Positions 1 to 64,000 of a stretch of 64,000 nucleotides of DNA are shown piece by piece. Within the stretch, counting starts at the first letter, position 1. Each line of letters opens with the position of its first letter. The position numbers and the translations under genes are program-made. The DNA is from Oscillospiraceae bacterium (GTDB lineage Bacteria; Bacillota; Clostridia; Oscillospirales; Acutalibacteraceae): assembly GCA_015066565.1 (NCBI GenBank), contig SVOB01000001.1:1054001-1118000 (forward strand), in the 5' to 3' direction. Under the pieces are notes generated by a model that had not been told where the DNA came from, searched no databases, and worked only from the letters and a program-made list of their open reading frames with translations.

Positions 1-318
1 AACAGCTGCAAGCGTATTTCTCTGAACAATAACGTTACCTCTGAATCGTGCGCAACCGGGAACTGAAATTGCAAGGTCAAGTTCCCACTCTTCCTCTAAT
101 TCCCTCTTTTGATTGTCGTTGGTTATACCGGCAATCATAGCTACAACATCAACAGGCTTGAGAACGGGATAGTCCTGCTTCTCGAGATCGCCGTTTATTC
201 TAATACAGGGCGGCATACCAACGCAAAGATGAAGGTCTGAGCCCAGTTTTTCTACAGTTAGTCTTAAAAGCTCCTCCAGCGTTGCCGGATAATCGCTCGG
301 TTTTCCTTCAAAAAACAC
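1..318 (-). CDS. pilT: Type IV pilus retraction ATPase PilT, N-terminal part (cut by window edge)
   Basis: The first 106 codons of this gene lie in the window and the rest is off the left edge. The translation opens with a GTG codon, seven bases after an AGGAG ribosome binding site. It contains the block VEKLGSDLHLCVGMPPCIRI, which matches the conserved PilT amino-terminal signature (ASDLHLxxGxPPxxRxxG). That is followed by an acidic stretch ending in a PilT-like ELDLAISVPGCARFRGNV segment. PilT is the cytoplasmic hexameric ATPase that depolymerises type IV pili. The Walker boxes are not in the window. It follows the LysM/secretin-N-domain gene by 89 bases and is probably in the same operon. 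PilT is favoured over PilB or GspE because this N-terminal domain is PilT-specific. Confidence 0.85.
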   Translation of the reverse strand, partial: MFFEGKPSDYPATLEELLRLTVEKLGSDLHLCVGMPPCIRINGDLEKQDYPVLKPVDVVAMIAGITNDNQKRELEEEWELDLAISVPGCARFRGNVIVQRNTLAAV

Positions 319-407
319 AATAAATCTCCTTTTAAAGAGCAAAATATATTTTGCCCTAAAATCACCTTTAGAGGCACAGAAATCTGTGCCTCAGGCGTTA
401 GTTTTTA

Positions 408-2132
408 TTAAGCTGCATCCATTGATGTGAGAAGGCTCTTGACATAGTCAGCCTTATCAGCCGTAGCCTCGACATAAAGAACGCTCTTCGGATTGCCGGA
501 AGCGTCAACCGTAGAAACAGTCTGATAATTAAGCGCCGCAGCATCCGGATAAAGTGACTTGATTGTATTGATTCTTGCATCAAGGATTGACGCATCATCA
601 GCCGATTCAAGAGGCCTCCACTTAACCTCGTTCGAGGTCTGACCGTCGAGCTCATCAAGCTGTGACTTAACGTATTCCTTGTCGCCTTCCTTACAGAATA
701 CCATGAAGGATTCTGCAAGATCGTCGTTTGAATACTGATAGAAGGTAACGCCGGTAAGGTTGAGGTTGCTTACTCTTGAAAGCATCTCAGTAACCGTGCT
801 GTTGACAGGTGTGTAAACGAAGAACGAATCAGTTGCGTCGGAGTCAACGTCAATTACGTCGTTAAGAAGATCAAGAGCTCTGTTGACGTCTGACTTGCTG
901 CCATAGAGATAAATCATCTTCGTGTATTCGCTTCTGCCGAAGATTTCAACGTTAGAGCCAAGCTCTGCGAGAAGTCTTGTCGCAACGTCTCTTGTTACAT
1001 ACTGAAGTTCCTTTGCATAGAGGATTGTGGTTTCAGTAGTGGTTGTTGTCTCTTCGTTATTTGTAGTATTGTTTGTAGTGTTATTGGTAGTGTTGTTGGT
1101 AGTGTTGTTAGTTGTGTTATTTGTTTCGGTGTTAACAACACCCTCTGAATTACCGCTCTCACTCTTGAGTGATGACGGAGTGTAGGCAGGCGTATCAACA
1201 ACAGCCTTTATTTTCATAATGTTAGCAAGGTCAGCGCCCGTAACATATGTATAAAGCGTATAGGGCTTCGAGGACATTACAACACCCGCATCAAGTCCGA
1301 GTGTTCCGAGTAATGAGCTGAATTCGGAAGCCTCAATATAATTCATATTAATGGGGGAGAAATTCACCGGAACAACAGTGCTGCCTGCAACTGTGTTAGT
1401 GCTTTTATCGAGGATGTCAATAAGCTCCTTAATCTTAGCAACTTCCTTCGGATATGCGCTTATCCAGATTTTACTCTTCTCTGTATCAACATTAAGTGTT
1501 GTTACATTTTCAAGTCCGATTGAGCCCATAGCGTTCTGAAGAACCTCGGCAGTAATGTACTTAAGGCTGTATTCGGCAAGAACAACCGAATCAACGAACT
1601 TTGAGTTAAGGTCGGAAACAGAGCCTACGAAAATTGTGTTGCCGTCCTTAAGGAAAGACATATCAGCCATTCTTGTAGCGTAGTCAATAGCTTTGATGGG
1701 CGAAACATCTTCGAGCTTAAGGGTAATTGTCGTATCGTTTCCTCTGTAGACTACTGTGTAGCCTGCGTTAAGAGCAATAGCGCTGATTACATCCTTGATG
1801 TTTGCGTCCTCAACGTCAAGCGACATCTTTGTAACGCCATAGCTTCCTGCGGCATAGTTGGTGCTTACCGGAATCTTGAGAATCTGACCGGTATAAAGCT
1901 TGCTGACCGCAGTCATATCGTTTGCGTTGCGAATTTCACTTACCGAAATACCGTAGTGCCTTGCGATTGAAGAGAAGGTGTCGCCGGTCTGAACAACATA
2001 GTACTGGAAGTCAAGACCTGTGCCCGCACCGTCGCTGCCTACAACCGTAAGCGGTACGATAACATTCGCAAGCATAACAGCGATAAGGATTATCGCTACG
2101 CCTACTTTTCCGAGTGTCTTTAAAGATTTCAT
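408..2132 (-). CDS. LysM protein with secretin-type N domains but no pore domain (PilQ-like, type IV pilus locus)
   Basis: This 574-residue protein has an N-terminal membrane anchor or signal (about residues 8-31). A LysM peptidoglycan-binding domain follows at about 44-89 (YYVVQTGDTFSSIARHYGIS). Next is a segment at about 103-170 (LDVEDANIKDVISAIALNAG, then TITLKLEDVSPIKAIDYA) that reads like the secretin/TonB short N-terminal (STN, N0) domain. Two or more further segments have the rhythm of secretin N1 (KH-like) domains, such as the run ending EVAKIKELIDILDK. A Thr/Asn linker at about 334-360 divides the protein. No C-terminal secretin beta-barrel is visible, which fits a cell without an outer membrane. 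With a PilP-like gene upstream and pilT downstream, a role as a wall-spanning collar or alignment ring for a type IV pilus is inferred. The exact family is uncertain. Confidence 0.7.
   Translation of the reverse strand: MKSLKTLGKVGVAIILIAVMLANVIVPLTVVGSDGAGTGLDFQYYVVQTGDTFSSIARHYGISVSEIRNANDMTAVSKLYTGQILKIPVSTNYAAGSYGVTKMSLDVEDANIKDVISAIALNAGYTVVYRGNDTTITLKLEDVSPIKAIDYATRMADMSFLKDGNTIFVGSVSDLNSKFVDSVVLAEYSLKYITAEVLQNAMGSIGLENVTTLNVDTEKSKIWISAYPKEVAKIKELIDILDKSTNTVAGSTVVPVNFSPINMNYIEASEFSSLLGTLGLDAGVVMSSKPYTLYTYVTGADLANIMKIKAVVDTPAYTPSSLKSESGNSEGVVNTETNNTTNNTTNNTTNNTTNNTTNNEETTTTTETTILYAKELQYVTRDVATRLLAELGSNVEIFGRSEYTKMIYLYGSKSDVNRALDLLNDVIDVDSDATDSFFVYTPVNSTVTEMLSRVSNLNLTGVTFYQYSNDDLAESFMVFCKEGDKEYVKSQLDELDGQTSNEVKWRPLESADDASILDARINTIKSLYPDAAALNYQTVSTVDASGNPKSVLYVEATADKADYVKSLLTSMDAA
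1052..1135 (-). repeat. In-frame 12-bp tandem repeat encoding a TNN-T linker
   Basis: About six to seven copies of a 12-base unit encode a repeated Thr-Asn-Asn-Thr pattern, followed by a run of Glu and Thr codons. The repeat separates the two halves of the secretin-N-domain protein. Copy number in such simple repeats can vary by slippage in multiples that keep the frame. That would change linker length only. Confidence 0.85.
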
Positions 2133-2183
2133 TGAGTTTTCCCCCTAAAAATCCAAATTCTTAATTTATAAAAATTGAATTAA

Positions 2184-2687
2184 TTATTTACTGAACGTCT
2201 TTGTTTTGTCGCCTGAAACAAGCGTGATTGATTTATCCGTGATTTCGGAAACTACCCAATCGGAATCGCCGACTGTGTCGCCCTCATAAAGAGTATAGGA
2301 CTTTCTCGTCGTTTCAAGAGTAGCGCTTTTATATCCGTAGGTTTCATAAATGCCCGTAAGCTTTGCGCCGTCAAGGATGTTTTCAACAAACGGATCCTTG
2401 CCCTCGTATTCGCCGCCCTTGTCTCTTTCAATCTGCGGAAGCACCTCAACCTCGCTGTTAGCGTTAGCGGTGATATTCGTATCAAGTTCCGGCTTTGAAT
2501 TTCTTGATGACCAAACAACCGTAAGCGCAACAAAAACTGCAACCGCAATTGCAATAATTGCTACAACATATTTCATCATAGGATTCTTTTCAAAGAATGC
2601 GGAAACGGCGTTCTGTTTCTTTGGCTTACTGCCTGCCGAATCCTTATTCTTACCGGTTATCTTGGCGAAAAGCTCCTTAATATCCAT
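2184..2687 (-). CDS. PilP/GspC-like type IV pilus assembly protein
   Basis: This 167-residue protein has a cytoplasmic charged head, one membrane segment at about residues 38-59 (rich in Val, Ile and Ala), and an extracellular C-terminal domain. The C-terminal part reads KDPF, then LTGIYETYGYKSATLE, YTLYEGDTVGDSDWVVSEI and SITLVSGDKTKTF. This is the PilP/GspC homology-region pattern, with a small beta domain of the form LxGi...Ga.Le...Y.v.eGD.vG...V..I....v.l. In diderms, PilP links the inner-membrane PilNO complex to PilQ. Here the neighbour is a poreless PilQ-like protein. I chose the ATG at 2687 because an AGGAGGGG ribosome binding site lies eight bases upstream. A longer frame reaching 2750 lacks one and would run towards the promoter. 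Confidence 0.68.
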   Translation of the reverse strand: MDIKELFAKITGKNKDSAGSKPKKQNAVSAFFEKNPMMKYVVAIIAIAVAVFVALTVVWSSRNSKPELDTNITANANSEVEVLPQIERDKGGEYEGKDPFVENILDGAKLTGIYETYGYKSATLETTRKSYTLYEGDTVGDSDWVVSEITDKSITLVSGDKTKTFSK

Positions 2688-2757
2688 ATCTGAAACCCCT
2701 CCTGTATCGGGCAATTTTTTGTATGACAAATAAGGTGTACGCATTGACACCCATTAA

Positions 2758-2786
2758 ATAATACTATAAAGAGAGAAAAAAATCAA
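2758..2786 (-). promoter_or_regulatory. Sigma-A-type promoter for the pilus operon
   Basis: On the minus strand TTGATT (2781-2786) and TATTAT (2758-2763) are separated by 17 bases. The start site would lie about 60 bases upstream of the PilP-like gene, making that gene the first of the operon. Confidence 0.65.
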
Positions 2787-2862
2787 CTAAATTTTGATAA
2801 AAAATAGTGGAAAATTAAGCAAAATTGTATATCGGCACAAGAATTACCCCATATTTTGTGCA

Positions 2863-2894
2863 TAAAAAAAGGGAAGAAACAGCTATTTCTTCCC
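2863..2894 (-). terminator. Intrinsic terminator after the tyrosine kinase gene
   Basis: A nine-base-pair stem GGGAAGAAA/TTTCTTCCC with a six-base loop is followed on the minus strand by seven T residues. It closes the transcript of the gene at 2921-4402 and insulates the pilus operon. Confidence 0.85.
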
Positions 2895-2920
2895 TCTTTG
2901 TATATTTTTTTAGTTTTTCC

Positions 2921-4402
2921 TTATTTTTTGCTCTTTTTTTTACTCTGACCGTAGCCGTAGCTATAACCGTAACCGTAGCCATAGCCGTATTTTCCACCGC
3001 CGCGGTATGCTTTAATTCGGTTTGTAAAGTTACCCTCTGCGATATTGTAAACGCAACCGGCGATCTCTGTATTTGAAGTACCGAGGTCTTCAATTGTTCT
3101 GCGGATTCTTCTGACAGAAGCGGTATCCTCTCTTACGACGAGGAGAATGGCATCAGCCTCAGCCGCAAGAATAGCCGTGTCGGCAATAACGCCTGCAGGC
3201 GCAGAGTCAATAATGATATAGTCAAATTCCTTTTCAAGCTCTGCCATTATCTTGCCGAGCTTATCGTCCGAAAGAACTTCGGCGGCGTCCGGAATGTTTT
3301 CGCCGTTAAGCATAAGGAAGAGGTTGTATTTTTCGGAGTATCTTATGGAATCAGCCGCTGTCTTATCGCCTGTGATAATTCCGTAGAAGCCTGTTTCGCC
3401 GCCAGCGGGAATGCCGAGAGCTGCGCTTACGGCAGGTTTACGGAGGTCGCCGTCGATAAGAAGAACGGATTTTCCGTTCTTTGCAAGAGAGATGGCAAGG
3501 TTACAGGAAATTGTTGTCTTGCCCTCGTCCTCAAGCGTACTCGTGATAACAAAGGTCTTTGCGTTTTCCTTAGCGGCGAACGATTCAACCTTTGTTCTGA
3601 TAAGCTTGAAGGTTTCAACAAAACTGAAGCCCGTGTTTTTATCTGTAATAAGGATAGCTGACTTAGAGTTCTTCTTGCTGACCTTGCCGACCGAGCCGAT
3701 AAGCTTGAGGTCAAGTCTCTTTGTAATATCGTCCGAGCTCTTAACGGTATCCTTAGCGGCAACGATAAGACAGAAGAGAGCGATTGTTGCAAAGGCGCCT
3801 ATGACAAGACCTGCCGCCGAATAGAGAAGCTTGGTTCTGTCCGAATCGGGCTTGTCTGCCTTGTAAGGCTTATCAACAACCTTAAGAGTTGTAGCCGGGA
3901 AAGCGTCCTGAGCAAAGTCGTCATAGTGGTTTGTATAAGCAACCGCAATTGCATAAGAAACCTCGGGGTCATCGGTAACAACAGTCAGGTCAACCCACGA
4001 AGTATCGGTAATAACATTAGCCTTAATGCAGGATGCGACCTGAGTATATGTCATTGTTTTGCCGGTCGCCGATTTAACATCATCCGCAACCAACTGTAAA
4101 AGACCTCTCGTAGTAGTAAGTAAGTAGCGATAGTTATTCGCAAGAGTTCCGCCGGCAACAAGGTCCGAAGACGACTGACCGGTAACAATTGTACCCTCCG
4201 ACCTGTTGTTTGCAACGAATTTAATATTTGTAGAATACTTGGGAACATAGCTGAGCTTCGCATAAGCGAAACCGATTGCCGCGCATACAACAGCGACAAT
4301 AACTACAATCCACCATCTTTTAAGCACATAGCTGATATAGTTAAAAATAGAATCTACCGAGGTATCTTCGGTTTCAGCATGGCCTCTGGGGTTATACTCC
4401 AT
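2921..4402 (-). CDS. Fused Wzz/CpsD-type bacterial tyrosine kinase (exopolysaccharide chain-length control)
   Basis: This 493-residue single chain joins a polysaccharide co-polymerase part to a BY-kinase. There are two membrane segments (about 31-49 and 192-215) flanking an extracellular loop with a Wzz-like start (KYSTNIKFVANNR). The cytoplasmic kinase carries Walker A (STLEDEGKTT, about 288-297), Walker A' (VLLIDGDLRKP, about 313-323) and Walker B (YIIIDSAP, about 395-402). The tail holds eight tyrosines in a Gly-Tyr-rich run from 466 to 484, the expected autophosphorylation cluster, and ends in lysines. BY-kinases control export and chain length of capsule or exopolysaccharide. Most Firmicutes split these functions between CpsC and CpsD, and the fused form is the arrangement common in proteobacteria. 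It has its own promoter and terminator, so it is a single-gene unit here. Confidence 0.9.
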   Translation of the reverse strand: MEYNPRGHAETEDTSVDSIFNYISYVLKRWWIVVIVAVVCAAIGFAYAKLSYVPKYSTNIKFVANNRSEGTIVTGQSSSDLVAGGTLANNYRYLLTTTRGLLQLVADDVKSATGKTMTYTQVASCIKANVITDTSWVDLTVVTDDPEVSYAIAVAYTNHYDDFAQDAFPATTLKVVDKPYKADKPDSDRTKLLYSAAGLVIGAFATIALFCLIVAAKDTVKSSDDITKRLDLKLIGSVGKVSKKNSKSAILITDKNTGFSFVETFKLIRTKVESFAAKENAKTFVITSTLEDEGKTTISCNLAISLAKNGKSVLLIDGDLRKPAVSAALGIPAGGETGFYGIITGDKTAADSIRYSEKYNLFLMLNGENIPDAAEVLSDDKLGKIMAELEKEFDYIIIDSAPAGVIADTAILAAEADAILLVVREDTASVRRIRRTIEDLGTSNTEIAGCVYNIAEGNFTNRIKAYRGGGKYGYGYGYGYSYGYGQSKKKSKK

Positions 4403-4441
4403 CTTTAAACTCTCCTTAGAACAAAAATTGCTTTACAATTT

Positions 4442-4470
4442 ATTATAACAGATTGTTATATTTTCCACAA
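4442..4470 (-). promoter_or_regulatory. Promoter for the tyrosine kinase gene
   Basis: TTGTGG (4465-4470) and an extended TGTTATAAT -10 element (TATAAT at 4442-4447) are spaced 17 bases apart on the minus strand. They sit just downstream of the ABC transporter stop codon. Confidence 0.7.
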
Positions 4471-4477
4471 GATATTT

Positions 4478-6169
4478 TTATTGTTTTTCAATAATTTTCT
4501 TATCTTCAATACGGATTTCACGGTTACAGATATCAAGAGCCGCCGCCTTATGGGAAATAATAATACAGGTAACGCCTTTGATGCTTTTAATGTTTTCAAG
4601 CAGTTGCTTTTCCGTCTGCTCGTCGAGGGCGCTTGTCGCCTCGTCAAGAAGAATTATATCGGAATTGCACAGAAGCGCTCTTGCAACCGCAATTCGCTGA
4701 ACCTGTCCCTCGGAAAGTCCGTGGCCTTTTTCGCCGATTACCGTATCAAGTCCCTCGGGAAGCTCATTTATAAAGCTGTCGGCGCAGGCAAGTTCAGCGG
4801 CGCGCATAATCTCTTCATCCGTTGCGTCCGTCCTGACAAAAGCTATATTATCTCTTATAGTTCCGCTGAAGAGCATATTGCCCTGGGGAACATAGGAAAA
4901 CAGTTTTCTTGTCTTTATATCCGAATAATACTGCCTGTCCGCGTCAATATAGACATTACCCTCTTCGGGCTCAAGAACGCCGAGCATTATTTTAAACAGA
5001 GTACTCTTTCCTATACCTGAAATACCCGTTATAGCGATAAAATCGCCTCGGTTGACGGTGAAATCGGCTTTTTCAAGAACTATATCACGGTCATATTTAA
5101 AGGTTACGTTATCAAATCTTATATCCTTAAAGGATTCTGATAGCGAGGAAAACTCAATATTCTCTTCATTTTTAACCGCCTCGTCCTTAACGTCCTCAAT
5201 TTCGACAAGTCTTTCAGCCGAAGCATAGATATTGAAATAGGCGGGGATTAATCCCGCAAGCATAACAAGCGGAGTCTGAATCTGGTTTATGAGCTGAAGC
5301 ATAGCGGTCAGGTCGCCCGGGGAAAGCATTCCTTTATAGAGCTTTACCGCACCCCACGCAAGAGCGCTCGCGAAGCCTGTAACAAAGAACATACCGAGTC
5401 CTGTTGAAGCGATTATAGTTATATAATTCTTACGGAGCTTCTTTTTATAATGCTCCTTCTGAAGCTCGCCTGCACCCGCATTAATTTTATCCTTTATTCC
5501 GAAAACCTTTACAACAAGCATACTCTCAATGCTTTCCTGCATATAGGAACGCAGCTTGCCGAGAGCTGTCTGAACAGCCTTATGCCTTGTCTTGAGCGGT
5601 TTTCTGAAGGCAACTGAAATAAGAATACAGATTACGCCGACAGCAAGCAAAAGCCCGACAAAGGTTTTGTCAATGCTGACCATTATAATAATAGCGGTAA
5701 CAAGCCTTGTTAAAAACGAAGCGAACTGGGGAATCGAATTTGAAATACCGTCACTGATAACGGTAACGTCGCTTGAAAGCCTGTTTAAAAGCTCGCCGCT
5801 GTGATAGGTGCTAATAAGCGTATAGTCCTTATCGAAAATTGCGGAAAATACCCTTGTTTTATAGTCAATAATAAGCTTTCCGTTAAGAACAACCTTGAGA
5901 TGAGCCGAAAGCACATGCAAAACTAACTCTGTTAAGAAAACCATAGCAAGAATGATAAGGTATTTAAAGATTATAGTATCCTTTGCAATCGCAGCGTTAA
6001 CTGTGAACTTAACTATCAACGCAGTTGAAACCGCGCAAACCGAGCTTATAACGTCAGACAGAACAAGGCACAGCAACGTAGGAATCCGTCTTTTTACGGC
6101 GGACATTACGAAGCTGTTGCTCTTTTTAAAATTCTTCTGTTTTTTTAAGTCCTTATTCTTTTTTGCCAT
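4478..6169 (-). CDS. ABC exporter, fused permease and ATPase (last gene of peptide-maturation operon)
   Basis: This 563-residue half-transporter has about six membrane segments in residues 30-320 and a nucleotide-binding domain from about 345. Walker A is GISGIGKST (382-390), the Q-loop is YVPQG (426-430), the signature is LSEGQ (485-489) and Walker B is ILLDEATSALDE (506-517). A homodimer in the cytoplasmic membrane would export a substrate using ATP. There is no N-terminal C39 peptidase domain, so leader removal would need another enzyme. The S26-type peptidase encoded immediately upstream is the obvious candidate. The start codon overlaps the stop of that gene in a TAATG junction, which implies translational coupling. 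From position and family, the exported substrate is probably one or both of the small peptides encoded at 7770-8075. Confidence 0.85.
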   Translation of the reverse strand: MAKKNKDLKKQKNFKKSNSFVMSAVKRRIPTLLCLVLSDVISSVCAVSTALIVKFTVNAAIAKDTIIFKYLIILAMVFLTELVLHVLSAHLKVVLNGKLIIDYKTRVFSAIFDKDYTLISTYHSGELLNRLSSDVTVISDGISNSIPQFASFLTRLVTAIIIMVSIDKTFVGLLLAVGVICILISVAFRKPLKTRHKAVQTALGKLRSYMQESIESMLVVKVFGIKDKINAGAGELQKEHYKKKLRKNYITIIASTGLGMFFVTGFASALAWGAVKLYKGMLSPGDLTAMLQLINQIQTPLVMLAGLIPAYFNIYASAERLVEIEDVKDEAVKNEENIEFSSLSESFKDIRFDNVTFKYDRDIVLEKADFTVNRGDFIAITGISGIGKSTLFKIMLGVLEPEEGNVYIDADRQYYSDIKTRKLFSYVPQGNMLFSGTIRDNIAFVRTDATDEEIMRAAELACADSFINELPEGLDTVIGEKGHGLSEGQVQRIAVARALLCNSDIILLDEATSALDEQTEKQLLENIKSIKGVTCIIISHKAAALDICNREIRIEDKKIIEKQ

Positions 6170-6627
6170 TACTTTTTCTTTCTCAAAGTTCTTTTGATTT
6201 TAGAGCCGACTTTTCTTGCAAAACGTATTTCCCTGTGAAAGTATTTTTCGTGTAAAAAGGCCGGCGAGTCAACCGCAATTCTTTCGCCATTGCGTTCAAC
6301 ATAGGTCATAACGGCGATTACCTGCGAATGCTTTATGCCGTATTCCTTTTCGGTCTGGTTGTCACCGCAGAGGATATAACCGTCTTCGTTTTCGCCGACA
6401 ATTCTGTGCAAAACAAAGCTCCCGTTCTCACGTCTGTAAAACGGGATATCGCCCTTTTTTAAATGAGCGGGCGCTTTGGAAAGCACTGCATAGTCCCTGC
6501 CCTGCTTAAGGGTCGGGTACATACTTCTTCCCGTAACGGGGATTGAAACCTCGCCGCCCGACGAAATCTTTTCTTCGATAATGGGCAGCATTTGCTCAAG
6601 CCTGACTTTTTTAATACTGCCGTCCAT
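6169..6627 (-). CDS. Soluble S24/S26-family (signal-peptidase-like) serine peptidase
   Basis: The 152-residue protein contains the signal peptidase fold motifs GRSMYPTL, with Ser35 as the predicted nucleophile, and FVLHRIVGENEDGYILCGDN. In the second motif His74 stands where bacterial type I signal peptidases carry a catalytic Lys. A Ser/His arrangement is the one known from SipW and ER-type signal peptidases. No membrane segment is seen at either end, and the C-terminus is strongly basic (KIKRTLRKKK). It is therefore more likely a cytoplasmic or peripherally bound processing protease than a housekeeping signal peptidase. It overlaps both neighbours at TAATG junctions (6627 and 6169), placing it in lock-step with the PqqD-like protein and the exporter. 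Leader-peptide cleavage is inferred. Confidence 0.78.
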   Translation of the reverse strand: MDGSIKKVRLEQMLPIIEEKISSGGEVSIPVTGRSMYPTLKQGRDYAVLSKAPAHLKKGDIPFYRRENGSFVLHRIVGENEDGYILCGDNQTEKEYGIKHSQVIAVMTYVERNGERIAVDSPAFLHEKYFHREIRFARKVGSKIKRTLRKKK

Positions 6628-6893
6628 TATTCTTCAATAAAGTCCTTTTCCTTTAGCTTATTTATAAAGATATTTACGTCTTTTAAAGCCGTTTCAAAAT
6701 CAACGCTGTATTCTTCGGTGATTTTTTCGGCTATTTTTTCAGGCGTATTATCGGTCTGAAGCTCTTTCCAGACTACCGAGCCAACCTCGTTGAGAGTAAG
6801 CATACCCTTAAAGCTTACCGCTTGGGCTCCGACGGGAACGACAACGTAGCTTCCCGCAACCGACTGTAACATAAAACCGTCTTTAATCTTCAT
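6627..6893 (-). CDS. PqqD-family peptide-binding protein (RiPP recognition element)
   Basis: The 88-residue protein has the PqqD profile: a beta hairpin start (KDGFMLQSVAGSYVVVPVG), then LNEVGSVVWKELQ, TPEKIAEKITEEY and a closing helix ending VNIFINKLKEKDFIEE. PqqD-type domains bind leader peptides of ribosomally made, modified peptides and present them to modifying enzymes. In lasso peptide systems the same fold is the B1 protein. I chose the ATG at 6893 because an AAGGAG site lies seven bases upstream. The frame stays open further, to 6929, but that part overlaps the kinase gene without its own ribosome binding site. The gene overlaps the 3' end of the kinase gene by 11 bases. Confidence 0.85.
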   Translation of the reverse strand: MKIKDGFMLQSVAGSYVVVPVGAQAVSFKGMLTLNEVGSVVWKELQTDNTPEKIAEKITEEYSVDFETALKDVNIFINKLKEKDFIEE

Positions 6894-7635
6894 TGTTTTT
6901 CTCCTTGAGAACATTGTCGAGTTTTTCACCTGTCAGCGCTTCAAACGAAGTCCTGACAGCGTCGAGCGAAATATCGCACGATAATTTATAAACGGGAACC
7001 TTTCTTAAAAGCCCATCGAGAAAGCCGAAGAGAATTTCCATATGCTTTGGCGAGGCAATCGGCTGCGTCGTCTGTTTGTAAATCAGAGGAAGAATCTCTG
7101 CGGTTGATAATTTTCTGATTGAATTTGTTTTTGAGCGTTCAATAAAAACAATTGCGCCGATAGGAACGCCCAGATTCATACTTTCGTCGTGTTTTCCGCT
7201 GAACGGAGTTCCGTAAGCCTTGTATTCGCCGTCGTAAAACCTGATGGCAGGCTTATCGTCATTAAGAATTCGGGTTTCGGGAATATACTGAGTCCAAAGG
7301 TGAGTATGAGTTGACTTACCCACGCCGCTGTCGGCTGAAAAAAGATATGCCTTGCCCTTATATTCAACTACGGACGAGTGAAGCATCATACCGTTAAAGC
7401 TTAAAAGGCGACGGTAAAAGCTCTCGCCCGCAAGGGCATACTCGAATTCATCGTCGTTAATGTCATCTGAAATACGAAATCTTTTCCGTTCGTATTCCTC
7501 AACCTTAACGTCAACTGTAATATCCGGTTTTCTGTCGTCATTTTCGGGAAGAAGATACTTTCTGCTTCTTTTCTGCATAAGCGAATGATAGCAGTTCATT
7601 CCGACAACCAAATCTGCAAAATAGAATTTTTCCAT
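6883..7635 (-). CDS. HPr kinase/phosphorylase-like protein of a peptide-maturation locus
   Basis: The 250-residue protein has a C-terminal P-loop of the HprK/PEPCK type: SADSGVGKST, followed by HLWTQ and the metal-binding-like NDDKPAI run. A less conserved N-terminal part precedes it. Housekeeping HprK is longer and acts on HPr Ser46, with a characteristic N-terminal domain not seen here. HprK-like kinases of this shorter type accompany lasso and other RiPP loci, where some phosphorylate a serine of the peptide. Next to a PqqD-like protein, a peptidase and an exporter, action on the small peptides encoded just upstream is a reasonable inference. The ATG at 7635 is preferred over an in-frame TTG at 7641. 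Neither has a good Shine-Dalgarno sequence, suggesting low translation. Confidence 0.8.
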   Translation of the reverse strand: MEKFYFADLVVGMNCYHSLMQKRSRKYLLPENDDRKPDITVDVKVEEYERKRFRISDDINDDEFEYALAGESFYRRLLSFNGMMLHSSVVEYKGKAYLFSADSGVGKSTHTHLWTQYIPETRILNDDKPAIRFYDGEYKAYGTPFSGKHDESMNLGVPIGAIVFIERSKTNSIRKLSTAEILPLIYKQTTQPIASPKHMEILFGFLDGLLRKVPVYKLSCDISLDAVRTSFEALTGEKLDNVLKEKNNED

Positions 7636-7654
7636 AGCCAAAAATTATTACTTA

Positions 7655-7684
7655 CAAAAAAATAAAGAGCAGTCACCTGCTCTT
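7655..7684 (-). terminator. Intrinsic terminator between precursor-peptide genes and kinase gene
   Basis: An eight-base-pair stem AAGAGCAG/CTGCTCTT with a GTGA loop is followed on the minus strand by TATTTTTTT. It lies inside the presumed operon, so most transcripts should end after the peptide genes and only read-through reaches the processing genes. Confidence 0.85.
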
Positions 7685-7688
7685 ACAC

Positions 7689-7739
7689 GGTGACAAATCA
7701 CCACAACTACCAACAGGGGGTCTCGTAAGAAACCCCCTG
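7689..7739 (-). promoter_or_regulatory. Two extra hairpins ahead of the internal terminator
   Basis: Between the 40-residue peptide gene and the terminator are two further perfect inverted repeats on the transcript. One is CAGGGGGT/ACCCCCTG (7714-7739) and the other is GGTGA/TCACC (7689-7702). Neither has a U-tract. They may stabilise the 3' end of the short peptide mRNA or tune read-through. Both ideas are inference. Confidence 0.6.
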
Positions 7740-7769
7740 CGATATTTTAATTATTTAACCTGATAGGTA

Positions 7770-7892
7770 TTAGTACCACTCACCGTCATCGGGGTCGCCG
7801 GGGCCAACAGGTGTTGAAGTTGACCAGTCAGCAATGACATCCTCAACCTCGAAGAGAGCTACTTCGAAATCAGGTGCTTTGTACTGTTTCAT
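7770..7892 (-). CDS. Small precursor-like peptide 1 (40 residues)
   Basis: This short frame begins MKQYKAPDF and ends PDDGEWY. It shares a pattern with the 44-residue peptide encoded just upstream: Y, two residues, PDF, four residues, FE, then an acidic D-(I/V)-I. A stretch of Ser/Thr (S24, T25, S26, T27) follows, then GPGDP-x-DG and an aromatic C-terminus. There are no cysteines. An AAAGGAG site lies about 12 bases upstream of the ATG. The first half looks like a leader, the second half like a small polar core. It sits directly upstream of a terminator and then of the kinase, PqqD-like, peptidase and exporter genes. That is the standard position of a RiPP precursor. Function and processed form are unknown. 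Confidence 0.78.
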   Translation of the reverse strand: MKQYKAPDFEVALFEVEDVIADWSTSTPVGPGDPDDGEWY

Positions 7893-7940
7893 AAGCTAAA
7901 CAAGCTCCTTTCAAACATAAATCACACATACATTTCCGAA

Positions 7941-8075
7941 TTACCAAGCCGGTATAACCCCGTCGCCGGGATCTCCCGGGCCAGCTTGCGATATTGATGA
8001 TATAATATCATCTATTTCGAATTCTGTCAATAGAAAATCCGGAGATTCATAAAATTTCCTGTTATCTGAGAACAT
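7941..8075 (-). CDS. Small precursor-like peptide 2 (44 residues)
   Basis: This frame begins MFSDNRKFYESPDF and ends DGVIPAW. Aligned with the 40-residue peptide it keeps Y9, P12-D13-F14, F19-E20, D23 and I25. It also keeps a Ser-rich stretch (S26, S27, S29) and GPGDPGDG at 32-39. The ATG lies 11 bases after the stop of the secreted-protein gene at 8087-9493, with an in-frame TAA directly before it, so this start is fixed. No clear Shine-Dalgarno is seen, and translation is probably coupled to the upstream gene. Two diverged copies of the same motif in tandem argue against chance open frames. Confidence 0.75.
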   Translation of the reverse strand: MFSDNRKFYESPDFLLTEFEIDDIISSISQAGPGDPGDGVIPAW

Positions 8076-8086
8076 TTACGTATAGG

Positions 8087-9493
8087 TTACGCGTTCTTCT
8101 TAGCAAGGAATGTGTCAACGTATGTGTTGTATCTTGTCTGAACGCCGCTTGTCATAACCTGACCAAAAGCGATATTGCCGCCGGAGATTACATAAGGAAC
8201 TGCAAGATATTCAGCAGCAACTGTATCAGATGTAACACCGATACCTGCGATTCTGCAAGAGAATGCGAACGAAGCGCCGCCTGCCATATCTGTAGAAACC
8301 TTCTTAGTCCAGCACTTACGGATTGTACCGCTGTCCTTTGAAAGAGCAGCAACCTCAGCAGCGCTGAGAGCTGTAAGCTCAGTAGCAGTAGCGTCGCCCT
8401 GCTTAGCCATTACGAAACCTACTTCGTCGATATCTGTAGCAGTAATCTTACCTGTTCCCTCGTCATACTGAATCGGGAAAGCAGAAGTTGAGAACTGAGC
8501 TACGAAACGATAGTCAACAGAAGCGATGCTGTCATGTGAATAGGGAGCAGTTGCGCCTTCAGCAAGGTTGAAGCAAATCTGCTGTGACTTAGCATTTTCA
8601 GCAGCTGTAAGTGTAGCAAGAGCCTTAACGGGAGATTCAACTGCTGCGCTAATGTAGTTAACAGGAGCTTTTGCGTTAGCGAAGGATGACTTCCAACCAG
8701 CTGTTGTAGCAGTGTACGAAGTAAGCTGTGTACCGAAATCATCAGCTGAAGAGATACCGAAACTTGCACCGTAGCAATCAGCTTCTGAAACGCCGTCAAT
8801 TCTCTTGAAATATACAGTAATCATTTCAAGATAATCATCACATTTTAAAACTCCCTTTTCCGTGTTAAGGAAAGCTGTTTTAGCTGTCTGGTTAGCAATC
8901 AAGTCAAGCTGGAAAAACATGATACCGATTGTGTCACTGTCAAGACCAGCAATCCATGAAGAGTATCTTACGTCACCGGGGCAAACTACTTCTGCGTTGT
9001 AAACCAACGGACCAGCGTTGCTGTTTGTAAGTCCAAAGCAGTCCGCTGAAACCTTATTTGTTACAACCGCTCCAGCTTTATACATTTTATCGTCTTCAAA
9101 ACGTTCAGGAAGCTTATAGAAGTCAGTCTTTGAAAGATCTGTATCTACAAACCAGTCATCATAATCAGCAGCATAAAGATCTGTGCCGTCAACAAGCATC
9201 ATCGGAGCAAACTTAGTTTTATCATACTGAATAGGTGCAGCAAGATAACTAATACCCGTGCCAGCCTTTGCCTTAGCATAAACCGTTACTGCATAAATAT
9301 CGTTGTCAACTGCTGTATAAGTACCTCCGTTAACATCTGTTGCAGATGCAACCTGAGTTACTTCGTACTTTACACTTGTTGAATTGGCATCCTCTTCACC
9401 TGTATAAGTGTGAGCAAACACCAAAAGTGTAAGGCTGCTGAGAAGCATAACAACAGCAAGAACAACACTGAGTACTTTTTTAGTGTTTTTCAT
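8087..9493 (-). CDS. Secreted protein of unknown function, first gene of the peptide-maturation operon
   Basis: The 468-residue protein has a clear signal peptide (KKVLSVVLAVVMLLSSLTLL, cleavage near FAHT) and a long polar, Thr/Ala-rich exported part. I see no catalytic motif. Residues about 40-110 (a Val-Thr-Val strand, then a YLAAPIQYDKTKFAP segment) have the feel of a cohesin-like or other beta-sandwich domain. A similar pattern is present in the neighbour at 9673, but this is weak evidence. Four cysteines are spread through the mature part. No dockerin, LPXTG or membrane anchor is seen. A strong promoter precedes it, and precursor-like peptide 2 follows after 11 bases, so the secreted protein and the peptides share a transcript. 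GGAGGAAAG lies just before the ATG. Confidence 0.7.
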   Translation of the reverse strand: MKNTKKVLSVVLAVVMLLSSLTLLVFAHTYTGEEDANSTSVKYEVTQVASATDVNGGTYTAVDNDIYAVTVYAKAKAGTGISYLAAPIQYDKTKFAPMMLVDGTDLYAADYDDWFVDTDLSKTDFYKLPERFEDDKMYKAGAVVTNKVSADCFGLTNSNAGPLVYNAEVVCPGDVRYSSWIAGLDSDTIGIMFFQLDLIANQTAKTAFLNTEKGVLKCDDYLEMITVYFKRIDGVSEADCYGASFGISSADDFGTQLTSYTATTAGWKSSFANAKAPVNYISAAVESPVKALATLTAAENAKSQQICFNLAEGATAPYSHDSIASVDYRFVAQFSTSAFPIQYDEGTGKITATDIDEVGFVMAKQGDATATELTALSAAEVAALSKDSGTIRKCWTKKVSTDMAGGASFAFSCRIAGIGVTSDTVAAEYLAVPYVISGGNIAFGQVMTSGVQTRYNTYVDTFLAKKNA

Positions 9494-9556
9494 TGTATTC
9501 TTTCCTCCATTACCTGAATTGCCGCAGAACGCGACTGAAAATTACTGAACGAAACA

Positions 9557-9585
9557 ATAATAACAAATTATTTATCGTTTGTCAA
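9557..9585 (-). promoter_or_regulatory. Strong promoter of the secreted protein/peptide operon
   Basis: On the minus strand TTGACA (9580-9585) and TATTAT (9557-9562) are 17 bases apart. A TG one base ahead of the -10 gives an extended -10 element. The 5' leader is about 55 bases. Confidence 0.8.
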
Positions 9586-9623
9586 TAACCTTTCAGGATA
9601 AAAATGTGAAAATTTCGTGAACT

Positions 9624-9654
9624 CCTGCTCCGCCTTTTATAAGCGCGGAGCAGG
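9624..9654 (-). terminator. GC-rich hairpin after the dockerin protein gene
   Basis: A ten-base-pair inverted repeat CCTGCTCCGC/GCGGAGCAGG with an 11-base loop lies 18 bases after the stop at 9673. No U-tract follows on the minus strand, so it may be an RNA 3' end stabiliser rather than a classical terminator. Confidence 0.5.
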
Positions 9655-9672
9655 ATAAAAGTTGAAACTTAA

Positions 9673-10704
9673 TTAAGCAGCGTAGGGATTAACGGGGAGA
9701 GCAACACCTGCTGTTGCATTCTTAACTGCGGCGTAGTCGTCTGATGTAATTGTTCCACTACCGTCAACATCGCCTGCAAATGCAAATGCTCCTGCAAGAG
9801 AAACACCTGCTGTTGCATTCTTAACCGCAGCATAGTCGTCTGATGAAACGTCGCCGCTTCCGTCAACATCGCCGAAGATAACTACTGTATAAGTAGCAAA
9901 TTCGTCTCCGCCTGTTGTATAAACTGTAAGTGTTGCGCCTGTAGCTGTTCCGCTTACTGTGAATGTACCATTTTCAACTGCGAAATAATCAGCAGCGTCA
10001 GCGCCTACGGGGATACCGTAAACATAACCGTTAGCGTCATCAACATAACCTGTGTCAACGCCTGTAAGTACCGGGTCAGCAGCTGCATCAGCGATTACAA
10101 CCGAAACTGCAGCGGGAACTACGAAGGTCTGACCAACGATAGCTTCATCTGTAGCAACGTCTGCGCTTGCACGGGAACCGCAATAGAACTTACCGCCGAT
10201 GTTAGAAGCTGTCTTCTGAGCGGAAGCGTCGAGCTTAATCTCAGCTGTAGCTTCTGTATTAGCAACAAGGTTGAAGGTAAGAACTGTTGTAGCTGTGCTG
10301 TAAAGGGGAGAAGCAACGCCAGAAGCGCTTGAGTTAGGAACGTAAACTGCATAGAATACGCCGTAACCTGTAGGAGCGTCGATAGCGTCTACTGACTGGC
10401 CTTTACGTGTTGCGCCTGCGCCATAGATGTCTGTAAGAACTGCAGAACCGTCAACATAGCTGAATGCGTTTGAATAGAATACGGGAAGACCTACTGTACC
10501 AACATAGAAGTTAGTCTGAAGTTTAACCGTAACCTTTACTTCTGTACCTGTGGGGATGGTTGCCGGAAGGGCAGAACCATCGGTGTTAGTTACCTCTATT
10601 GTCCAAGTAGCTGTTTCGCCGTCAGCGAATGCGCAAATTGAGAAAACACTGAATGCCATAACAACTGCGAGAACGAGGCTTAAAATTTTCTTTGTTTTAG
10701 ACAT
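9673..10704 (-). CDS. Secreted protein with cohesin-like region and C-terminal dockerin
   Basis: The 343-residue protein has a signal peptide (KILSLVLAVVMAFSVFSICAFA). A beta-rich domain follows (about 30-200) beginning TWTIEV, with GTEVKVTVKL and VGTVGLPVFY, similar in outline to cohesin-type beta sandwiches. Then comes a small Ig-like module ending ATYTVVIFGDVDG, and a C-terminal dockerin. The dockerin has two near-identical 22-residue calcium-binding repeats, GDVDGSGDVSSDDYAAVKNA and GDVDGSGTITSDDYAAVKNA. Dockerins bind cohesins to build extracellular assemblies. Carrying both kinds of module would make it an adaptor, but the cohesin reading is tentative. The start at 10704 is chosen because GGAGG lies 11 bases upstream and the signal peptide begins there. 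Confidence 0.8.
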   Translation of the reverse strand: MSKTKKILSLVLAVVMAFSVFSICAFADGETATWTIEVTNTDGSALPATIPTGTEVKVTVKLQTNFYVGTVGLPVFYSNAFSYVDGSAVLTDIYGAGATRKGQSVDAIDAPTGYGVFYAVYVPNSSASGVASPLYSTATTVLTFNLVANTEATAEIKLDASAQKTASNIGGKFYCGSRASADVATDEAIVGQTFVVPAAVSVVIADAAADPVLTGVDTGYVDDANGYVYGIPVGADAADYFAVENGTFTVSGTATGATLTVYTTGGDEFATYTVVIFGDVDGSGDVSSDDYAAVKNATAGVSLAGAFAFAGDVDGSGTITSDDYAAVKNATAGVALPVNPYAA

Positions 10705-10757
10705 TTTTAAAATTGCCTCCTTAATATTCTGTGCCTCTGACCGAGCCCCTTTCCACA

Positions 10758-10781
10758 CGGGAGCAGGTTTCCCCGCTCCCG
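10758..10781 (-). terminator. Hairpin between the two dockerin genes
   Basis: Inverted repeat CGGGAGC/GCTCCCG with a ten-base loop lies between the stop of the 1732-residue gene and the next dockerin gene. No U-tract follows. It may be partial termination or an mRNA-stabilising element. Confidence 0.45.
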
Positions 10782-10846
10782 ATAAAACTCGGAAAGAGTA
10801 TTTAGAATGTACTCTTCAAAAGTACACTACTGAATTAACTAATAAC

Positions 10847-13800
10847 TTATGCCTGTGAAATCTCAATTTCGCCGGAAGCAGCACTGATAATCGCAGAAAC
10901 GTCGTTGACATCGAATGTGCTGTCCTTAGTTGCATCAGCAGCCATCTCCTGAGGAGCTGTGAAGGATGCATAGTTCGAAAGCTTAGCATCTGCCTTAGCT
11001 GCGTCGAAGCCGTCGATTGCGTTATCACCGTTGACATCGCCGAAGATTACTACGAAGTAGTTAGCAAGCGGGATGCTGTTGAGTGTAGCGGAAACGATTG
11101 TGCCTGTGCCGTAGCCGTTAGCTGTAGCTGTAACTGCGAGAGTAGCAGCTTCGCTTGTAGCCTTAACGTGTGCAAGAACTGCGTCAACACCTGTAAGAGC
11201 AAGAGGAGCGATATTTGTAATATACTTAATCTCCTGGTCAACAACTGTTGTATCGTCATTCTTAACAACTTCGATTGTGCACTTGAGTGCGTCGATAGCT
11301 GCCTGAAGAGCATCTGTAACTCTGGCTACCATCTCTTCGTTACGAACTGACGGATAGTAAATCTCAGAATCAACAAGTGCTGTAGCAGAATTGCCGTAGA
11401 GATTCATTGACCAAGCGTCATCGCCTGAACCGAAGTCAGCCTCATAACCGAGAGCCTTAATAAGATCAGCCCACTCTGTATCAAGTGTGCCGTCAACAGC
11501 TGTGAAGTACTCAGCGTTAGCGAACATACCTTCTGCGAGAGCGATCTTAGCGTCAAGATCTGTGAAGCCAACCTGTGTAGCATAGTCGTTAGCCTTAAGC
11601 TTCAACTGTCTCTGAGCTACAAGGAGGTCATACTTAGCCTGGAATACATAGGACTGCATTGTGCCGTCTGCGTTAGCCGTATTAGCAGCTGCAAGAGCGT
11701 CAGTGTAGCGAGCCCATGATACGTCAGTGTAATCAGCAGCGTTGTAATTCTGAGCTGCCGCATAAGCGATTTCCTGAGCGAGCTGTACTCTGCCTGCCGC
11801 AACAGTTGAGTAGCTTCTCGGGATAAGGAAGTCATTGTAGTAGTCAAGCTTGTCGGCGATATCAGAAACGTAAAGTGCTGAATAGTCGGGAGCCTTCCAA
11901 TCAGCGTCTGCCTGAGCATAAGCGTCCATAGCAGCCTGGCTGGGCTGAGTAAGAGTATCAGTAATTGCCTGAGCCTTTGTAGCGTTGCTTTCAGCAGCGA
12001 TTACGGATTCAAGATCCTCATCAGCCTTTTGAGCATCTGCATTTGTATAGGGAAGCCAGCAGCCTTCAAGATATGCCTGAGGAGCTGTAGGTCTCTGATA
12101 CTGAGCGAGAACGTCACGAGCTGTTGTTCTTGCATCCTCATACTTCCAGTAGCCGTAAAGGTTGAAGTCCTGGAAGTTGATCTGGCCATCAGCGCCGATA
12201 AGAGCAGCTGTTTCGCCTGCTGTAAGACCGTTTTCAAGGATTGCTTCGTTACCGGTACTCTCCTTTTTGTCTTCATCAAGAGCTTCAACTGCGTTCTGAA
12301 GAGCATCAAGCTTAGCCTGAATATTTGAATCAGCGTAAATGGTTGCAAAGGTTGCAGTCATTGCAGGAGCGTGAAGAAGTACGGCAGCGTTCTGCATAGC
12401 TGTTGTATAAGCACTGTAGAGAGAAGCTGTGTTGTACTCGTCAGCCATACGGTTCTTACCAAGCTCTGAATTGTAGAGGCTTGCAAGGTCGCCTGCGTCT
12501 GCGAAGTAAAGTTTACCCATATCAACGCCGTCTGTAGGACCGTTGGAGTAGTTGCCGCCTGTAGATGTAGCGTTCCACTTGATTGTACCAATGCCGTAGT
12601 TAGAACCGGATACATACTGGTCAGCTGTCTTTGAAAGAACTACGGGGTGAACTGCAAGCTCGCCGCCTGCGTCAACTGTCTTATTTACTGCGGCAGCAAC
12701 TTCCGAAGAAGTCTTGAGCCATGCAGCATTTGCAGGTGTGAAGGACATTGAAGCAATCTTAAAGCCATAAGTATCACTTGTGTTCTTTGCCTTAGCATAA
12801 ATGCTGTTTGTAACAAAGCTTTCAAGGTCGTCACGGCTCATGCAAAGAGCGTTCTGGCTGATTTCAGCGTCCTGCTTGAGGTAATCAACTGAGTTTGTAC
12901 CGCCTGATGACTTGTTATAGTCATTGGTGTAAGCAGCCTGTACAACATCGGACTGATTCTTAGACTGAGCAATATAAGTAACGATGTATCTGTAGCCGCC
13001 AAGTGTAACGCCGGACTTACCTGTTACATGGTACTTAATGATAATCTGAGTAGCCTTATCAGCCGTGGGAGCTGTTGATGATTTAATATTATAAATCGTT
13101 CTGCCATACGGCGCGATTGTTGTTGAATAACCGGACTGAATTTGGATTGTAAGACCTGAACCGCTGATCTGGTCAATTATTACATTGTAAGCGCTTTCAT
13201 ATGAGAAAGTGCCGTCAGCCCTGTAGTTCTTAAGAAGCATACCTGCCGACTTGTTTGTAATTGTGAGCGTAGAGTCATCTGTGTTATACAGATAATCCGA
13301 TGACCATTTAAGCTCGGGGTCAACATATTCCTGTGAGCCTGTCTTCCAACCAACGAACATGTTGAGGATAGGAAGAACTGCTGTAAGAAGACCGTTTGTA
13401 TAAGCTGTCGGAAGACCGTTAAGGAGTGCCGAAACAACCTTTCTGAGGTTGGTCTGGCTGTTAAGAGTATCAATAGCGCCTGTTGCAGAACTTGCCTTGA
13501 ATACGGAAGTATCGAACAGGTTAGCGCCGAGAACCTTGCCGAGAACTGTATTAAGAAGGTCTCTTACAACAAGGATAAGCTGTGAAAGTGCGCCTGTGTT
13601 TGTACCTGCTGTTCTGAGAACTGAGGTTGACGGGATGCTGAGGAGACCCTCATTACCGCTTGTCGTGTAGTTAGTACCCTTACCGAAAATGTTCTCGAAC
13701 TGAAGGTCGGCAATACCGAGGATGAGCTTGTCACGAAGGACTGTCTCTGTCCAAGTCTTGCCTGAAGCCGCTGTGCAGTTAAGGATCTGCTTAAGCGGAA

Positions 13801-16045
13801 GAAGACCTGTAAGAATCTGGTCAAGCTTAACCCACGGATCCTGAGCAGAAGCAAGGTTGATTGTAAGGCCTGATGTATTAACAAGCTTTTCAATGTTCCA
13901 GCCCCACTCTACGCTTGAGGTAAGAGCCCAGTCAACAATCCAGTCAACAGTAGCTTCCCAAGCCTGCGGGTTGCTTTCAAATGTAGCAAGGTCATAAGTC
14001 TTGCTTGCAGCAAACTTATAGCCGTTTGTTGTATCACGACCGAGGTCTGTGAGATTTGAAAGGTAAGACATACCAACGTCAACGCCCATTGTAAGGATAA
14101 CGTCGAGCCAGTAGTTGTTGTCTTTGCCTGAAACAAGAGTTCTTGCATTGTAGTCTGTGAAGATAAGTGCGTCATAGTTGTATGTGGGCACCATCTGAGT
14201 AACAAGCTCACGAACTACGCAAGCGAGAACCGAACCGACTTCCTGACCTGCAAGATTTTCTGCAGAGGGAAGGATGAGCTGAGGCATAAGAGCCTTAGCG
14301 ATGATAGCTGCAAGAGCTGTGAAAACTTCCTGATTGGACGCGTCGGCGTCTACGAGAGTTTCATAATAGCCTGCATAATTCTGCATGAAGTCAGGACCGA
14401 GAATAGCTTCGGGTGACTCGGGAAGAAGAGTCTGAATAACCTTGCGAAGGTTAGCTACGAGATAAGCGTTGTCGCCTGTCTGAAGTCCGAGTGAAGAATA
14501 AACGTCGGACTTGAGAACTGTCTGAGCTGCCTTGCAAAGGAAATCGTTAAGGCTCTGGAAGAGAGTCTTTGTAGCTGTGCCTGAAGCAGGAACGAATTCG
14601 TTCATGAAATCAGTGCCAACTGTATAGCTGAGATCGAAGAGGCTAAGGAAGTAGTTACCTGTAGTCATATCAATCTCGAACCACTCTTCAATGTCTGTAT
14701 CCTTGTCAACCCAACGATAGTACTGAACGTCATCGCTGTATGCAAGATAATCTGAATATGAGAACTGGAAATAAGGAACATCCTCTGTGAAGAATGTCTG
14801 AACACTAGCGGGAAGAGTTGCAAGAACGTCTGCCGCATCGTCGGCGTAGCCTTCATAAATCTTTGTCTCAGTAGCGCCCATCCATGTAGCAAGCTTATCC
14901 TTTGCCCAACCGTTAAGGAAGATCGGAGCAAGGTCGCCGAATACATAAGGAATGAACTTATAGAAAATAGTAGCTACGCTGTCATTGTTAATGTTAATGG
15001 ACTGGCCTACGAAAGAGGGAAGCCAATAACTACCGGGTTTGTAGTATTTAAGAGCGTCGCCGGCATTGGTTTTGTAAACATAAACGCCTGAGCCGTCAAC
15101 TTCTTCTTCTCTGTAATACTTAGCTTCTTCAGCTGTGTACTTCTGAGCGTTTGAATCCCAAACCATTGCTGTGAAATAAGCAGGCGTGGTGCCCGAAGCA
15201 GCTGTCTTAGCATAGTAAACACGAAGATTTGAAGAAGCAGCTGTGGGAAGAGAATGACCGCTTGTGCACTCGCCCGCAGCGTTTTCTTTATAGGTTGTCA
15301 TGGACTGGGGCTTCTGGAACAGGTTGTTAACGAATGTGTTAAGAACTGTTGAAGGAGCGCCTGTGCCGTTATAATACTGGTCAGCAACTGTCTTAGTATC
15401 ATCGTTTCTTGCCATAAGAGGATAAAGCTTTGAAAGGATGAAGCCGGGAAGGTTGCCGAGAATCTTGTTAACGCTTGCAAGGTTAACCATACCGCCGATG
15501 ATACTGCCGAGATTAATCTTACCGTTTGCAAGGATTGTGTCAACAAGGCTTGCGTTATCCTTGAGAATGTTAAGAAGTCTCTGAACAAGTACTAACTGGT
15601 CGGTATTTGCTCTTCTTGCGTTCTTTGTCCATGATTTAAGCGTAAGGTCATCAAGGTCACCGAGAAGACCGAGCGCGCCACCGATGGTAGCGATTGCGCC
15701 TTCAAGAACGTTCTTTACACTGTCAAGTGAAGCACAAATTTCATCAACAGAGTTGATAGTAATATCAAGCTTGATTGTAGTGACAAGTACGCTCTGGTTA
15801 ACATGGATGCCTTCAAAATCGACATTGTAGAGAACTGTGTCAAGCCAGTCAAAGACGATTGACATTCTCTCTTCAGTTGTCAAACGCGTAACTGCGCCGT
15901 CAGGACTGTAAGCGCCCAAAGTGTTCAGCTGTGCGCCTGTCTGATATGTTGCTTTAGCGGCGAAGGACGCCATTGTGAAGCAAGACATCATCATAACTAC
16001 AGCGAGAAGAACGCTTAAAAGTTTTGTAGTCTTTTTCAAGAACAT
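10847..16045 (-). CDS. Giant secreted protein with FIVAR-like repeat and C-terminal dockerin
   Basis: The 1732-residue protein starts with a signal peptide (LLSVLLAVVMMMSCFTMASFA). The N-terminal 900 residues are long, largely helical in composition, and match no family I recognise. Around 950-1070 there is a beta-type stretch (QSGYSTTIAPYGRTIYNI). Near 1480-1560 lies a FIVAR-like unit (DYTDVSWARYTDALAAANTA, then YDLLVAQRQLKLK), a module found in surface adhesins and glycan-acting proteins. The C-terminus carries an Ig-like lead-in (FVVIFGDVNGD) and a dockerin. Its first repeat is canonical (GDVNGDNAIDGFDAAKADAK) and its second is degenerate (ATKDSTFDVNDVSAIISA). It is probably a surface-assembled structural or adhesive protein. 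GGAGG lies only three bases before the ATG, and a TTG two codons later is an alternative start. Confidence 0.8.
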   Translation of the reverse strand: MFLKKTTKLLSVLLAVVMMMSCFTMASFAAKATYQTGAQLNTLGAYSPDGAVTRLTTEERMSIVFDWLDTVLYNVDFEGIHVNQSVLVTTIKLDITINSVDEICASLDSVKNVLEGAIATIGGALGLLGDLDDLTLKSWTKNARRANTDQLVLVQRLLNILKDNASLVDTILANGKINLGSIIGGMVNLASVNKILGNLPGFILSKLYPLMARNDDTKTVADQYYNGTGAPSTVLNTFVNNLFQKPQSMTTYKENAAGECTSGHSLPTAASSNLRVYYAKTAASGTTPAYFTAMVWDSNAQKYTAEEAKYYREEEVDGSGVYVYKTNAGDALKYYKPGSYWLPSFVGQSININNDSVATIFYKFIPYVFGDLAPIFLNGWAKDKLATWMGATETKIYEGYADDAADVLATLPASVQTFFTEDVPYFQFSYSDYLAYSDDVQYYRWVDKDTDIEEWFEIDMTTGNYFLSLFDLSYTVGTDFMNEFVPASGTATKTLFQSLNDFLCKAAQTVLKSDVYSSLGLQTGDNAYLVANLRKVIQTLLPESPEAILGPDFMQNYAGYYETLVDADASNQEVFTALAAIIAKALMPQLILPSAENLAGQEVGSVLACVVRELVTQMVPTYNYDALIFTDYNARTLVSGKDNNYWLDVILTMGVDVGMSYLSNLTDLGRDTTNGYKFAASKTYDLATFESNPQAWEATVDWIVDWALTSSVEWGWNIEKLVNTSGLTINLASAQDPWVKLDQILTGLLPLKQILNCTAASGKTWTETVLRDKLILGIADLQFENIFGKGTNYTTSGNEGLLSIPSTSVLRTAGTNTGALSQLILVVRDLLNTVLGKVLGANLFDTSVFKASSATGAIDTLNSQTNLRKVVSALLNGLPTAYTNGLLTAVLPILNMFVGWKTGSQEYVDPELKWSSDYLYNTDDSTLTITNKSAGMLLKNYRADGTFSYESAYNVIIDQISGSGLTIQIQSGYSTTIAPYGRTIYNIKSSTAPTADKATQIIIKYHVTGKSGVTLGGYRYIVTYIAQSKNQSDVVQAAYTNDYNKSSGGTNSVDYLKQDAEISQNALCMSRDDLESFVTNSIYAKAKNTSDTYGFKIASMSFTPANAAWLKTSSEVAAAVNKTVDAGGELAVHPVVLSKTADQYVSGSNYGIGTIKWNATSTGGNYSNGPTDGVDMGKLYFADAGDLASLYNSELGKNRMADEYNTASLYSAYTTAMQNAAVLLHAPAMTATFATIYADSNIQAKLDALQNAVEALDEDKKESTGNEAILENGLTAGETAALIGADGQINFQDFNLYGYWKYEDARTTARDVLAQYQRPTAPQAYLEGCWLPYTNADAQKADEDLESVIAAESNATKAQAITDTLTQPSQAAMDAYAQADADWKAPDYSALYVSDIADKLDYYNDFLIPRSYSTVAAGRVQLAQEIAYAAAQNYNAADYTDVSWARYTDALAAANTANADGTMQSYVFQAKYDLLVAQRQLKLKANDYATQVGFTDLDAKIALAEGMFANAEYFTAVDGTLDTEWADLIKALGYEADFGSGDDAWSMNLYGNSATALVDSEIYYPSVRNEEMVARVTDALQAAIDALKCTIEVVKNDDTTVVDQEIKYITNIAPLALTGVDAVLAHVKATSEAATLAVTATANGYGTGTIVSATLNSIPLANYFVVIFGDVNGDNAIDGFDAAKADAKLSNYASFTAPQEMAADATKDSTFDVNDVSAIISAASGEIEISQA

Positions 16046-16396
16046 ACACCTCCATAATTAATCATTATAAATAAATATAATGTCACGCCCATTCTTTTAC
16101 GGTGCGGGCAACACCGATTGTTTGCGACTGCGATTTGTTTGTCACTTCTGACCGCCCCGAATTTTCACCTATTATAATAGGTATAGGGAAGCTTCCGCAA
16201 ACGCCGTCTTGTTTCTCGGAAAATTGTCTCACTGTCTTCCCCAATTGCAAACCGGAAAAAGCAGCATAAGACAGATGATACACACCCGAGAGGATATTAC
16301 CAGTAGGATGTGTATCGAACGGGGTTTTTGCCCTGTTTGGACAGACTCCCCCGCAAAATGGGGGCACTACGCCCTATTACACCACTCCTATGGTTA
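16046..16396 (-). ncRNA. Long structured 5' leader or independent RNA upstream of the giant dockerin gene
   Basis: A promoter at 16402-16430 predicts a transcript start near 16396, about 350 bases before the ATG. The leader is unusually rich in perfect inverted repeats on the minus strand: GGGC/GCCC, then CCCCC/GGGGG (near 16350), CTGT/ACAG, GATACACA/TGTGTATC (around 16270-16320), a 16-base palindrome ACCTATTATAATAGGT (around 16167-16182), and CGGTG/CACCG (around 16100-16117). An open frame crosses the region on the minus strand, but it has no ribosome binding site I can see. I do not recognise a known riboswitch consensus. It may be a cis-regulatory leader or a stand-alone structured RNA. 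Confidence 0.5.
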
Positions 16397-16401
16397 GTCA
16401 A

Positions 16402-16430
16402 ATTATAAAATATTTTCCCTGAATAGTCAA
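16402..16430 (-). promoter_or_regulatory. Promoter driving the structured leader and giant dockerin gene
   Basis: TTGACT (16425-16430) and a perfect TATAAT (16402-16407) are spaced 17 bases apart on the minus strand. Confidence 0.8.
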
Positions 16431-16468
16431 TATCAATTCACTAAAAATTCACATTTTTATGTTTCTCA

Positions 16469-16500
16469 CAAAAAAAAATTGCCTTTTTGGGCAATTTGCA
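16469..16500 (-). terminator. Intrinsic terminator in the long gene-free stretch
   Basis: Stem AAATTGCC/GGCAATTT with a short A-rich loop is followed on the minus strand by nine T residues. It lies downstream of the repeat region and a first terminator at 16838-16865. It may act as a second safety stop, or end an unrecognised short transcript from 16500-16830. The remainder of 16500-16660 is AT-rich with no gene that I can support. Confidence 0.7.
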
Positions 16501-16659
16501 TTTTTAAAATTGAGATTTTTTGCCGAAAATGTTAACAAATTATGAACAATAGAAAGTTTTGAACATTTTTGACCCGTTTTCGACATATTTTTGAACATTA
16601 TTCACAAAGATTTCAGGGAAAGTTCTGTCAAAATGGATATATTTTTTAAGCGGCATTTA

Positions 16660-16835
16660 TAGGGAACGGCTGCCCCGACGCTCCGGAATAAATCACATCT
16701 GTATTTGCGGGCGAGCCAATGACCGCCCCTACGATTGAATTTTGATTTATATTATACCGTAGGGACGAGCATTGCTCGTCCGTTTAAATTCGATAATAAA
16801 TAACGGCGGGAGCAAGCCCCCGCCCTACAATTAAA
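16660..16835. repeat. Dispersed palindromic intergenic repeat, copy 1
   Basis: A mosaic of three imperfect GC-rich palindromes separated by AT-rich spacers: GCGGGCGAGCC...GACCGCCCCTACG, then CCGTAGGGACGAGC/ATTGCTCGTCCG, then GGCGGGAGCAAGCCCCCGCC. The same order and nearly the same bases recur at 27600-27775. Such non-coding units resemble REP- or MITE-like elements. No transposase is nearby. Confidence 0.8.
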
Positions 16836-16837
16836 TA

Positions 16838-16865
16838 TAAAAAAGCCCTCTTGAAACAGAGGGCT
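16838..16865 (-). terminator. Intrinsic terminator of the radical SAM/glycosyltransferase operon
   Basis: Stem AGCCCTC/GAGGGCT followed on the minus strand by TTTTTTA lies seven bases past the stop of the membrane protein gene at 16872. Confidence 0.85.
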
Positions 16866-16871
16866 TATGAA

Positions 16872-18152
16872 TTATGAGTATGCGCTGAAATTGACTGCCG
16901 CGTAAATCAAAAGATATATCCACGTTGCAGGCATCGCTTTCGCTTTTTCAATGGCTTCGAGAACTTCCCTTCTGAAATCCCCTTCCCTATACATTACATA
17001 AAGAAGCATCGTGAACGAAATCAGGAACGCATGGGTAAAGAAACGGTTAACGTCAAGCGAAACCATGTTTCCCGCTATCGCAGTAAACGGGAACTGAACC
17101 ATCATAAGAAAAACGCTGAACTTTTTGAGCTTGTTCCCGTCAATGCTTCTGAAAAGCTTAAGCATACGCTTATAGAAGAAGAACATAGCGGGAGAAAGTA
17201 TTATAACCGAGGAAACGGCGCGAATAATAAGGTCCGCCCTGTTTTGAGTGTAGACGTTTACAAACTCCGTATGAAGAAAATAAATTCTCTGAACAGCAAG
17301 CCTTATTGCCCTCCAGACAGGAGAGTCTATCGAATAAAGCTCGGACGGATAAAGCCCCGTTCCCTTATAGATATTATAATCATAGAAGGTATAGTCAAAA
17401 TATGCGAAATATGTTCCGCCCCTATCCTCAAGCAGCTTGTTAAATTCATCAACCGAAAGCGGCATATCCTTTTTGAAAACAATGAAGAACACGGCTAACA
17501 GAGCCGAGGCTATCATTGAAAATACAAACACTAAGATAAAAAGCCTCTTGTTTTTTCTGTCTTCTTCAACGGAAATTCGGTATAGAAGAAGAATCGAGAA
17601 CATTACTATACAGCAAAGCACCGACGACATATGCACCGTAAGCGCAAGGGCGAAAAGCAAGGGGATAACGAAGCGTAAAACCTTATTCTCAAGCACGAAG
17701 AAAAATATAACCGAGAGGAAAAGGAAATAGACATCGAGCATTCCGAGCGTTTTTGTAAACGTTGAAAACGTAAACGGTCCCGAAATAAAAACTACCGAAA
17801 TCAGAAGAGCGACGCTTCTGAAACGCGGCTCAACCTTATAAATAAACTTTTCAAGCAGAACCGACATAAACACGAAGAACACCAGTATCAGCACGGTTTC
17901 ATAGATGCTCGCCGTTTTTACGGATGCGTTCTCACCAAAAATTCCGTAAAATATTGAGCCGGGAAGAACTCCCGAACGAAATCCGAGGCTCTTGAAATCA
18001 ATTATATGATACATATATGTTCCGCCCGACTGCGTTTCCCAGGGTCTGAACCTCGTTACAACTATAAAGTTATACAGAACTGTATAAATGAAAAATCCGA
18101 TTGAAAAGCGATGCTTAAAAAAGAATCCGCTGTTTTTTATATTGTTTTTCAC
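16872..18152 (-). CDS. Polytopic membrane protein, possibly a GT-C-type or polymerase-like glycan protein
   Basis: The 426-residue protein has about ten hydrophobic segments spread over its whole length, separated by short basic loops. One larger loop at about 220-290 (KLLEDRGGTYFAYFDYTFYD and following) is presumably extracellular. The N-terminal loop (RFRPWETQSGGTYMYHIIDF) is where GT-C enzymes often carry acidic residues, but no clear DxD is present. I cannot name a family. It is the last gene of a four-gene minus-strand operon with another membrane protein, a polyprenyl-type glycosyltransferase and a radical SAM protein. That suggests a role in building or moving a lipid-linked glycan. 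It is 13 bases downstream of its neighbour. Confidence 0.6.
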   Translation of the reverse strand: MKNNIKNSGFFFKHRFSIGFFIYTVLYNFIVVTRFRPWETQSGGTYMYHIIDFKSLGFRSGVLPGSIFYGIFGENASVKTASIYETVLILVFFVFMSVLLEKFIYKVEPRFRSVALLISVVFISGPFTFSTFTKTLGMLDVYFLFLSVIFFFVLENKVLRFVIPLLFALALTVHMSSVLCCIVMFSILLLYRISVEEDRKNKRLFILVFVFSMIASALLAVFFIVFKKDMPLSVDEFNKLLEDRGGTYFAYFDYTFYDYNIYKGTGLYPSELYSIDSPVWRAIRLAVQRIYFLHTEFVNVYTQNRADLIIRAVSSVIILSPAMFFFYKRMLKLFRSIDGNKLKKFSVFLMMVQFPFTAIAGNMVSLDVNRFFTHAFLISFTMLLYVMYREGDFRREVLEAIEKAKAMPATWIYLLIYAAVNFSAYS

Positions 18153-18165
18153 AACGCACCCTCCT

Positions 18166-18963
18166 TTAAGACAAATCGTCGGAAGCGGTCTTTTCCCGTA
18201 TTCTTTCGACGAACGAATTAATCAACGGGTGACCGTTCCAATAAAGCAGAATTAAATTCAGTATGTAAAGAAGCGGTAAGACGTGCATAAGGCAGGTCGC
18301 GTGCGCGCGTCCGAGAATAAAAAGCAGACAGGAGGTGAAAAGCGGAATGAACACAAGCGCAAACGAAGCGCTCAAAGGCCCTCTGTCAAACGAATCCTGA
18401 GCGTTCTTCTTTTTCTTCTTGCTCTTCTCTTTCTTTTCGGGATGAAAAGCTATAACAAGATAAACCAAAGCAACAAGAACCGTAATCACAATATTAAATA
18501 TATAAAGATAGTAAAACTTAATCTTATTTTCAAAGCCGTCAAGCGAAATTACAATAACCGCCGCAAGAAGCCCGAGCGGAAGAAGCCTTGACGCCCAGGA
18601 AAGAGCCTTAACAAGAAGGCTATCGCCCTTACCTCTTATATAGTAAAGCTGTTCTATATAGAAAAGAAAAGCGAAGAAATACGTCGCCGGGAACAAAAAG
18701 TCCTCCTTCTCGGCGCCTGCCGCAGAAGCATACATAAAGCCCTTGCCGACGCATCCCGCCACCAACAACAGAAGCGGAACTAAAAGCGGAATATTAAACA
18801 GCGTCAAAGCGTAAATAAAAACAAAAAATACGCTTTCAATTATAAAATCAATTAAATTTGCCGCCGCAAGCTCAACCTTGCAGAACACGTTGAACATAAA
18901 GAAAAACAGAACAAGCGCCGCAAGGGTTAAATTACGGGATTTACCTGTTAAAGCTTTTGACAA
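18166..18963 (-). CDS. Polytopic membrane protein of unknown function
   Basis: The 265-residue protein has about seven hydrophobic segments, with a lysine-rich cytoplasmic loop in the middle (EKKEKSKKKKKNAQD, about 176-190). No conserved catalytic motif is seen. It lies between a glycosyltransferase gene (29 bases upstream) and another membrane protein gene (13 bases downstream) in the same operon. A role with the glycosyltransferase in envelope glycan synthesis is inferred only from position. Confidence 0.55.
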   Translation of the reverse strand: MSKALTGKSRNLTLAALVLFFFMFNVFCKVELAAANLIDFIIESVFFVFIYALTLFNIPLLVPLLLLVAGCVGKGFMYASAAGAEKEDFLFPATYFFAFLFYIEQLYYIRGKGDSLLVKALSWASRLLPLGLLAAVIVISLDGFENKIKFYYLYIFNIVITVLVALVYLVIAFHPEKKEKSKKKKKNAQDSFDRGPLSASFALVFIPLFTSCLLFILGRAHATCLMHVLPLLYILNLILLYWNGHPLINSFVERIREKTASDDLS

Positions 18964-18992
18964 TTCCTTTACCCACTTTCTTCAGTGACTTT

Positions 18993-19928
18993 TCAATAAC
19001 GAAGTCTTTTTTTCTCAATTACAAACGGCTTTTGCTCGGCGTCGGTTTTAAGCGAAATTATATATTCAAACATTACCGATACCAGACTGATAAGCAGAAT
19101 CAGCGCCAGCAGTATAACTCTAAGAATAACGCCGTTCCATATCTCGCCGCTTTCCGCTTCAAAGCACGCGGGAACAAAATGAACAAGCGTTTCAACAGTT
19201 AAGGCAATAAACGAGATAACGGATAAAACAAGAAATCTTCTGGGAAGACATTTGCTCATACTTACAATCCCACCCATAGCAAAATCGTAATACTTGTTAA
19301 AATTGAAATGGGATTTACCGCTGAAACGTTTATCCTGAGTATAATAAATCCTCTCAATTTTATCGGCGAATTCAAGAATATAACCCCTTAAAAACGGGTT
19401 ATGGGTTTTGATTTCCCTGAAAATGTTAATAAGGCTTTTATCGAGCAGCTCGAACTCGGTTGCGTGCGGAATAATCTTCATTCCGAAAACGAGGTTGAGA
19501 AGATAATAGCTGAGCGTTCGTATAAAGCGAAGAAGCCTGTTTTCCTTGCTCCTGTTTTTAACTCCGAGAACAGCGTCCGCCCCCTGCTCCCATTTTTCAA
19601 TAAACCTCGGGATTTCCTCGGGCGGATTCTGCATATCGCAGTGAACAAGCACAGCGGCGTCGCCCTTTGCCTGCTGCATACAGTAAAAAACCGTTTTTGA
19701 ATAGCCGAAATTCTTTTCGTAGAAAACAGCCTTTACTCTCTCGTCCTTTTCGCAAAGCTTCTCTATAATTTTATCCGAGCCGTCGGTTGAGCCGTCGTCG
19801 AAAAAGACTATTTCATATTCATATTTTTCCATCTCGCGCATTACTGCGGAAATACGGTTGTATGCGTTTTCAATGTTGTTTTTTTCGTTGAAAACAGGAA
19901 CGCATACGGAAATAAGTTTTTTCTCCAT
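18993..19928 (-). CDS. Family 2 glycosyltransferase, DPM1/GtrB-like, membrane-anchored
   Basis: The 311-residue protein has an N-terminal GT-A domain with the GT2 start (ISVCVPVFNEKNNIENAY), DDGSTDGS (about 44-51) and VLVHCDMQNPPEEIPRF, where CDMQ takes the place of the usual DxD. An acceptor-side FSGKSHFN motif resembles the R/FxGxSK-type of polyprenyl-phosphate glycosyltransferases. Two C-terminal membrane segments (about 230-252 and 268-290) fit the GtrB/DPM1 layout. The likely reaction is transfer of a sugar from a nucleotide donor to polyprenyl phosphate on the cytoplasmic face. Sugar and acceptor are unknown. The start lies 13 bases after the radical SAM gene stop. Confidence 0.85.
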   Translation of the reverse strand: MEKKLISVCVPVFNEKNNIENAYNRISAVMREMEKYEYEIVFFDDGSTDGSDKIIEKLCEKDERVKAVFYEKNFGYSKTVFYCMQQAKGDAAVLVHCDMQNPPEEIPRFIEKWEQGADAVLGVKNRSKENRLLRFIRTLSYYLLNLVFGMKIIPHATEFELLDKSLINIFREIKTHNPFLRGYILEFADKIERIYYTQDKRFSGKSHFNFNKYYDFAMGGIVSMSKCLPRRFLVLSVISFIALTVETLVHFVPACFEAESGEIWNGVILRVILLALILLISLVSVMFEYIISLKTDAEQKPFVIEKKRLRY

Positions 19929-19941
19929 AAAACTTCCCCGT

Positions 19942-21858
19942 TTATTCTTTTACCTCAATAACGTACTCGTTTTTATGATAGATATTCGCTTCTTTTCTTC
20001 TTCCGTACCAGACGGTTTCCCTGGCGTAATCCTCCCAATCGGTGTAAACGTTTTTCGGGGTGATTTTAAGAAGCGTTTTTTCTTTTTTAAGCGGCTCCTT
20101 TTCACGCTCGTAAATATTCTCGAGATACAGCGGAACGTTATATTCGAGTTCAATTTCACGCGCGGCGTCAAAGGGCTTTTTGATTATATTGCTCTGATAA
20201 GAATAAAGAGCGTTGAATATATCCTCGGGAATACCGAACTTTTCAATATACGGTCGAAGCTCTTTCATAGTTTCATCCCAGCTGTAAACCGCTTCAAGAT
20301 ACTCGCCCTCTTCGTATGTCCAGGTAATATTTCCGAACTTCGGGTCGTAGTAATGCCAGTTGCCCTTAAGCGAATTATCATAACGGCGCTTGAATTCGCG
20401 CCAAAGCTCGCCGAGCCTTCCGTCCGAAGCGAGAAGATAGTCGCTTAATCCCTTATAGAACGTAAAGTAATCCGTTATTCCCTCGTAATAAAGGTAAAGG
20501 GCGAACGTCCTTAAAATACCTAAGGAATGGAAGCACTGAACACAGGTTGAAAATAGGTTTGAGGCTACCCAGTCGTCCTCATTCATAGTGTCGGTTGAAC
20601 GTACAAGATTTGAGTATTCGTGAATCTCGTCGTCGCTGTTCGCCGTGCTGTGAGCATTTTTGAAATAAACCTTCATTGTTTTTATCTTATGCTCCCTGAT
20701 ATAGTCGGGGTCAGCCATTGCGGCGTTGGGAAGTATTTCGCAAAGATAAACGTAAAGCGAGCTGTGCTGTCCCTGCTCGAGAAGAGTACAGATTCCCTTA
20801 CAGAAGCTCTCATAGGTTTCACCCGGGAAGCCTAAAATCAGCTCGGAATAGGTTGAAATACCCGCCTCGTTATAACGGCGGATAAGCTCGGAAAAATGCT
20901 CGAGCGTAAGATTTTTTCTTCCTATATTTTTAAGAGCCTCGGGCGACAGCGACTGATAAGAAATAGTCGCTCCCCTGTCCATTCCGACCTCGTTAAGCGT
21001 ATTGCAAATCCGGAACACTCGGTCGGTGCTGTTCTTTTCATAATTTGTTCTGAAGATTTTCGGAAAACCGTATTTTCTTTTTGACTCAACAAGAATATCA
21101 ACTATTTCGAGGTCCCTGTCAAACATACCGAAATTTGAGTCAACGCCGTAGCAGAATTCGACCCTGTGTTCAGCCATCCATTTTATCTCAGCCTTGACCT
21201 TTTCAAGCGGGAAAAACCTCATCCTGTTTCCGCCGTGAGTCCAGTCACAGAAAGCGCAGTGATAAGGGCAGCCTCGGTTGGTTTCAAGAATCGCGCTGAA
21301 ATCAATATCGGGATTTTCCTTAATCATATTGTCAAAAACGCCCATAAGATAAGGCGACGGGAAGGTTGACAGGTCGCAAATCGGCTGTAAAGGTGTTTTA
21401 ACGATTTTTCCGTCCCTGCGAAAAGCGATTGAGCTGACCGTTTCAAGCTCCTCGCCCGAAGCGAGAGCCTTTAAAAGCTCGGGAACTACGGGTTCGCCCT
21501 CGCCGAAATTAAGGATATCGACCTCTTCTACTTTTTCAAGAAACTCGGTTGAATTTCCTACGCTGTGACCTCCGAACGAGATAAGGCAATCGGGATATTT
21601 TTCCTTGACCTTTTTCGCAAGAGCCTTGTTAAACTCAATATTCCAGATGTTACAGGAAAAACAGACCATAAAGGGGTCGACAATTTTTTCCAAAACAACC
21701 GAAAGCTTTTCTCTTTTAAAAATAATCTCGGGGAAATTATATTCACTTGTTATTTCGGGGCGGGTAAGGCAACTTGCGATAATAGTTCCCACTGCATAGG
21801 GAACGTAAATCGAATTGCCGAAAGCAACTCCGACCTGAACGAAATAAACGTTTTTCAT
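19942..21858 (-). CDS. B12-binding-domain radical SAM protein
   Basis: The 638-residue protein has an N-terminal cobalamin-binding-like Rossmann domain (about 1-150, with CLISFGGHSV and LNFGEGEPVVPELLKAL). It also has a radical SAM core with the CxxxCxxC cluster in RGCPYHCAFCDW (C197, C201, C204). A GFPGET motif follows later in the barrel. A long C-terminal extension of about 200 residues has no family I recognise. B12-radical SAM enzymes typically methylate unactivated carbon or carry out ring rearrangements on secondary metabolites, lipids or sugars. It is the first gene of a four-gene operon with a glycosyltransferase and two membrane proteins, so the substrate is probably a glycolipid or glycan precursor. 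It is not a SPASM-type peptide maturase. Confidence 0.82.
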   Translation of the reverse strand: MKNVYFVQVGVAFGNSIYVPYAVGTIIASCLTRPEITSEYNFPEIIFKREKLSVVLEKIVDPFMVCFSCNIWNIEFNKALAKKVKEKYPDCLISFGGHSVGNSTEFLEKVEEVDILNFGEGEPVVPELLKALASGEELETVSSIAFRRDGKIVKTPLQPICDLSTFPSPYLMGVFDNMIKENPDIDFSAILETNRGCPYHCAFCDWTHGGNRMRFFPLEKVKAEIKWMAEHRVEFCYGVDSNFGMFDRDLEIVDILVESKRKYGFPKIFRTNYEKNSTDRVFRICNTLNEVGMDRGATISYQSLSPEALKNIGRKNLTLEHFSELIRRYNEAGISTYSELILGFPGETYESFCKGICTLLEQGQHSSLYVYLCEILPNAAMADPDYIREHKIKTMKVYFKNAHSTANSDDEIHEYSNLVRSTDTMNEDDWVASNLFSTCVQCFHSLGILRTFALYLYYEGITDYFTFYKGLSDYLLASDGRLGELWREFKRRYDNSLKGNWHYYDPKFGNITWTYEEGEYLEAVYSWDETMKELRPYIEKFGIPEDIFNALYSYQSNIIKKPFDAAREIELEYNVPLYLENIYEREKEPLKKEKTLLKITPKNVYTDWEDYARETVWYGRRKEANIYHKNEYVIEVKE

Positions 21859-21970
21859 TTAAATACAACTCTTCTTTCCGAAAGATGAAAAATAATAAAA
21901 GTTATTTGCTTTCTTGACTAAGCTTTCTTTATATGCAATAATAAATTGATTAAAAGCACGGAGTAAATAT

Positions 21971-22714
21971 ATGAAAAAATTTGACCGTCTTTCGATTGTT
22001 GTTCTCGCAACAACCGAAAAGAAAACCTTAATTGAAACAGTTGACACTTTAATAAACAGCTGCTCGGCGGAGGATATTTCCGAAATTATTATCCTTATGG
22101 TTTCGGACTCCTGCCCGTCCGCCGAAATCGCCGACGAAATAATAAGGAATAACCGTTCGTCCGTTCCGATAAGCCGCCGTATTCAGAAAACTCCCGGTCT
22201 TTACCCCGCAGTTTTTGAAGCCCCGAAGCTCGTTTCGGGTTGCTCGCATATACTTATTATCGGCTCGGATCTTGAAATGGACCCGGCTTCAGTACCCGCT
22301 ATGATAAAAGCGGCGAAGAAAAACCCCGACGCAATTATCTGCGCTTCAAAATTTATGAAGGGCTCTTACAGGGAAAACTACGGCGTTTTTCACTACATCT
22401 GTAACCGCGCCGTAAACGCCGCCGTCGGTCTGATTCTTCATATTAAAGGAACCGAGCTTCTTTCAACGTTCCAGATTTACCCTATGGAGCTTTATAACAG
22501 AATGAATTTCACAAGCGAAACCCGTTCGTATTACGAATATACAATGCGCCCGCTTGCCATGGGAGAAAAATACATTGAAATTCCGACGGATTACATAAGA
22601 AGGACCGAGGGCGAATCGAATTACAACCTGAAAAGATATATTGACCTCGGAACGACCTTTCTTAAAACAGCCTTAAGCGAACGCAAACGGCTGAAAGCCA
22701 TCAGAAAGAAATAA
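21971..22714 (+). CDS. Family 2 glycosyltransferase (soluble GT-A)
   Basis: The 247-residue protein has a GT2-like fold: a starting strand LSIVVLATTEKKTLIETVDT, a SDSCPS turn, and GSDLEMDPASVPAMI in the position of the DxD region. The middle AICASKFMKG and later RRTEGESNYNLKRYIDL fit a DPM1-type acceptor side. There is no membrane segment long enough to anchor it firmly, apart from a hydrophobic patch at about 150-165. It is transcribed opposite to its neighbours and probably acts in the same surface-glycan pathway as the surrounding genes. The ATG follows a GGAG site by about nine bases. Confidence 0.75.
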   Translation: MKKFDRLSIVVLATTEKKTLIETVDTLINSCSAEDISEIIILMVSDSCPSAEIADEIIRNNRSSVPISRRIQKTPGLYPAVFEAPKLVSGCSHILIIGSDLEMDPASVPAMIKAAKKNPDAIICASKFMKGSYRENYGVFHYICNRAVNAAVGLILHIKGTELLSTFQIYPMELYNRMNFTSETRSYYEYTMRPLAMGEKYIEIPTDYIRRTEGESNYNLKRYIDLGTTFLKTALSERKRLKAIRKK

Positions 22715-22730
22715 TAAAATCCGTATTCAG

Positions 22731-22758
22731 AGCCGAATGGAAACATTCGGCTTTTTTA
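22731..22758. terminator. Bidirectional intrinsic terminator
   Basis: Stem AGCCGAATG/CATTCGGCT with a GAAA loop and a TTTTTTAT tract on the plus strand lies between the convergent glycosyltransferase and radical SAM genes. Confidence 0.85.
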
Positions 22759-24192
22759 TATATTCTTTTTCAGAAGGCGAAGACCGTAACGAATATAGTT
22801 TAATATAATCTTCGGTTTTCCGACAGCGGAAAACAGTTTTTTTATTATATAAGTCGGTCTGAGATAAAAGCGCAGGAGAATTCCCTTTTTCAGCCTTTCA
22901 ACCTCTTCATTTGAAAGGGTTGCCGTTCCCGTTGTATTAGGCGAATAGTAATCGTGACCGAAGCCGCTGTCATTAAGAACGCCGTATTCCTTACACTGTT
23001 CGTAAAGCCCCGTTCCGTAATATGGCATGGCGACGTGAAGCTCAATAAAATCGGGATTGATTTTATGGATTAGCCTTTCGGTCTGCTTAATCATTTCTTT
23101 TGTTTCCCACGGGAAGCCAATCATAAAAAAGCCGAACAGCGGAATTCCCGCCTGCTTAATCATTTCGGCGGCGCGAAGATTATCTTCAACAGTAGTTCCC
23201 TTTTTAATCTTTTTAAGCGTTTCGTCGCTTCCGCTTTCAAAGCCGACCGCTATTGTAAAGCAACCCGCTTCCTTAAGCTTTTTGAGAAGCGAAATGTCAA
23301 GCGGCTTCACCCTCGAATTAGCGGTAAATTCAATTTTTCCCTTTAGAGGTGAATTGATTATCCTGTCGCAGACTGCTGCGGCGTATTCGCTGTCAACAGT
23401 AAAGGTGTCCGCCTTGAAAAAGAAATTCCTTATACCGAATTTACTGTAACATTCTTCAATTTCAAGATAAACGCTCTCAACATCCCTTTTTCTGACCGTC
23501 CTGCCCGAAATAATCGGCGTAAGGCAGTAAATACAGTTCGCAGGGCAACCGAGCCCCGTCTGGATTGTCGCCATCGGCTCGCCCGTATCGGGTCTTACAT
23601 AAAGGGCGTTATTCATAAGCTGTCTTGCAGGGAACGGAAGCGAATTCAAATCGTTCGTTCCACAGACAAACGGGTTTTTAACAAACTGACCGTCCTGCTT
23701 ATAAAAAATACCGTTAATATCCGAGAGCTCGCCCTCGTTTTTAAGATAATAATCGGCAATTCTTCCTATAACGAATTCCATTTCGCAGCCTATAAGGCAC
23801 GAAACGTTTTCAAGGTCAAGAAGCGAAAGCAACTCGCTTTCTATATCATAAAAAACAGCGCCCTTCATAACGCTTATGCACTTATAAACGCTGTTTACCC
23901 TGTCAATGAACAGAAGGTCGTCCTTTACGGAGGTGTTCGTCGTGCTAAGCGCAATCATATCGGGCTCAAAAGCTTTTATATCGTTTATTACGTCGTCAAA
24001 CGAAGCGTTTTCGGTCTGGTAATCGCGGAGAAAAACCTCATACCCTTTTTCAAGAAGCACAGCGGCGCAATAGCCAAGGTCGTTACACGCATGAACGGAG
24101 TTAGCCGCAGATTCGCTGATATTACATTGCGCTCTGTCCTCGCTTCTCTGAAGAAGCTTTCCCGGAGGGTATAGAAGCATTACTTTATTCAT
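22756..24192 (-). CDS. B12-binding-domain radical SAM protein (second)
   Basis: The 478-residue protein has an N-terminal B12-binding-like domain (VMLLYPPGKLL start, EPDMIALSTTNTS) and a radical SAM domain with CxxxCxxC in GLGCPANCIYCLTP (C216, C220, C223). GFESGSDETLKKIKKG and FFMIGFPWET, both classic for this superfamily, follow. The layout resembles BchE/HpnJ-type enzymes. It overlaps the nucleotidyltransferase gene by eight bases, so the two are translated together. A joint role in modifying or activating a sugar or headgroup for the surface glycoconjugate is inferred. The product is not predictable. Confidence 0.82.
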   Translation of the reverse strand: MNKVMLLYPPGKLLQRSEDRAQCNISESAANSVHACNDLGYCAAVLLEKGYEVFLRDYQTENASFDDVINDIKAFEPDMIALSTTNTSVKDDLLFIDRVNSVYKCISVMKGAVFYDIESELLSLLDLENVSCLIGCEMEFVIGRIADYYLKNEGELSDINGIFYKQDGQFVKNPFVCGTNDLNSLPFPARQLMNNALYVRPDTGEPMATIQTGLGCPANCIYCLTPIISGRTVRKRDVESVYLEIEECYSKFGIRNFFFKADTFTVDSEYAAAVCDRIINSPLKGKIEFTANSRVKPLDISLLKKLKEAGCFTIAVGFESGSDETLKKIKKGTTVEDNLRAAEMIKQAGIPLFGFFMIGFPWETKEMIKQTERLIHKINPDFIELHVAMPYYGTGLYEQCKEYGVLNDSGFGHDYYSPNTTGTATLSNEEVERLKKGILLRFYLRPTYIIKKLFSAVGKPKIILNYIRYGLRLLKKNI

Positions 24193-24910
24193 GTTCGTTC
24201 CGTCTTTTCAACGCCTGCTTCGCATATTCAAGCTTTTCGGGCGTATTGATATTGATTTCTTCGTCGGCTATCGGAATAGCCAGGCCTTTTTTTCCGTCTG
24301 CGATAAGATTGTTCATAAAGTCGCACAGCGAAACAAAGTGGTCGCCCGCATAGGCGTAGCGGTTTTTAAGAAGCGACATACAGGCGGGGTTGAAAATACA
24401 AAGACCCGTGCCCTTTTTGTTATTGCCCGCATTCATTGACTTTTCTTCGCAACGAACCAGCCTGTCGCTGTCACCGTCGCAGAAAATCGAATAATTTTCT
24501 TTAACCTCTTCGTTATTCTTAACCGTGATATATCCGCAGGCGAAATCGACGTCGGACGCCATTTCAACCGCGCGGGCGTTAAAGCCGCAGTATATTTCGT
24601 CGCTGAGCTGAAGAACGACGGTTTCGCCGTTCCAGTTGGTCATGGCGCAGTAAAGGGCGTGAATACAGCCCATAGGCGTTTCCTGAAGAGCGTAGTTAAG
24701 AGCAATTCCGTGATATTCGGTTCCGAGAGCCGCCTTTATTTCGTCCCTGTATTTGCCGACAACGATAATAGCCTTGTCAACATTCATGGCGATAAGGTTG
24801 TCCAGAGCATATTCAATTAACGACTTACCGTTGATTTTCAACAGCGATTTACAACAGCCGTTTTCGTCAAAGCGGGTGCCGTTTCCGCCCGCCAGAATGA
24901 TTCCGAGCAT
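24185..24910 (-). CDS. Nucleotidyltransferase activating a sugar or alcohol phosphate
   Basis: The 241-residue protein is of the nucleotidyltransferase (GT-A fold) family. It opens with GIILAGGNGTRF, then KSLLKINGKSLIEYALDNL, and has the acidic pair of the metal site in VVLQLSDEIYCGF. The C-terminal segment ADEEININTPEKLEYAK is typical of this family (D-x-N-T-P-x-D). Such enzymes couple NTP with a sugar-1-phosphate or phosphocholine-like substrate, releasing pyrophosphate. The length fits LicC- or MurNAc-1-phosphate uridylyltransferase-like members better than GalU or RfbA. The substrate is unknown. It is the first gene of a two-gene operon with a B12-radical SAM protein. Confidence 0.82.
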   Translation of the reverse strand: MLGIILAGGNGTRFDENGCCKSLLKINGKSLIEYALDNLIAMNVDKAIIVVGKYRDEIKAALGTEYHGIALNYALQETPMGCIHALYCAMTNWNGETVVLQLSDEIYCGFNARAVEMASDVDFACGYITVKNNEEVKENYSIFCDGDSDRLVRCEEKSMNAGNNKKGTGLCIFNPACMSLLKNRYAYAGDHFVSLCDFMNNLIADGKKGLAIPIADEEININTPEKLEYAKQALKRRNEHE

Positions 24911-25054
24911 TGCCTTCTCCTCAATAAATTAAAGATTTCATAATTACATTATATTTTATCATACGAAAACTTGCTTTGTCAACTGGTATTTAGCCCTGCC
25001 GAAAGCCTTAAAAAAGCTGTAAAAATCAAGGCTTTTCGGCATTTCAGAAGCGAA

Positions 25055-25082
25055 GAAAAACGGGTGACCTCAGTCACCCGTT
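25055..25082 (-). terminator. Intrinsic terminator of the MFS transporter gene
   Basis: Stem ACGGGTGAC/GTCACCCGT with a four-base loop, then TTTTTC on the minus strand. A second, longer inverted repeat (TGCCGAAAGCC.../...GGCTTTTCGGCA) lies just beyond it at about 24995-25042. Confidence 0.8.
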
Positions 25083-25093
25083 TAAAAAAGCTT

Positions 25094-27502
25094 TTATTTC
25101 TTTTTCTTTTCCTGCTTCTGAGCCTTGAGCTGTTCCTTTAAGAGTCTGTCGGCTTCCTCTAGCCTTGCCTGCTCGGCTTCACGCTCGGCTCTCGCCTCTT
25201 CGGCGCGCTTGCTCGCCTCGTCATACATAGCCGCTATTTCGTCATAGTGCTTGTAATTCTCTTCCTGAGCGAGAACACGTCTTGCCGTGCAGTAAATCTT
25301 CGCCGCGCGGTTGAAATAAGCCTGGCGGTCCATCTCGGTTTTGCTTTCCTTCTGAGCTGTTTTAAGAGCCGCCTGCAATTCCTTGATTTCAGCGCCGAGC
25401 TTTGCCGCCGCGTCCCTTTCGCCCTCTTTTTTAAGACGTTTACGTTCGGTATAAAGCTCGGAAATTCTATCGGTTATAGAGTCCTCTTTTTCAAAGCATT
25501 TTTCAAGCGCCGTCATTTCGGGCTCAACAAATTCCTGCTTACCGTTAAAATATTTGTTATATGCCTTATAAGCGGTCTTTTTGCCGCTTGCGATTTCAAG
25601 CATCGCTCTGCGCTTTTCTTTTTCGGAGGCGGTCGCTTTAGGCATCGCCTTAGCCTGCTTTCTGAACGCCTTTATTTCGTCGGGGTCAAGATTTTTAATG
25701 CCGTCAAGTCCCGCTTTGTAAATCTCTCTGTACTCCGTAAGCTCGGCTGTTTTTTCGCCCGAGTTAAACTTGTCCAGCTCGTCGCAGACAAAACGGGAAA
25801 TATCAATTTCCTCGTTCGTTTCAAGTATGTTCTTATATTCCTTTTTAAGCTTTTTGCGTTTCTGCCTGTCCTTTTCGTCCTTATAAAAGCTCTTTGTGAC
25901 GTTTTTCGGCTCTTTTACGGACATCTCTCGGGCGTTATTCACCAGTTCAATCGCCTCGACAAGATTTTCGTCGCTCAAAGCTCCGTTTGAATAGTCCTCA
26001 AACAATGCTCTGACCTTAAGAACACGGATAACGCTCTTCTGTTTTTTCTCGGTAAAATCATAGAAGAAATAGGGAACAACATTCAGGAACGCTCCTACGC
26101 CCGCCATAATAATCAACGCCGGCAAAAAGCGATAAAGCAGGTTCGGATCGCCCGTTTCAATATCAAGAATATCAAAGGGATTCTTATACCCGTTGCCCTC
26201 ATAAATACCAAATTTTTCCTGAACTGCCGGCAGAACTGCCGAGGTTGCAAGCGTGACGACGCTACCTATTGTTGCTACGGCGGCAAACATACCGTCAATT
26301 CTCTCGCCCGAGCGGTACTGCTGATAGTCGCGTATGTCCGCCTGAATCGCGGGGGTGGTAATCTGCTCAAATGCGCCGAAAAGATAATTTACATAAATAC
26401 AACCGACCAGCCACCAGATATTCCGCATATCCACAAGCATAAGAAGAATACACGCCACATTCATAAGATTAACGCCTATAAGAACCTTTTTCTTGCCGAA
26501 TTTTCTTATGCACAGCGGAGCCAGAAGCATTCCCCACAGCGACGCATTGCCTATAAGCGTATTAATAATCGCCATCTGGTCGCCGTTGGCAGTTTTACCG
26601 TAGCTTTGCGAATAGACAAGAATGTTTCCGTAAGCGAGTTCAAGGAAGCCGAGCCAGCCCGCAAGCGAAATAATCCAGAAATACTTGTTTTTGGCAACCT
26701 CCTTAAGCGCGTCGGTAAAGCGCACCTGAACGGTATGAGTTTTTGCCTGAACAATTTTTTCCGTTGTGTTTGCCCAAACAACAATAATCAGAGCGATTCC
26801 GATGATGGCAAAAATCGGATATGTAATTCTGTAAACCCTTATATCCGTGAGATTATCGTTGGCAAAACGCTTTGCAATCATCGGGTTTACAATGTTCATA
26901 ATGGACGGCGCAAGCGAATAAACAACAGCTTTTATCGCAAGCACATCCGTTCTTTCCTGAGTGTTCGGAGAAAGAACATGAATGAGGTTTGTGTATGCGT
27001 CCTGAAAGAAGAAGAAGAAAAAGTGCAACCCAAGATTACAGAGAGTTACTATAAGGCACTTTATTACATAGCCTTTTTCATATCCGAAAAGCATACCCGG
27101 GAAAAGGTCATACATTTTCGCATACGGGAACCACACATAAATCAGAGCGATTAACGCCGTCGGAATTCCCATAGGCAAAAGGTAGGGTCTGTATTTACCG
27201 CCCTTACCTCTTGTATTATCCACCATGTTTGCCCTGATTCCCGTTAAAGGAATATTGAGCAGAGTGGAAATAAGATAGATAAGGTATGTATGCTTTGGTC
27301 CGACGCCTATCGCATTGCTGACAATTATATTTGTCGTGCTGACTATAAGCGTTGAGCCTAACTGAATAATGAAATACGCGCCGATGCCGCCGAATGCGTA
27401 TGCGCCGATTTCCTTAAAGGTCATATATCTGCCTTCGGGAGGTCTGCGCCAGTAAGTCTTGACATTCGAAACGGTGTTGCCGATTTTCTGAGCAATATTC
27501 AT
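25094..27502 (-). CDS. GPH/MFS-type sugar transporter with long coiled-coil tail
   Basis: The 802-residue protein has about 12 membrane segments up to about residue 505. The intracellular loop motif DNTRGKGGKYRPYLLPMG is a hallmark of the glycoside-pentoside-hexuronide group of cation-coupled sugar symporters. The remaining roughly 295 residues are cytoplasmic, highly charged and rich in Glu, Lys and Ala. Long runs such as REAEQARLEEADRLLKEQLK look like coiled coil. Normal members end near 450-500 residues, so this tail is an unusual addition with unknown function, perhaps scaffolding or regulation. The gene has its own promoter and terminator. Its neighbours downstream in transcription belong to the glycan cluster, and those upstream to a sugar-catabolic set. 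The second is the likelier functional link. Confidence 0.82.
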   Translation of the reverse strand: MNIAQKIGNTVSNVKTYWRRPPEGRYMTFKEIGAYAFGGIGAYFIIQLGSTLIVSTTNIIVSNAIGVGPKHTYLIYLISTLLNIPLTGIRANMVDNTRGKGGKYRPYLLPMGIPTALIALIYVWFPYAKMYDLFPGMLFGYEKGYVIKCLIVTLCNLGLHFFFFFFQDAYTNLIHVLSPNTQERTDVLAIKAVVYSLAPSIMNIVNPMIAKRFANDNLTDIRVYRITYPIFAIIGIALIIVVWANTTEKIVQAKTHTVQVRFTDALKEVAKNKYFWIISLAGWLGFLELAYGNILVYSQSYGKTANGDQMAIINTLIGNASLWGMLLAPLCIRKFGKKKVLIGVNLMNVACILLMLVDMRNIWWLVGCIYVNYLFGAFEQITTPAIQADIRDYQQYRSGERIDGMFAAVATIGSVVTLATSAVLPAVQEKFGIYEGNGYKNPFDILDIETGDPNLLYRFLPALIIMAGVGAFLNVVPYFFYDFTEKKQKSVIRVLKVRALFEDYSNGALSDENLVEAIELVNNAREMSVKEPKNVTKSFYKDEKDRQKRKKLKKEYKNILETNEEIDISRFVCDELDKFNSGEKTAELTEYREIYKAGLDGIKNLDPDEIKAFRKQAKAMPKATASEKEKRRAMLEIASGKKTAYKAYNKYFNGKQEFVEPEMTALEKCFEKEDSITDRISELYTERKRLKKEGERDAAAKLGAEIKELQAALKTAQKESKTEMDRQAYFNRAAKIYCTARRVLAQEENYKHYDEIAAMYDEASKRAEEARAEREAEQARLEEADRLLKEQLKAQKQEKKKK

Positions 27503-27541
27503 ATCCGTTCCCCCAAAACGAATTATTAATATAATAAATAT

Positions 27542-27570
27542 ATTTTATCACCTTTTAGGCTTGTTGGCAA
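27542..27570 (-). promoter_or_regulatory. Promoter of the transporter gene
   Basis: TTGCCA (27565-27570) and TGATAAAAT with -10 TAAAAT (27542-27547) are spaced 17 bases apart on the minus strand. Confidence 0.65.
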
Positions 27571-27599
27571 TAAGCAGATAGGATTTAAAATTATCTCAT

Positions 27600-27775
27600 A
27601 CCGCAGGGGCAGGATTACCCTGCCCAAATCAATTAATATCCGATTTTGCGGGCGACCACAGGTCGCCCCTACGATTGTATTTGAATTTTTATCAATCCGT
27701 AGGGACGAGCATTGCTCGTCCGTTTTTGAAATTGATAATAATTAAACGTGAGGGTGCAGAGCCCCTCCCCTACAA
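27600..27775. repeat. Dispersed palindromic intergenic repeat, copy 2
   Basis: This copy fills most of the gene-free 27503-27821 stretch. It repeats the order seen at 16660-16835: GCGGGCGACC/GGTCGCCCCTACG, then CCGTAGGGACGAGC/ATTGCTCGTCCG, then a third imperfect GC-rich palindrome near GAGGGTGCAGAGCCCCTC. An additional GGGGCAGG/CCCTGCCC hairpin is at its left end. Confidence 0.82.
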
Positions 27776-27806
27776 ATAAAAAAGAGACGGCTTTTCACCG
27801 TCTCTC
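27776..27806 (-). terminator. Intrinsic terminator of the aldolase gene
   Basis: Stem AGAGACGG/CCGTCTCT with a seven-base loop, then TTTTTTATT on the minus strand, 16 bases past the stop at 27822. Confidence 0.88.
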
Positions 27807-27821
27807 CGAAATAATCTTTAA

Positions 27822-29045
27822 TTATTTTTTAGCCTGCTTTGAATACTTCTTGAGATAGATAAATCTCATAAGTCTTGTTTCAATGGGGCTTATGGGCTTG
27901 ACAATGTCAAACAGTCTTGCGCCGACCTCTGTGCGAGCGCCCTTGTCCATAACGATTTCGATTGCCGTAGCGTCATATTCGCTGCCCGAAACGCAAAGAG
28001 CGCCGTTATTGTCAAGCAGAACGGCATTTCTGCCCTTTAACTTTTTAACAACCTTTTTGCTCGTCTTAAGCGTGTTGTTTGCGTCAAAAGCCGCGTGTCT
28101 GACGGTAGCGCCGCAAAGCTGGGCGAAGTCGTCAAGCAAAGGCTTCATTGTTCTGCCGAGCTTTGAAACCGCAACAACGTCGGGAGTCTTTGTATGAACA
28201 ATATAGTTTACGTCCTTACGCTTTTTGTAAACCTGTCTGTGAAGCTCGGTTGTTTCGGGAGCACTGTCGCCGTTTGAAATAAGAGCGCCTGTTTTAATAT
28301 CGACTCTTGTTATCTCTCCGTCACCGCCGATAACCGAAATGTTGAACGCCTCGCCGTCACGCTCGGATTTGCAGGGCGCAACCTCGGGAACGGACGAAGC
28401 CTTTTTAACGAATTTTTCGGCAACATAGGAAGCGACAGCGTCAAGTCCCGAAGCAACGGTTCCTGTAACCGCTTCATACTTATTGCGTATAAACTCGTCG
28501 CAGACAACCTCTAATTCACGGGCTACAGCGAAAGCGTCATCATAATCCGTACCCATGCAGACAGCGCCGTGATGAGCCATGATAACCGCCTTTGAATCCG
28601 AGCGCATCATAGCTTCAACTACGCCCTTGCGAAGCTTGCCCGTACCGGGAAGTCCGTAAGCGCCAACAGGGACGTTGTCGCCGATTACTTCCTTGCTCTT
28701 GCCCGAAACATTATTAATGTCAAGGCCAAGAGCGCTGACAACGGACGCAATCTTCTGATGAGTATGAATTACGAAATTAACCTCGGGGCGAAGCTTGTAA
28801 GCCTCGGCGTGAATACCCTTTTCGCTTGAGGGCTTTATGTCGCCGTCATAAGAGCAGTCCTCAATATTAACAAGGACTATTTCGTCGGGAGTAAGTGTTT
28901 CGTAGGGCTTTCCGCTGGGAGTGATAACAAACTGCTTGTCATCAATTCTGCAGGAGATATTACCCCAGGTTCTTGCGATAAGACCCGAAGCGACAACCTC
29001 TTTACCTGCGCGGACAACTAATTCTTTAGCTTCCATTATATCCAT
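27822..29045 (-). CDS. Tandem class II aldolase/adducin-family protein with degenerate second domain
   Basis: The 407-residue protein is two class II aldolase domains in a row. The first (about 1-190) has a complete metal site: E75 in SSEKGIHAEAY, H94 and H96 in VIHTHQK, and the MAHHGAVCMG histidines (H158/H159). It fits L-fuculose-, L-rhamnulose- or L-ribulose-phosphate-type enzymes. The second (about 235-400) keeps the fold (VNYIVHTKTPDVVAVS, LLDNNGALCVSG), but HTH has become HTK and HHG has become NNG. It should not bind zinc and is probably structural or regulatory. The gene follows the aminotransferase on the same strand after a hairpin. With the FGGY kinase nearby, a kinase-aldolase pathway for a deoxysugar or polyol is inferred. 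Confidence 0.82.
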   Translation of the reverse strand: MDIMEAKELVVRAGKEVVASGLIARTWGNISCRIDDKQFVITPSGKPYETLTPDEIVLVNIEDCSYDGDIKPSSEKGIHAEAYKLRPEVNFVIHTHQKIASVVSALGLDINNVSGKSKEVIGDNVPVGAYGLPGTGKLRKGVVEAMMRSDSKAVIMAHHGAVCMGTDYDDAFAVARELEVVCDEFIRNKYEAVTGTVASGLDAVASYVAEKFVKKASSVPEVAPCKSERDGEAFNISVIGGDGEITRVDIKTGALISNGDSAPETTELHRQVYKKRKDVNYIVHTKTPDVVAVSKLGRTMKPLLDDFAQLCGATVRHAAFDANNTLKTSKKVVKKLKGRNAVLLDNNGALCVSGSEYDATAIEIVMDKGARTEVGARLFDIVKPISPIETRLMRFIYLKKYSKQAKK

Positions 29046-29070
29046 AAAATCACCGTTTCCTTAGAAAAGA

Positions 29071-29096
29071 TATGGGAGGATATGAGTCCTCCCATA
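29071..29096 (-). terminator. Hairpin between aminotransferase and aldolase genes
   Basis: Ten-base-pair perfect stem TATGGGAGGA/TCCTCCCATA with a six-base loop. Only a short T-rich run (TCTTTTC) follows on the minus strand, so it is likely a partial terminator lowering aldolase expression relative to the aminotransferase. Confidence 0.6.
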
Positions 29097-29114
29097 TTTT
29101 ATTAATTGTTTTAA

Positions 29115-30599
29115 TCAGTCAGCCTTAAGAGCAACCTTCTCAAATACCTTATCGAATCTTGAAAGAGCGTCGTCAATCATCTTCTCGTCATAAGCGGCTG
29201 AAGTGTAAAGACGGCTGCCTGCAAGAGTGATAACGCCTTCTGCGGTGTAAGCAGCGCCCATATGAGTCATGACATCTTTTCTTTCGCTTGTAGCGTCAAG
29301 AACTCCCGGGATAGTCCACGGCTTCATCCAGTCAATGTGGAAGTGAAGCGTACCGACTGTTTCGAGGTGGCAGATTGAGCCTTCGTTCCATGTTACGAAG
29401 GGAAGACCATGCTTGTCGATGAGCTGCTGGAGACCTGCTCTCATTCTGTCGCCCATCTGACCTGCCTTCTGGCAAGCGTTCTGTCTGTCGATTTCTTCAA
29501 GAGTGAAGTAACCTGCGCAGCAGGTAAGCGGGTTAGCCGAAAGAGTACCGCCTGTAAACGCCTTATGAATCTTCTTGTTGCCTGTAGCGTCAAGTCCTGC
29601 GCCGAGATACTGCATATATTCTCTCTTACCGCCGACTGCGCCAGCGCACGGATAGCCGCCGCCGATAACCTTACCGAAGATTGTGAGGTCAGGAGAAACG
29701 CCGAAGTAACCCTGAGCGCACGCCATACCGATACGGAAGCCTGTAACAACCTCGTCGAATACGAGTAAAGCGCCGTACTTACGGCAAAGTCTTTCAACGC
29801 CCTTAATAAATTCGGCGCTTGTCGGTGTTGAACCGCTTTCGGGGCCTACCGGCTCAATGAATACAGCCGCTGTGCCGCCGCGGAACTGGTTGATGAAGAG
29901 CTTTCTTTCAAGGTCTTCAAGGTCGCCGGGGAAGAATTCCTGAGTATGCTTGAAGAGATAAAGCGGAACGCCGTGAGCCTGAGTGAACTTTGAACCGGGA
30001 ACACGGATGCCGTAACCAAGCTGATCTGACCAGCCGTGATAAGCGCCGCCCATCTTAAGAATGTTCTTCTTCTTTGTAGCAAGACGTGCAACACGGACTG
30101 CAGTCATACAAGCCTCTGTACCCGAAGCCTGCATACGAAGCATCTGAACTGTTTCAACAGAATCGGAAACCTTTTTGGCGAGCTTATACTCAAACTCGTG
30201 GAAAAGACCTGTTGAAGGACCGCAGGTATTAAGAAGGTCGATAACCTGCTCACGAACCTCGGGAGGATTCGAGCCGAGAACTGTCGGGCCGCCTGCCTGA
30301 AGGAAATCGTAATATTTGTTACCGTCGATATCATACATATAAGCGCCTTCCGCCTTGGTTATAACAAGCGGGAAAGGATAGTTGAAGGCGAGGTTATGCT
30401 GAACGCCGCCGGGGATGATCTGCTTAGCTTCTTCGATCATCTTCTTTGATGTAGCGCACTTCTTGTCGAAATAATTCTCGACATAATCTTTAAGGGCCTC
30501 ATCGGTTACTGTGTAGATAGGCTTTTTAATGAGCTCGTCAAGCTTTCTGTTGACTTCAGCAGCGTCACGATACTCGGAAATTGCGAATCTTGTGTCCAT
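29115..30599 (-). CDS. Class III PLP aminotransferase/aminomutase (glutamate-1-semialdehyde mutase-like)
   Basis: The 494-residue enzyme belongs to the class III fold-type I PLP family. It shows GVQHNLAFNYPFP at the substrate loop, the SGTEACMTAVRVAR cofactor-phosphate motif, GGAYHGWSD, the acidic FDEVVTGFR (about 281-289) and the Schiff-base lysine in IFGKVIGGGYP (K310). It resembles HemL but has about 60 extra N-terminal residues. It also lies with sugar genes rather than haem genes, so a role in amino-sugar or amino-alcohol metabolism is more likely than tetrapyrrole synthesis. It is divergent from the tetR gene, and a strong promoter overlaps a palindrome ahead of it. Expression is therefore probably repressed by that regulator. 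GGAGG lies seven bases before the ATG. Confidence 0.85.
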   Translation of the reverse strand: MDTRFAISEYRDAAEVNRKLDELIKKPIYTVTDEALKDYVENYFDKKCATSKKMIEEAKQIIPGGVQHNLAFNYPFPLVITKAEGAYMYDIDGNKYYDFLQAGGPTVLGSNPPEVREQVIDLLNTCGPSTGLFHEFEYKLAKKVSDSVETVQMLRMQASGTEACMTAVRVARLATKKKNILKMGGAYHGWSDQLGYGIRVPGSKFTQAHGVPLYLFKHTQEFFPGDLEDLERKLFINQFRGGTAAVFIEPVGPESGSTPTSAEFIKGVERLCRKYGALLVFDEVVTGFRIGMACAQGYFGVSPDLTIFGKVIGGGYPCAGAVGGKREYMQYLGAGLDATGNKKIHKAFTGGTLSANPLTCCAGYFTLEEIDRQNACQKAGQMGDRMRAGLQQLIDKHGLPFVTWNEGSICHLETVGTLHFHIDWMKPWTIPGVLDATSERKDVMTHMGAAYTAEGVITLAGSRLYTSAAYDEKMIDDALSRFDKVFEKVALKAD

Positions 30600-30633
30600 A
30601 GTGATTTTACCTCCGTAAAATTATTTTGAAAAA

Positions 30634-30668
30634 TTCACCGTTTCGACGAGGGTGAATTTATATTCACC
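30634..30668. promoter_or_regulatory. Palindromic operator candidate for the TetR-family regulator
   Basis: An 18-base perfect palindrome with arms GGTGAAT/ATTCACC (30651-30668) lies just downstream of the -10 box of the aminotransferase promoter. A third half-site, TTCACC, is at 30634-30639. The position over the transcription start fits a repressor site. Binding by the adjacent TetR protein is inferred. Confidence 0.7.
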
Positions 30669-30672
30669 TAAC

Positions 30673-30700
30673 ATTATATCACAAAAAAACGCATTGTCAA
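30673..30700 (-). promoter_or_regulatory. Promoter of the aminotransferase-aldolase genes
   Basis: A perfect TTGACA (30695-30700) and a perfect TATAAT (30673-30678) are 16 bases apart on the minus strand. Two overlapping TTGTATAAT elements on the plus strand (30725-30741) may serve the divergent tetR gene. Confidence 0.82.
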
Positions 30701-30799
30701 TTCTCTTTTTTTGTAAAAAAATCTTGTATAATTTGTATAATGTGATAAAATATATAGGTATCATTATGTTCAAACATATTTAACAATGGGGTATCGGTT

Positions 30800-31465
30800 A
30801 TGGAGGATTTGGGCTTCAAAGACCGCCATAAGCAGACGTTTGACAACATACCGAAGGAAAAAAGAGACCGGATTCTTCGTTGCGCTACGGATGAATTCGC
30901 GCTCCACGGCTATGAAAACGCAAACGTCAGCGCTATAGCAAAGGCGGCGGATATAAGCGTAGGCTCAATTTATAAATATTTTGAGGGCAAGCAGGATTTG
31001 TTCCTGACTGTCGTTCACCACGGAATCGAGCGAATTGACAACGTGCTTCGCAATCTTCTTGAGGAAGACGTTGACGTGCTTATAAAGGTTGAAAGAATTA
31101 TACGTGAGCTTCAGGATTTTTCAAGAACTCAGGGAAAGCTCATAAAGCTTTACAACGAAATCACGGGTGAAAACGACGACAGGCTCGCCCGTCAGCTTGC
31201 CGAAGCTATGGAAGGCGTTTCGGCTTCGGTTTATAAGCAGGCGATTGAACAGGGTAAAAAGACGGGTGAAATCCGTCCCGACCTTGATACGGGAATGGCG
31301 GCGTTTATGATAGACAACCTGTTTATGTCGCTTCAGTTTTCCTATTCGTGCGAATACTATTGCGAGCGCTTTAAGATGTTCACCGACGAAAGAATATTCG
31401 AGCGAGATGACTTTGTTGTCGAGCAGATGTTAAAGTTTATTAAATCAGCATTTAAATACAAATAA
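30800..31465 (+). CDS. TetR-family transcriptional regulator
   Basis: The 221-residue protein has the TetR DNA-binding region at about 20-67: KRDRILRCATDEFALHGYEN, then VSAIAKAADISVGSIYKYFE and KQDLFLTVV. A helical ligand-binding domain follows. The protein leads a plus-strand operon with an FGGY kinase (17 bases downstream) and is divergent from the aminotransferase. Local control of both transcripts, with a sugar or its phosphate as inducer, is the simplest reading. The ligand cannot be named. Confidence 0.9.
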   Translation: MEDLGFKDRHKQTFDNIPKEKRDRILRCATDEFALHGYENANVSAIAKAADISVGSIYKYFEGKQDLFLTVVHHGIERIDNVLRNLLEEDVDVLIKVERIIRELQDFSRTQGKLIKLYNEITGENDDRLARQLAEAMEGVSASVYKQAIEQGKKTGEIRPDLDTGMAAFMIDNLFMSLQFSYSCEYYCERFKMFTDERIFERDDFVVEQMLKFIKSAFKYK

Positions 31466-31482
31466 TCGGACGGAGGATTATT

Positions 31483-33096
31483 ATGGTAAAATCAATCTAT
31501 GCTATCGCCTATGACATAGGAACAACAGGCGTTAAGACCTGCCTTTTCGAAATCAGCGATAAAATCGAGCTTCTTGCGGCTGAAAGCGCAGGCTATAAGC
31601 TCTATGTTATCGACGGCGGCGGCGCAGAACAGCATCCCGACGAATGGTGGGAGGCTATGTGCAAAACCACCAGCGATATTATGAAAAAGGTCAAGGTTAA
31701 GCCTGAGGAGATTTCGGGTATTTCCTTCTGTTCCCAGATGCAGGGCGTTGTTCTTGTAGATAGGGACGGCAACGCTGTCCGTCCCGCATTCAGCTATATG
31801 GACCAGCGCGCAAGGGAAGAAATGAAGGAATGCATGGGCAAGCCTCCGAGAATCGCAGGCGGTAACGCCCAGAAGGTTCTCAAATCCCTTATGATTACGG
31901 GTGCTGCTCCGCTTAGCGTTAAGGACCCCGTCTGGAAATATAAATGGGTTGAAAAGCACGAGCCCGAAAACTTCAAAAAGACTTATAAATGGCTCGACGT
32001 TAAGGAATATCTTATAGCGAGAATGACAGGCGAGTTCATTATGACTCACGACTCGGCGTTCTCAACTATGATTTACGACATTAAGAAAAATACCTGGAGT
32101 CCCGAAATGTGCAAGATGATAGGTATTAATATGAATCATCTGGCTCCGATTGTAAAATCCACCGACCGCGTCGGCTCTCTTACCAAGAAAGCGGCTGAGG
32201 AACTCGGGCTTGCCGAGGGAACGGGCGTATTCGGCGGCGGCGGAGACGCTTCGCTTATAGGCGTAGGAGCGGGAAGCACAATGCCCGGCGACACCCATAT
32301 CTATCAGGGTACTTCGGGCTGGGTTTCAACTGTTGTTGAAAAGAGCATTGTCGATACTTCTTCAATGATAGCGGCTATAGTCGGCGCAAGACCGGGCTAT
32401 TACAACTATTTCGCCGAGATGGAAACGGCGGGCAAATGCGCAGAATGGGTTAAGGACCACCTCGCGCTTGACGAAATTGACGTGTACTTAAACAAACAGC
32501 ATAACCTCAAGCGCAGCAAGGCTGATATGGAGGTTGTTTATACAAATCTTTACGACTATATGATGGACGTTGTCGATGCCGTTCCACCCTGCTCGGGCGG
32601 CGTAATCTTCACCCCGTGGCTCCACGGCAACCGCTGTCCTTTTGAGGACCCGAACGCCAAGGGAATGTTCTTCAACATAAGCCTTGAAACAGGCAAGAGC
32701 GAGCTTATCCGTGCGGTTATGGAGGGCGTTTGCTTCCACCTTCGCTGGATGCTCGAAACCCAGGATAAGAAAATCACAACCTCAAAGACAATCCGCTTCG
32801 TAGGCGGCGGCGCCCTTTCGGACATAACCTGTCAGATGCTCGCCGACTGCCTCGGAAGAACAATCGAGACTGTCGCTTCGCCCCAGAACGTCGGCGCTGT
32901 CGGCGCGGCTTGCGTTATCTCGGCAGGCGTAGGAATAATCAAGGACCTTGCTGATGCAAAGACCCTTGTTCCCGCCGCAAAGAGCTTCAGCCCCGATTTC
33001 TCGAAAAAGGCGATTTACGACAAGAACTTTGAAGTTTTCAAAGAGCTTTATAACTCGAACAAAAAGAACTTTGAAATGCTCAACGGAGGTAAATAA
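31483..33096 (+). CDS. FGGY-family carbohydrate kinase (xylulokinase-like)
   Basis: The 537-residue protein opens with the phosphate-binding strand AIAYDIGTTGVKTCLFE. It continues with SFCSQMQGVVLVDRDGNAVR and YMDQRAREE in the sugar-binding domain. The second ATPase half has GTSGWVSTVV, the motif PWLHGNRCPFEDPNAKGMFF, and FVGGGALSDITCQMLADCLG, ending GAVGAACVISAGVGI. This is the FGGY signature pattern, closest to xylulokinase. It phosphorylates a ketose or polyol with ATP in the cytoplasm. The true substrate is uncertain, because FGGY members cover ribulose, xylulose, fuculose, glycerol and others. A class II aldolase and a GPH transporter nearby suggest a kinase-aldolase pathway. GGAGG lies eight bases before the ATG. 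Confidence 0.9.
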   Translation: MVKSIYAIAYDIGTTGVKTCLFEISDKIELLAAESAGYKLYVIDGGGAEQHPDEWWEAMCKTTSDIMKKVKVKPEEISGISFCSQMQGVVLVDRDGNAVRPAFSYMDQRAREEMKECMGKPPRIAGGNAQKVLKSLMITGAAPLSVKDPVWKYKWVEKHEPENFKKTYKWLDVKEYLIARMTGEFIMTHDSAFSTMIYDIKKNTWSPEMCKMIGINMNHLAPIVKSTDRVGSLTKKAAEELGLAEGTGVFGGGGDASLIGVGAGSTMPGDTHIYQGTSGWVSTVVEKSIVDTSSMIAAIVGARPGYYNYFAEMETAGKCAEWVKDHLALDEIDVYLNKQHNLKRSKADMEVVYTNLYDYMMDVVDAVPPCSGGVIFTPWLHGNRCPFEDPNAKGMFFNISLETGKSELIRAVMEGVCFHLRWMLETQDKKITTSKTIRFVGGGALSDITCQMLADCLGRTIETVASPQNVGAVGAACVISAGVGIIKDLADAKTLVPAAKSFSPDFSKKAIYDKNFEVFKELYNSNKKNFEMLNGGK

Positions 33097-33099
33097 TAA

Positions 33100-33807
33100 A
33101 TGAACAGAAAAATTATTGCGGTCATTTGCCTTATGCTTGCGGCCTCATTCATCTTCGCAAGCTGCGCAAAGAACACAAAGAAGGATAAAGACGGTAATGA
33201 ATATATCGTCTATACCGACGAAAACGGCGAAACGGTTACCGACAAAGAGGGTTCAGTTGTTGTTGTTCCGACAAACTATCAGGGACAACCTGTTACAAGG
33301 GCTAACGGCGAGCTTGCAACCCAGACAATCCCCGTCCCCGCAATCAACGTAAGTCAAAACGGCAAAAAGGTTGACTGTAAGGCTTATACATTAAATATTC
33401 CCGACGGTTGGGTGCTTTACACGGGTATTGACGACTATGCTCAGCTTCGCAAGGGCGACGAGGACAGCGATATCAAAATCGATATAAGATACTACTCCGA
33501 GGGTTATGATGAGATTCTTAAGCAAGCGAAAGAAGTAAAAAAGAGCTTTGTTGACAATATAGAAGATGTTATTGTTGACGAGGAAGAGGAAATAACCCTT
33601 AAAAACGGTGAGATTTCACCCGTAACAAAGCTTTCCTTCCTCGGAAAAGCCGAGGCAAACGGTAAGGAAGTAACTGCAGGTTTTGTCTACTATGTTTTCC
33701 AGGCAGGCGGTCACACCTACGCCATTCCCTGCGCCGCTCAGAGTGAAGACGGCTTTAAGAACACTGATTTCCAGTCGGTTATAGAAGCTATTGAATTTAA
33801 AAACTGA
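33100..33807 (+). CDS. Lipoprotein of unknown function
   Basis: The 235-residue protein has a lipoprotein signal peptide with a lipobox-type FASC at about residues 19-22 (Cys22). A charged low-complexity segment with KDGNEYIVYTDENGETVTDK follows. The globular C-terminal part (about 85-235) contains YTLNIPDGWVLYTG and TDFQSVIEAIEF, a pattern of small secreted domains in Clostridia annotated only as unknown. It starts four bases after the kinase stop with GGAGG upstream, so it is the third gene of the tetR operon. A strong terminator follows. It may act as a surface sensor or binding protein, but there is no direct evidence. Confidence 0.75.
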   Translation: MNRKIIAVICLMLAASFIFASCAKNTKKDKDGNEYIVYTDENGETVTDKEGSVVVVPTNYQGQPVTRANGELATQTIPVPAINVSQNGKKVDCKAYTLNIPDGWVLYTGIDDYAQLRKGDEDSDIKIDIRYYSEGYDEILKQAKEVKKSFVDNIEDVIVDEEEEITLKNGEISPVTKLSFLGKAEANGKEVTAGFVYYVFQAGGHTYAIPCAAQSEDGFKNTDFQSVIEAIEFKN

Positions 33808-33819
33808 TTAAAATAAAAC

Positions 33820-33858
33820 AACGCTCTGTGATTTGTTTCACAGAGCGTTATTTTTTTA
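33820..33858 (+). terminator. Strong intrinsic terminator of the tetR-kinase-lipoprotein operon
   Basis: Twelve-base-pair stem AACGCTCTGTGA/TCACAGAGCGTT with a short loop, followed by TATTTTTTT on the plus strand. Confidence 0.92.
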
Positions 33859-33875
33859 TTCAAAACAAAAAAAGA

Positions 33876-33909
33876 CAAAAAGAAAAACAGCCCCCCTATT
33901 GGGAAACTG
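33876..33909 (-). terminator. Intrinsic terminator of the 5S rRNA gene
   Basis: On the minus strand CAGTTTCCC pairs with GGGGGGCTG (three G-U pairs) around an AATA loop, followed by TTTTTCTTTTT. It lies 14 bases after the 5S sequence. Confidence 0.75.
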
Positions 33910-33922
33910 CTCTCCTTCAAAA

Positions 33923-34040
<118 letters not shown>

Positions 34041-34086
34041 TGCTGAAAGACACGTTTTGTTCACGTTCTCTCAAGCGAGTGTTTGC

Positions 34087-34115
34087 ATTATAGCACCGTT
34101 AAAAACAAAATGCAA
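34087..34115 (-). promoter_or_regulatory. Promoter of the solitary 5S rRNA gene
   Basis: TTGCAT (34110-34115) and a perfect TATAAT (34087-34092) are 17 bases apart on the minus strand, about 47 bases upstream of the 5S 5' end. Confidence 0.8.
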
Positions 34116-34145
34116 GCCTTTTTTTAAAATTTTTTATATTTTTTT

Positions 34146-34183
34146 GAAAAAATATGGAGAGGACGCTCGTTTTCGCCCTCTCC
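34146..34183 (-). terminator. Intrinsic terminator of the aminoacyl-tRNA synthetase operon
   Basis: Stem GGAGAGGRCG/CGYCCTCTCC-type pairing with an eight-base loop, then ATATTTTTT on the minus strand, past the stop of the gene at 34201. Confidence 0.8.
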
Positions 34184-34200
34184 TTAAGTTTTTTCAGCCT

Positions 34201-34890
34201 TTACTCAGCCTTTTTCTCTTTGGGCTGCTTATTCTTTTTAGGCTCGTCGCCCATATTAACAAGCATTACGGCGCCTGTCCAGACAACAATTCCCGCAAAA
34301 ATAACCCAGAGATAAGTATAAGCGTCGCCCGCGCGGATAAAATCGACCTTTGCAACAAGGTCCATTATACTTTCAAGTCCCGTATGAAGAAACGAATCAA
34401 GATTAATTGTTCCGTCCGTAAACGGAGCTGTTAGCTTACTGAACGCAAGCGGAATGAACGAAAGCACGCCAACGCCTAAAAGCGAGGTTATAACTATAGG
34501 AAGCTTCTTTCTTGTAAAGCAAGCAAAAACGATAATCAGAAGCGCCAGCAGCGCAACAGCCGCATAAAGACAAGCTATCGCAATAAGTTGGGGCTTAACC
34601 TCGGCGATAACGCCTGCCAAATCAACCTTTGAGTCCTTACCCATAAAGAGCTCTTTAAACGACGAGCTGTCGGAAAGAACCTCATATATGCTCATAGTAA
34701 GGTATGAAGCGCCCGTATCCGAAGCGTCGCCCGAAATCAGGCTGAAATACGGGATTGTATAAGCGAAATAGAAGAGGCTTGTAAAAAACATTACGGGGAA
34801 GGTTGCGGCTGCCGCAAGAGCAGTTACAACCCTGTAAGCTATATTAAAGCCGCTGTCACGGGTTTTAATCTTTTTTTCCTTATTAGCCAT
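34201..34890 (-). CDS. Conserved-type membrane protein, four segments, unknown function
   Basis: The 229-residue protein has four hydrophobic segments (about 18-50, 104-126, 131-150 and 188-212) and lysine-rich ends (ANKEKKIKTR and KKNKQPKEKK). The extracellular loop between segments one and two carries Ser/Asp-rich sequence. No catalytic motif is seen and I do not recognise the family. It is 12 bases downstream of glnS on the same strand and upstream of a terminator, so it is the last gene of this transcript. A function related to tRNA charging is not implied. Confidence 0.65.
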   Translation of the reverse strand: MANKEKKIKTRDSGFNIAYRVVTALAAAATFPVMFFTSLFYFAYTIPYFSLISGDASDTGASYLTMSIYEVLSDSSSFKELFMGKDSKVDLAGVIAEVKPQLIAIACLYAAVALLALLIIVFACFTRKKLPIVITSLLGVGVLSFIPLAFSKLTAPFTDGTINLDSFLHTGLESIMDLVAKVDFIRAGDAYTYLWVIFAGIVVWTGAVMLVNMGDEPKKNKQPKEKKAE

Positions 34891-34902
34891 AATTAAACTC
34901 CT

Positions 34903-36555
34903 TTACCAAGAAGAATTGAGCGCAACCGTTCTGTTAATGATTATTTTATCATCCGTGCTGAATTTGTCAACGCAGAAATATCCCTGACGCATAAACTGGA
35001 ACGTGTCGCCGGGCTTTACGTCCTTAAGACTTCCCTCAAGAAGAGCGCCGTCAATAATCTTTAACGAATCGGGATTAAGGTTTTCCTTAAAGCTTCCGTT
35101 TGTTTCGTCAGAGGGGTTCGGAACCTTAAAGAGTCTGTCGTAAAGCCTTACCTGAGCCTTTACGCAATCTGCCGCGCTTACCCAGTGAAGAGTGCCTCTG
35201 ACCTTTCTTCCGTCGGGAGCGTCTCCGCCCTTGGTTTCGGAGTCATAGGTACAGTGGAGGCAGGTAACCTCGCCGTTTTCGTCGGTTTCGTAACCCGTGC
35301 AGGTTACGAAATAAGCGCTCTTAAGGCGAACCTCGTTACCGGGATAAAGCCTGAAATACTTTTTAACAGGCTCAATCATAAAGTCCTCTTTCTCAACAAA
35401 AATCTCTCTTGAGAAGGTGACCTTTCTCGTGCCCATTTCGGGGTGATCGGGGTGTTTTTCAACGTCAAGCGTTTCAGTCTGTCCCTCGGGATAGTTATCA
35501 ATAATTATCTTTAAAGGATTGAGAACCGCCATAGCCCTCGGCGCGGAAGCGTTGAGAGTATCTCTTACACAGCTTTCAAGAAGCCCGAAATCAACAACCG
35601 AATACGCCTTTGAAACGCCGATTTTTTCACAGAAATCACGGATTGCCGAAGCGGGATATCCCCTTCTTCTCATACCGCTTAAGGTAGCCATTCTCGGGTC
35701 GTCCCAGCCGTCAACAATTCCCTCGTTTACAAGCGCAAGGCACTTTCTCTTGCTTGTAAGGCAGTAGTTGAGGTTAAGGCGGGCAAATTCAATCTGTCTT
35801 GGCGGAGAGGGTAACTCCAGCTCCTTTAAAAACCAGTCGTAAAGAGGACGGTGATTTTCAAATTCAAGAGAGCAGAGCGAATGTGTAACTCCCTCCTTAT
35901 AATCGGAAAGCGGATGGGCGAAATCGTACATAGGATAAACGCACCACTTGTCGCCTGTTTGATGATGGGAAATATGAGCAATTCTGTAAATAACGGGGTC
36001 GCGCATATTCATATTCGGCGAAGACATATCAATTTTAGCTCTGAGAACTCTTGCGCCGTTTTCGAATTCGCCGTCTGTCATCCGCTTGAACAAATCGAGG
36101 TTTTCTTCAACGCTTCTTTCACGGTACGGGCTGTTTTTGCCCGGCTCGGTAAGAGTTCCTCTGTACTCCCTTATCTCGTCTGCGGTAAGGTCGTCAACAT
36201 AAGCCTTGCCCATCTCAATAAGCTTAATTGCGCAATCATAGATAAAGTCGAAATAGCCCGAGGCGTAAAGGCACTTGTCCCATTTGAAGCCGAGCCATTC
36301 AATATCCTCTTTAATAGCGTCAACGTATTCAACGTCCTCCTTTGACGGGTTGGTGTCGTCAAGGCGAAGATTACAAACGCCGTTATACTTTTCTTTCGTA
36401 CCGAAATTAATGCAGATAGCCTTTGCGTGACCTATATGAAGATAACCGTTAGGCTCAGGCGGAAAGCGGGTCTGAACGTGGTCATAGACGCCTTCCTTTA
36501 AATCCTCGTCAATAAAATCGTGTATGAAATTTGAGCTTTTTACAGTTTCTTCCAT
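34903..36555 (-). CDS. glnS: Glutaminyl-tRNA synthetase
   Basis: The 550-residue class I synthetase carries the GlnRS form of the HIGH motif ([21 protein letters not shown] region) and a KMSKS-like LTSKRK. It also has the GlnRS anticodon-binding barrels, with sequence such as [20 protein letters not shown] near the C-terminus. It charges tRNA-Gln directly. I chose the ATG at 36555 ([10 protein letters not shown]) because a GGGAGAA site lies seven bases upstream. A longer frame reaching 36618 would run back into gltX. It lies one base after gltX. GlnRS is not universal in Clostridia, many of which use the amidotransferase route, so its presence next to GluRS is notable. Confidence 0.95.
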
Positions 36556-36556
36556 T

Positions 36557-38224
36557 TTATTTTTCTCCCAAATAGAATTTTTCGGCTTCTGAAAGTCTTC
36601 TCTGAACTTCTCCGTCACCGAGAATTGCGATTATAGAATGCAGGTCGGGCGTGTTTGTTCTGCCCGTGAGCGCAACTCTTATTACCGTTGAAACGTCGCC
36701 GACATGGCCCTTGAACGCGTCGGGATTCTGCTTGTATTCCTTAACATTCGGCGTAAAGCCGAGGGGAAGGCACAAATCCTTTATTTTATCGAACCAGACC
36801 TGCTTGTCGTCGGAAGCGTCAACAAACTTTCTATAGCCTTCGATTATTGCCGCCGCGTCTTCATTATTAATGTTTTCGGGCAGCGAATAATTTTCAGCGT
36901 ATAACTCGTTATACATATAACTTATATAGTCCTTAACCTCGGACCACCTTGCTATATCCTTTCTCGGCTTCGGGTTTTCCCTGTCGATATTGAGAATCGC
37001 CCTCGCCTTTTCGGGATTTGACGAAAGCAGTGAATAAAGCTGTTCGTCATATTTTTTCGCCCAAGCGGTAACCCTTTCGTAAACCGTATCGGCGTTCATA
37101 ACGGAAATAATATTCTTACTTATATCTGTGAGCTTGAGCATATCGAAAAGACAGCCGCTCGAGCTCATTTTCTTAAGATTGAACGGGAACGAGAAGACGT
37201 CGGCGTCCTTATTCGCCCTGCGCCAATCCTCAAAGTTGGAGTTAAGAAGCGTCATAAGATATTCTATAAGCGCTTCCTTCGGGAAGCCGGTTTCAACAAA
37301 ATAGCTTACGGCGGCTTCGGGGTCCTTTCTCTTGGAGAGCTTACGCTTTGTGCCGTCCTCCTCGTCAATCTTCATAACCTGGGGAGTGTGGGCGTATTTG
37401 GGCAGCTTATAACCGCACGCCTTGAAAAGAGCTATATGCTTAGGCGTTGAGGAAATCCACTCCTCGCCCCTTATAACGTGGGTAGTTCTCATAAAATGGT
37501 CGTCGCAGACGTGAGCGAAATGATAAGTCGGAATTCCGTCGCTCTTTAAAAGGACCTCGTCAATGACGTTTTCAGGCATTTCGATTTTCCCTCTGATAAT
37601 ATCGTCAAAGAAAACCTTTCCGTCCTCTTTTCCCTCGGAACGGAAACGGAGAACCCAGGGTTTGCCCTCTTTAATATTTTTTTCAATTTCCTCAAAAGAC
37701 AAATCCCTGCATTTTGCCCATTTGCCGTAATATCCGCCGAAGGGAGCGCCCTCTTTTTCCTGTCTTTCACGAAGAGCGGCCAACTCCTCCGAGGTGCAGA
37801 AGCACGGGTAAGCCTTTCCCTCGCGGATTAGCTGTTTTGCAACGGTCTGATATATTTCAACCCTTTTGCTCTGGGTATAGGGACCGTAATCGCCCTTTTC
37901 GCCGTTTCTGTCAATGCCCTCGTCAAAGAACAGGTCAAAGGATGAAAAGCCGTCGAGAATAGCGTCAACGCCCTCGCCTATTTCACGCTTTTTGTCGGTG
38001 TCCTCAATTCGAAGCATTGAAACGCCGTCAGTCGCCTTGGCGGTTAAAATATCGGTAAGAGCGCCGAAAAGTCCGCCCAAATGAAGATAGCCCGTCGGGC
38101 TTGGCGCAAAACGGGTAACCCGAGCGCCCTCCTTAATATTTCTTACAGGATATTTTTCTTCAAAATAATCGGGTGTTTTGTCAATATTCGGTAAAAGCAA
38201 ATCTGCAAGCAGGTTAAAATCCAT
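36557..38224 (-). CDS. gltX: Glutamyl-tRNA synthetase
   Basis: The 555-residue class I synthetase has the GluRS HIGH region [20 protein letters not shown], then EDTDKKRE, a [19 protein letters not shown] segment, and the KLSKRKD signature. A helical anticodon-binding C-terminus follows. It is somewhat longer than the usual 480-500 residues, with an additional N-terminal stretch of about 30 residues before the HIGH motif. The ATG at 38224 has GGAGG six bases upstream, inside the end of the phosphodiesterase gene. The longer frame to 38353 lacks a site. Since GlnRS is encoded next door, this enzyme need not misacylate tRNA-Gln. Confidence 0.95.
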
Positions 38225-38225
38225 T

Positions 38226-39086
38226 TTATTCCTCCGGAAGAATTCTGTTTGTTGTAAATGTATAAACGCCGTAGCCGAGCATTTTATTAAGCGTTTCCTT
38301 ACTGTCAACCGTCCAGCACGCCGTATCAATACCGCTTTTCGCCATATACTCAAGAGTTTCGTCAGTCAGCTTTTTATGGTTGGCGTTGAAATTTATGCCG
38401 AAGCCGTTTTCCTTACAGTAATCGACGTCATCCTTTTTCATCTCGTTGACAAGCAGGTAACAGACGGCGTTTTCGTCAAGCTCTCTTATGCTCTCAATCG
38501 CCTGTCTTTTAAAGGAAATAAATATAACGTCCTTTACCCCGTCAACCGAATAAACCGCTTCGTAAAGCGTTTTTATTGTTTCAAGAGAACAATCGCTGTT
38601 TTTTATTTCAACAACGGGAACAACCGAATACTTAACGCAGGTTTCAAGGTATTCTTCAACCTGCGGTATTTTAACGCCCTCGTATTTTTCAATATTTGCG
38701 CCGTTAGTTATTTCAAGCGCCGAGAGCCTGTCCGACGTGTTTGACGAAATAAAAAGTCTTTTCCCGCACATCCTTTTCGTGTCGGAGTCGTGCATAATAA
38801 CCCATTTTCCGTCCTTTGTCATATAGACGTCACATTCAACGCCGAAAAATTCTGCCTTTCCCGCTTCTTCAAATGCGGGCAGGGTGTTTTCGGGAGCTAC
38901 TCCGGAAAGACCTCTGTGGGCAATAAGACGGATACCGTCTGTTTTTTCGGTAAGCTGAGAAAGACGGACAGTTTCCTTAGGCATAATCTTCTTCGGTTTT
39001 GAAAAGAAGAACACAAAAACAAAAGTGACTGCCACAACCAAAATAACAGCCGCCGCTGTAATAACGATAATCCTTTTCTTATTCAT
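38226..39086 (-). CDS. Membrane-anchored glycerophosphodiester phosphodiesterase (copy A)
   Basis: The 286-residue GDPD-family protein has one N-terminal membrane segment (about 5-28) and a catalytic domain outside. The active-site run is RLIAHRGLSGVAPENTLPAF, followed by FFGVECDVYMTKDGKWVIMH. These give the catalytic His of HRG, the metal-binding Glu of ENT and ECD, and the second His of MHD. It hydrolyses glycerophosphodiesters to glycerol-3-phosphate and an alcohol. An outward-facing anchored form would act on phospholipid or teichoic-type breakdown products. It overlaps the end of copy B by eight bases and the gltX ribosome binding site lies in its last codons. Confidence 0.9.
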   Translation of the reverse strand: MNKKRIIVITAAAVILVVAVTFVFVFFFSKPKKIMPKETVRLSQLTEKTDGIRLIAHRGLSGVAPENTLPAFEEAGKAEFFGVECDVYMTKDGKWVIMHDSDTKRMCGKRLFISSNTSDRLSALEITNGANIEKYEGVKIPQVEEYLETCVKYSVVPVVEIKNSDCSLETIKTLYEAVYSVDGVKDVIFISFKRQAIESIRELDENAVCYLLVNEMKKDDVDYCKENGFGINFNANHKKLTDETLEYMAKSGIDTACWTVDSKETLNKMLGYGVYTFTTNRILPEE

Positions 39087-39960
39087 CGGTTTTATTCTCG
39101 GGTTTGCGGACGATACAGTTTGTAGTTATGTACCTAACGCCCGCCTTAAGCATTTTTTCAAGAAGCTCGGGGCTGTCAACCGTCCAGCAGGACGCAACAA
39201 GCCCTGCGTCGTGAATTTTCTGAATATCCTTCTGGTTAAACGTATAAACGGGAGCGCAGAAGTTAATTCCGAAATTCTGTTCCTTGGCGTTCTCTATATT
39301 CTTTTTCGTAATAAGCCTTACTATATGCCAGATTTCAAGGTTTTCGTCAAGGCTTCTTAAGTATTTAAGCGCCTCAAAATTAAAGGAGATAACGATAACG
39401 CTGTCAAGTATTCCCTCCTGCTTTAAAAGCTCGTAAAACGGCTTAAGCTTTTCGATTCTGCCGTCCTTGATTTCAATTTGAGGACGACAGCCGTATTTTT
39501 TACAGACGTCGATATACTCCTTGATTGTGCAGACGTGCAAATCGTCGAAATCCTTATAGTTTGCGCCGTTATCGAACTTCATATTGCGAAGCTCTTCGTA
39601 AGAAAAATCGGTAACCTTGCCCTTTCGGTCGGTCATCTTCTTAACGTCGTCGTCGTGCATAATGACCCAGACGCCGTCGGTAGTGCAGTAGGCGTCACAT
39701 TCAATAGCGAAAAATCCGCCCTGCCTGCCCGCCGCCTCGTATGACGGAAGCGTGTTTTCGGGAGCGACAGCCGAAAGTCCTCTGTGGGCGGTAAGCCTTA
39801 CATTTTTGTACTTTTCGGCGTCGACTGCCTTTTCAAATTCGACAAGTGGTTTTGCAACAAGAGTCGGCGTGTGGAATTTCGAGTAAAGAACCCCGGCTGA
39901 AAGAGCGCTGACGCTTATAGTCAGGGCTATTCCTTTAGCAAGAGTTATTTTTTTAGCCAT
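39079..39960 (-). CDS. Membrane-anchored glycerophosphodiester phosphodiesterase (copy B)
   Basis: The 293-residue GDPD protein is a paralogue of the next gene, with the same layout. It has an N-terminal hydrophobic anchor (about 8-25), then RLTAHRGLSAVAPENTLPSY and FAIECDAYCTTDGVWVIMHD with a complete catalytic set. The C-terminal GLVASCWTVDSPELLEKML is the usual end of the barrel. The two copies appear to be a tandem duplication that has diverged, and they are translated together. Different substrate preference is possible. Confidence 0.9.
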   Translation of the reverse strand: MAKKITLAKGIALTISVSALSAGVLYSKFHTPTLVAKPLVEFEKAVDAEKYKNVRLTAHRGLSAVAPENTLPSYEAAGRQGGFFAIECDAYCTTDGVWVIMHDDDVKKMTDRKGKVTDFSYEELRNMKFDNGANYKDFDDLHVCTIKEYIDVCKKYGCRPQIEIKDGRIEKLKPFYELLKQEGILDSVIVISFNFEALKYLRSLDENLEIWHIVRLITKKNIENAKEQNFGINFCAPVYTFNQKDIQKIHDAGLVASCWTVDSPELLEKMLKAGVRYITTNCIVRKPENKTDE

Positions 39961-39990
39961 ATCCGTTTCTCCTTTACGGGATAAAAGAAA

Positions 39991-42402
39991 TTATTTAGCA
40001 ACTATGTTTACAAGCTTACCTTTAACGTAAATTTCTTTAATGATATTTTTGCCCTCAATTTCCGAAGCGACCTTTTCGTCAGCCTTAGCCGCCGCAACAG
40101 CGTCCTCGTTTGAAATATCAACCGCAACGTTTATCCTCGAACGGACCTTGCCGTTAACCTGAATTGCGATTTCAACGGTTGAGTCAACGCATTTCGCTTC
40201 GTCATATTCGCACCATTTCGCTTCGGCGGCAAGCATTTCGCCGTAGCCGCACTGTTCCCACATTTCCTCGGTAATATGAGGAGCAAAGGGATTGAGAAGG
40301 ATGAGAACGGTTTTAAGCTCAGCCCTGTTAATCGAGCCGATTTCATAAATCTTATTGAGAAGAGTCATAAGCGCCGCAATAGCGGTATTATATTTCATCT
40401 GTTCAATATCCTCGGAAACCTTCTTGATTGTCTTGTGCATTGAGGACGAAAGAGCCTCGGTATATTCGTCGCCGTCCTTGAGAATATCCTGTAACGCCCA
40501 GATTCTGTCAATAAATCTCTTACAGCCCTTAACGCTCGATTCACTCCACGGAGCCGCCTGCTCATAGTCACCCATGAACAGAACGTAGGTGCGAAGAACG
40601 TCGGCGCCGTAAACGTCAACAACCTCATTCGGGTCGATTACGTTGCCCCTTGACTTACTCATCTTAACGCCGTCGGGACCTAAGATAAGTCCCTGGGCGC
40701 TTCTCTTTGCATAAGGCTCTTCATAGGGAACCTCGCCCAAGTCATAGAGGAACTTATACCAGAAGCGAGAATAGATAAGGTGGCGCGTAACGTGCTCCAT
40801 TCCGCCGTTGTACCAGTCAACGGGAAGCCAATATTTGAGCTTATCCTTATCGGCAAACGCCTCGTTATTATGCGGGTCAATGTATCTTAAGAAATACCAG
40901 GACGAGCCTGCCCACTGAGGCATGGTGTCGGTTTCTCTTCTTGCGGGTCTTCCGCATTTCGGACAGGTGCATTTTACGAACGAATCAATCTTTGCAAGCG
41001 GGCTTTCGCCGTCAGAGCCCGGTTCAAAATTTTCAACCTCGGGCAATTTAAGCGGTAATTCGTCATAGGGAACGGCTACCATTCCGCAGTTGTCGCAATG
41101 AACAATCGGAATAGGCTCGCCCCAGTAACGCTGGCGGTTGAACGCCCAGTCCTTCATCTTATACTGAACGCCGCCCTCGCCGAGATTATGCTCGGTTAAG
41201 TATTCAATCATCTTTGCGATTGAATCCTTTTTATTGTCAAGCCCGTTAAGGAATTCGGAGTTAACCATTTCACCGTCGCCCGTGTAGGCTTCCTTTGATA
41301 TGTCGCCGCCCTTGATGACCTCGATAATATCAATTCCGAACTTCTTTGCGAAATCGTAGTCACGTTCGTCGTGAGCAGGTACAGCCATAATTGCGCCCGT
41401 ACCGTAACCCATCATAACATAGTCGGAAATATAAACGGGGATTTCCTTTCCGTTAAGCGGGTTAATTGCCGAAATGCCGTCAATTCTTACGCCCGTCTTG
41501 TCTTTTACAAGCTGAGTGCGTTCAAACTCGGTTTTCTTAGCGCATTCGGCACGGTATTTTTCAATATCAGCCATATTGCCGATTCTTTCGGCATACTTGT
41601 CGATTATCGGGTGCTCGGGTGCGATTACCATAAACGTAACGCCGAAAAGAGTATCGGGACGTGTTGTGTAAATGCGGAGTTTTTCGTCAACGCCCTTGAG
41701 CGAGAAGTTAACGAAAGCGCCTCTTGACTTACCTATCCAGTTAACCTGCTGCTGCTTGATATTTGCGGGATAATCCACCTTTTCAAGTCCCTCGAGAAGC
41801 TTATCGGCATATTCGGTAATGCGAAGATACCATACGTCCTTCGACTTCTGAACAACGTCGCTGTGACAGATGTCGCACTTACCGCCCTGCGAGTCCTCGT
41901 TTGAAAGAACAACCTTACACGACGGGCAGTAGTTTACGAGGGTCTTATCCCTGAACGCAAGGCCGTTTTCAAACATTTTAAGGAAAATCCACTGAGTCCA
42001 TTTGAAATAGTCCTCGTCCGTTGTGTCGATAACTCTTGTCCAGTCAAACGAAAAGCCGACCTTTTTGAGCTGACTCGTAAAGCGCTCGATATTCATATCG
42101 GTAACTTTTCTCGGGTGCATACCCGTCTTGATAGCATAGTTTTCGGTGGGAAGTCCGTAAGCGTCAAAGCCAATCGGGAAAAGGACATTATAGCCCTGAA
42201 GCCTTCTTTTTCTCGAAACAACCTCAAGACCCGAATAAGCCTTTATATGACCGACGTGCATACCTGCACCGCTCGGGTACGGGAACTCGATAAGACCGTA
42301 AAACTTTTTCTTATCGGAGTTATCCTCGGCGTGAAAAACGCCCTTTTCTTCCCATCTGTCCTGCCATTTTTTCTCTGTAAATCTGAAATCGTAAATACCC
42401 AT
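39991..42402 (-). CDS. leuS: Leucyl-tRNA synthetase
   Basis: The 803-residue class I synthetase has the LeuRS HIGH motif in FPYPSGAGMHVGHIKAY. It also has a zinc-type CPSCKVVLSNEDSQGGKCDIC knuckle, a CP1 editing domain (TTRPDTLFGVTFMVIAPEHP), a second CPKCGRPARRETDTM motif and KMSKS in GVKMSKSRGNVIDPNEV. Domain order and length are normal for bacterial LeuRS. No T-box leader is visible ahead of it. Only 11 bases separate it from rsfS, so it belongs to the housekeeping operon that runs from ftsY or earlier. Confidence 0.97.
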   Translation of the reverse strand: MGIYDFRFTEKKWQDRWEEKGVFHAEDNSDKKKFYGLIEFPYPSGAGMHVGHIKAYSGLEVVSRKRRLQGYNVLFPIGFDAYGLPTENYAIKTGMHPRKVTDMNIERFTSQLKKVGFSFDWTRVIDTTDEDYFKWTQWIFLKMFENGLAFRDKTLVNYCPSCKVVLSNEDSQGGKCDICHSDVVQKSKDVWYLRITEYADKLLEGLEKVDYPANIKQQQVNWIGKSRGAFVNFSLKGVDEKLRIYTTRPDTLFGVTFMVIAPEHPIIDKYAERIGNMADIEKYRAECAKKTEFERTQLVKDKTGVRIDGISAINPLNGKEIPVYISDYVMMGYGTGAIMAVPAHDERDYDFAKKFGIDIIEVIKGGDISKEAYTGDGEMVNSEFLNGLDNKKDSIAKMIEYLTEHNLGEGGVQYKMKDWAFNRQRYWGEPIPIVHCDNCGMVAVPYDELPLKLPEVENFEPGSDGESPLAKIDSFVKCTCPKCGRPARRETDTMPQWAGSSWYFLRYIDPHNNEAFADKDKLKYWLPVDWYNGGMEHVTRHLIYSRFWYKFLYDLGEVPYEEPYAKRSAQGLILGPDGVKMSKSRGNVIDPNEVVDVYGADVLRTYVLFMGDYEQAAPWSESSVKGCKRFIDRIWALQDILKDGDEYTEALSSSMHKTIKKVSEDIEQMKYNTAIAALMTLLNKIYEIGSINRAELKTVLILLNPFAPHITEEMWEQCGYGEMLAAEAKWCEYDEAKCVDSTVEIAIQVNGKVRSRINVAVDISNEDAVAAAKADEKVASEIEGKNIIKEIYVKGKLVNIVAK

Positions 42403-42413
42403 TTGTTTTCCTC

Positions 42414-42767
42414 TTATTCTGTAATAATATTTGAAATATCAACGTTTTTAGCGTCCGCCCAGAGATGCTCGAGATTAAAATGCTCTCTCATATCGGCGGT
42501 GAAGATATGAACTATTACCGTGCCGTAATCAAGGAGAATCCAGCCCGTTGCCTTTCCCTCGATATGGTCAGGCTCAACGCCTAATTTTGAAATGCCGTCC
42601 TCAACGTCCTCTGTCAGCGCTCTGACGTGAGTTGAGGAAGTACCCGTTGCGATAACGAAGTAATCCGCAACGCTTGTAAGGTCGGTTATTTCAAGAGCCT
42701 GAATATCCATACCCTTGTTGTCGTCAAGCACCTTGACAATGTTTTCCATTAATTCTTTTCTGTCCAT
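42414..42767 (-). CDS. rsfS: Ribosomal silencing factor RsfS
   Basis: The 117-residue protein matches the RsfS/Iojap/YbeB family: LDDNKGMDIQALEITDLTSV, DYFVIATGTSSTHVRALTED, and GWILLDYGTVIVHIFTADMR with the C-terminal FNLEHLW-A sequence. It binds ribosomal protein L14 and blocks subunit joining in starved or stationary cells. It overlaps the yqeK stop by one base in a TAATG junction. The nadD-yqeK-rsfS-leuS order is typical of Firmicutes. Confidence 0.95.
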   Translation of the reverse strand: MDRKELMENIVKVLDDNKGMDIQALEITDLTSVADYFVIATGTSSTHVRALTEDVEDGISKLGVEPDHIEGKATGWILLDYGTVIVHIFTADMREHFNLEHLWADAKNVDISNIITE

Positions 42768-43354
42768 TATTTATTCTCCTTGTTCATTACTATTTCGTTA
42801 TACGCGTCAATGCTGTCGGGGTGAATGGGCAAAAGCTTTTCGCTCAACTCGATTATTGAAAACTGCAAGCCCTCTTCCATAGCCGTTTCAAGCGATATTT
42901 CCGCCTTTTCTCTCATTCTTTCAACGCCGTCATAGTTTCTGTCGTCCGAAATGAAATCGGCTATGTAAATCACCTTTTCAAGAAGCGACATATTTTTTCG
43001 CCCTGTTGTATGATAGCGGATTGCGTCTATTATCTCGCTGTCGGTAACGCCCAGTTCCTTTTCAACATAGAGCGCGCCCGCTATTGCGTGAAAAAGCTTG
43101 TGGTTGCTTCTTTCAACCTCCGAAAGCTCAACCCCGTTCTTATTTTCAATATAGTCGAGAAGCTCGTCGGGCTTTTTGTCCTTCATAATATCGTGTAAAA
43201 GCCCCGCCGTATAAGCCTTGTTTTCGTCGGCGCCGTACCTGCGGGCAAGCTCAACCGCGCTTTTAGCGACATTAAGGGAATGAATAAAGCGGTAGTCGCC
43301 GAGATTTTTTCGTATTTCGGCTAAAAACTCCTCGTTTCTGTCTGTGTCAGTCAA
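42767..43354 (-). CDS. yqeK: YqeK-type HD hydrolase (diadenosine tetraphosphatase)
   Basis: The 195-residue protein has the HD-domain metal motif: FIHSLNVAKSAVELARRYG, then AYTAGLLHDIMKD (HD pair), NHKLFHAIAGALY, and AIRYHTTGRKNMS. This is the YqeK family, which symmetrically hydrolyses Ap4A to two ADP. It overlaps nadD by eight bases. Ap4A removal pairs naturally with the aminoacyl-tRNA synthetases nearby, which make Ap4A as a by-product. Confidence 0.93.
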   Translation of the reverse strand: MTDTDRNEEFLAEIRKNLGDYRFIHSLNVAKSAVELARRYGADENKAYTAGLLHDIMKDKKPDELLDYIENKNGVELSEVERSNHKLFHAIAGALYVEKELGVTDSEIIDAIRYHTTGRKNMSLLEKVIYIADFISDDRNYDGVERMREKAEISLETAMEEGLQFSIIELSEKLLPIHPDSIDAYNEIVMNKENK

Positions 43355-43958
43355 GATACAGCCCCCTGTTTTTTATATATTCAAGTTCATTTTCGGGTAA
43401 AAGCCTTTTCACGCCTTTACCGTCTTTAATTTTCTGTCTTATTTCGGTAGAGGACACGGGAAACGGCTTTACATTGAGAATGATAACCCTGTTTTCTTTA
43501 TCGGGGTCAATTCCGAGATGTTCTTTTGAATAGCTTTTGAGTTCTTCAACGCTGTCGTCATCATCCCTCGCCTCAACACAGACAGTACATTCTTCCAGAA
43601 TTTTTTTATATCTGTACCATCTGTCAAAAATCAGGAACATATCCGAGCCGATTATAAGGAACAACTCGTCCTTCGGATAAATCTTTCTGAGCATTTCGAG
43701 GGTATAAACGGTGTAGCTTTCCTTTTCGGATTTTATTTCAATATCCGACACCTCGAAAACGCCGTCTTCAAAGGCGAGCGAGCACATTTTTAGCCTGTCC
43801 TCACCGCTGACAAGTCCCTCCGCCTTTTTATGAGTAGGTATTTTAGCGGGAATTACAAGTATTTTATCAAGCCCGAGCCTTTTTAAAGCGTCAAGCCCTA
43901 ATTTTACGTGTCCCTTATGAGGCGGGTTGAACGTTCCGCCTAAAATACCGATTTTCAT
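43347..43958 (-). CDS. nadD: Nicotinate-nucleotide adenylyltransferase
   Basis: The 203-residue enzyme begins MKIGILGGTFNPPHKGHVKL, with the HxGH nucleotidyltransferase motif, and has FLIIGSDMFLIFDRWYRYK and PVSSTEIRQKI near the end. It joins nicotinate mononucleotide with ATP to form deamido-NAD in the cytoplasm. Its stop overlaps yqeK and its start overlaps yhbY by four bases. Confidence 0.96.
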   Translation of the reverse strand: MKIGILGGTFNPPHKGHVKLGLDALKRLGLDKILVIPAKIPTHKKAEGLVSGEDRLKMCSLAFEDGVFEVSDIEIKSEKESYTVYTLEMLRKIYPKDELFLIIGSDMFLIFDRWYRYKKILEECTVCVEARDDDDSVEELKSYSKEHLGIDPDKENRVIILNVKPFPVSSTEIRQKIKDGKGVKRLLPENELEYIKNRGLYLD

Positions 43959-44251
43959 CTTCTCTTTTTCTCTTTTTTGTGAAGCTCTTCGTTATAGCGG
44001 TAAAGAATAATGCTTCCGCCGATAACGCCTATAACTTCGCTTCCCGTAGCCTTTGCAAGCTCATTTGCAATTTCCTTCGGCCCCTCGGGCGCGGTTTCAA
44101 GAAGCACCCTGAGTTTAATCAGTTCCCTTGCGGTCAGGGCGTCATCCGTCTGTTTTATAAGGGTTTCGCCAATACCGCCCTTTCCGACCTGGAAAAGCGG
44201 CTCGATTGTATTCGCCTGTCCTCTTAACTTTGCTCTTTCCTTACTTGTCAT
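43955..44251 (-). CDS. yhbY: YhbY-family RNA-binding (CRM domain) protein
   Basis: The 98-residue protein is a stand-alone CRM domain: MTSKERAKLRGQANTIEPLF, VGKGGIGETLIKQTDDALTA with the GxGG loop, and LIKLRVL, ending in IGGSIILYRYN. Members associate with large ribosomal subunit precursors. It overlaps rdgB and nadD by four bases each. Confidence 0.94.
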   Translation of the reverse strand: MTSKERAKLRGQANTIEPLFQVGKGGIGETLIKQTDDALTARELIKLRVLLETAPEGPKEIANELAKATGSEVIGVIGGSIILYRYNEELHKKEKKRR

Positions 44252-44835
44252 ATATACCTCGGTAATTCTTCAACTAATTTTCTTAACGCATTTCCCCTGT
44301 GACTGAGAGCGTCCTTTTCGCTGTCGCTTCTCTCGGCAAAGGTTCGCTCGCCGACAACGAACAGCGGGTCATAGCCGAAGCCGTTATTACCCTTCGGCTC
44401 GTAGCCTATAACTCCCTCGACCTCGCCTCTGACGGTCAGCTTTCTTCCGTCGGGAAAAACACAGCAAACGCAAGAAACAAACCTTGCTGTTCTTTTTTCG
44501 GGCGGAGTGTCTTTTAAAAGATTCAGAAGCTTTTCGTTATTCTTCTCATCGTTTCCGTGCTCGCCGCCGAAGCGTGCCGAATAAATCCCCGGCGCTCCGT
44601 CAAGCGCGTCAACGCAAAGCCCGCTGTCATCCGCAACGCAGGGCATTCCGCTGTCCTCACAGCCTGAAAACGCCTTGAGAAAAGCGTTTTCTTCAAAGGT
44701 TTCGCCCGTTTCGTCAACCTCACGGAGAACTATATTCTTTTCATCCGCAGTGAATACGCTTATGCCTAAGGGCGCAAGTATTCTCTGCAGCTCATTTTTC
44801 TTTTTGTTATTATGAGTGGCGATTAAAAAGTCCAA
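44248..44835 (-). CDS. rdgB: XTP/dITP pyrophosphatase, RdgB/HAM1 family
   Basis: The 195-residue protein has FLIATHNNKKKNELQRIL, the acidic metal residues in GETFEENAFLKA and CVADDSGLCVDALDGAPGIY SARFGGEHG, and the C-terminal GFGYDPLFVV and FAERSDSEKDALSHRGNAL. It hydrolyses non-canonical purine nucleotides such as ITP and XTP to keep them out of nucleic acids. Its start overlaps the 3' end of ftsY by 26 bases. Confidence 0.96.
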   Translation of the reverse strand: MDFLIATHNNKKKNELQRILAPLGISVFTADEKNIVLREVDETGETFEENAFLKAFSGCEDSGMPCVADDSGLCVDALDGAPGIYSARFGGEHGNDEKNNEKLLNLLKDTPPEKRTARFVSCVCCVFPDGRKLTVRGEVEGVIGYEPKGNNGFGYDPLFVVGERTFAERSDSEKDALSHRGNALRKLVEELPRYI

Positions 44836-46039
44836 AGAACCTCTTCCTTTCGGGTTTCTTTTCTTCCTGCTTTTCTTCGGCGGCTTCCTCGGCGGCTATC
44901 TCCTCCTCGGTCAGCCCCTCCTGTTCCTCGTCGTGTCCGTAAACTGCGACATCATCTGTCGGCTCAGCGACAGCTTCTTCCGCTTTGATTTCGTCGGCAG
45001 GGGATTCGTCTTTTCCATCGTCTGAACCGGACGGCTGTCCATCTTCGTAAATATTTTCAACGCCAGCTTCGGCAGTTTTTTCGCTGTTTTCCGAATAATT
45101 GATTTCAATGTCCTCGCCATCCTTATAGTCAATCTTGTCAAAAAGTCCGTCCGCAAACGCCTTGGGATTAAACGGCTGAAGGTCGTCAATCTGCTCGCCG
45201 ACGCCTATAAACTTAACCGCAAGGTCAAGGTCGTTCTTTATAGCGAGAACAACGCCGCCCCTCGCCGTTCCGTCAAGCTTTGTAAGAACAATTCCCGTAA
45301 TTTCGGCAACCTCTTTGAATTCGCGAGCCTGATTAACGGCGTTCTGTCCCGTTGTAGCGTCGAGAACGAGAAGCACCTCTCTGTCCGAATAGGGCAACTC
45401 CCTGTCGATTACACGGTAAATCTTTGAAAGCTCGTCCATAAGGTTTTTCTTGTTATGGAGTCTGCCTGCGGTGTCGATAATTATAATATCGCTGTTTCTC
45501 GACTTGCCCGCCGCAATCGTATCAAAAACAACAGCCGCCGGGTCACTTCCCTCGCCGTGCTTTATTATGTCAACGCCTGCCCTGTCAGCCCATATCTGAA
45601 GCTGGTCAATCGCCGCCGCGCGGAATGTATCCGCCGCGCCGAGAAGAACCTTTTTACCCTGAGCCTTATACATAGCGGCTAACTTTCCGATTGTTGTGGT
45701 TTTACCTACGCCGTTGACGCCGATAACGAGAATTACGGACGGAACTGTAAGAAGTCCCATATCCTCGCCGCCGACAAGCATTTCGGAAACGATTTCCTTT
45801 ATTTCGTTACGGATTTCGCCGACACGCTTAATCTTTTCCTTATCGACCCTGTCCTTTAACTCCTCGACAATCTGGACGCTCGTTGTAACGCCGACGTCGC
45901 CCATAACAAGAATTTCTTCAAGCTCTGAGTACAGGCTGTCGTCAATCTCGTCAAAATTGTCGAGCATATCGTCAATAGCGCCGGCGATATGCTTTCTTGT
46001 CTTTGAAAGTCCTCTGTTGGTTTTTCTGAAAATACCCAT
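44810..46039 (-). CDS. ftsY: Signal recognition particle receptor FtsY with acidic C-terminal extension
   Basis: The 409-residue GTPase has the N domain (about 1-95) and the G domain: P-loop GVNGVGKTT (107-115), GAADTFRAAAIDQL (134-147), DTAGRLHNK (189-197), TKLDGTARGG (253-262) and the closing VGEQIDDLQPFNPKAFADGL. It receives ribosome-SRP complexes at the membrane. Most FtsY proteins have an acidic A domain and membrane-targeting helix in front of the NG core. Here almost nothing precedes the N domain. Instead a tail of about 105 residues, rich in Glu and Asp, follows the G domain and ends in a basic, aromatic KRFFGLFNRHS. The targeting part appears to have moved to the C-terminus. Confidence 0.95.
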   Translation of the reverse strand: MGIFRKTNRGLSKTRKHIAGAIDDMLDNFDEIDDSLYSELEEILVMGDVGVTTSVQIVEELKDRVDKEKIKRVGEIRNEIKEIVSEMLVGGEDMGLLTVPSVILVIGVNGVGKTTTIGKLAAMYKAQGKKVLLGAADTFRAAAIDQLQIWADRAGVDIIKHGEGSDPAAVVFDTIAAGKSRNSDIIIIDTAGRLHNKKNLMDELSKIYRVIDRELPYSDREVLLVLDATTGQNAVNQAREFKEVAEITGIVLTKLDGTARGGVVLAIKNDLDLAVKFIGVGEQIDDLQPFNPKAFADGLFDKIDYKDGEDIEINYSENSEKTAEAGVENIYEDGQPSGSDDGKDESPADEIKAEEAVAEPTDDVAVYGHDEEQEGLTEEEIAAEEAAEEKQEEKKPERKRFFGLFNRHS

Positions 46040-46050
46040 AATAATTTCCT

Positions 46051-49000
46051 TTAATTCGTAAGACCTAATTTCTTAGCCATTTCTGCGCTGCGAAGCTCAA
46101 GCAGCTTTGAAACGCCCTCTTCCTGCATTGTTACGCCGTAAAGCACGTCCGCCTCTTCCATAGTGCCTCGGCGGTGGGTGATAAGAATAAACTGGGTATT
46201 CTTTGTCATCCTGCGAACATAATGGGCGTAACGGGTTACGTTTACGTCGTCGAGCGCCGCCTCAACCTCGTCGAAAATACAGAACGGGGCGGGGGTTACT
46301 TTGAGAATTGCGAACAGCAATGCTATTGCGCTCATTCCCTTTTCACCGCCCGAAAGCAGGTCGATATTCTTTACGTTCTTGCCCGGAGGCTGAACACGGA
46401 TTTCAATATTCGATTCGAGAACGTTAAGCTCGTCCTCCAGTCTCAGCTCGGCCTTACCGCCGCCGAACAATTCGGAGAAGGTTTCGCCGAAGCACTGATT
46501 AATCCTATAGAACTGCTCTCTGAACTGAGAAGCCATTTTGTCGGTAAGCTCGTTGATTAACTTAATAAGCTCCGCCTTGGACTTTTCAACGTCATTAAGC
46601 TGATTTGAAAGGAACTCGTAACGCTCGGACACCTCTTTATACTCTTCAATAGCCGATACGTTTACGCTGCCTAAAGCCTTGATTTTGCCCTTAAGCTCGG
46701 CAAGGCGCTTTTTCGCTTCGGGAATATCCTCAAGCGTGATATTCAGAGCCAACGCCTCTCTGCGTGTCAGCTCATACTCGGTAAACAGCTTGTTCGTCGT
46801 TTCCTCATACTCACGGTGCATATTCGCCTTCTGTTCTTCAAGGCGGACAAGCTCGGACGAAATCTGTTCACGCTCGGTTGTCTTGTTTCTTTCAAGAAGC
46901 CTGTATTCGCCGCTTTGCTTTTCAAGCTGTTCACGCTCGGAAATAAGAGCCTGAACCTGATTTCTGTCGTCAGAGGTCTTTTCACGAAGGGAAGCGCACA
47001 TTCCCTTTAACGACTCGATATTCTTAAGAATTTCCTCGTTCTTCTTCTCGATTTCCTCAATTTCGTTATTAAGCTCGGTCATACGGTCGGTATGGCTTGA
47101 CTGTCTTCTTTCAAGCCTTTCAATCGTATCTTCTGCCGCCTGAATATCCTTATCGAACGAAAGAATTTCCATCTTGATTTTAGCCGCGTCCTCGGAAAGC
47201 TTTTCACGTTTTTGGGAAAGGCTCTCCCTGTCGCCCGTAAGGGAAGCGAGCTTTTGCTCGGTTTGTTCAATTTCCTTTGTGAGCGCTTCAACGTTCTTTG
47301 CGGCTTCCTTTGCGGATGAGGTTATATTTTCAATTCTCGAAGAAAGAGTTTTCTTTTCGCCCTCAAGCTCGTCTGCCGCCGTCTTTGCCGCCGCAAGCTG
47401 TTCGTCAATAAGCTTCTTTTCGCCTTCAAGTCGTATTTTTTCTTCCTGAGCGCGAGCCTTATCGGCAACCGCGCCGTCATAATTCGCTTTAAGCGAAGCA
47501 ATTTCTTCGGTAATTAGCTTGAAATCGCCGTCAAAGCCCTTTTGCTTTTCTTCAAGAGAATAAAGATTTTTCTTTAACTTTTCAATTTCGTTTGTACGGC
47601 TTAAAATTCCCGAGTTATGAGTTCTCGAGCCGCCAGTCATAGAGCCGCCCGCGTTCATAACCTGACCGTCAAGGGTAACGATTTTAAACCTGTGGTTATA
47701 TTTCTTTGCTATCGCCACTGCGCAGTCAAGGTCCTCAGCGACAACGGTTCTTCCGAGAAGAGAGCGGATGATTCCGTCATATTTTTTATCGTAGGAAACA
47801 AGCTCGCTTGCGAGATTAACGTATCCGTAGCAGTCGTCAAGACCCTTTTCGTTCAGCTCGTTGCCCTTAACCGCGCTTATCGGCAGGAAGGTCGCTCTGC
47901 CGGCGTTATTGTCCTTGAGAAATTTGATGGCGCGCTTACCGTCGTCCTCGGTGTCCACAACGCAGTTTCCTATCGCCGCGCCGAGAGCCGTTTCGATAGC
48001 GACGGTGTATGCGTCCTTAACGGTAATAAGGCTTGAAAGCGGGCCGTGAATACCGCGAAGCGTTCCCCGCTTCGACTCTTTCATAACCGCCTTGACAGAG
48101 CCGGCAAAGCCCTCCATATTCTTTTCCATATCCTCAAGAACACGGAGTCTGTCGGTAGCTCTTCTGATTTCGCTTTCGTTCTTTTCCTTTTCGGCTCTTA
48201 CCGTTTCGCTCTTCTTTTCACGGTTCTCGAGCTTTAACGAATAACCGCCCAGAGCGTTTGAAAGCGAATCGATTTCATCAATTGACTTTTTAATTTTTTC
48301 TTCGATTTCCTTTTGGTCTTTGACTGCGGTTTCAAGAGAAGCCTGTCTTGACTTCAACGCCTCGTCAATCGCAAGAATTCTCGTTTTGATTTCTTCAACC
48401 GTATTGTCGGCGCCCTCGGCTGTAACACGGTTATCCGCAAGCTCAACCGCCAACGCCGCCGCCTTATTGGAAAGGGCTATGCTCTGTTCCGAGAACTGCT
48501 CGTTCTCGCTTAAGAGCTTTGACTCCTCCTCGGCGGTTTTTTCAAGCTGTTTATTTTTTTCTTCCTTTTCTTTTGAAAGGCGTTCGATTTCCCTTTTCGC
48601 CTCGTCAACCTGTTCAAAGATATGCTGTTCGGTCTCGTTTTCGGAAAGCATATCCTTCTTTATTCTTTCAATCGCCTGGTTGTTATGTTCAATCGAGTTG
48701 TTTTCGACAAGCACCTGAGCCTCAAGAGCCGCTATCTGCTCGTCAACCTTTCCCGAAGAAGCTCTCAATTCTTCAATATCGCAGTTAATCTTCTGGGTCT
48801 GTTCGGTAGCGGAGTCGATTTTCTTTTCGATTTCTTCAAGCTCTTTAATCGCCTTTTCACGCTGAGAATCGGCAATTTCGATTTTCGTGTCCTGCTCTTT
48901 AAGTCTGTCGGCTGTCTTTTCAAGAGTGTCGAGCCAAAGCCCGATTTCAATATCCTTTTTCTCTTCGGCGAGAACGAGGAATTTCTGAGCCTTTTCGCTC

Positions 49001-49623
49001 TGAGCCTTAAGAGGACCTACTCTTCCCTCTAGCTCGGTTAGAATATCACGAAGTCTCAGAAGATTTTCCTCAGCCTGACTGAGTCTTCTCATAGCGTCAA
49101 CTCTTCTGTAGCGGAAATGGGAAATACCCGCCGCTTCCTCAAGCATATCTCTTCTCTCGTTAGCCTTTGAGGAAATCATATCGGCAATTTTGCCCTGGCT
49201 TATAATCGAATAGCCGTCACGGCCGAGGCCGGTATCCATAAACAGCTCGTTTACGTCACGAAGGCGAACCTCCTTGCCGTTGATTAAATAAAGGCTTTCG
49301 CCCGAACGGTAATAGCGTCTTGAAACGGTGACCTCGTTATCGTCATAATCGAGAGCGCGGTCGGAGTTATCAAGAACAAGGCTTACCTGAGCGAAGCCCT
49401 GAGCCTTACGGACAGAGGTTCCGCTGAAGATAACGTCCTCCATCTTACTGCCTCGGAGGTTTTTAGTTGACTGCTCGCCGAGAACCCAGCGAACAGCGTC
49501 GGAAATATTACTCTTACCGCTGCCGTTAGGGCCGACAACAGTAGTAATTCCCTTATTGAATTCAAGCACCGTGTTATCGGGGAAGGACTTGAATCCCTGC
49601 ATTTTTAACGCCTTTAAGAACAT
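46051..49623 (-). CDS. smc: Chromosome segregation protein SMC
   Basis: The 1190-residue protein has the N-terminal head with Walker A (GPNGSGKSNISDAVRW) and a long coiled coil. A hinge at about 515-640 begins RGIHGPLSSLITVKDAYTVA, with the Gly-rich GGSMTGGSRTHNSG downstream. A second coil leads to the C-terminal head with signature LLSGGEKGMSAIALLFAIL and the Walker B-type FCIFDEVEAALDD. It forms the condensin complex with ScpA and ScpB, which are not in this window. It sits between the radical SAM gene (3 bases upstream in transcription) and ftsY, in the rnc-smc-ftsY order common in Firmicutes. Confidence 0.97.
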   Translation of the reverse strand: MFLKALKMQGFKSFPDNTVLEFNKGITTVVGPNGSGKSNISDAVRWVLGEQSTKNLRGSKMEDVIFSGTSVRKAQGFAQVSLVLDNSDRALDYDDNEVTVSRRYYRSGESLYLINGKEVRLRDVNELFMDTGLGRDGYSIISQGKIADMISSKANERRDMLEEAAGISHFRYRRVDAMRRLSQAEENLLRLRDILTELEGRVGPLKAQSEKAQKFLVLAEEKKDIEIGLWLDTLEKTADRLKEQDTKIEIADSQREKAIKELEEIEKKIDSATEQTQKINCDIEELRASSGKVDEQIAALEAQVLVENNSIEHNNQAIERIKKDMLSENETEQHIFEQVDEAKREIERLSKEKEEKNKQLEKTAEEESKLLSENEQFSEQSIALSNKAAALAVELADNRVTAEGADNTVEEIKTRILAIDEALKSRQASLETAVKDQKEIEEKIKKSIDEIDSLSNALGGYSLKLENREKKSETVRAEKEKNESEIRRATDRLRVLEDMEKNMEGFAGSVKAVMKESKRGTLRGIHGPLSSLITVKDAYTVAIETALGAAIGNCVVDTEDDGKRAIKFLKDNNAGRATFLPISAVKGNELNEKGLDDCYGYVNLASELVSYDKKYDGIIRSLLGRTVVAEDLDCAVAIAKKYNHRFKIVTLDGQVMNAGGSMTGGSRTHNSGILSRTNEIEKLKKNLYSLEEKQKGFDGDFKLITEEIASLKANYDGAVADKARAQEEKIRLEGEKKLIDEQLAAAKTAADELEGEKKTLSSRIENITSSAKEAAKNVEALTKEIEQTEQKLASLTGDRESLSQKREKLSEDAAKIKMEILSFDKDIQAAEDTIERLERRQSSHTDRMTELNNEIEEIEKKNEEILKNIESLKGMCASLREKTSDDRNQVQALISEREQLEKQSGEYRLLERNKTTEREQISSELVRLEEQKANMHREYEETTNKLFTEYELTRREALALNITLEDIPEAKKRLAELKGKIKALGSVNVSAIEEYKEVSERYEFLSNQLNDVEKSKAELIKLINELTDKMASQFREQFYRINQCFGETFSELFGGGKAELRLEDELNVLESNIEIRVQPPGKNVKNIDLLSGGEKGMSAIALLFAILKVTPAPFCIFDEVEAALDDVNVTRYAHYVRRMTKNTQFILITHRRGTMEEADVLYGVTMQEEGVSKLLELRSAEMAKKLGLTN

Positions 49624-49626
49624 AAA

Positions 49627-50622
49627 TTATTCCTCAACCATTACTGTATACTTATCTAAAAAAAGATTTCCCTTTATTTTACAACAAAATCCCTGATTTA
49701 TCAATGCTTTTTCGTTTCTTTTTTGCTGACCTTTCATTTTTGAAAGCTCTTTTTCGTTAACATAGAGCGTCAACGGCTTGTTTTTGGGGTAATTTTTCAG
49801 TATTTTCAACGCTTCATTGAGATATATTTCACCCTCGACAAGCTCCATTAACGCAGGGTGAAAGCCGCCTGCGAGGAAGTTTTCCTTAACGTCGTCGGAA
49901 TAGTGAAGCCCGAGCCTTATTACGTTTATTCCCGCATTTCGGAATTTCGGAAGAATTTCGGCGCAAAGCTTAACCGTTTCGTCAAGCGTCATAGGGATAT
50001 ACTCGCCCTTTTCAAAAAGCTCGCCGAGATAGGTCCCCTTTAAGACGACAGTCGGGTAAATTCTCGCCGTATCGGGCTTCAGCTCAATAATTCTTTCGGC
50101 AGTTTTCAGGTCCTTTTCGTATGATGAGCCGTAAAGCCCCGTCATCATCTGAAGTCCCGTTTCAAAGCCTGCGTCCCGAAGCTTATAAAAGGCGTTTTCA
50201 ACGTCCTTTACAGTATGACCCCGTCGGTTGAGTTCAAGCACCTTTTCGTCCATGCTCTGCGCTCCGAGTTCAACTGCGGTCACTCCGTATTTTTTGAGAA
50301 TATCAATTATTTCACCGTCAATAGCGTCGGGTCTTGTTGAAATTCTTATTCCGTCAATGCTTCTGTTCTCTATAAATTCGTTCGCCGCTTCAAGCAGTGA
50401 AATCATATAAGCCCTGTCAATCGCCGTGAAGCTTCCGCCGAAAAACGCAAGCTCGGTTTTTTCGTATTTTCCCTCGGAAGCAAGAGCAACCCTCACCGCA
50501 TCCTTAACGGATTCGGCAGAGGGTTGGTTAAGTTCTCCCGATATAATTTTCTGATTACAAAAGCTGCACTGACACGGACAGCCGTTGTGCGGCACAAAAA
50601 TCGCTATATTGCGGTGCTTCAA
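49627..50622 (-). CDS. Radical SAM protein of the Elp3/YhcC-like group
   Basis: The 331-residue protein has the radical SAM cluster in PHNGCPCQCSFCNQ (CxxxCxxC). It continues with FFGGSFTAIDRAYMISLLEA, ISTRPDAIDGEIIDIL, TAVELGAQSMDEKVLELNRRG and LQMMTGLYGSSYEKDL, a run of motifs shared with Elp3 and YhcC-type proteins. There is no acetyltransferase domain, so it is not a full Elp3. A tRNA- or RNA-related role is suggested by its place between rnc and smc, which is a conserved position in Clostridia. I place the start at a TTG (50622) overlapping the rnc stop by four bases. An ATG-started frame to 50703 would overlap rnc by 85 bases. A GTG nine codons in is another option. Confidence 0.82.
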   Translation of the reverse strand: MKHRNIAIFVPHNGCPCQCSFCNQKIISGELNQPSAESVKDAVRVALASEGKYEKTELAFFGGSFTAIDRAYMISLLEAANEFIENRSIDGIRISTRPDAIDGEIIDILKKYGVTAVELGAQSMDEKVLELNRRGHTVKDVENAFYKLRDAGFETGLQMMTGLYGSSYEKDLKTAERIIELKPDTARIYPTVVLKGTYLGELFEKGEYIPMTLDETVKLCAEILPKFRNAGINVIRLGLHYSDDVKENFLAGGFHPALMELVEGEIYLNEALKILKNYPKNKPLTLYVNEKELSKMKGQQKRNEKALINQGFCCKIKGNLFLDKYTVMVEE

Positions 50623-51287
50623 AGCCCCATCAACTCCAATGCTTCCTTTGCGGCGTTCTGTTCCGCCTGCTTTTTGCTTCTGCCCGTACCCTTGCCGATA
50701 CAATTGCTGTTCAGATGAACCTCAACCGTAAAGCACTTGTCATGGTCCGGACCGTTTTCACCGGTTACAACGTAGGTAAGCTGTTCCTCGGGATTTTGCT
50801 GAATGACCTCCTGAAGCGTGGTCTTGTAATCCTTGAACTGCGGCTTTTCCTTAACCGCATTCGACACGAACGAAAGAACAAATTTCTTGGCGTTTTCAAT
50901 TCCGCCGTCAAGATAAATCGCGGCTATAAGAGCTTCAAACGCGTCAGAGAGAATTGACGGTCTTTTGTCGCCGCCCGTATGCTTTTCGCCGTTGCCCAGA
51001 AGCAAAAACGTGCCGAGCGAAATTTCGTTCGCAAACTCGGCAAGAGTTGTTTCGCAAACAGCGTAAGCCCTCTTTTTAGTCAGTTCGCCCTCGGGCAGAT
51101 GAGAAAACTCACGGTAGATATACTCAGCCGTGATAAAGCCTAAAACCGAGTCGCCTAAAAACTCGAGCCTTTCGTTACAGTGAAAGTAATCCGAATGTTC
51201 GTTAGCGTAGGACGAGTGGGTAAGAGCCGTTTTTAAAAGCTCCTCATTATTGAATTTATAACCGATAATTTTTTCAAGTTCTGTCAT
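50619..51287 (-). CDS. rnc: Ribonuclease III
   Basis: The 222-residue enzyme has the RNase III signature NERLEFLGDSVLGFITAEYI, the upstream LKTALTHSSYANE and the second metal site SDAFEALIAAIYLDGG. A C-terminal double-stranded RNA-binding domain follows (KTTLQEVIQQNPEEQLTYVV, then GKGTGRSKKQAEQNAAKEAL). It cuts double-stranded RNA in rRNA processing and mRNA control. The ATG at 51287 with GGTGA five bases upstream is preferred over a GTG at 51296. Confidence 0.96.
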   Translation of the reverse strand: MTELEKIIGYKFNNEELLKTALTHSSYANEHSDYFHCNERLEFLGDSVLGFITAEYIYREFSHLPEGELTKKRAYAVCETTLAEFANEISLGTFLLLGNGEKHTGGDKRPSILSDAFEALIAAIYLDGGIENAKKFVLSFVSNAVKEKPQFKDYKTTLQEVIQQNPEEQLTYVVTGENGPDHDKCFTVEVHLNSNCIGKGTGRSKKQAEQNAAKEALELMGL

Positions 51288-51340
51288 TTTTGTCACCGTT
51301 TATTAAAATCGGTTCGTTTGAACCGATTGATACTTTTTGT

Positions 51341-52654
51341 TTAAATTTCGCTGTGGTTTTTCAAAAATTCTTCAAGCGAAGCAACGCCTCTTTCGGCGAT
51401 TTTCATATACCTTTCCTGCTTGTCGCGGATTTTTGTTTCAAGCGGCGGAAGTATTCCGAAATTTGCGCCCATAGGCTGAAAATCCTTGACGGTTTCGTCG
51501 CTTATATACCTTGCAAGAGCGCCGAGAATATTTGTTTCGGGCAGGGTCAGCGTTTCTTTTCCGTTAACATAAAGATAGGCGTTAATACCCGCCATAATTC
51601 CGCTTGCGGCGGATTCGGTATAGCCCTCAACTCCCGTTATCTGCCCCGCAAAAAAGATTTTTCGGTCTTTTCTCAGGGAAAAATCGGAATTGAGAAGTCG
51701 GGGCGAATCAATAAAGGTGTTCCTGTGCATAACGCCGTATCTTACGAACTCGGCGTTTTTAAGCGCGGGAAACAGCGAAAAGACCCTTTTCTGTTCGCCG
51801 AATTTAAGGTTAGTCTGAAAACCTACAAGATTCAGAAGCGAACCTTCCTCATTTTCCTTGCGAAGCTGAAGATTGGCCCACGGTCTGTGGCCGGTTCTCG
51901 GGTCGATAAGTCCGACGGGTTTCAGCGGGCCGTAACGCATTGTGTCCTTTCCCCTTGACGCTAACGCTTCGATAGGCATACAGCCCTCGTAAACATCCTT
52001 TCTCTCGTCAAAGGTGTGAACAGGCGCGCGCTCAGCCTTTGTTATCTCTTCGTAGAAAAGTTCATACTCCTCTTTATTCATCGGGCAGTTGATATAGTCG
52101 TCGCCGCCCCGCTCATATCTTGAAGCGAGAAAGGCGCAGGACATATCAACGCTCTCTCTTGTGATTATCGGAGCCGCCGCATCAAAGAACGACAGTCCCT
52201 CGCCCGTAAGAGGCTTAACTGCGTCAATTAGGGCGTCCGAAGCAAGGGGACCTGCGGCGATTATAACCGCGTCTGCTTCGGGAAGAGAGGTGACTTCCTC
52301 CCTTACAACCTCAATGAGTTCGTTTGAACCGATTTCCTCGGTGATATAAACCGAGAACAGATTTCTGTCAACCGCAAGAGCGCCGCCCGCAGGCACGCTG
52401 AACCTTTCGGCAGCTTCCATCACGATAGAATCAAGCCGTTTCATCTCGTGCTTGAGAAGTCCCGCCGAGGAATTGAGCCTTGACGCCTTTAATGAATTTG
52501 AGCAGACTAATTCTGCAAAATTTTCGCTTTTATGGGCGGGCGAGAATCTTTTCGGCTTCATCTCGTAAAGGCGGACATGCACTCCCCTTTGAGCGAGCTG
52601 ATTTGCCGCTTCAACCCCCGCTAATCCCGCGCCGATAACGGCTACCGTTTTCAT
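51341..52654 (-). CDS. trmFO: Folate-dependent tRNA (uracil-54-C5) methyltransferase TrmFO
   Basis: The 437-residue flavoprotein starts with the FAD-binding VAVIGAGLAGVEAANQLAQR and has the family block FAELVCSNSLKASRLNSSAG. DRNLFSVYITE, YINCPMNKEEYELFYEEI and the C-terminal FFAGQITGVEGYTESAASG follow. It transfers a methylene group from methylenetetrahydrofolate to U54 of tRNA to give ribothymidine. It overlaps topA by four bases. The topA-trmFO pairing is a typical Gram-positive arrangement. Confidence 0.97.
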   Translation of the reverse strand: MKTVAVIGAGLAGVEAANQLAQRGVHVRLYEMKPKRFSPAHKSENFAELVCSNSLKASRLNSSAGLLKHEMKRLDSIVMEAAERFSVPAGGALAVDRNLFSVYITEEIGSNELIEVVREEVTSLPEADAVIIAAGPLASDALIDAVKPLTGEGLSFFDAAAPIITRESVDMSCAFLASRYERGGDDYINCPMNKEEYELFYEEITKAERAPVHTFDERKDVYEGCMPIEALASRGKDTMRYGPLKPVGLIDPRTGHRPWANLQLRKENEEGSLLNLVGFQTNLKFGEQKRVFSLFPALKNAEFVRYGVMHRNTFIDSPRLLNSDFSLRKDRKIFFAGQITGVEGYTESAASGIMAGINAYLYVNGKETLTLPETNILGALARYISDETVKDFQPMGANFGILPPLETKIRDKQERYMKIAERGVASLEEFLKNHSEI

Positions 52655-54771
52655 TTGTCGGTCGCCTTAGTTCTTCTTTTTCTTTCAGCCTTTTTCTCGA
52701 AGCCGCACTTCTCGTTAAGGCAGACGAGCTTTCCGCCCGTATGCTTAAAGAGCGATTTTCCGCATTCGGGACAGATTTCGTCCGTAGGCTTATCCCAGGT
52801 CATAAAGTTACATTCGGGATAATTTGAACAGCCGAAGAAGGTATAACCCTTTCTGGATTTCTTTTCGATAACCTTGCTGCCGCAAACGGGGCACTTAGCG
52901 TTTGTTTCAACGACAAGCGGTTTGGTGTTCTTGCACTCGGGATAACCCGGGCAGGCGAGGAAACGGCCGAAACGGCCTGTTTTTATAACCATCATTCTTC
53001 CGCACTTGTCGCAGGGGACGTCGGTTTCGTCCTCTTTAAGAGCGATTTTTACGCCCTGGGTGTCGTCCTTAGCCTTCTGCATTGTCGAATCGAAATCGTC
53101 ATAGAAGGTGTGAAGCATTTCGATATAATCAACGTCGCCCTCTTCAACCGCGTCAAGCTGACTTTCCATTGAAGCGGTGAATTTTGTATTTACAATCTTC
53201 GGGAAATGCTCCTTAAGAAGCTTCGTTGTAGCCTCGCCGAGCTCTGTCGGGAAAAGGGTTTTCTTTTCACGCTTTACGTAGGAACGCGAGGTGATTGTTG
53301 AAATAATCGAAGCGTAGGTACTGGGTCTGCCGATACCTGTTTCTTCAAGTGTTTTGATAAGCGAGGATTCGGTGTATCTTGCAGGCGGCTGAGTGAAATG
53401 CTGATTTCCGTCAAGCTCTTTGAGCTTAAGGGTTTCGCCCGCTTCAAAGGTCGGCAGCTTTCCGCCGTCCTCCTCGTCCTCGTCGCTCATTGTTTCGTAA
53501 AGAGCCGTAAAGCCGTCAAATTTAACCGAATATCCGTTGGCTGTAAAAATGCAGTATTCCTTGCCGTTGCCCTTGGACGCCTTAATTTCAGCCTTAACCG
53601 TGTTCTGAACGCAGTCAGCCATAAGGGAAGAAATAAATCTTTCCCAGATGAGCTTATAAAGCTTATACTGCTCTGCCGAGAGGCTTCCCTTTACCTTGTC
53701 GGGAGAAAGGGACGGAGTGGTCGGGCGGATTGCCTCGTGGCCGTCCTGAGCGTTGGCTCTTGACTTATAGTAACGGGGCTTTTCGGGAAGATATTTATCG
53801 CCGTAAACGGAAAGGATGTAGTCGTTACCCGCTTTTCTCGCCTCTTCGGAAATGCGAAGCGAGTCGGTTCTCATATAGGTTATAAGACCCATTGTGCCGT
53901 AACCTGCGATATCCATACCTTCATATAACTCCTGCGCAACCTTCATAGTGCGGTAGGACTGGAAATTAAGTCGGCGCGAAGCCTCCTGCTGAAGAGTCGA
54001 GGTAGTAAAGGGCGGAGCAGGCTTTTTCTTTCTCGTTCCCCTCTTTACGCTGTCGGCAACATACGAAGCGCCGTCAAGACGGGCGAGGTATTTGTCGCTC
54101 TGCTCTTTATCGGTAATCTTGACCTTTCCGTTTTCGTCGGAGGTAAGAAGCGCCTTGAAAGCGCGCTTTGAGGAAGAGGCGAGAAGCGAAGCTTCAACCG
54201 TCCAGTATTCCTCGGGAACAAAGGCTCTTATCTCGTTTTCCCTGTCGACAATAAGGCGAACCGCAACTGACTGAACTCTGCCTGCGGAAAGTCCTCTTCT
54301 GATTTTCTGGGAAACGAACGGGCTTAATTTATAACCGACAATTCGGTCAAGAATTCGTCTTGCCTGCTGAGCGTTGACTAAATCGAGGTCAATTTTTTCG
54401 GGACTCTTAAGTCCTTTTTCAACGCACGCCTTGTTGATTTCGTTGAACTTAACTCTGATATCGTCGTTCATATCAAGGTCAAGAAGAGTGGCAAGATGCC
54501 ACGAAATAGCCTCTCCCTCACGGTCGGGGTCGGCGGCGAGATAGACCTTTTCGCTGTTTTCTGCAAGGCCCTTAAGCTCCTTGACAAGCTTTTCCTTTCC
54601 CTTGATTACCGCATATTTAGGGGCAAAGTCGTTTTTAATGTCCACGCTCAGTTTAGCGGCGGGCAAATCTCTGACATGACCCATTGAAGCAACGACCTCG
54701 TAGCCGTTACCGAGATATTTTTTAATAACTCTTGCCTTCGCAGGCGACTCAACGATTACTAATTTTGACAA
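52651..54771 (-). CDS. topA: DNA topoisomerase I
   Basis: The 706-residue type IA topoisomerase begins with the Toprim domain (SKLVIVESPAKARVIKKYLG, AADPDREGEAISWHLA). The catalytic tyrosine is in MGLITYMRTDSLRIS. The C-terminus has three four-cysteine zinc motifs, beginning at CDKCGRMMV, CPVCGSKVIEKK and CPECGKSLFKH. It relaxes negative supercoils. The start codon is TTG, with GGTGG six bases upstream. A longer C-terminal basic tail (KKAERKRRTKATDK) ends the protein. Confidence 0.97.
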   Translation of the reverse strand: MSKLVIVESPAKARVIKKYLGNGYEVVASMGHVRDLPAAKLSVDIKNDFAPKYAVIKGKEKLVKELKGLAENSEKVYLAADPDREGEAISWHLATLLDLDMNDDIRVKFNEINKACVEKGLKSPEKIDLDLVNAQQARRILDRIVGYKLSPFVSQKIRRGLSAGRVQSVAVRLIVDRENEIRAFVPEEYWTVEASLLASSSKRAFKALLTSDENGKVKITDKEQSDKYLARLDGASYVADSVKRGTRKKKPAPPFTTSTLQQEASRRLNFQSYRTMKVAQELYEGMDIAGYGTMGLITYMRTDSLRISEEARKAGNDYILSVYGDKYLPEKPRYYKSRANAQDGHEAIRPTTPSLSPDKVKGSLSAEQYKLYKLIWERFISSLMADCVQNTVKAEIKASKGNGKEYCIFTANGYSVKFDGFTALYETMSDEDEEDGGKLPTFEAGETLKLKELDGNQHFTQPPARYTESSLIKTLEETGIGRPSTYASIISTITSRSYVKREKKTLFPTELGEATTKLLKEHFPKIVNTKFTASMESQLDAVEEGDVDYIEMLHTFYDDFDSTMQKAKDDTQGVKIALKEDETDVPCDKCGRMMVIKTGRFGRFLACPGYPECKNTKPLVVETNAKCPVCGSKVIEKKSRKGYTFFGCSNYPECNFMTWDKPTDEICPECGKSLFKHTGGKLVCLNEKCGFEKKAERKRRTKATDK

Positions 54772-54794
54772 AGTAATCCACCGTCCTTTTTGTT

Positions 54795-55967
54795 TTAAAT
54801 GATTTTGTATTTTCTTCCGTTTTCGAGCTTAACGAGCCCCAGAAGCTCAAGCTCCGTCATAGCGGCGAGCACCTGAGCGGGAGAAAGCGAGCTCTTTTCG
54901 GTTATTTCATCAATATGCAGGGGTTCATTTCCGAATACGTCATAAACCTTTTTTGCGTTCGGCGAAAGAGGAACGTCCGTTCTCTTGTTCACCGTTTTAT
55001 TTTCATCGGACTTTTTAATGTCCGTTGTTTTCTTTTTTTCAATTTTCTTTTCTTTATTTTCAAAAACAGGCTTTTCCTCATTCTCTCTGAGCCTGAATTC
55101 GGGATAGACGAACCTGTAGGGTCTGACTATATCCTCGGCGGAGAACACGGGGATACAGCCGTCACGGATAAGATTATTAGTACCCGTATATGACGAGCTT
55201 GTAAGGTCGCCCGGGACCGCAAAGACCTCCCTGCCCTGAGAAAGAGCGAGGTTAGCGGTAATAAGCGAACCGCTTTTGGCTCCCGCTTCAATAACAACTG
55301 TTCCCGCCGACATACCCGAAATAATCCGGTTCCTTATGGGGAACGTGGTTTTTGACGCCGGAGTAAACGGAAGAAACTCGCTTACAAGAGCGCCGTTTTT
55401 TGCAATTTCGCTTCTCAACGCGGCGTTTTCGGGAAGATAATCCGTGCCGAGCCCGCAGCCGAGAACAGCAACCGTTTTTCCCTTTGCCGCAAGAGCGCCC
55501 TCGTGGGAAGCGCTGTCAATTCCGACAGCTCCGCCGCTGACGATAACCGCGCCTGCCCTGCTTATTTCATAAGAAAGCGAACGGGCGATATTCTTACTGT
55601 ATTCCGAGGCCTTTCTCGTACCGACAAAGGCGATATTTATTCTGCTTTTGAGAACCGAGCAGTCGCCCTCGACAAAAAGTGCGGCAGGCATATCCGGAAG
55701 CTCCATCAGTGAAAAGGGATAAAATGCGCTTGAGGGAGTGACGATATGCCACCTGTTCTTTTCGCATATTTTATAGATTTCCATTGACTGAGACGGACTG
55801 AACTGCTTTAACGACTCAATCTGTTTAGCGGTAAGAAGCCCCGATATACGCCATTCCTTACTCCCCGCCTCGTACATATCAAGCGGAGAGCCGAAATATG
55901 AAATCAGGTCGCCGATTTTTGCGCCTGCGCCGAGTGTTCTTGAAAGCCAGATCCAGAATTCAGTCAT
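54795..55967 (-). CDS. dprA: DNA-processing protein DprA
   Basis: The 390-residue protein has the central Rossmann-like DprA fold: INIAFVGTRKASEYSKNIAR, VIVSGGAVGIDSASHEGAL, TVAVLGCGLGTDYLPENAAL and FPIRNRIISGMSAGTVVIEA. An N-terminal helical region precedes it, and a C-terminal winged helix (LHIDEITEKSSLSPAQVLAA) follows a charged linker (about 300-330). It loads RecA on incoming single-stranded DNA during transformation. The ATG at 55967 overlaps the upstream stop by four bases. A GTG at 55982 is less likely. With a type IV pilus locus in the window, DNA uptake is conceivable but not shown. Confidence 0.93.
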   Translation of the reverse strand: MTEFWIWLSRTLGAGAKIGDLISYFGSPLDMYEAGSKEWRISGLLTAKQIESLKQFSPSQSMEIYKICEKNRWHIVTPSSAFYPFSLMELPDMPAALFVEGDCSVLKSRINIAFVGTRKASEYSKNIARSLSYEISRAGAVIVSGGAVGIDSASHEGALAAKGKTVAVLGCGLGTDYLPENAALRSEIAKNGALVSEFLPFTPASKTTFPIRNRIISGMSAGTVVIEAGAKSGSLITANLALSQGREVFAVPGDLTSSSYTGTNNLIRDGCIPVFSAEDIVRPYRFVYPEFRLRENEEKPVFENKEKKIEKKKTTDIKKSDENKTVNKRTDVPLSPNAKKVYDVFGNEPLHIDEITEKSSLSPAQVLAAMTELELLGLVKLENGRKYKII

Positions 55968-56740
55968 TTCATCATTTCCCACATAACTATCGCACCCGCG
56001 GCGGCGGCGTTAAGACTTTCCGCCCTGCCCTTCATCGGGATTGAAGCCTTTTTCATGCACGCTTCGATAACGGGCTGTGACACGCCGTTGCCCTCGTTAC
56101 CGATAACGGTTATTGCTCCCTGAGAAAAGTCAAGAGAAGAAAAATCCTCGCTGTCACGGTCGGGAACAGCGGCAACGGTCAGAACGCCCTCAATAGCCCT
56201 GTTTCTTAAAAGCAGGGGCAGGTCGTCCGTCATTATAACGGGCAGTCTGAAGAAAGCGCCCATTGAAGCGCGAAGCGATTTCTGGTTGAAAATATCACAG
56301 CAATTATAAAGAATAAGCCCGCCAATGCCCAGCGCTTCGGCAGTTCTCGCCATAGCGCCGAGATTCGACGGATCCTGTATGCCGTCAAGAGCAATATAAC
56401 AGAGTTTACTCTCAAATGCAAGGGAATTTTGTCTGTGCCTCGCAACGCAGAACAAACCCTGCGGAGATGGCGTTGAGGACATTTTCGAGGCGACGTCCTC
56501 GGTTATTACAAAGGAAGCCGACGCCTTTTCTCTTAAAGAGTCAACCTGCTTTTTAAATTTTTCTTCGGCGTGAAGAGTATAATAGAATTCCTTTATCTCT
56601 TCGCCGCTTATAAGCGCGTCAAAGCAAAGCCTCGCGCCCTCAATGGCATAGAGGTTCTGTTCCCTGCGTTCCTTTGAAGAGGAAGAAAGCTTTAAAAAGC
56701 TTTTTATTCTTTCGTTGCTTCTGCTTGTAATTCTTTCCAT
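55964..56740 (-). CDS. TrmH/SpoU-family rRNA 2'-O-methyltransferase
   Basis: The 258-residue protein has an N-terminal substrate-binding domain and a C-terminal SPOUT knot: YIALDGIQDPSNLGAMARTA, GLILYNCCDIFNQKSLRASM, ITVIGNEGNGVS and IPMKGRAESLNAAAAGAIVM. These are the three SpoU motifs. It probably methylates a ribose in 23S rRNA. Which position is not clear, so no symbol is given. The start at 56740 is preferred over a GTG at 56761 that lies in the hairpin following rplT. Confidence 0.9.
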   Translation of the reverse strand: MERITSRSNERIKSFLKLSSSSKERREQNLYAIEGARLCFDALISGEEIKEFYYTLHAEEKFKKQVDSLREKASASFVITEDVASKMSSTPSPQGLFCVARHRQNSLAFESKLCYIALDGIQDPSNLGAMARTAEALGIGGLILYNCCDIFNQKSLRASMGAFFRLPVIMTDDLPLLLRNRAIEGVLTVAAVPDRDSEDFSSLDFSQGAITVIGNEGNGVSQPVIEACMKKASIPMKGRAESLNAAAAGAIVMWEMMK

Positions 56741-56755
56741 AGTTCCTAAAACGAG

Positions 56756-56785
56756 TTTCACGCCTGAGTTGCCTCAAGCGTGAAA
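56756..56785 (-). terminator. Hairpin following rplT
   Basis: Stem TTTCACGC/GCGTGAAA extended by TGAG/CTCA across one mismatch, four-base loop. Only TCGTTTTAG follows on the minus strand, so termination would be partial and the methyltransferase may receive read-through. Confidence 0.5.
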
Positions 56786-56798
56786 GTAAAATTATAGC

Positions 56799-57155
56799 TT
56801 ATTTAAGAGCCGCTTTTGCCTGTTCTGTAAGAGCTGTGAAGCCTGCGGGATCCGAAATAGCGATTTCGGAGAGCATTTTACGGTTAAGGTCAACGCCCGC
56901 TTTTTTAAGGCCGTTGATGAAGGTTGAATAATTCATACCGTTCATTTTGCAGGCAGCTGAAATTCTTGTGATCCAGAGCTTTCTGAAATCTCTCTTCTTC
57001 TGCTTTCTGCCGATATAAGCGTAGTTACCGCTCTTCATAACAGCCTGCTTGGCTGTCTTGAAAAGTCTGCTCTTTGAGCCGTAGTAGCCCTTGGCAAGCT
57101 TTAATGTTTTATTTCTTCTTTTGCGAGTCATCATCGCACCTTTTATACGTGCCAT
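56799..57155 (-). CDS. rplT: 50S ribosomal protein L20
   Basis: The 118-residue protein is full length: [60 protein letters not shown], then a helical C-terminus. It binds 23S rRNA early in assembly and, in many bacteria, represses its own operon by binding the infC leader. Confidence 0.98.
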
Positions 57156-57196
57156 GTTAAGTTACCTCCTGATAAATGAATTTAGTCCGTTACGAA

Positions 57197-57394
57197 TTAT
57201 TTGTAGGGAACAAGACGCTTGATCTGTCTCTGGTTTGTCTTGTCGGCAACAGAGGTCTTGCGAAGATTCCTCTTGCGCTTTGTGGACTTTTTGTTAAGGA
57301 TGTGTGACTTGTAGGCATGCGCTCTGATGGGCTTGCCGTTCTTGGACAGTTTAAAGCGCTTCTTTGCGCCGCTGTGTGTTTTGATTTTAGGCAT
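57197..57394 (-). CDS. rpmI: 50S ribosomal protein L35
   Basis: The 65-residue protein has the complete L35 pattern: [40 protein letters not shown]-type middle and RLVPYK end. GGAGG precedes the ATG. It lies 15 bases after infC and 41 before rplT. Confidence 0.98.
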
Positions 57395-57409
57395 CTTAAT
57401 TTCCTCCTG

Positions 57410-57931
57410 TTATTTACTTGCTTTGGGACTTAAGAACATCAACATCTGACGGCCCTCTAATTTAGCGGCCTTTTCAACTGTTGCAAATTCCTCGCACCTT
57501 TGGGCAAATTTTTCCATACTTGTTATACCGATTTCGGGATGCGCCATTTCTCGACCCCTGAAGCGGATTGAAACCTTAACCTTGTTTCCTTCCTTAAGGA
57601 AGCGCTCGGCATGCTTTGCTTTGGTTTCAAAGTCATGCGTATCAATGTTGAGTGACAGACGAATCTCTTTAATTTCGACAATGCGCTGATTTTTACGGTT
57701 TTCCTTTTCCTTTTTAGCCTGGTCGAATTTGTACTTGCCGTAGTTCATAATCTTACATACGGGCGGGGTTGCCTGGGGAGCAATCTTGACTAAGTCAAGG
57801 TTACGCTTTTCGGCTTCCTTTAAGGCGTCCTTTGCGGACATAATGCCAAGCTGTTCGCCGTTGTCGAGAATGACACGGATTTCCTTGTCACGAATTGCCT
57901 CATTGATCTGGCATTCCTTGGTGCTGATAAT
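57410..57931 (-). CDS. infC: Translation initiation factor IF-3 (probable AUU start)
   Basis: The 173-residue protein has the IF-3 N domain (INEAIRDKEIRVILDNGEQL, ALKEAEKRNLDLVKIAPQA, PPVCKIMNYGKYKFDQAKKE) and C domain (VEIKEIRLSLNIDTHDFETK, HAERFLKEGNKVKVSIRFRGRE). No ATG, GTG or TTG sits at the proper place. An ATT at 57929-57931 lies five bases after AAAGGAG. AUU is the classical start of infC, used by IF-3 to sense and limit its own translation. The ATG-initiated frame to 57973 would put the ribosome binding site inside the gene. A promoter and an attenuator-like leader lie upstream. Confidence 0.95.
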   Translation of the reverse strand: MISTKECQINEAIRDKEIRVILDNGEQLGIMSAKDALKEAEKRNLDLVKIAPQATPPVCKIMNYGKYKFDQAKKEKENRKNQRIVEIKEIRLSLNIDTHDFETKAKHAERFLKEGNKVKVSIRFRGREMAHPEIGITSMEKFAQRCEEFATVEKAAKLEGRQMLMFLSPKASK

Positions 57932-57957
57932 TAACACTCCTTTAAAATTGGTATAAA

Positions 57958-57992
57958 ATAAAAAATTGCGCAAACGAACGCCGTTTACACAA
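57958..57992 (-). terminator. Intrinsic terminator inside the infC leader (attenuator)
   Basis: On the transcript UUGUGUAAACG pairs with CGUUUGCGCAA over 11 base pairs (two G-U) around a five-base loop, followed by UUUUUUA. It lies between promoter and gene, so it must be conditional. Such an arrangement is known for infC-rpmI-rplT leaders, where L20 promotes termination. Confidence 0.8.
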
Positions 57993-58076
57993 TACCTTTG
58001 ACAAAAAACTGTCTGTATTGACCTGAGCCGACCCTTGCCGCCAGGTGAGAACGGAATTCGTTACTTCTTTATTGCA
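57993..58076 (-). promoter_or_regulatory. infC-rpmI-rplT leader, L20-leader-like
   Basis: This transcribed leader upstream of the attenuator contains alternative pairings, for example UACAGACAG with a following UUUUUUGUC and CCUGGCGGCAAGG with later bases. They could form an antiterminator. The reading as an L20-responsive leader rests on operon content and layout, not on a matched consensus. Confidence 0.6.
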
Positions 58077-58081
58077 GGGGT

Positions 58082-58110
58082 ATTTTAACAGTACTTTCCC
58101 CTTTTGTCAA
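58082..58110 (-). promoter_or_regulatory. Promoter of the infC-rpmI-rplT operon
   Basis: A perfect TTGACA (58105-58110) and TAAAAT (58082-58087) are separated by 17 bases on the minus strand. Confidence 0.88.
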
Positions 58111-58119
58111 GCATTTTTT

Positions 58120-58158
58120 GAAAAATAATGCGGACGCCGTAAAATAAGGCGTCCGCAT
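58120..58158 (-). terminator. Intrinsic terminator of the htrA gene
   Basis: Eleven-base-pair perfect stem ATGCGGACGCC/GGCGTCCGCAT with a nine-base loop, followed by TATTTTTC on the minus strand, just past the stop at 58172. Confidence 0.88.
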
Positions 58159-58171
58159 TTCATTTTTCGGG

Positions 58172-59755
58172 TTAATTTCCGAAGCCGAAGGGGTTATAGT
58201 ATTCAGGTTGAGTGGTGGTTTCCTCCTCAAAGGGATTGTCGCCCCTGTCCTCAACAAGCGTCGCTTCAACCTCAAACTCGGTTGTTTCGGTTTTTTCGGA
58301 ATTAGCGTTTATTCGGACGAGGGTAAGGGTGATTTTATCGCCTATACTGCCGTTCTGGATAAGGTCAAAAAGAACGTCGGAGGTCGTAAGGTCCTTTCCG
58401 TTAGCCTTAATAATAAGGTCGCCTTCCTGAGCCTTCGTTCCGTAAAGAGACGAATCGGTTGCGATTCCCCTGATTATAATTGAGCCAGCGGGGTAATCCT
58501 TAAGCTGAACAACCATGCTGTACGCCTGGCTCTGAGCTACGGTTAAATAGGTTATGCCGAGCTTCGCCCTCTGGGTTACATAGCCGTTGGCAATAAGCTC
58601 GTCGGCGATTTCCTTAACTGTTTCGCTCGGGACCGCAAAGCCCATTCCTTCATATTCTGAGGAAGCAATTTTTGACGAGTTAATGCCGATAACCTGACCG
58701 TATTCGTTAAGAAGAGCGCCGCCGGAGTTGCCGGGGTTAATCGCCGCGTCGTGCTGAATACAGTTCATCTCATAGCCTACGGGGCTGTTTATCGGACGGG
58801 TAATTGCCGAAACGATTCCCGAGGTAAACGAGCCGAAAAATTCGGTTCCGCCGGGATTGCCTATGGCATAAACCTTCTGGCCGACCTTAAGCGACTTAGC
58901 CGAACCGAATTCAGCCGCCTTAAGACCTGTTTTCTTAACAAGAAGAACCGCTATATCGGTTTTATTGTCAACGCCGACAATCGTTGCGTCATATTTTTCG
59001 CCGTCGCTAAGCTGAACCTTAACCGTAATTCCGGATTCGTTGACAACGTGAGCGCAGGTTATAACATAGGTTCCCGTATGCTTTGAATTTTCCTCGGTAA
59101 TAACGCCCGAGCCCTCGCCGACAAGGTTTGAATAAAAGCTTGCGGAAGCGCTTGACTGATAAACGAGAACGCCTACGGAAACATCGCTGACCTTTTCGTA
59201 AATTTCGGTGGCGGACAGAACGCCGTTCGCCGTTGAGGTAGGCTGCTCCTCAGCGCCTTCGGAATTATAGATGGGAACAGTTACGCTTTCGTGTTCCCTT
59301 TCCTCCTGCTTTGTGTTCGACGAGCCTTTGCTTCCGCCGTTAGAAGACAGGAATTTCTTAGCCGAAGTTACTGCAATAGCCGTCGCTGCGCAGAGAAGCG
59401 TAATAATAAGAATTACGATTACCGCCTTGCCTGCCTTGCTCTTTTTTGGCTTCGGGGGCTGAGGACGGACGGGATTCGGGTTATAATAGTTATTTTGATT
59501 TGGATTATACGCGTTATTTCCGTACGGGTAGGTATTATTTGACTGCATAGACGAATAGGGATAGCCCGTATTCGGCGCAGCGCCCTGACCGTAGTAATTT
59601 GTGTTCCGGGGCGCGGGCGGAACAAAGCCCTGCTTCGGCGCAGTCTCCGCCTGCTCGGGAAGCGGATTTACTTCGGGCTCGCTGTTTATTTCAGGCTCGC
59701 TTTTAAATTCGGGCTCGCCTTCGCCCAATTCATTTTTGTTTTCAAAATCATCCAT
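58172..59755 (-). CDS. Membrane-anchored HtrA/DegP-type serine protease
   Basis: The 527-residue protein has a cytoplasmic Asn/Pro/Tyr-rich head (about 1-105) and one membrane segment (AVIVILIITLLCAATAIAVT). An extracellular trypsin-like domain carries His in VITCAHVVNES, Asp in VDNKTDIAVLLVKK and Ser in AAINPGNSGGALLNEYG. A PDZ domain follows (GSIIIRGIATDSSLYGTKAQ, EGDLIIKANGKDLTTSDVLF). It degrades or refolds misfolded exported proteins. The ATG at 59755 has GGAGG eight bases upstream, inside the end of the kinase gene. A longer frame to 59848 overlaps that gene. It follows a two-component system and may belong to its regulon. Confidence 0.93.
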   Translation of the reverse strand: MDDFENKNELGEGEPEFKSEPEINSEPEVNPLPEQAETAPKQGFVPPAPRNTNYYGQGAAPNTGYPYSSMQSNNTYPYGNNAYNPNQNNYYNPNPVRPQPPKPKKSKAGKAVIVILIITLLCAATAIAVTSAKKFLSSNGGSKGSSNTKQEEREHESVTVPIYNSEGAEEQPTSTANGVLSATEIYEKVSDVSVGVLVYQSSASASFYSNLVGEGSGVITEENSKHTGTYVITCAHVVNESGITVKVQLSDGEKYDATIVGVDNKTDIAVLLVKKTGLKAAEFGSAKSLKVGQKVYAIGNPGGTEFFGSFTSGIVSAITRPINSPVGYEMNCIQHDAAINPGNSGGALLNEYGQVIGINSSKIASSEYEGMGFAVPSETVKEIADELIANGYVTQRAKLGITYLTVAQSQAYSMVVQLKDYPAGSIIIRGIATDSSLYGTKAQEGDLIIKANGKDLTTSDVLFDLIQNGSIGDKITLTLVRINANSEKTETTEFEVEATLVEDRGDNPFEEETTTQPEYYNPFGFGN

Positions 59756-59756
59756 A

Positions 59757-61286
59757 TTAAAAACCTCCAACAGGAATTGTGAATGTAAAGTTGGTATACT
59801 GTCCTTCAACGCTGTCGGCTCTGATTGTTCCGCCGTGCATTTCGACAATTGTCTTTACTATATAAAGTCCGAGCCCCGCGCCCTTGACGTCGTAGCTTCT
59901 GGACTTATCGACCTTATAAAAACGCTCGAAAATCTTTGTGATTTCCTCCGAGGAAACGCCTGCGCCCGTGTTTTTAATTGAAACGCTGACGTTCTTTTCG
60001 TCGGCTACTGCCGAAAGCGAAATTTCGCCGTTTTCGGGGGTGAATTTAACCGCGTTGTCCACGAGATTGTAAACAACCTGGTGAAGCATATCCCTGTCGG
60101 CTTTAACCTCGACGGGAGAAAGCTTTTCAAGCCCCGTAATTTCAATATTTTTATTGCTTATCACCTGTTCAAAGGAGAGAAGCGTTGTAAAAATCAACTC
60201 GTTTATATCGAATTTTGTCGGATTGAGTTTGATTTCTCCGGCTTCGATTTTCGACATATTCAGCATAGCCACAACAAGCCTTGAAAGACGCTTGACCTCA
60301 TCTGACACAATCTGGATATAATGGGTCTGTTCGCTCTTTTCTATGGTTCCGTCAAGAATGGCGTCCATATAGCCGCTGATAGTTGTCATAGGCGTTTTAA
60401 GCTCGTGAGAAACATTCGCAACGAAGTTTCTTCTTGAGCTTTCAAGCGTGGCAAGAGCCGTTGCCATAGCGTTGAATTCGGCGCAAAGGGAGGCAAGTTC
60501 GTCCCTGCCCCTGACGTCGACTCTCGGGCTGAAATCCCCGACCGAATAACGCTTCGTCGCATAGGACATCTGGCGAAGCGGTTTAGTAAGGCTGTATGTC
60601 ATAAGGTAAACCGCAATAAAGCAGAGCACAAGCGCCACCGCAGACGAGAACAGGAACATTTTTAGTATATCGAAAACATAGGTGTTAACTCCCTGTTCAA
60701 GCGGCTGAAGACAGAAGCAATAGGCAACCGTTTCGTCATTGACCTCTATCGGCTCGGCGGCGACAATAAACTTGTCGTCAAGCATACCCGAAAGATTAGT
60801 TATCTGACAGTAATTTCCTCTGTTGACCTCGTTTAAAAGCGTGTCGGAAAATTTATAAGCAGAATGAATACTGCACCGTATGTCGCCCGTTTCTTCGTCG
60901 GTCTTGAGGTAGTCGCTTACAAGCGATTCCTGACAGATGGCTACCTGACCGTCGGAATTGACTATGAAGAAATCGGCGCCGACGGCCCGTGAAACGGTAC
61001 GCAAATTATAACAGAGCATAATAAGCGAGCCTTCGGTATCGCTCTTCATTCTGTTTGACGAAAGCACGTCGCCAGTGGTAGAGGCAAGGTCAAGCACATT
61101 CGTCCTTATAATCTGGGTCTTTTCATTTTTCCAGTAATTGCCTACAAAAACAAGAAGCGCCAAACCGAGTATAGAGAAGCACACTATTATTATTAGTATG
61201 GAAACCGTAAAATATCTCACAAAAAGGCTTTGAGAATATTTATTCTCTATTACGGAACGGCTGATTTTCTTTAGCTTTCCTGCCAT
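59757..61286 (-). CDS. Membrane sensor histidine kinase (PhoR/ResE-like layout)
   Basis: The 509-residue protein has two membrane segments (about 28-52 and 205-230) around an extracellular sensor of about 150 residues. A HAMP domain (TYSLTKPLRQMSYATKRYSV) comes next, then HisKA with the phosphoacceptor His in FVANVSHELKTPMTTISGYM. The HATPase boxes are NLVDNAVKFTP, VKGAGLGLYIVKTIVEMHGG and a G2-type end. It phosphorylates the response regulator encoded five bases upstream. The signal is unknown. Overlap of its last codons with the htrA ribosome binding site suggests envelope stress is at issue. Confidence 0.92.
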   Translation of the reverse strand: MAGKLKKISRSVIENKYSQSLFVRYFTVSILIIIVCFSILGLALLVFVGNYWKNEKTQIIRTNVLDLASTTGDVLSSNRMKSDTEGSLIMLCYNLRTVSRAVGADFFIVNSDGQVAICQESLVSDYLKTDEETGDIRCSIHSAYKFSDTLLNEVNRGNYCQITNLSGMLDDKFIVAAEPIEVNDETVAYCFCLQPLEQGVNTYVFDILKMFLFSSAVALVLCFIAVYLMTYSLTKPLRQMSYATKRYSVGDFSPRVDVRGRDELASLCAEFNAMATALATLESSRRNFVANVSHELKTPMTTISGYMDAILDGTIEKSEQTHYIQIVSDEVKRLSRLVVAMLNMSKIEAGEIKLNPTKFDINELIFTTLLSFEQVISNKNIEITGLEKLSPVEVKADRDMLHQVVYNLVDNAVKFTPENGEISLSAVADEKNVSVSIKNTGAGVSSEEITKIFERFYKVDKSRSYDVKGAGLGLYIVKTIVEMHGGTIRADSVEGQYTNFTFTIPVGGF

Positions 61287-61291
61287 AAAAC

Positions 61292-61996
61292 CTACTCTTT
61301 TACTTCAAATTTATAGCCTACACTCCAGACCGTGCGAAGCTCCCATTTATCGGAAACGCCCTTGAGCTTTTCACGAAGTCGCTTGATATGAACGTCAACC
61401 GTTCTCGAGTCAACATAATATTCAAAGCCCCAAACCTCGTCGAGAAGCTGGTCGCGGGTGAAAACCTTGTTCGGATGGGAAGCGAGATGATAGATAAGCT
61501 CAAGCTCTTTAGGCGGAGTGTCAATCTGTTTTCCGTCAACCTTGAGAACGTAATTCGTAAGGTTAATAGAAAGCTTGTCGTAATTGACCTCCTTAACCTC
61601 GCCGTTATCGGCGGGAGCTCCCGAGGAAGCGTTTGTTCTTCTTAAAACGGATTTGATTCTTGCAACGATTTCCTTTGTGTCAAAAGGCTTTGTAACATAA
61701 TCGTCGGCTCCGAGCTCAAGGCCCAAAACCTTGTCAAAGGTTTCGCCCTTTGCGGAAAGCATAATTATCGGCGTGTCCGAGAATTTTCGGATTTCCCTGC
61801 AAACCTGCCAGCCGTCAAGCTTAGGAAGCATTATGTCGAGAAGCACTATATCGGGTTCCTCGGCTTTAAAGGCGGTAAGAGCCGCTTCGCCGTCGTTTAC
61901 GCTTATAACCGAAAAGCCCTCTTTTTCAAGATAAAGTCTTAATAATTCGCATATATTAATGTCGTCGTCAATAACGAGCACCTTTGTATCAGCCAT
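61292..61996 (-). CDS. OmpR/PhoB-family response regulator
   Basis: The 234-residue protein has a receiver domain (VLVIDDDINICELLRLYLEK, phosphoacceptor Asp in PDIVLLDIMLPKLDGW, Lys in DYVTKPFDTKEIVARI) and a winged-helix DNA-binding domain (PPKELELIYHLASHPNKVFT, DSRTVDVHIKRLREKL, RTVWSVGYKFE). It is cognate to the histidine kinase downstream. The ATG at 61996 with GGGGG upstream is chosen. The longer frame to 62047 begins at the promoter -10. A TATAAT lies at about 62037-62042 on the minus strand. Confidence 0.95.
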   Translation of the reverse strand: MADTKVLVIDDDINICELLRLYLEKEGFSVISVNDGEAALTAFKAEEPDIVLLDIMLPKLDGWQVCREIRKFSDTPIIMLSAKGETFDKVLGLELGADDYVTKPFDTKEIVARIKSVLRRTNASSGAPADNGEVKEVNYDKLSINLTNYVLKVDGKQIDTPPKELELIYHLASHPNKVFTRDQLLDEVWGFEYYVDSRTVDVHIKRLREKLKGVSDKWELRTVWSVGYKFEVKE

Positions 61997-62104
61997 TTTT
62001 TTACCCCCTGTCAGTTCCTTTTCGGGAACGGTTTTATTATACAACAAAAATTAAGAATTTGGTGAACTAATTTTTAAACAAATATAATCAAATTGTGAAC
62101 AAAA

Positions 62105-62133
62105 CGTAAAAAGCGGGGCAAAACCCCGCTTTA
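62105..62133 (-). terminator. Intrinsic terminator of the mutarotase gene
   Basis: Stem AAAGCGGGG/CCCCGCTTT with a five-base loop, followed by TTTTTACG on the minus strand, eight bases past the stop at 62141. Confidence 0.88.
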
Positions 62134-62140
62134 AAACTGA

Positions 62141-63181
62141 TTATTCAACCGAAAATCTGTATACAGTTTCGCTTTCGTAAGAATTATTTTCGTCAAAAAC
62201 GGGCTGTTCAAATTCGGGATGGTGAACCGCGTCGGGGTGATACTGGGTTTCAAGACAGAAGCCGCTTCTGCGGTTATTCTTAAAGCCGTATTTTCCCTCA
62301 AGTGAGCAAAGGAAATTGCCTGTGTAGAACTGAATACCGGGAAGAGTTGTGAAGCACTCGAGCTTTCTTCCCGTCTTTTCGGATTTAACCGTAGCGGCAA
62401 GCCTTAGTTCGCCGACGTTTCCCCTGACCTGAAGGCTGTGGTCATAGCCCCTGCCCCAGACTGTCTGGTCGCAGGTCTTTTCGTCAATTCTGTCGCCGAT
62501 TCTCTTAAACTCCCTTAAATCAAACGGGGTCGAGTCAACGCTCTGCTTTCTTCCGTAGGGAATGCTCTTTTCATCCGTCGGGATGAAATAATCAGCCTCA
62601 AACTTAACTAAATGGTCCTCAACCGAAGCGCCCGAGCAACCGTCGAGGTTGAAATAGGCGTGGTTGGTAAGGTTGATATAAGCCTTCCTGTCGGGAACCG
62701 CCCTGTATCTGATATGAAGCTCGTTGCTGTCCGTAAGGGCATAGGTGACAAGAGTTGATATGTTTGCGGGAAGCCCTGCCGTGCCGTCCGTTCTTCCGAT
62801 TGAAAGAGTGATTTCGCTGTCGGAGTAGCTTTCCACCGTCCAGTTTCTGAAGGACATATCGCCGTTGGAGTGAAGAATAATTCCGCTTTCGGGATTGACA
62901 TCGGGCGAAAAGGTTTTACCGTCAAGAGTAAAATCGCCGTTGATTCTGTTCGCGACGGGACCTACGACAAGACCCGAATAATCGTCGCAGCCGTTATAGT
63001 CGTCGGGCTTTCCGTAGCCGAGAAGAATATCGTCCTTTTTGCCGTTCTTATCGGGGACGATTATCTGATAAATTCCTGCGCCGAAGGTGTGGATAACAAC
63101 CTGAACGCCGTTGGAATTTTCAAGCGTATAGAGCTTGTCCTCCTCACCGTTTTTCATAATGCCAAAGGTTTTAATTTCCAT
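62141..63181 (-). CDS. galM: Aldose 1-epimerase (galactose mutarotase)
   Basis: The 346-residue protein matches the GalM family: GYGKPDDYNGCDDYSGLVVG, GPVANRINGDFTL, ILHSNGDMSFRNW, and the catalytic His in YINLTNHAYFNLDG. A PGIQFYTGNFL motif with FCLETQYHPDAVHHPEF includes the catalytic Glu region. It interconverts alpha- and beta-anomers of hexoses such as galactose and glucose. It is a single-gene transcript with its own promoter and terminator. GAGGTG lies eight bases before the ATG. Confidence 0.93.
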   Translation of the reverse strand: MEIKTFGIMKNGEEDKLYTLENSNGVQVVIHTFGAGIYQIIVPDKNGKKDDILLGYGKPDDYNGCDDYSGLVVGPVANRINGDFTLDGKTFSPDVNPESGIILHSNGDMSFRNWTVESYSDSEITLSIGRTDGTAGLPANISTLVTYALTDSNELHIRYRAVPDRKAYINLTNHAYFNLDGCSGASVEDHLVKFEADYFIPTDEKSIPYGRKQSVDSTPFDLREFKRIGDRIDEKTCDQTVWGRGYDHSLQVRGNVGELRLAATVKSEKTGRKLECFTTLPGIQFYTGNFLCSLEGKYGFKNNRRSGFCLETQYHPDAVHHPEFEQPVFDENNSYESETVYRFSVE

Positions 63182-63214
63182 TTTAAGTTCACCTCATAAT
63201 GAATATCAAAGGAT

Positions 63215-63244
63215 AGTATAAATGAAAAATCTCGGAATTGTCAA
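63215..63244 (-). promoter_or_regulatory. Promoter of the mutarotase gene
   Basis: TTGACA (63239-63244) and TATACT (63215-63220) are 18 bases apart on the minus strand. Confidence 0.8.
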
Positions 63245-63301
63245 TAATTTGTAAAAAATAAAAGAGTTTTAAATATACGCTTTTTAAAAACGCAAATATG
63301 T

Positions 63302-63309
63302 GGTATAAT
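63302..63309 (+). promoter_or_regulatory. Extended -10 promoter of the FHA-domain gene
   Basis: TGGTATAAT is a perfect extended -10 element (TG, one base, TATAAT). The -35 region is weak (TTTTTA). The coding start is about 30 bases downstream. Confidence 0.6.
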
Positions 63310-63338
63310 GGTTTGACTATGAAAAAGGAGGTGTCGGC

Positions 63339-64000
63339 TTGGAACAGCTTTCTTCGACTCTGTTCTATGTTTTAAGAATAGTTTTAAGTCTTATAGCGGT
63401 GTTCGTTCTCGCGCGCTGCTTTACCATGCTTATGCGTAAAAAGGTCAGCCGCGCTTCCTCGTTCGGCGCTCTTTACAACGCCGCCAACGGCGACGAAATT
63501 GAAATAACAGGCTACGAAACCTCAATAGGCAGAAGTAAGCTTTGCGATATAAAGCTCGGCTACGCAACCGTTTCGCGTTTTCACGCTGTCCTCGCCTACC
63601 GCAAGGGAAGATTTTTTGTCTTTGACACCAACTCAAAAATGGGAGTTTTCGTAAACGGCGTAAAAATAGACAAGCCGACTGAGGTTTTTAACGGCGACAA
63701 TATCGCTTTCGGAAATATTCCTATGAAGCTTCTCTGCGAGGAGGACGAAAAGGTTGAACCCCTTGACGAAAAGGAGAACAGATATATTAACAGCGTTATC
63801 GCCGACACCTCGCTTCAACAGAAAAAGGCGAGATTTGACACGGATGATATTCCGAGCGTTTATGACGGGGCGTATCTCTATAACGGGGCGAACGGCGAAA
63901 GACTTCACTTAATCGGCGATTCGGTTATTTTCGGGCGTGACCCGTCGCAGTGCGACCTGCCGATAGATAACCCTTATGTTTCAAGAGTTCACGCCCGCCT
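63339..64000 (+). CDS. Membrane-anchored protein with tandem FHA domains (cut by window edge)
   Basis: This gene runs off the right edge after 220 codons. It starts at TTG with GGAGG eight bases upstream. An ATG 20 bases earlier is in another frame and stops quickly. One N-terminal membrane segment (about 8-30, FYVLRIVLSLIAVFVLARCF) is followed by an FHA domain with the phosphothreonine-binding core: TSIGRSKLCDIKL, TVSRFHAVLAYR and NSKMGVFVNGVKI. A second FHA domain begins near residue 185 (IFGRDPSQCDLPIDNPYVSR VHAR). FHA domains read Ser/Thr-kinase signals and often accompany PknB-type kinases and shape proteins such as FtsW. Neighbours beyond the edge would decide this. Confidence 0.85.
   Translation, partial: MEQLSSTLFYVLRIVLSLIAVFVLARCFTMLMRKKVSRASSFGALYNAANGDEIEITGYETSIGRSKLCDIKLGYATVSRFHAVLAYRKGRFFVFDTNSKMGVFVNGVKIDKPTEVFNGDNIAFGNIPMKLLCEEDEKVEPLDEKENRYINSVIADTSLQQKKARFDTDDIPSVYDGAYLYNGANGERLHLIGDSVIFGRDPSQCDLPIDNPYVSRVHAR

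Follow-up and report, generated by a model that had tools for sequence, protein, structure and literature searches.

All six genes discussed first lie on the minus strand of the window, a 64,000-nucleotide stretch of DNA from an Oscillospiraceae bacterium (Clostridia) that probably lives in a rumen or gut. Two small genes, pepB and pepA, are followed by a set that we refer to as the kit: an HprK-like kinase (K; 6883..7641 from a TTG codon or, from the likely ATG start, 6883..7635), a PqqD-like RiPP recognition element (RRE) (B; 6627..6893; PF05402, E=1.8e-16), an S26/SpI-type peptidase with Ser35 and His74 (S; 6169..6627) and an MsbA-like ABC exporter (D; 4478..6169). The kinase and PqqD-like genes overlap by 11 bases (6883-6893), and the PqqD/S26 and S26/ABC junctions each read TAATG. 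Gene order, coordinates, overlap and both junctions agree to the base with the preliminary description of this DNA. The exporter combines ABC_membrane (PF00664) and ABC_tran (PF00005) domains with no C39 peptidase domain among its domain matches, and its best NCBIfam match, MsbA_rel, is below the cut-off. On the same strand, a Wzz/BY-type tyrosine-kinase-like gene (2921..4402; Wzz PF02706, AAA_31) is the neighbour of the kit, which it also adjoins in two related genomes (L032 and L038).

The probable first cistron encodes a 468-residue protein with a signal-peptide-like N-terminus and no Pfam family (8087..9493, minus strand), and its stop codon lies 11 nt 5' of pepB. Upstream of it, a consensus scan places a promoter-like site (TTGACA-17-TATTAT; 9557..9585, minus strand) that is weak alone, the scan having returned 12 sites against 8.9 expected in shuffles. 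Another promoter-like site, at 8030-8002, falls within pepB and was set aside as probably due to chance. The pepB gene (7941..8075) encodes precursor peptide B, of 44 residues, with the leader FYESPDFLLTEFEIDDII; no ribosome-binding site was seen, and its translation is likely coupled to that of the preceding gene. The 40-residue precursor peptide A, with the leader QYKAPDFEVALFEVEDVI and the C-terminus GEWY, is encoded by pepA (7770..7892), which has AAAGGAG 5' of its ATG. A terminator-like hairpin followed by a T run (7665..7684, minus strand) separates the peptide genes from the kinase gene; the region holds 7 terminator-like sites against 5.3 expected. The spacer between peptides and kinase has a fold that none of 200 shuffles equalled in stability (z -5.2). 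In our reading of the fold, this spacer also holds a second hairpin at about 7714-7740. The two window peptides are most likely part of an operon headed by the secreted-protein gene; the preliminary description had the kit and the two peptides right, and left out the secreted-protein gene ahead of them.

Comparison with the closest relative, L151, in which pepB is kept, revealed a codon-change pattern because of which pepA and pepB look like real genes. The pepA leader differs by ten synonymous and no non-synonymous changes over 21 codons, and its core by four synonymous and eight non-synonymous changes over 19 codons. For pepB, the leader shows three synonymous and two non-synonymous changes (17 codons) and the core eight and three (19 codons). 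The pepB core is thus not faster-changing than its leader (3/19 vs 2/17 non-synonymous), which counts against a phosphopeptide model. The clostridial precursors have the leader consensus Yx2Px6Fx3D[VI][IL]TxS. Among 27 aligned peptides, both window peptides included, the YxxP tyrosine is found in 26 and the proline in 22. Serine occupies position 20 in 17 of the 27, where the window peptides have W or I; Ser21 is common to peptides A and B, but peptide A of L151 has Phe there. Neither window peptide has a C-terminal Ser.

We sampled 200 genomes of the same family, 99 with the kinase and 101 without. Scanning genome contigs with one kinase sequence yielded no relatives; a second scan used an alignment. 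A PqqD gene lies within 4 kb of the kinase at no fewer than 79 of 126 kinase places in these 99 of 200 genomes, at least 77 of them on the same strand; the pairing exceeds chance. Kinase and PqqD genes stand together at 57 of 101 loci in a first set and at 60 of 80 in a second (the best 80 of 592 matches), joined by the S26 gene in 45 and 43 respectively, so that the co-occurrence check proposed in the preliminary description came out positive. The order K-B-S, with an exporter and/or an NTP transferase, is syntenic across relatives.

A regular expression missed some precursors, and a profile was used instead. The profile search placed the precursor family at 96 sites in 46 of the 200 genomes, a peptide set of which part derives from near-identical genomes. 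All 46 are among the 99 kinase-bearing genomes and none among the 101 others (P=8.6e-18); in 53 of the 99, the profile detected no precursor. The precursors are dispersed: for 65 of the 96, no listed kinase or RRE gene lies on the same contig within 5 kb. Conserved small frames had been expected next to the kit; such frames were found, and across genomes they go with the kinase, but a precursor lies beside only 31 of 117 kinase and PqqD loci (15/57 and 16/60 in the two sets) and is missing nearby at the other 86. Even when upstream frames with ribosome-binding sites were listed, many kit loci had no visible precursor.

The precursors also have a second kind of neighbour. A home-made rule calls a signal peptide in 53 of the 58 complete proteins upstream of precursors; the control genes give 146 of 393 (P = 8e-16). 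The gap between the secreted-protein gene and the precursor has a median of 22 nt. The arrangement of the window recurs in L151, and most precursor-bearing relatives show it too, though with other secreted proteins. Away from the kit, 31 of 35 precursors have a secreted protein directly upstream, and these upstream proteins fall into 31 sequence clusters. Since a precursor gene typically follows that of a large secreted protein as the next cistron, the peptide would most likely work outside the cell with that protein. In its full form, the proposal is that one cytosolic kit in Clostridia phosphorylates, trims and exports many peptides, and that each of these, carrying phosphate and in some species a further modification by the NTP transferase, decorates, anchors or activates its upstream secreted protein extracellularly; we give this somewhat less than even weight.

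An alternative would have the kit act mainly with the secreted proteins, whose tails, like the peptide core, would bind one common partner or serve as its substrates, making the peptide a regulator or decoy of the upstream protein. In line with this idea, secreted protein and peptide share a near-identical tail in L188, L106 and L110, and over 85 pairs the mean tail similarity was reached by only 2 of 10,000 re-pairings. In L070 and L100, moreover, lipoprotein-like proteins ending in SGWY or TGWY precede the kinase, and no peptide was found there. However, the signal is strong in only 3 of the 85 pairs, and most share nothing, which is why shared tails are kept out of our main claim; the secreted proteins would also be expected to exit by Sec, away from a cytosolic kinase. 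We consider this alternative unlikely.

Our preferred reading, that the kit processes the peptides themselves, draws on the Linear Polyphosphorylated Peptides (LPPs) published in May 2026 for Paenibacillus alginolyticus (LppA, K, B, S and D). According to the article text, that system was studied experimentally, functions without a cyclase and was mapped as a class in Bacilli genomes (PMC13381572). Like the window, the LPP system has an HprK-like kinase, a discrete RRE, an SpI-type leader peptidase and an MsbA-like exporter, and like the clostridial kit it has a YxxP leader, no need of a cyclase and a polysaccharide-type neighbour gene. Five relatives (L113, L186, L197, L198 and L200) have the order K-B-S-D-N, which is that of the lppKBSDN construct described in the text of PMC13381572. 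The LPP NTP transferase is likewise present in the kit of many clostridial relatives; LppN alone lacks a counterpart at the window locus, and one NTP_transf_5 match lies about 0.9 Mb away (C2:145033). The leaders differ, YxxPxVLxHQxIxFETxxS in LPPs against the clostridial consensus, and both window peptides lack the LPP motif Px9Fx[T/A] / FETxxS, having P-x10-D-[VI]-I instead. Unlike LPP precursors, the clostridial ones are often far from the kit, behind secreted-protein genes.

The binding and cutting proteins carry this comparison to the residue level. In the RRE (numbered from codon 6896), N36 (76/81 relatives), Y63 (70/81), D73 (72/81) and F77 (66/81) align with N33, Y60, D70 and F74 of LppB, which according to the LPP article text hold the leader Tyr and Pro (PMC13381572). 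The S26-like protein matches best the archaeal-type signal peptidase I family TIGR02228 (9.9e-11; 41.8 bits, cut-off 51.85), with Peptidase_S24 also below cut-off (3.1e-4). PDB sequence searches with the peptidase, and likewise with the kinase, gave nothing useful, and fold comparison was therefore used for both. The first fold matches of the peptidase model (pLDDT 92.1) are signal peptidase and UmuD, at E 2e-3 and weaker. Among relatives, S35 and H74 are invariant (64/64 each), D89 is kept in 63 of 64 and E95 in 60 of 63. Ser and His stand 39 residues apart, as do S29 and H68 given for LppS, whose acid D93 is placed 25 residues beyond the His (PMC13381572). D89 and E95, the two candidates for the third acidic residue, stand 15 and 21 residues past the His, neither at the D93 spacing.

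The same parts also invite comparison with phosphorylated lasso peptides, and the locus could be a decayed lasso cluster that lost its cyclase and B2 protease. The paeninodin, pseudomycoidin and Bsf systems (PadeK, PsmK/PsmN, BsfK/BsfB1) share with the kit a kinase, an RRE, an exporter and a [Y/W]xxP leader; kinase, RRE, nucleotidyltransferase and exporter are common to paeninodin-type clusters, and the BsfB1 RRE is described in the text as speeding up the kinase (PMC9266682, PMC10368454). The nucleotidyltransferase is shared with clostridial relatives, not with the window locus. RRE profile scores for the PDB relatives (TbiB1 44.1 bits, TfuB1 38.3, LppB (9x8z) 34.9 and PbaB1 (9x90) 31.3) put the clostridial RREs no nearer to LppB than to the lasso RREs TbiB1 and TfuB1. 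Unlike those systems, the kit has no nearby cyclase and no B2, carrying an S26 peptidase instead, a type called new to RiPP pathways in the text of PMC13381572, and the window peptides lack the C-terminal Ser of the lasso peptides. As previously described from the sequence, these parts are missing: a Pfam scan of 12 window proteins (between 408 and 16045) listed no cyclase, B2 or radical-SAM domain. B2 was found in 0 of 22 genomes from 16 genera, the source genome included, and by coordinates none of the Asn-synthase matches in these 22 lies near the kit; the only strong match in the source genome is a 569-residue frame about 370 kb from the locus. Given also that the active residues of kinase and peptidase are kept across relatives and that no cyclase is needed in the published LPP system, we rejected decay as very improbable. 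SynChlorMet, a radical-SAM system from which the locus differs on this point, shows weak similarity to the kinase (ScmC, 5.1e-9) and the RRE (ScmD, 1.1e-4) in NCBIfam, both below cut-off.

The kinase itself matches no Pfam family, PF07475 included, and its other NCBIfam match, HprK_rel_A (0.0014), is again sub-cut-off. The first fold matches of its AlphaFold model (pLDDT 94.4) are HprK/P and PEPCK, with E 1.3e-6 and probability 1.0, although the TM-scores reach no more than about 0.3-0.6. H88, G108, K109, N127 and D129 (numbered from 7641) are invariant (80/80 relatives), while S110 is kept in 74 and D128 in 65. That it should be a conventional HPr kinase, or a regulator of metabolism, beside chance small frames, as HprK/P leading its fold matches might suggest, is scarcely credible: the genome has a separate true HPr kinase on another contig (C1; PF07475, E=1e-69), the pepA leader changes are synonymous only, and every one of the 46 genomes with a precursor has the kinase.

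We therefore regard the locus as probably a divergent clostridial variant of the LPP pathway, in which a linear phosphopeptide is bound, phosphorylated, cut and exported. The RRE, judging by its conserved groove residues, would bind the YxxP leaders of both window peptides; the kinase may phosphorylate a Ser/Thr early in the core; the peptidase would use its Ser-His active site to remove the leader somewhere near the T-x bond of D[VI]-I-T-x-S; and the MsbA-like pump would export the product. Counting against this model are, besides the pepB codon changes, the missing LPP motif and NTP transferase, the W or I at position 20, the lack of a clear D93 equivalent, the RRE profile scores, and the many kinase-bearing genomes and kit loci in which no precursor was seen. 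Genome-wide co-occurrence suggests that distant precursors are probably served by the same kit, and once outside the cell the peptide could act as partner or tag of the upstream secreted protein. The preliminary description proposed an exported phosphopeptide family; the evidence supports this proposal well, and it matches the P. alginolyticus system, a kind already published. The text of PMC13381572 mentions neither Clostridia, Ruminococ or Lachnospir (its supplements could list clostridial members) nor secreted, surface protein, leucine-rich, dispersed or extracellular; the texts of PMC12710340 and PMC7470986 contain no kinase or peptidase terms. Precursor dispersal and linkage to secreted-protein genes were both not found in print in the literature searched.

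This reading would extend the class from Bacilli to rumen and gut Clostridia, with the kinase in 99 of 200 sampled genomes of one family, and whole genomes, not clusters alone, must be scanned to see the precursors. The role of LPPs is unknown according to PMC13381572, and the travel of clostridial precursors with secreted-protein genes offers a genomic clue. If true, the partner reading would give LPPs a function and a substrate-partner code.

The window locus is reminiscent of the lpp cluster of Paenibacillus alginolyticus, whose lppA-K-B-S-D-N genes (precursor LppA and its enzymes), expressed in B. subtilis, are reported to yield linear polyphosphorylated peptides (LPPs), with a linear core carrying up to four phosphates on Ser3 (PMC13381572). 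On the minus strand, the first gene (9493-8087) encodes a 468-aa product that begins in a signal-peptide-like way. Its stop lies 11 nt ahead of pepB (8075-7941), the first of two small precursor-like frames, which is followed by pepA (7892-7770). The 134-nt spacer between pepA and the kinase gene holds a terminator-like element (7684-7665, minus strand) and has a stable fold (z -5.2). The HprK-like kinase, PqqD-like RRE, S26-like peptidase, ABC exporter and a Wzz/tyrosine-kinase-like gene then follow in this order. Checked on the window sequence, the coordinates and gene junctions that the preliminary description gave for 4478..8075 are correct, but it had left out the secreted-protein gene. 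Two further secreted-type proteins are encoded upstream, one with a dockerin type I domain (9673-10758) and one with a sub-cut-off dockerin (10847-16045); similar proteins (clusters 22 and 23) also lie upstream of the kit in two relatives, loci L033 and L038. At 408-4402, a Wzz/tyrosine-kinase-like protein and a LysM/Secretin_N protein are encoded, and both also follow the kit in L032 and L038 (clusters 14, 19 and 20); Bacilli LPP clusters are likewise reported in polysaccharide loci (PMC13381572).

The kinase gave no match in a Pfam scan. Its predicted structure (pLDDT 94.4, alignment of 39 sequences) first matched HprK/P (1kkm, E 1.3e-6) and PEPCK, with modest TM-scores. Numbered from the TTG at 7641, His88, Gly108, Lys109, Asn127 and Asp129 are conserved in 80/80 relatives, Ser110 in 74/80 and Asp128 in 65/80, in agreement with the His-Lys-Asp-Asp motif that lasso precursor kinases are reported to carry (PMC9266682, PMC10368454). 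A separate true HPr kinase is present elsewhere in the genome. In the PqqD protein, residues aligning with LppB N33, Y60, D70 and F74, described from crystal structure 9x8z as holding the leader's YxxP motif at its Tyr and Pro (PMC13381572), are kept in 66-76 of 81 relatives; the 18-residue offset between the 9x8z chain and the published numbering was inferred from aligned letters. The peptidase retains Ser35 and His74 in 64/64 relatives, with the same spacing as S29/H68 of LppS, a SipW-like enzyme whose reported cleavage after T-1 is assisted by LppB (PMC13381572). Candidates for the third, acidic residue are D89 (63/64) and E95 (60/63), where LppS uses D93 (PMC13381572). The peptidase model (pLDDT 92.1) first matched signal peptidase and UmuD/LexA-type proteins, none with E < 1e-3.

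A survey of 200 genomes from the window's GTDB family found the kinase in 99 (126 places) and PqqD in at least 124; for at least 79 of these 126 places, a listed PqqD lies no more than 4 kb away. The co-occurrence expected in the preliminary description is borne out. A set of 101 stretches consisted of the window and 100 others taken from the surroundings of kinase or PqqD places. Kinase and PqqD are found together in 57 of these; S26 joins them in 45, and S26 with an exporter or NTP transferase in 33; the others comprise kinase and S26 without PqqD (11), kinase alone (12) and PqqD alone (21). Among the 80 named loci, the best 80 of 592 found, the corresponding values are 60, 43 and 29, with 3 kinase and S26 without PqqD and 17 kinase alone. 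Within these 80, the full K-B-S-D-N order is seen in Acetivibrio alkalicellulosi (L197), Herbivorax (L186) and a Desulfotomaculaceae MAG (L200), and the nearest to the window is L151, a MAG from water-buffalo rumen with a 67% identical kinase. Some genomes carry the kit in two places (L031, L039, L059, L060 versus L071, L072, L079), with kinase and S26 beside housekeeping genes and PqqD and ABC elsewhere.

Counted from the Tyr, 27 aligned precursors share Y (26/27), P three residues on (22/27), F11 (22/27), D15 (19/27), I/L/V17 (25/27), T18 (16/27) and S20 (17/27), followed by variable cores; Cys occurs in 2/27. Peptide A has Trp and peptide B Ile at the Ser20 position, and Ser23/Thr24 are common to peptide A and its L151 copy. 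Compared with L151, the core changes faster than the leader in pepA but not in pepB. In the window's group (window, L033, L038, L151, L155, L180, L181, L223; L038 and L181 near-identical) the peptides are paired, the second with a WY end. A profile search of the 200 genomes found 96 places in 46 genomes, all with the kinase (46/99 versus 0/101 without; Fisher 8.6e-18, with a profile seeded from kinase-bearing genomes that may favour them); in the window's own genome, only the two window peptides were found. The anticipated family of small frames exists and tracks the kinase by genome, but a member was seen beside only 15/57 and 16/60 kinase+PqqD loci (101-stretch set and best 80 of 592, respectively). 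At least 31/96 places have, on their own contig, a listed kinase or PqqD place no more than 5 kb away; the remaining 65 have none among the places listed, and some of the genomes consist of short contigs. More distant HprK-like copies, usually separated from their PqqD gene by over 1 kb (L123, L124, L125, L127, L129), are preceded by another type of precursor (KPExxFESFxLSTxIAAGC-like or IAPESxL-like), which is longer and in part rich in Cys; these loci probably represent a sister RiPP system.

The upstream search covered 101 distinct peptides, all with a profile E of 0.1 or less and 93 of them below 0.001, and looked for an ORF on the same strand, 120 codons or longer, that ends within 255 nt upstream. 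Such an ORF was present for 85 and absent for 16, some because the fetched stretch ends there. These ORFs encode 73 distinct proteins, 58 with a complete 5' end, of which 53 have a signal-peptide-like start, compared with 146/393 other genes of the same stretches and 95/193 control genes of at least 300 codons. The median gap to the peptide is 22 nt and the median length of complete ORFs 919 codons. The pattern holds in kit loci (44 peptides, 43 with the ORF, 34 complete, 33 signal-peptide-like) and among fetched peptides away from the kit, part of the 65 (57, 42, 35 and 31, respectively). The five complete proteins lacking a signal-peptide-like start are in L146, L150, L188, L255 and L265, and L148 has no same-strand ORF before its peptide. 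The upstream proteins fall into 31 sequence clusters and therefore belong to more than one family. A Pfam scan of ten found subtilase with BspA-type LRR, Listeria-Bacteroides repeat with MAM, a transglutaminase-like domain and a sub-cut-off InlB repeat, each in one protein, and no match in six. In L188, L106 and L110, protein and peptide share a nearly identical tail (for example GWSDWWTPEY / GWSDWWTPEF). No peptide was found in L070 and L100. The gene directly ahead of the kinase there encodes a Thr/Lys-rich protein ending in SGWY or TGWY, which resembles the WY end of peptide A; the protein in L070 is lipoprotein-like.

Compared with LPP as described in PMC13381572, the window locus lacks the NTP transferase but otherwise has all the working parts. 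Its leader differs in spacing and motif (LPP consensus YxxPxVLxHQxIxFETxxS), and it belongs to a branch in which precursors are dispersed and a putative secreted partner protein lies ahead of the precursor; the absence of lasso B2, the transglutaminase-like leader protease of lasso-peptide clusters, is a further difference. We therefore call it a variant that would work like LPP, its membership of the LPP clade being unproven. The biological role of LPPs is given as unknown in that account (PMC13381572). Homology and gene order suggest that the window peptides would be phosphorylated, cleaved and exported, and that the peptide may act as a partner of the secreted protein.
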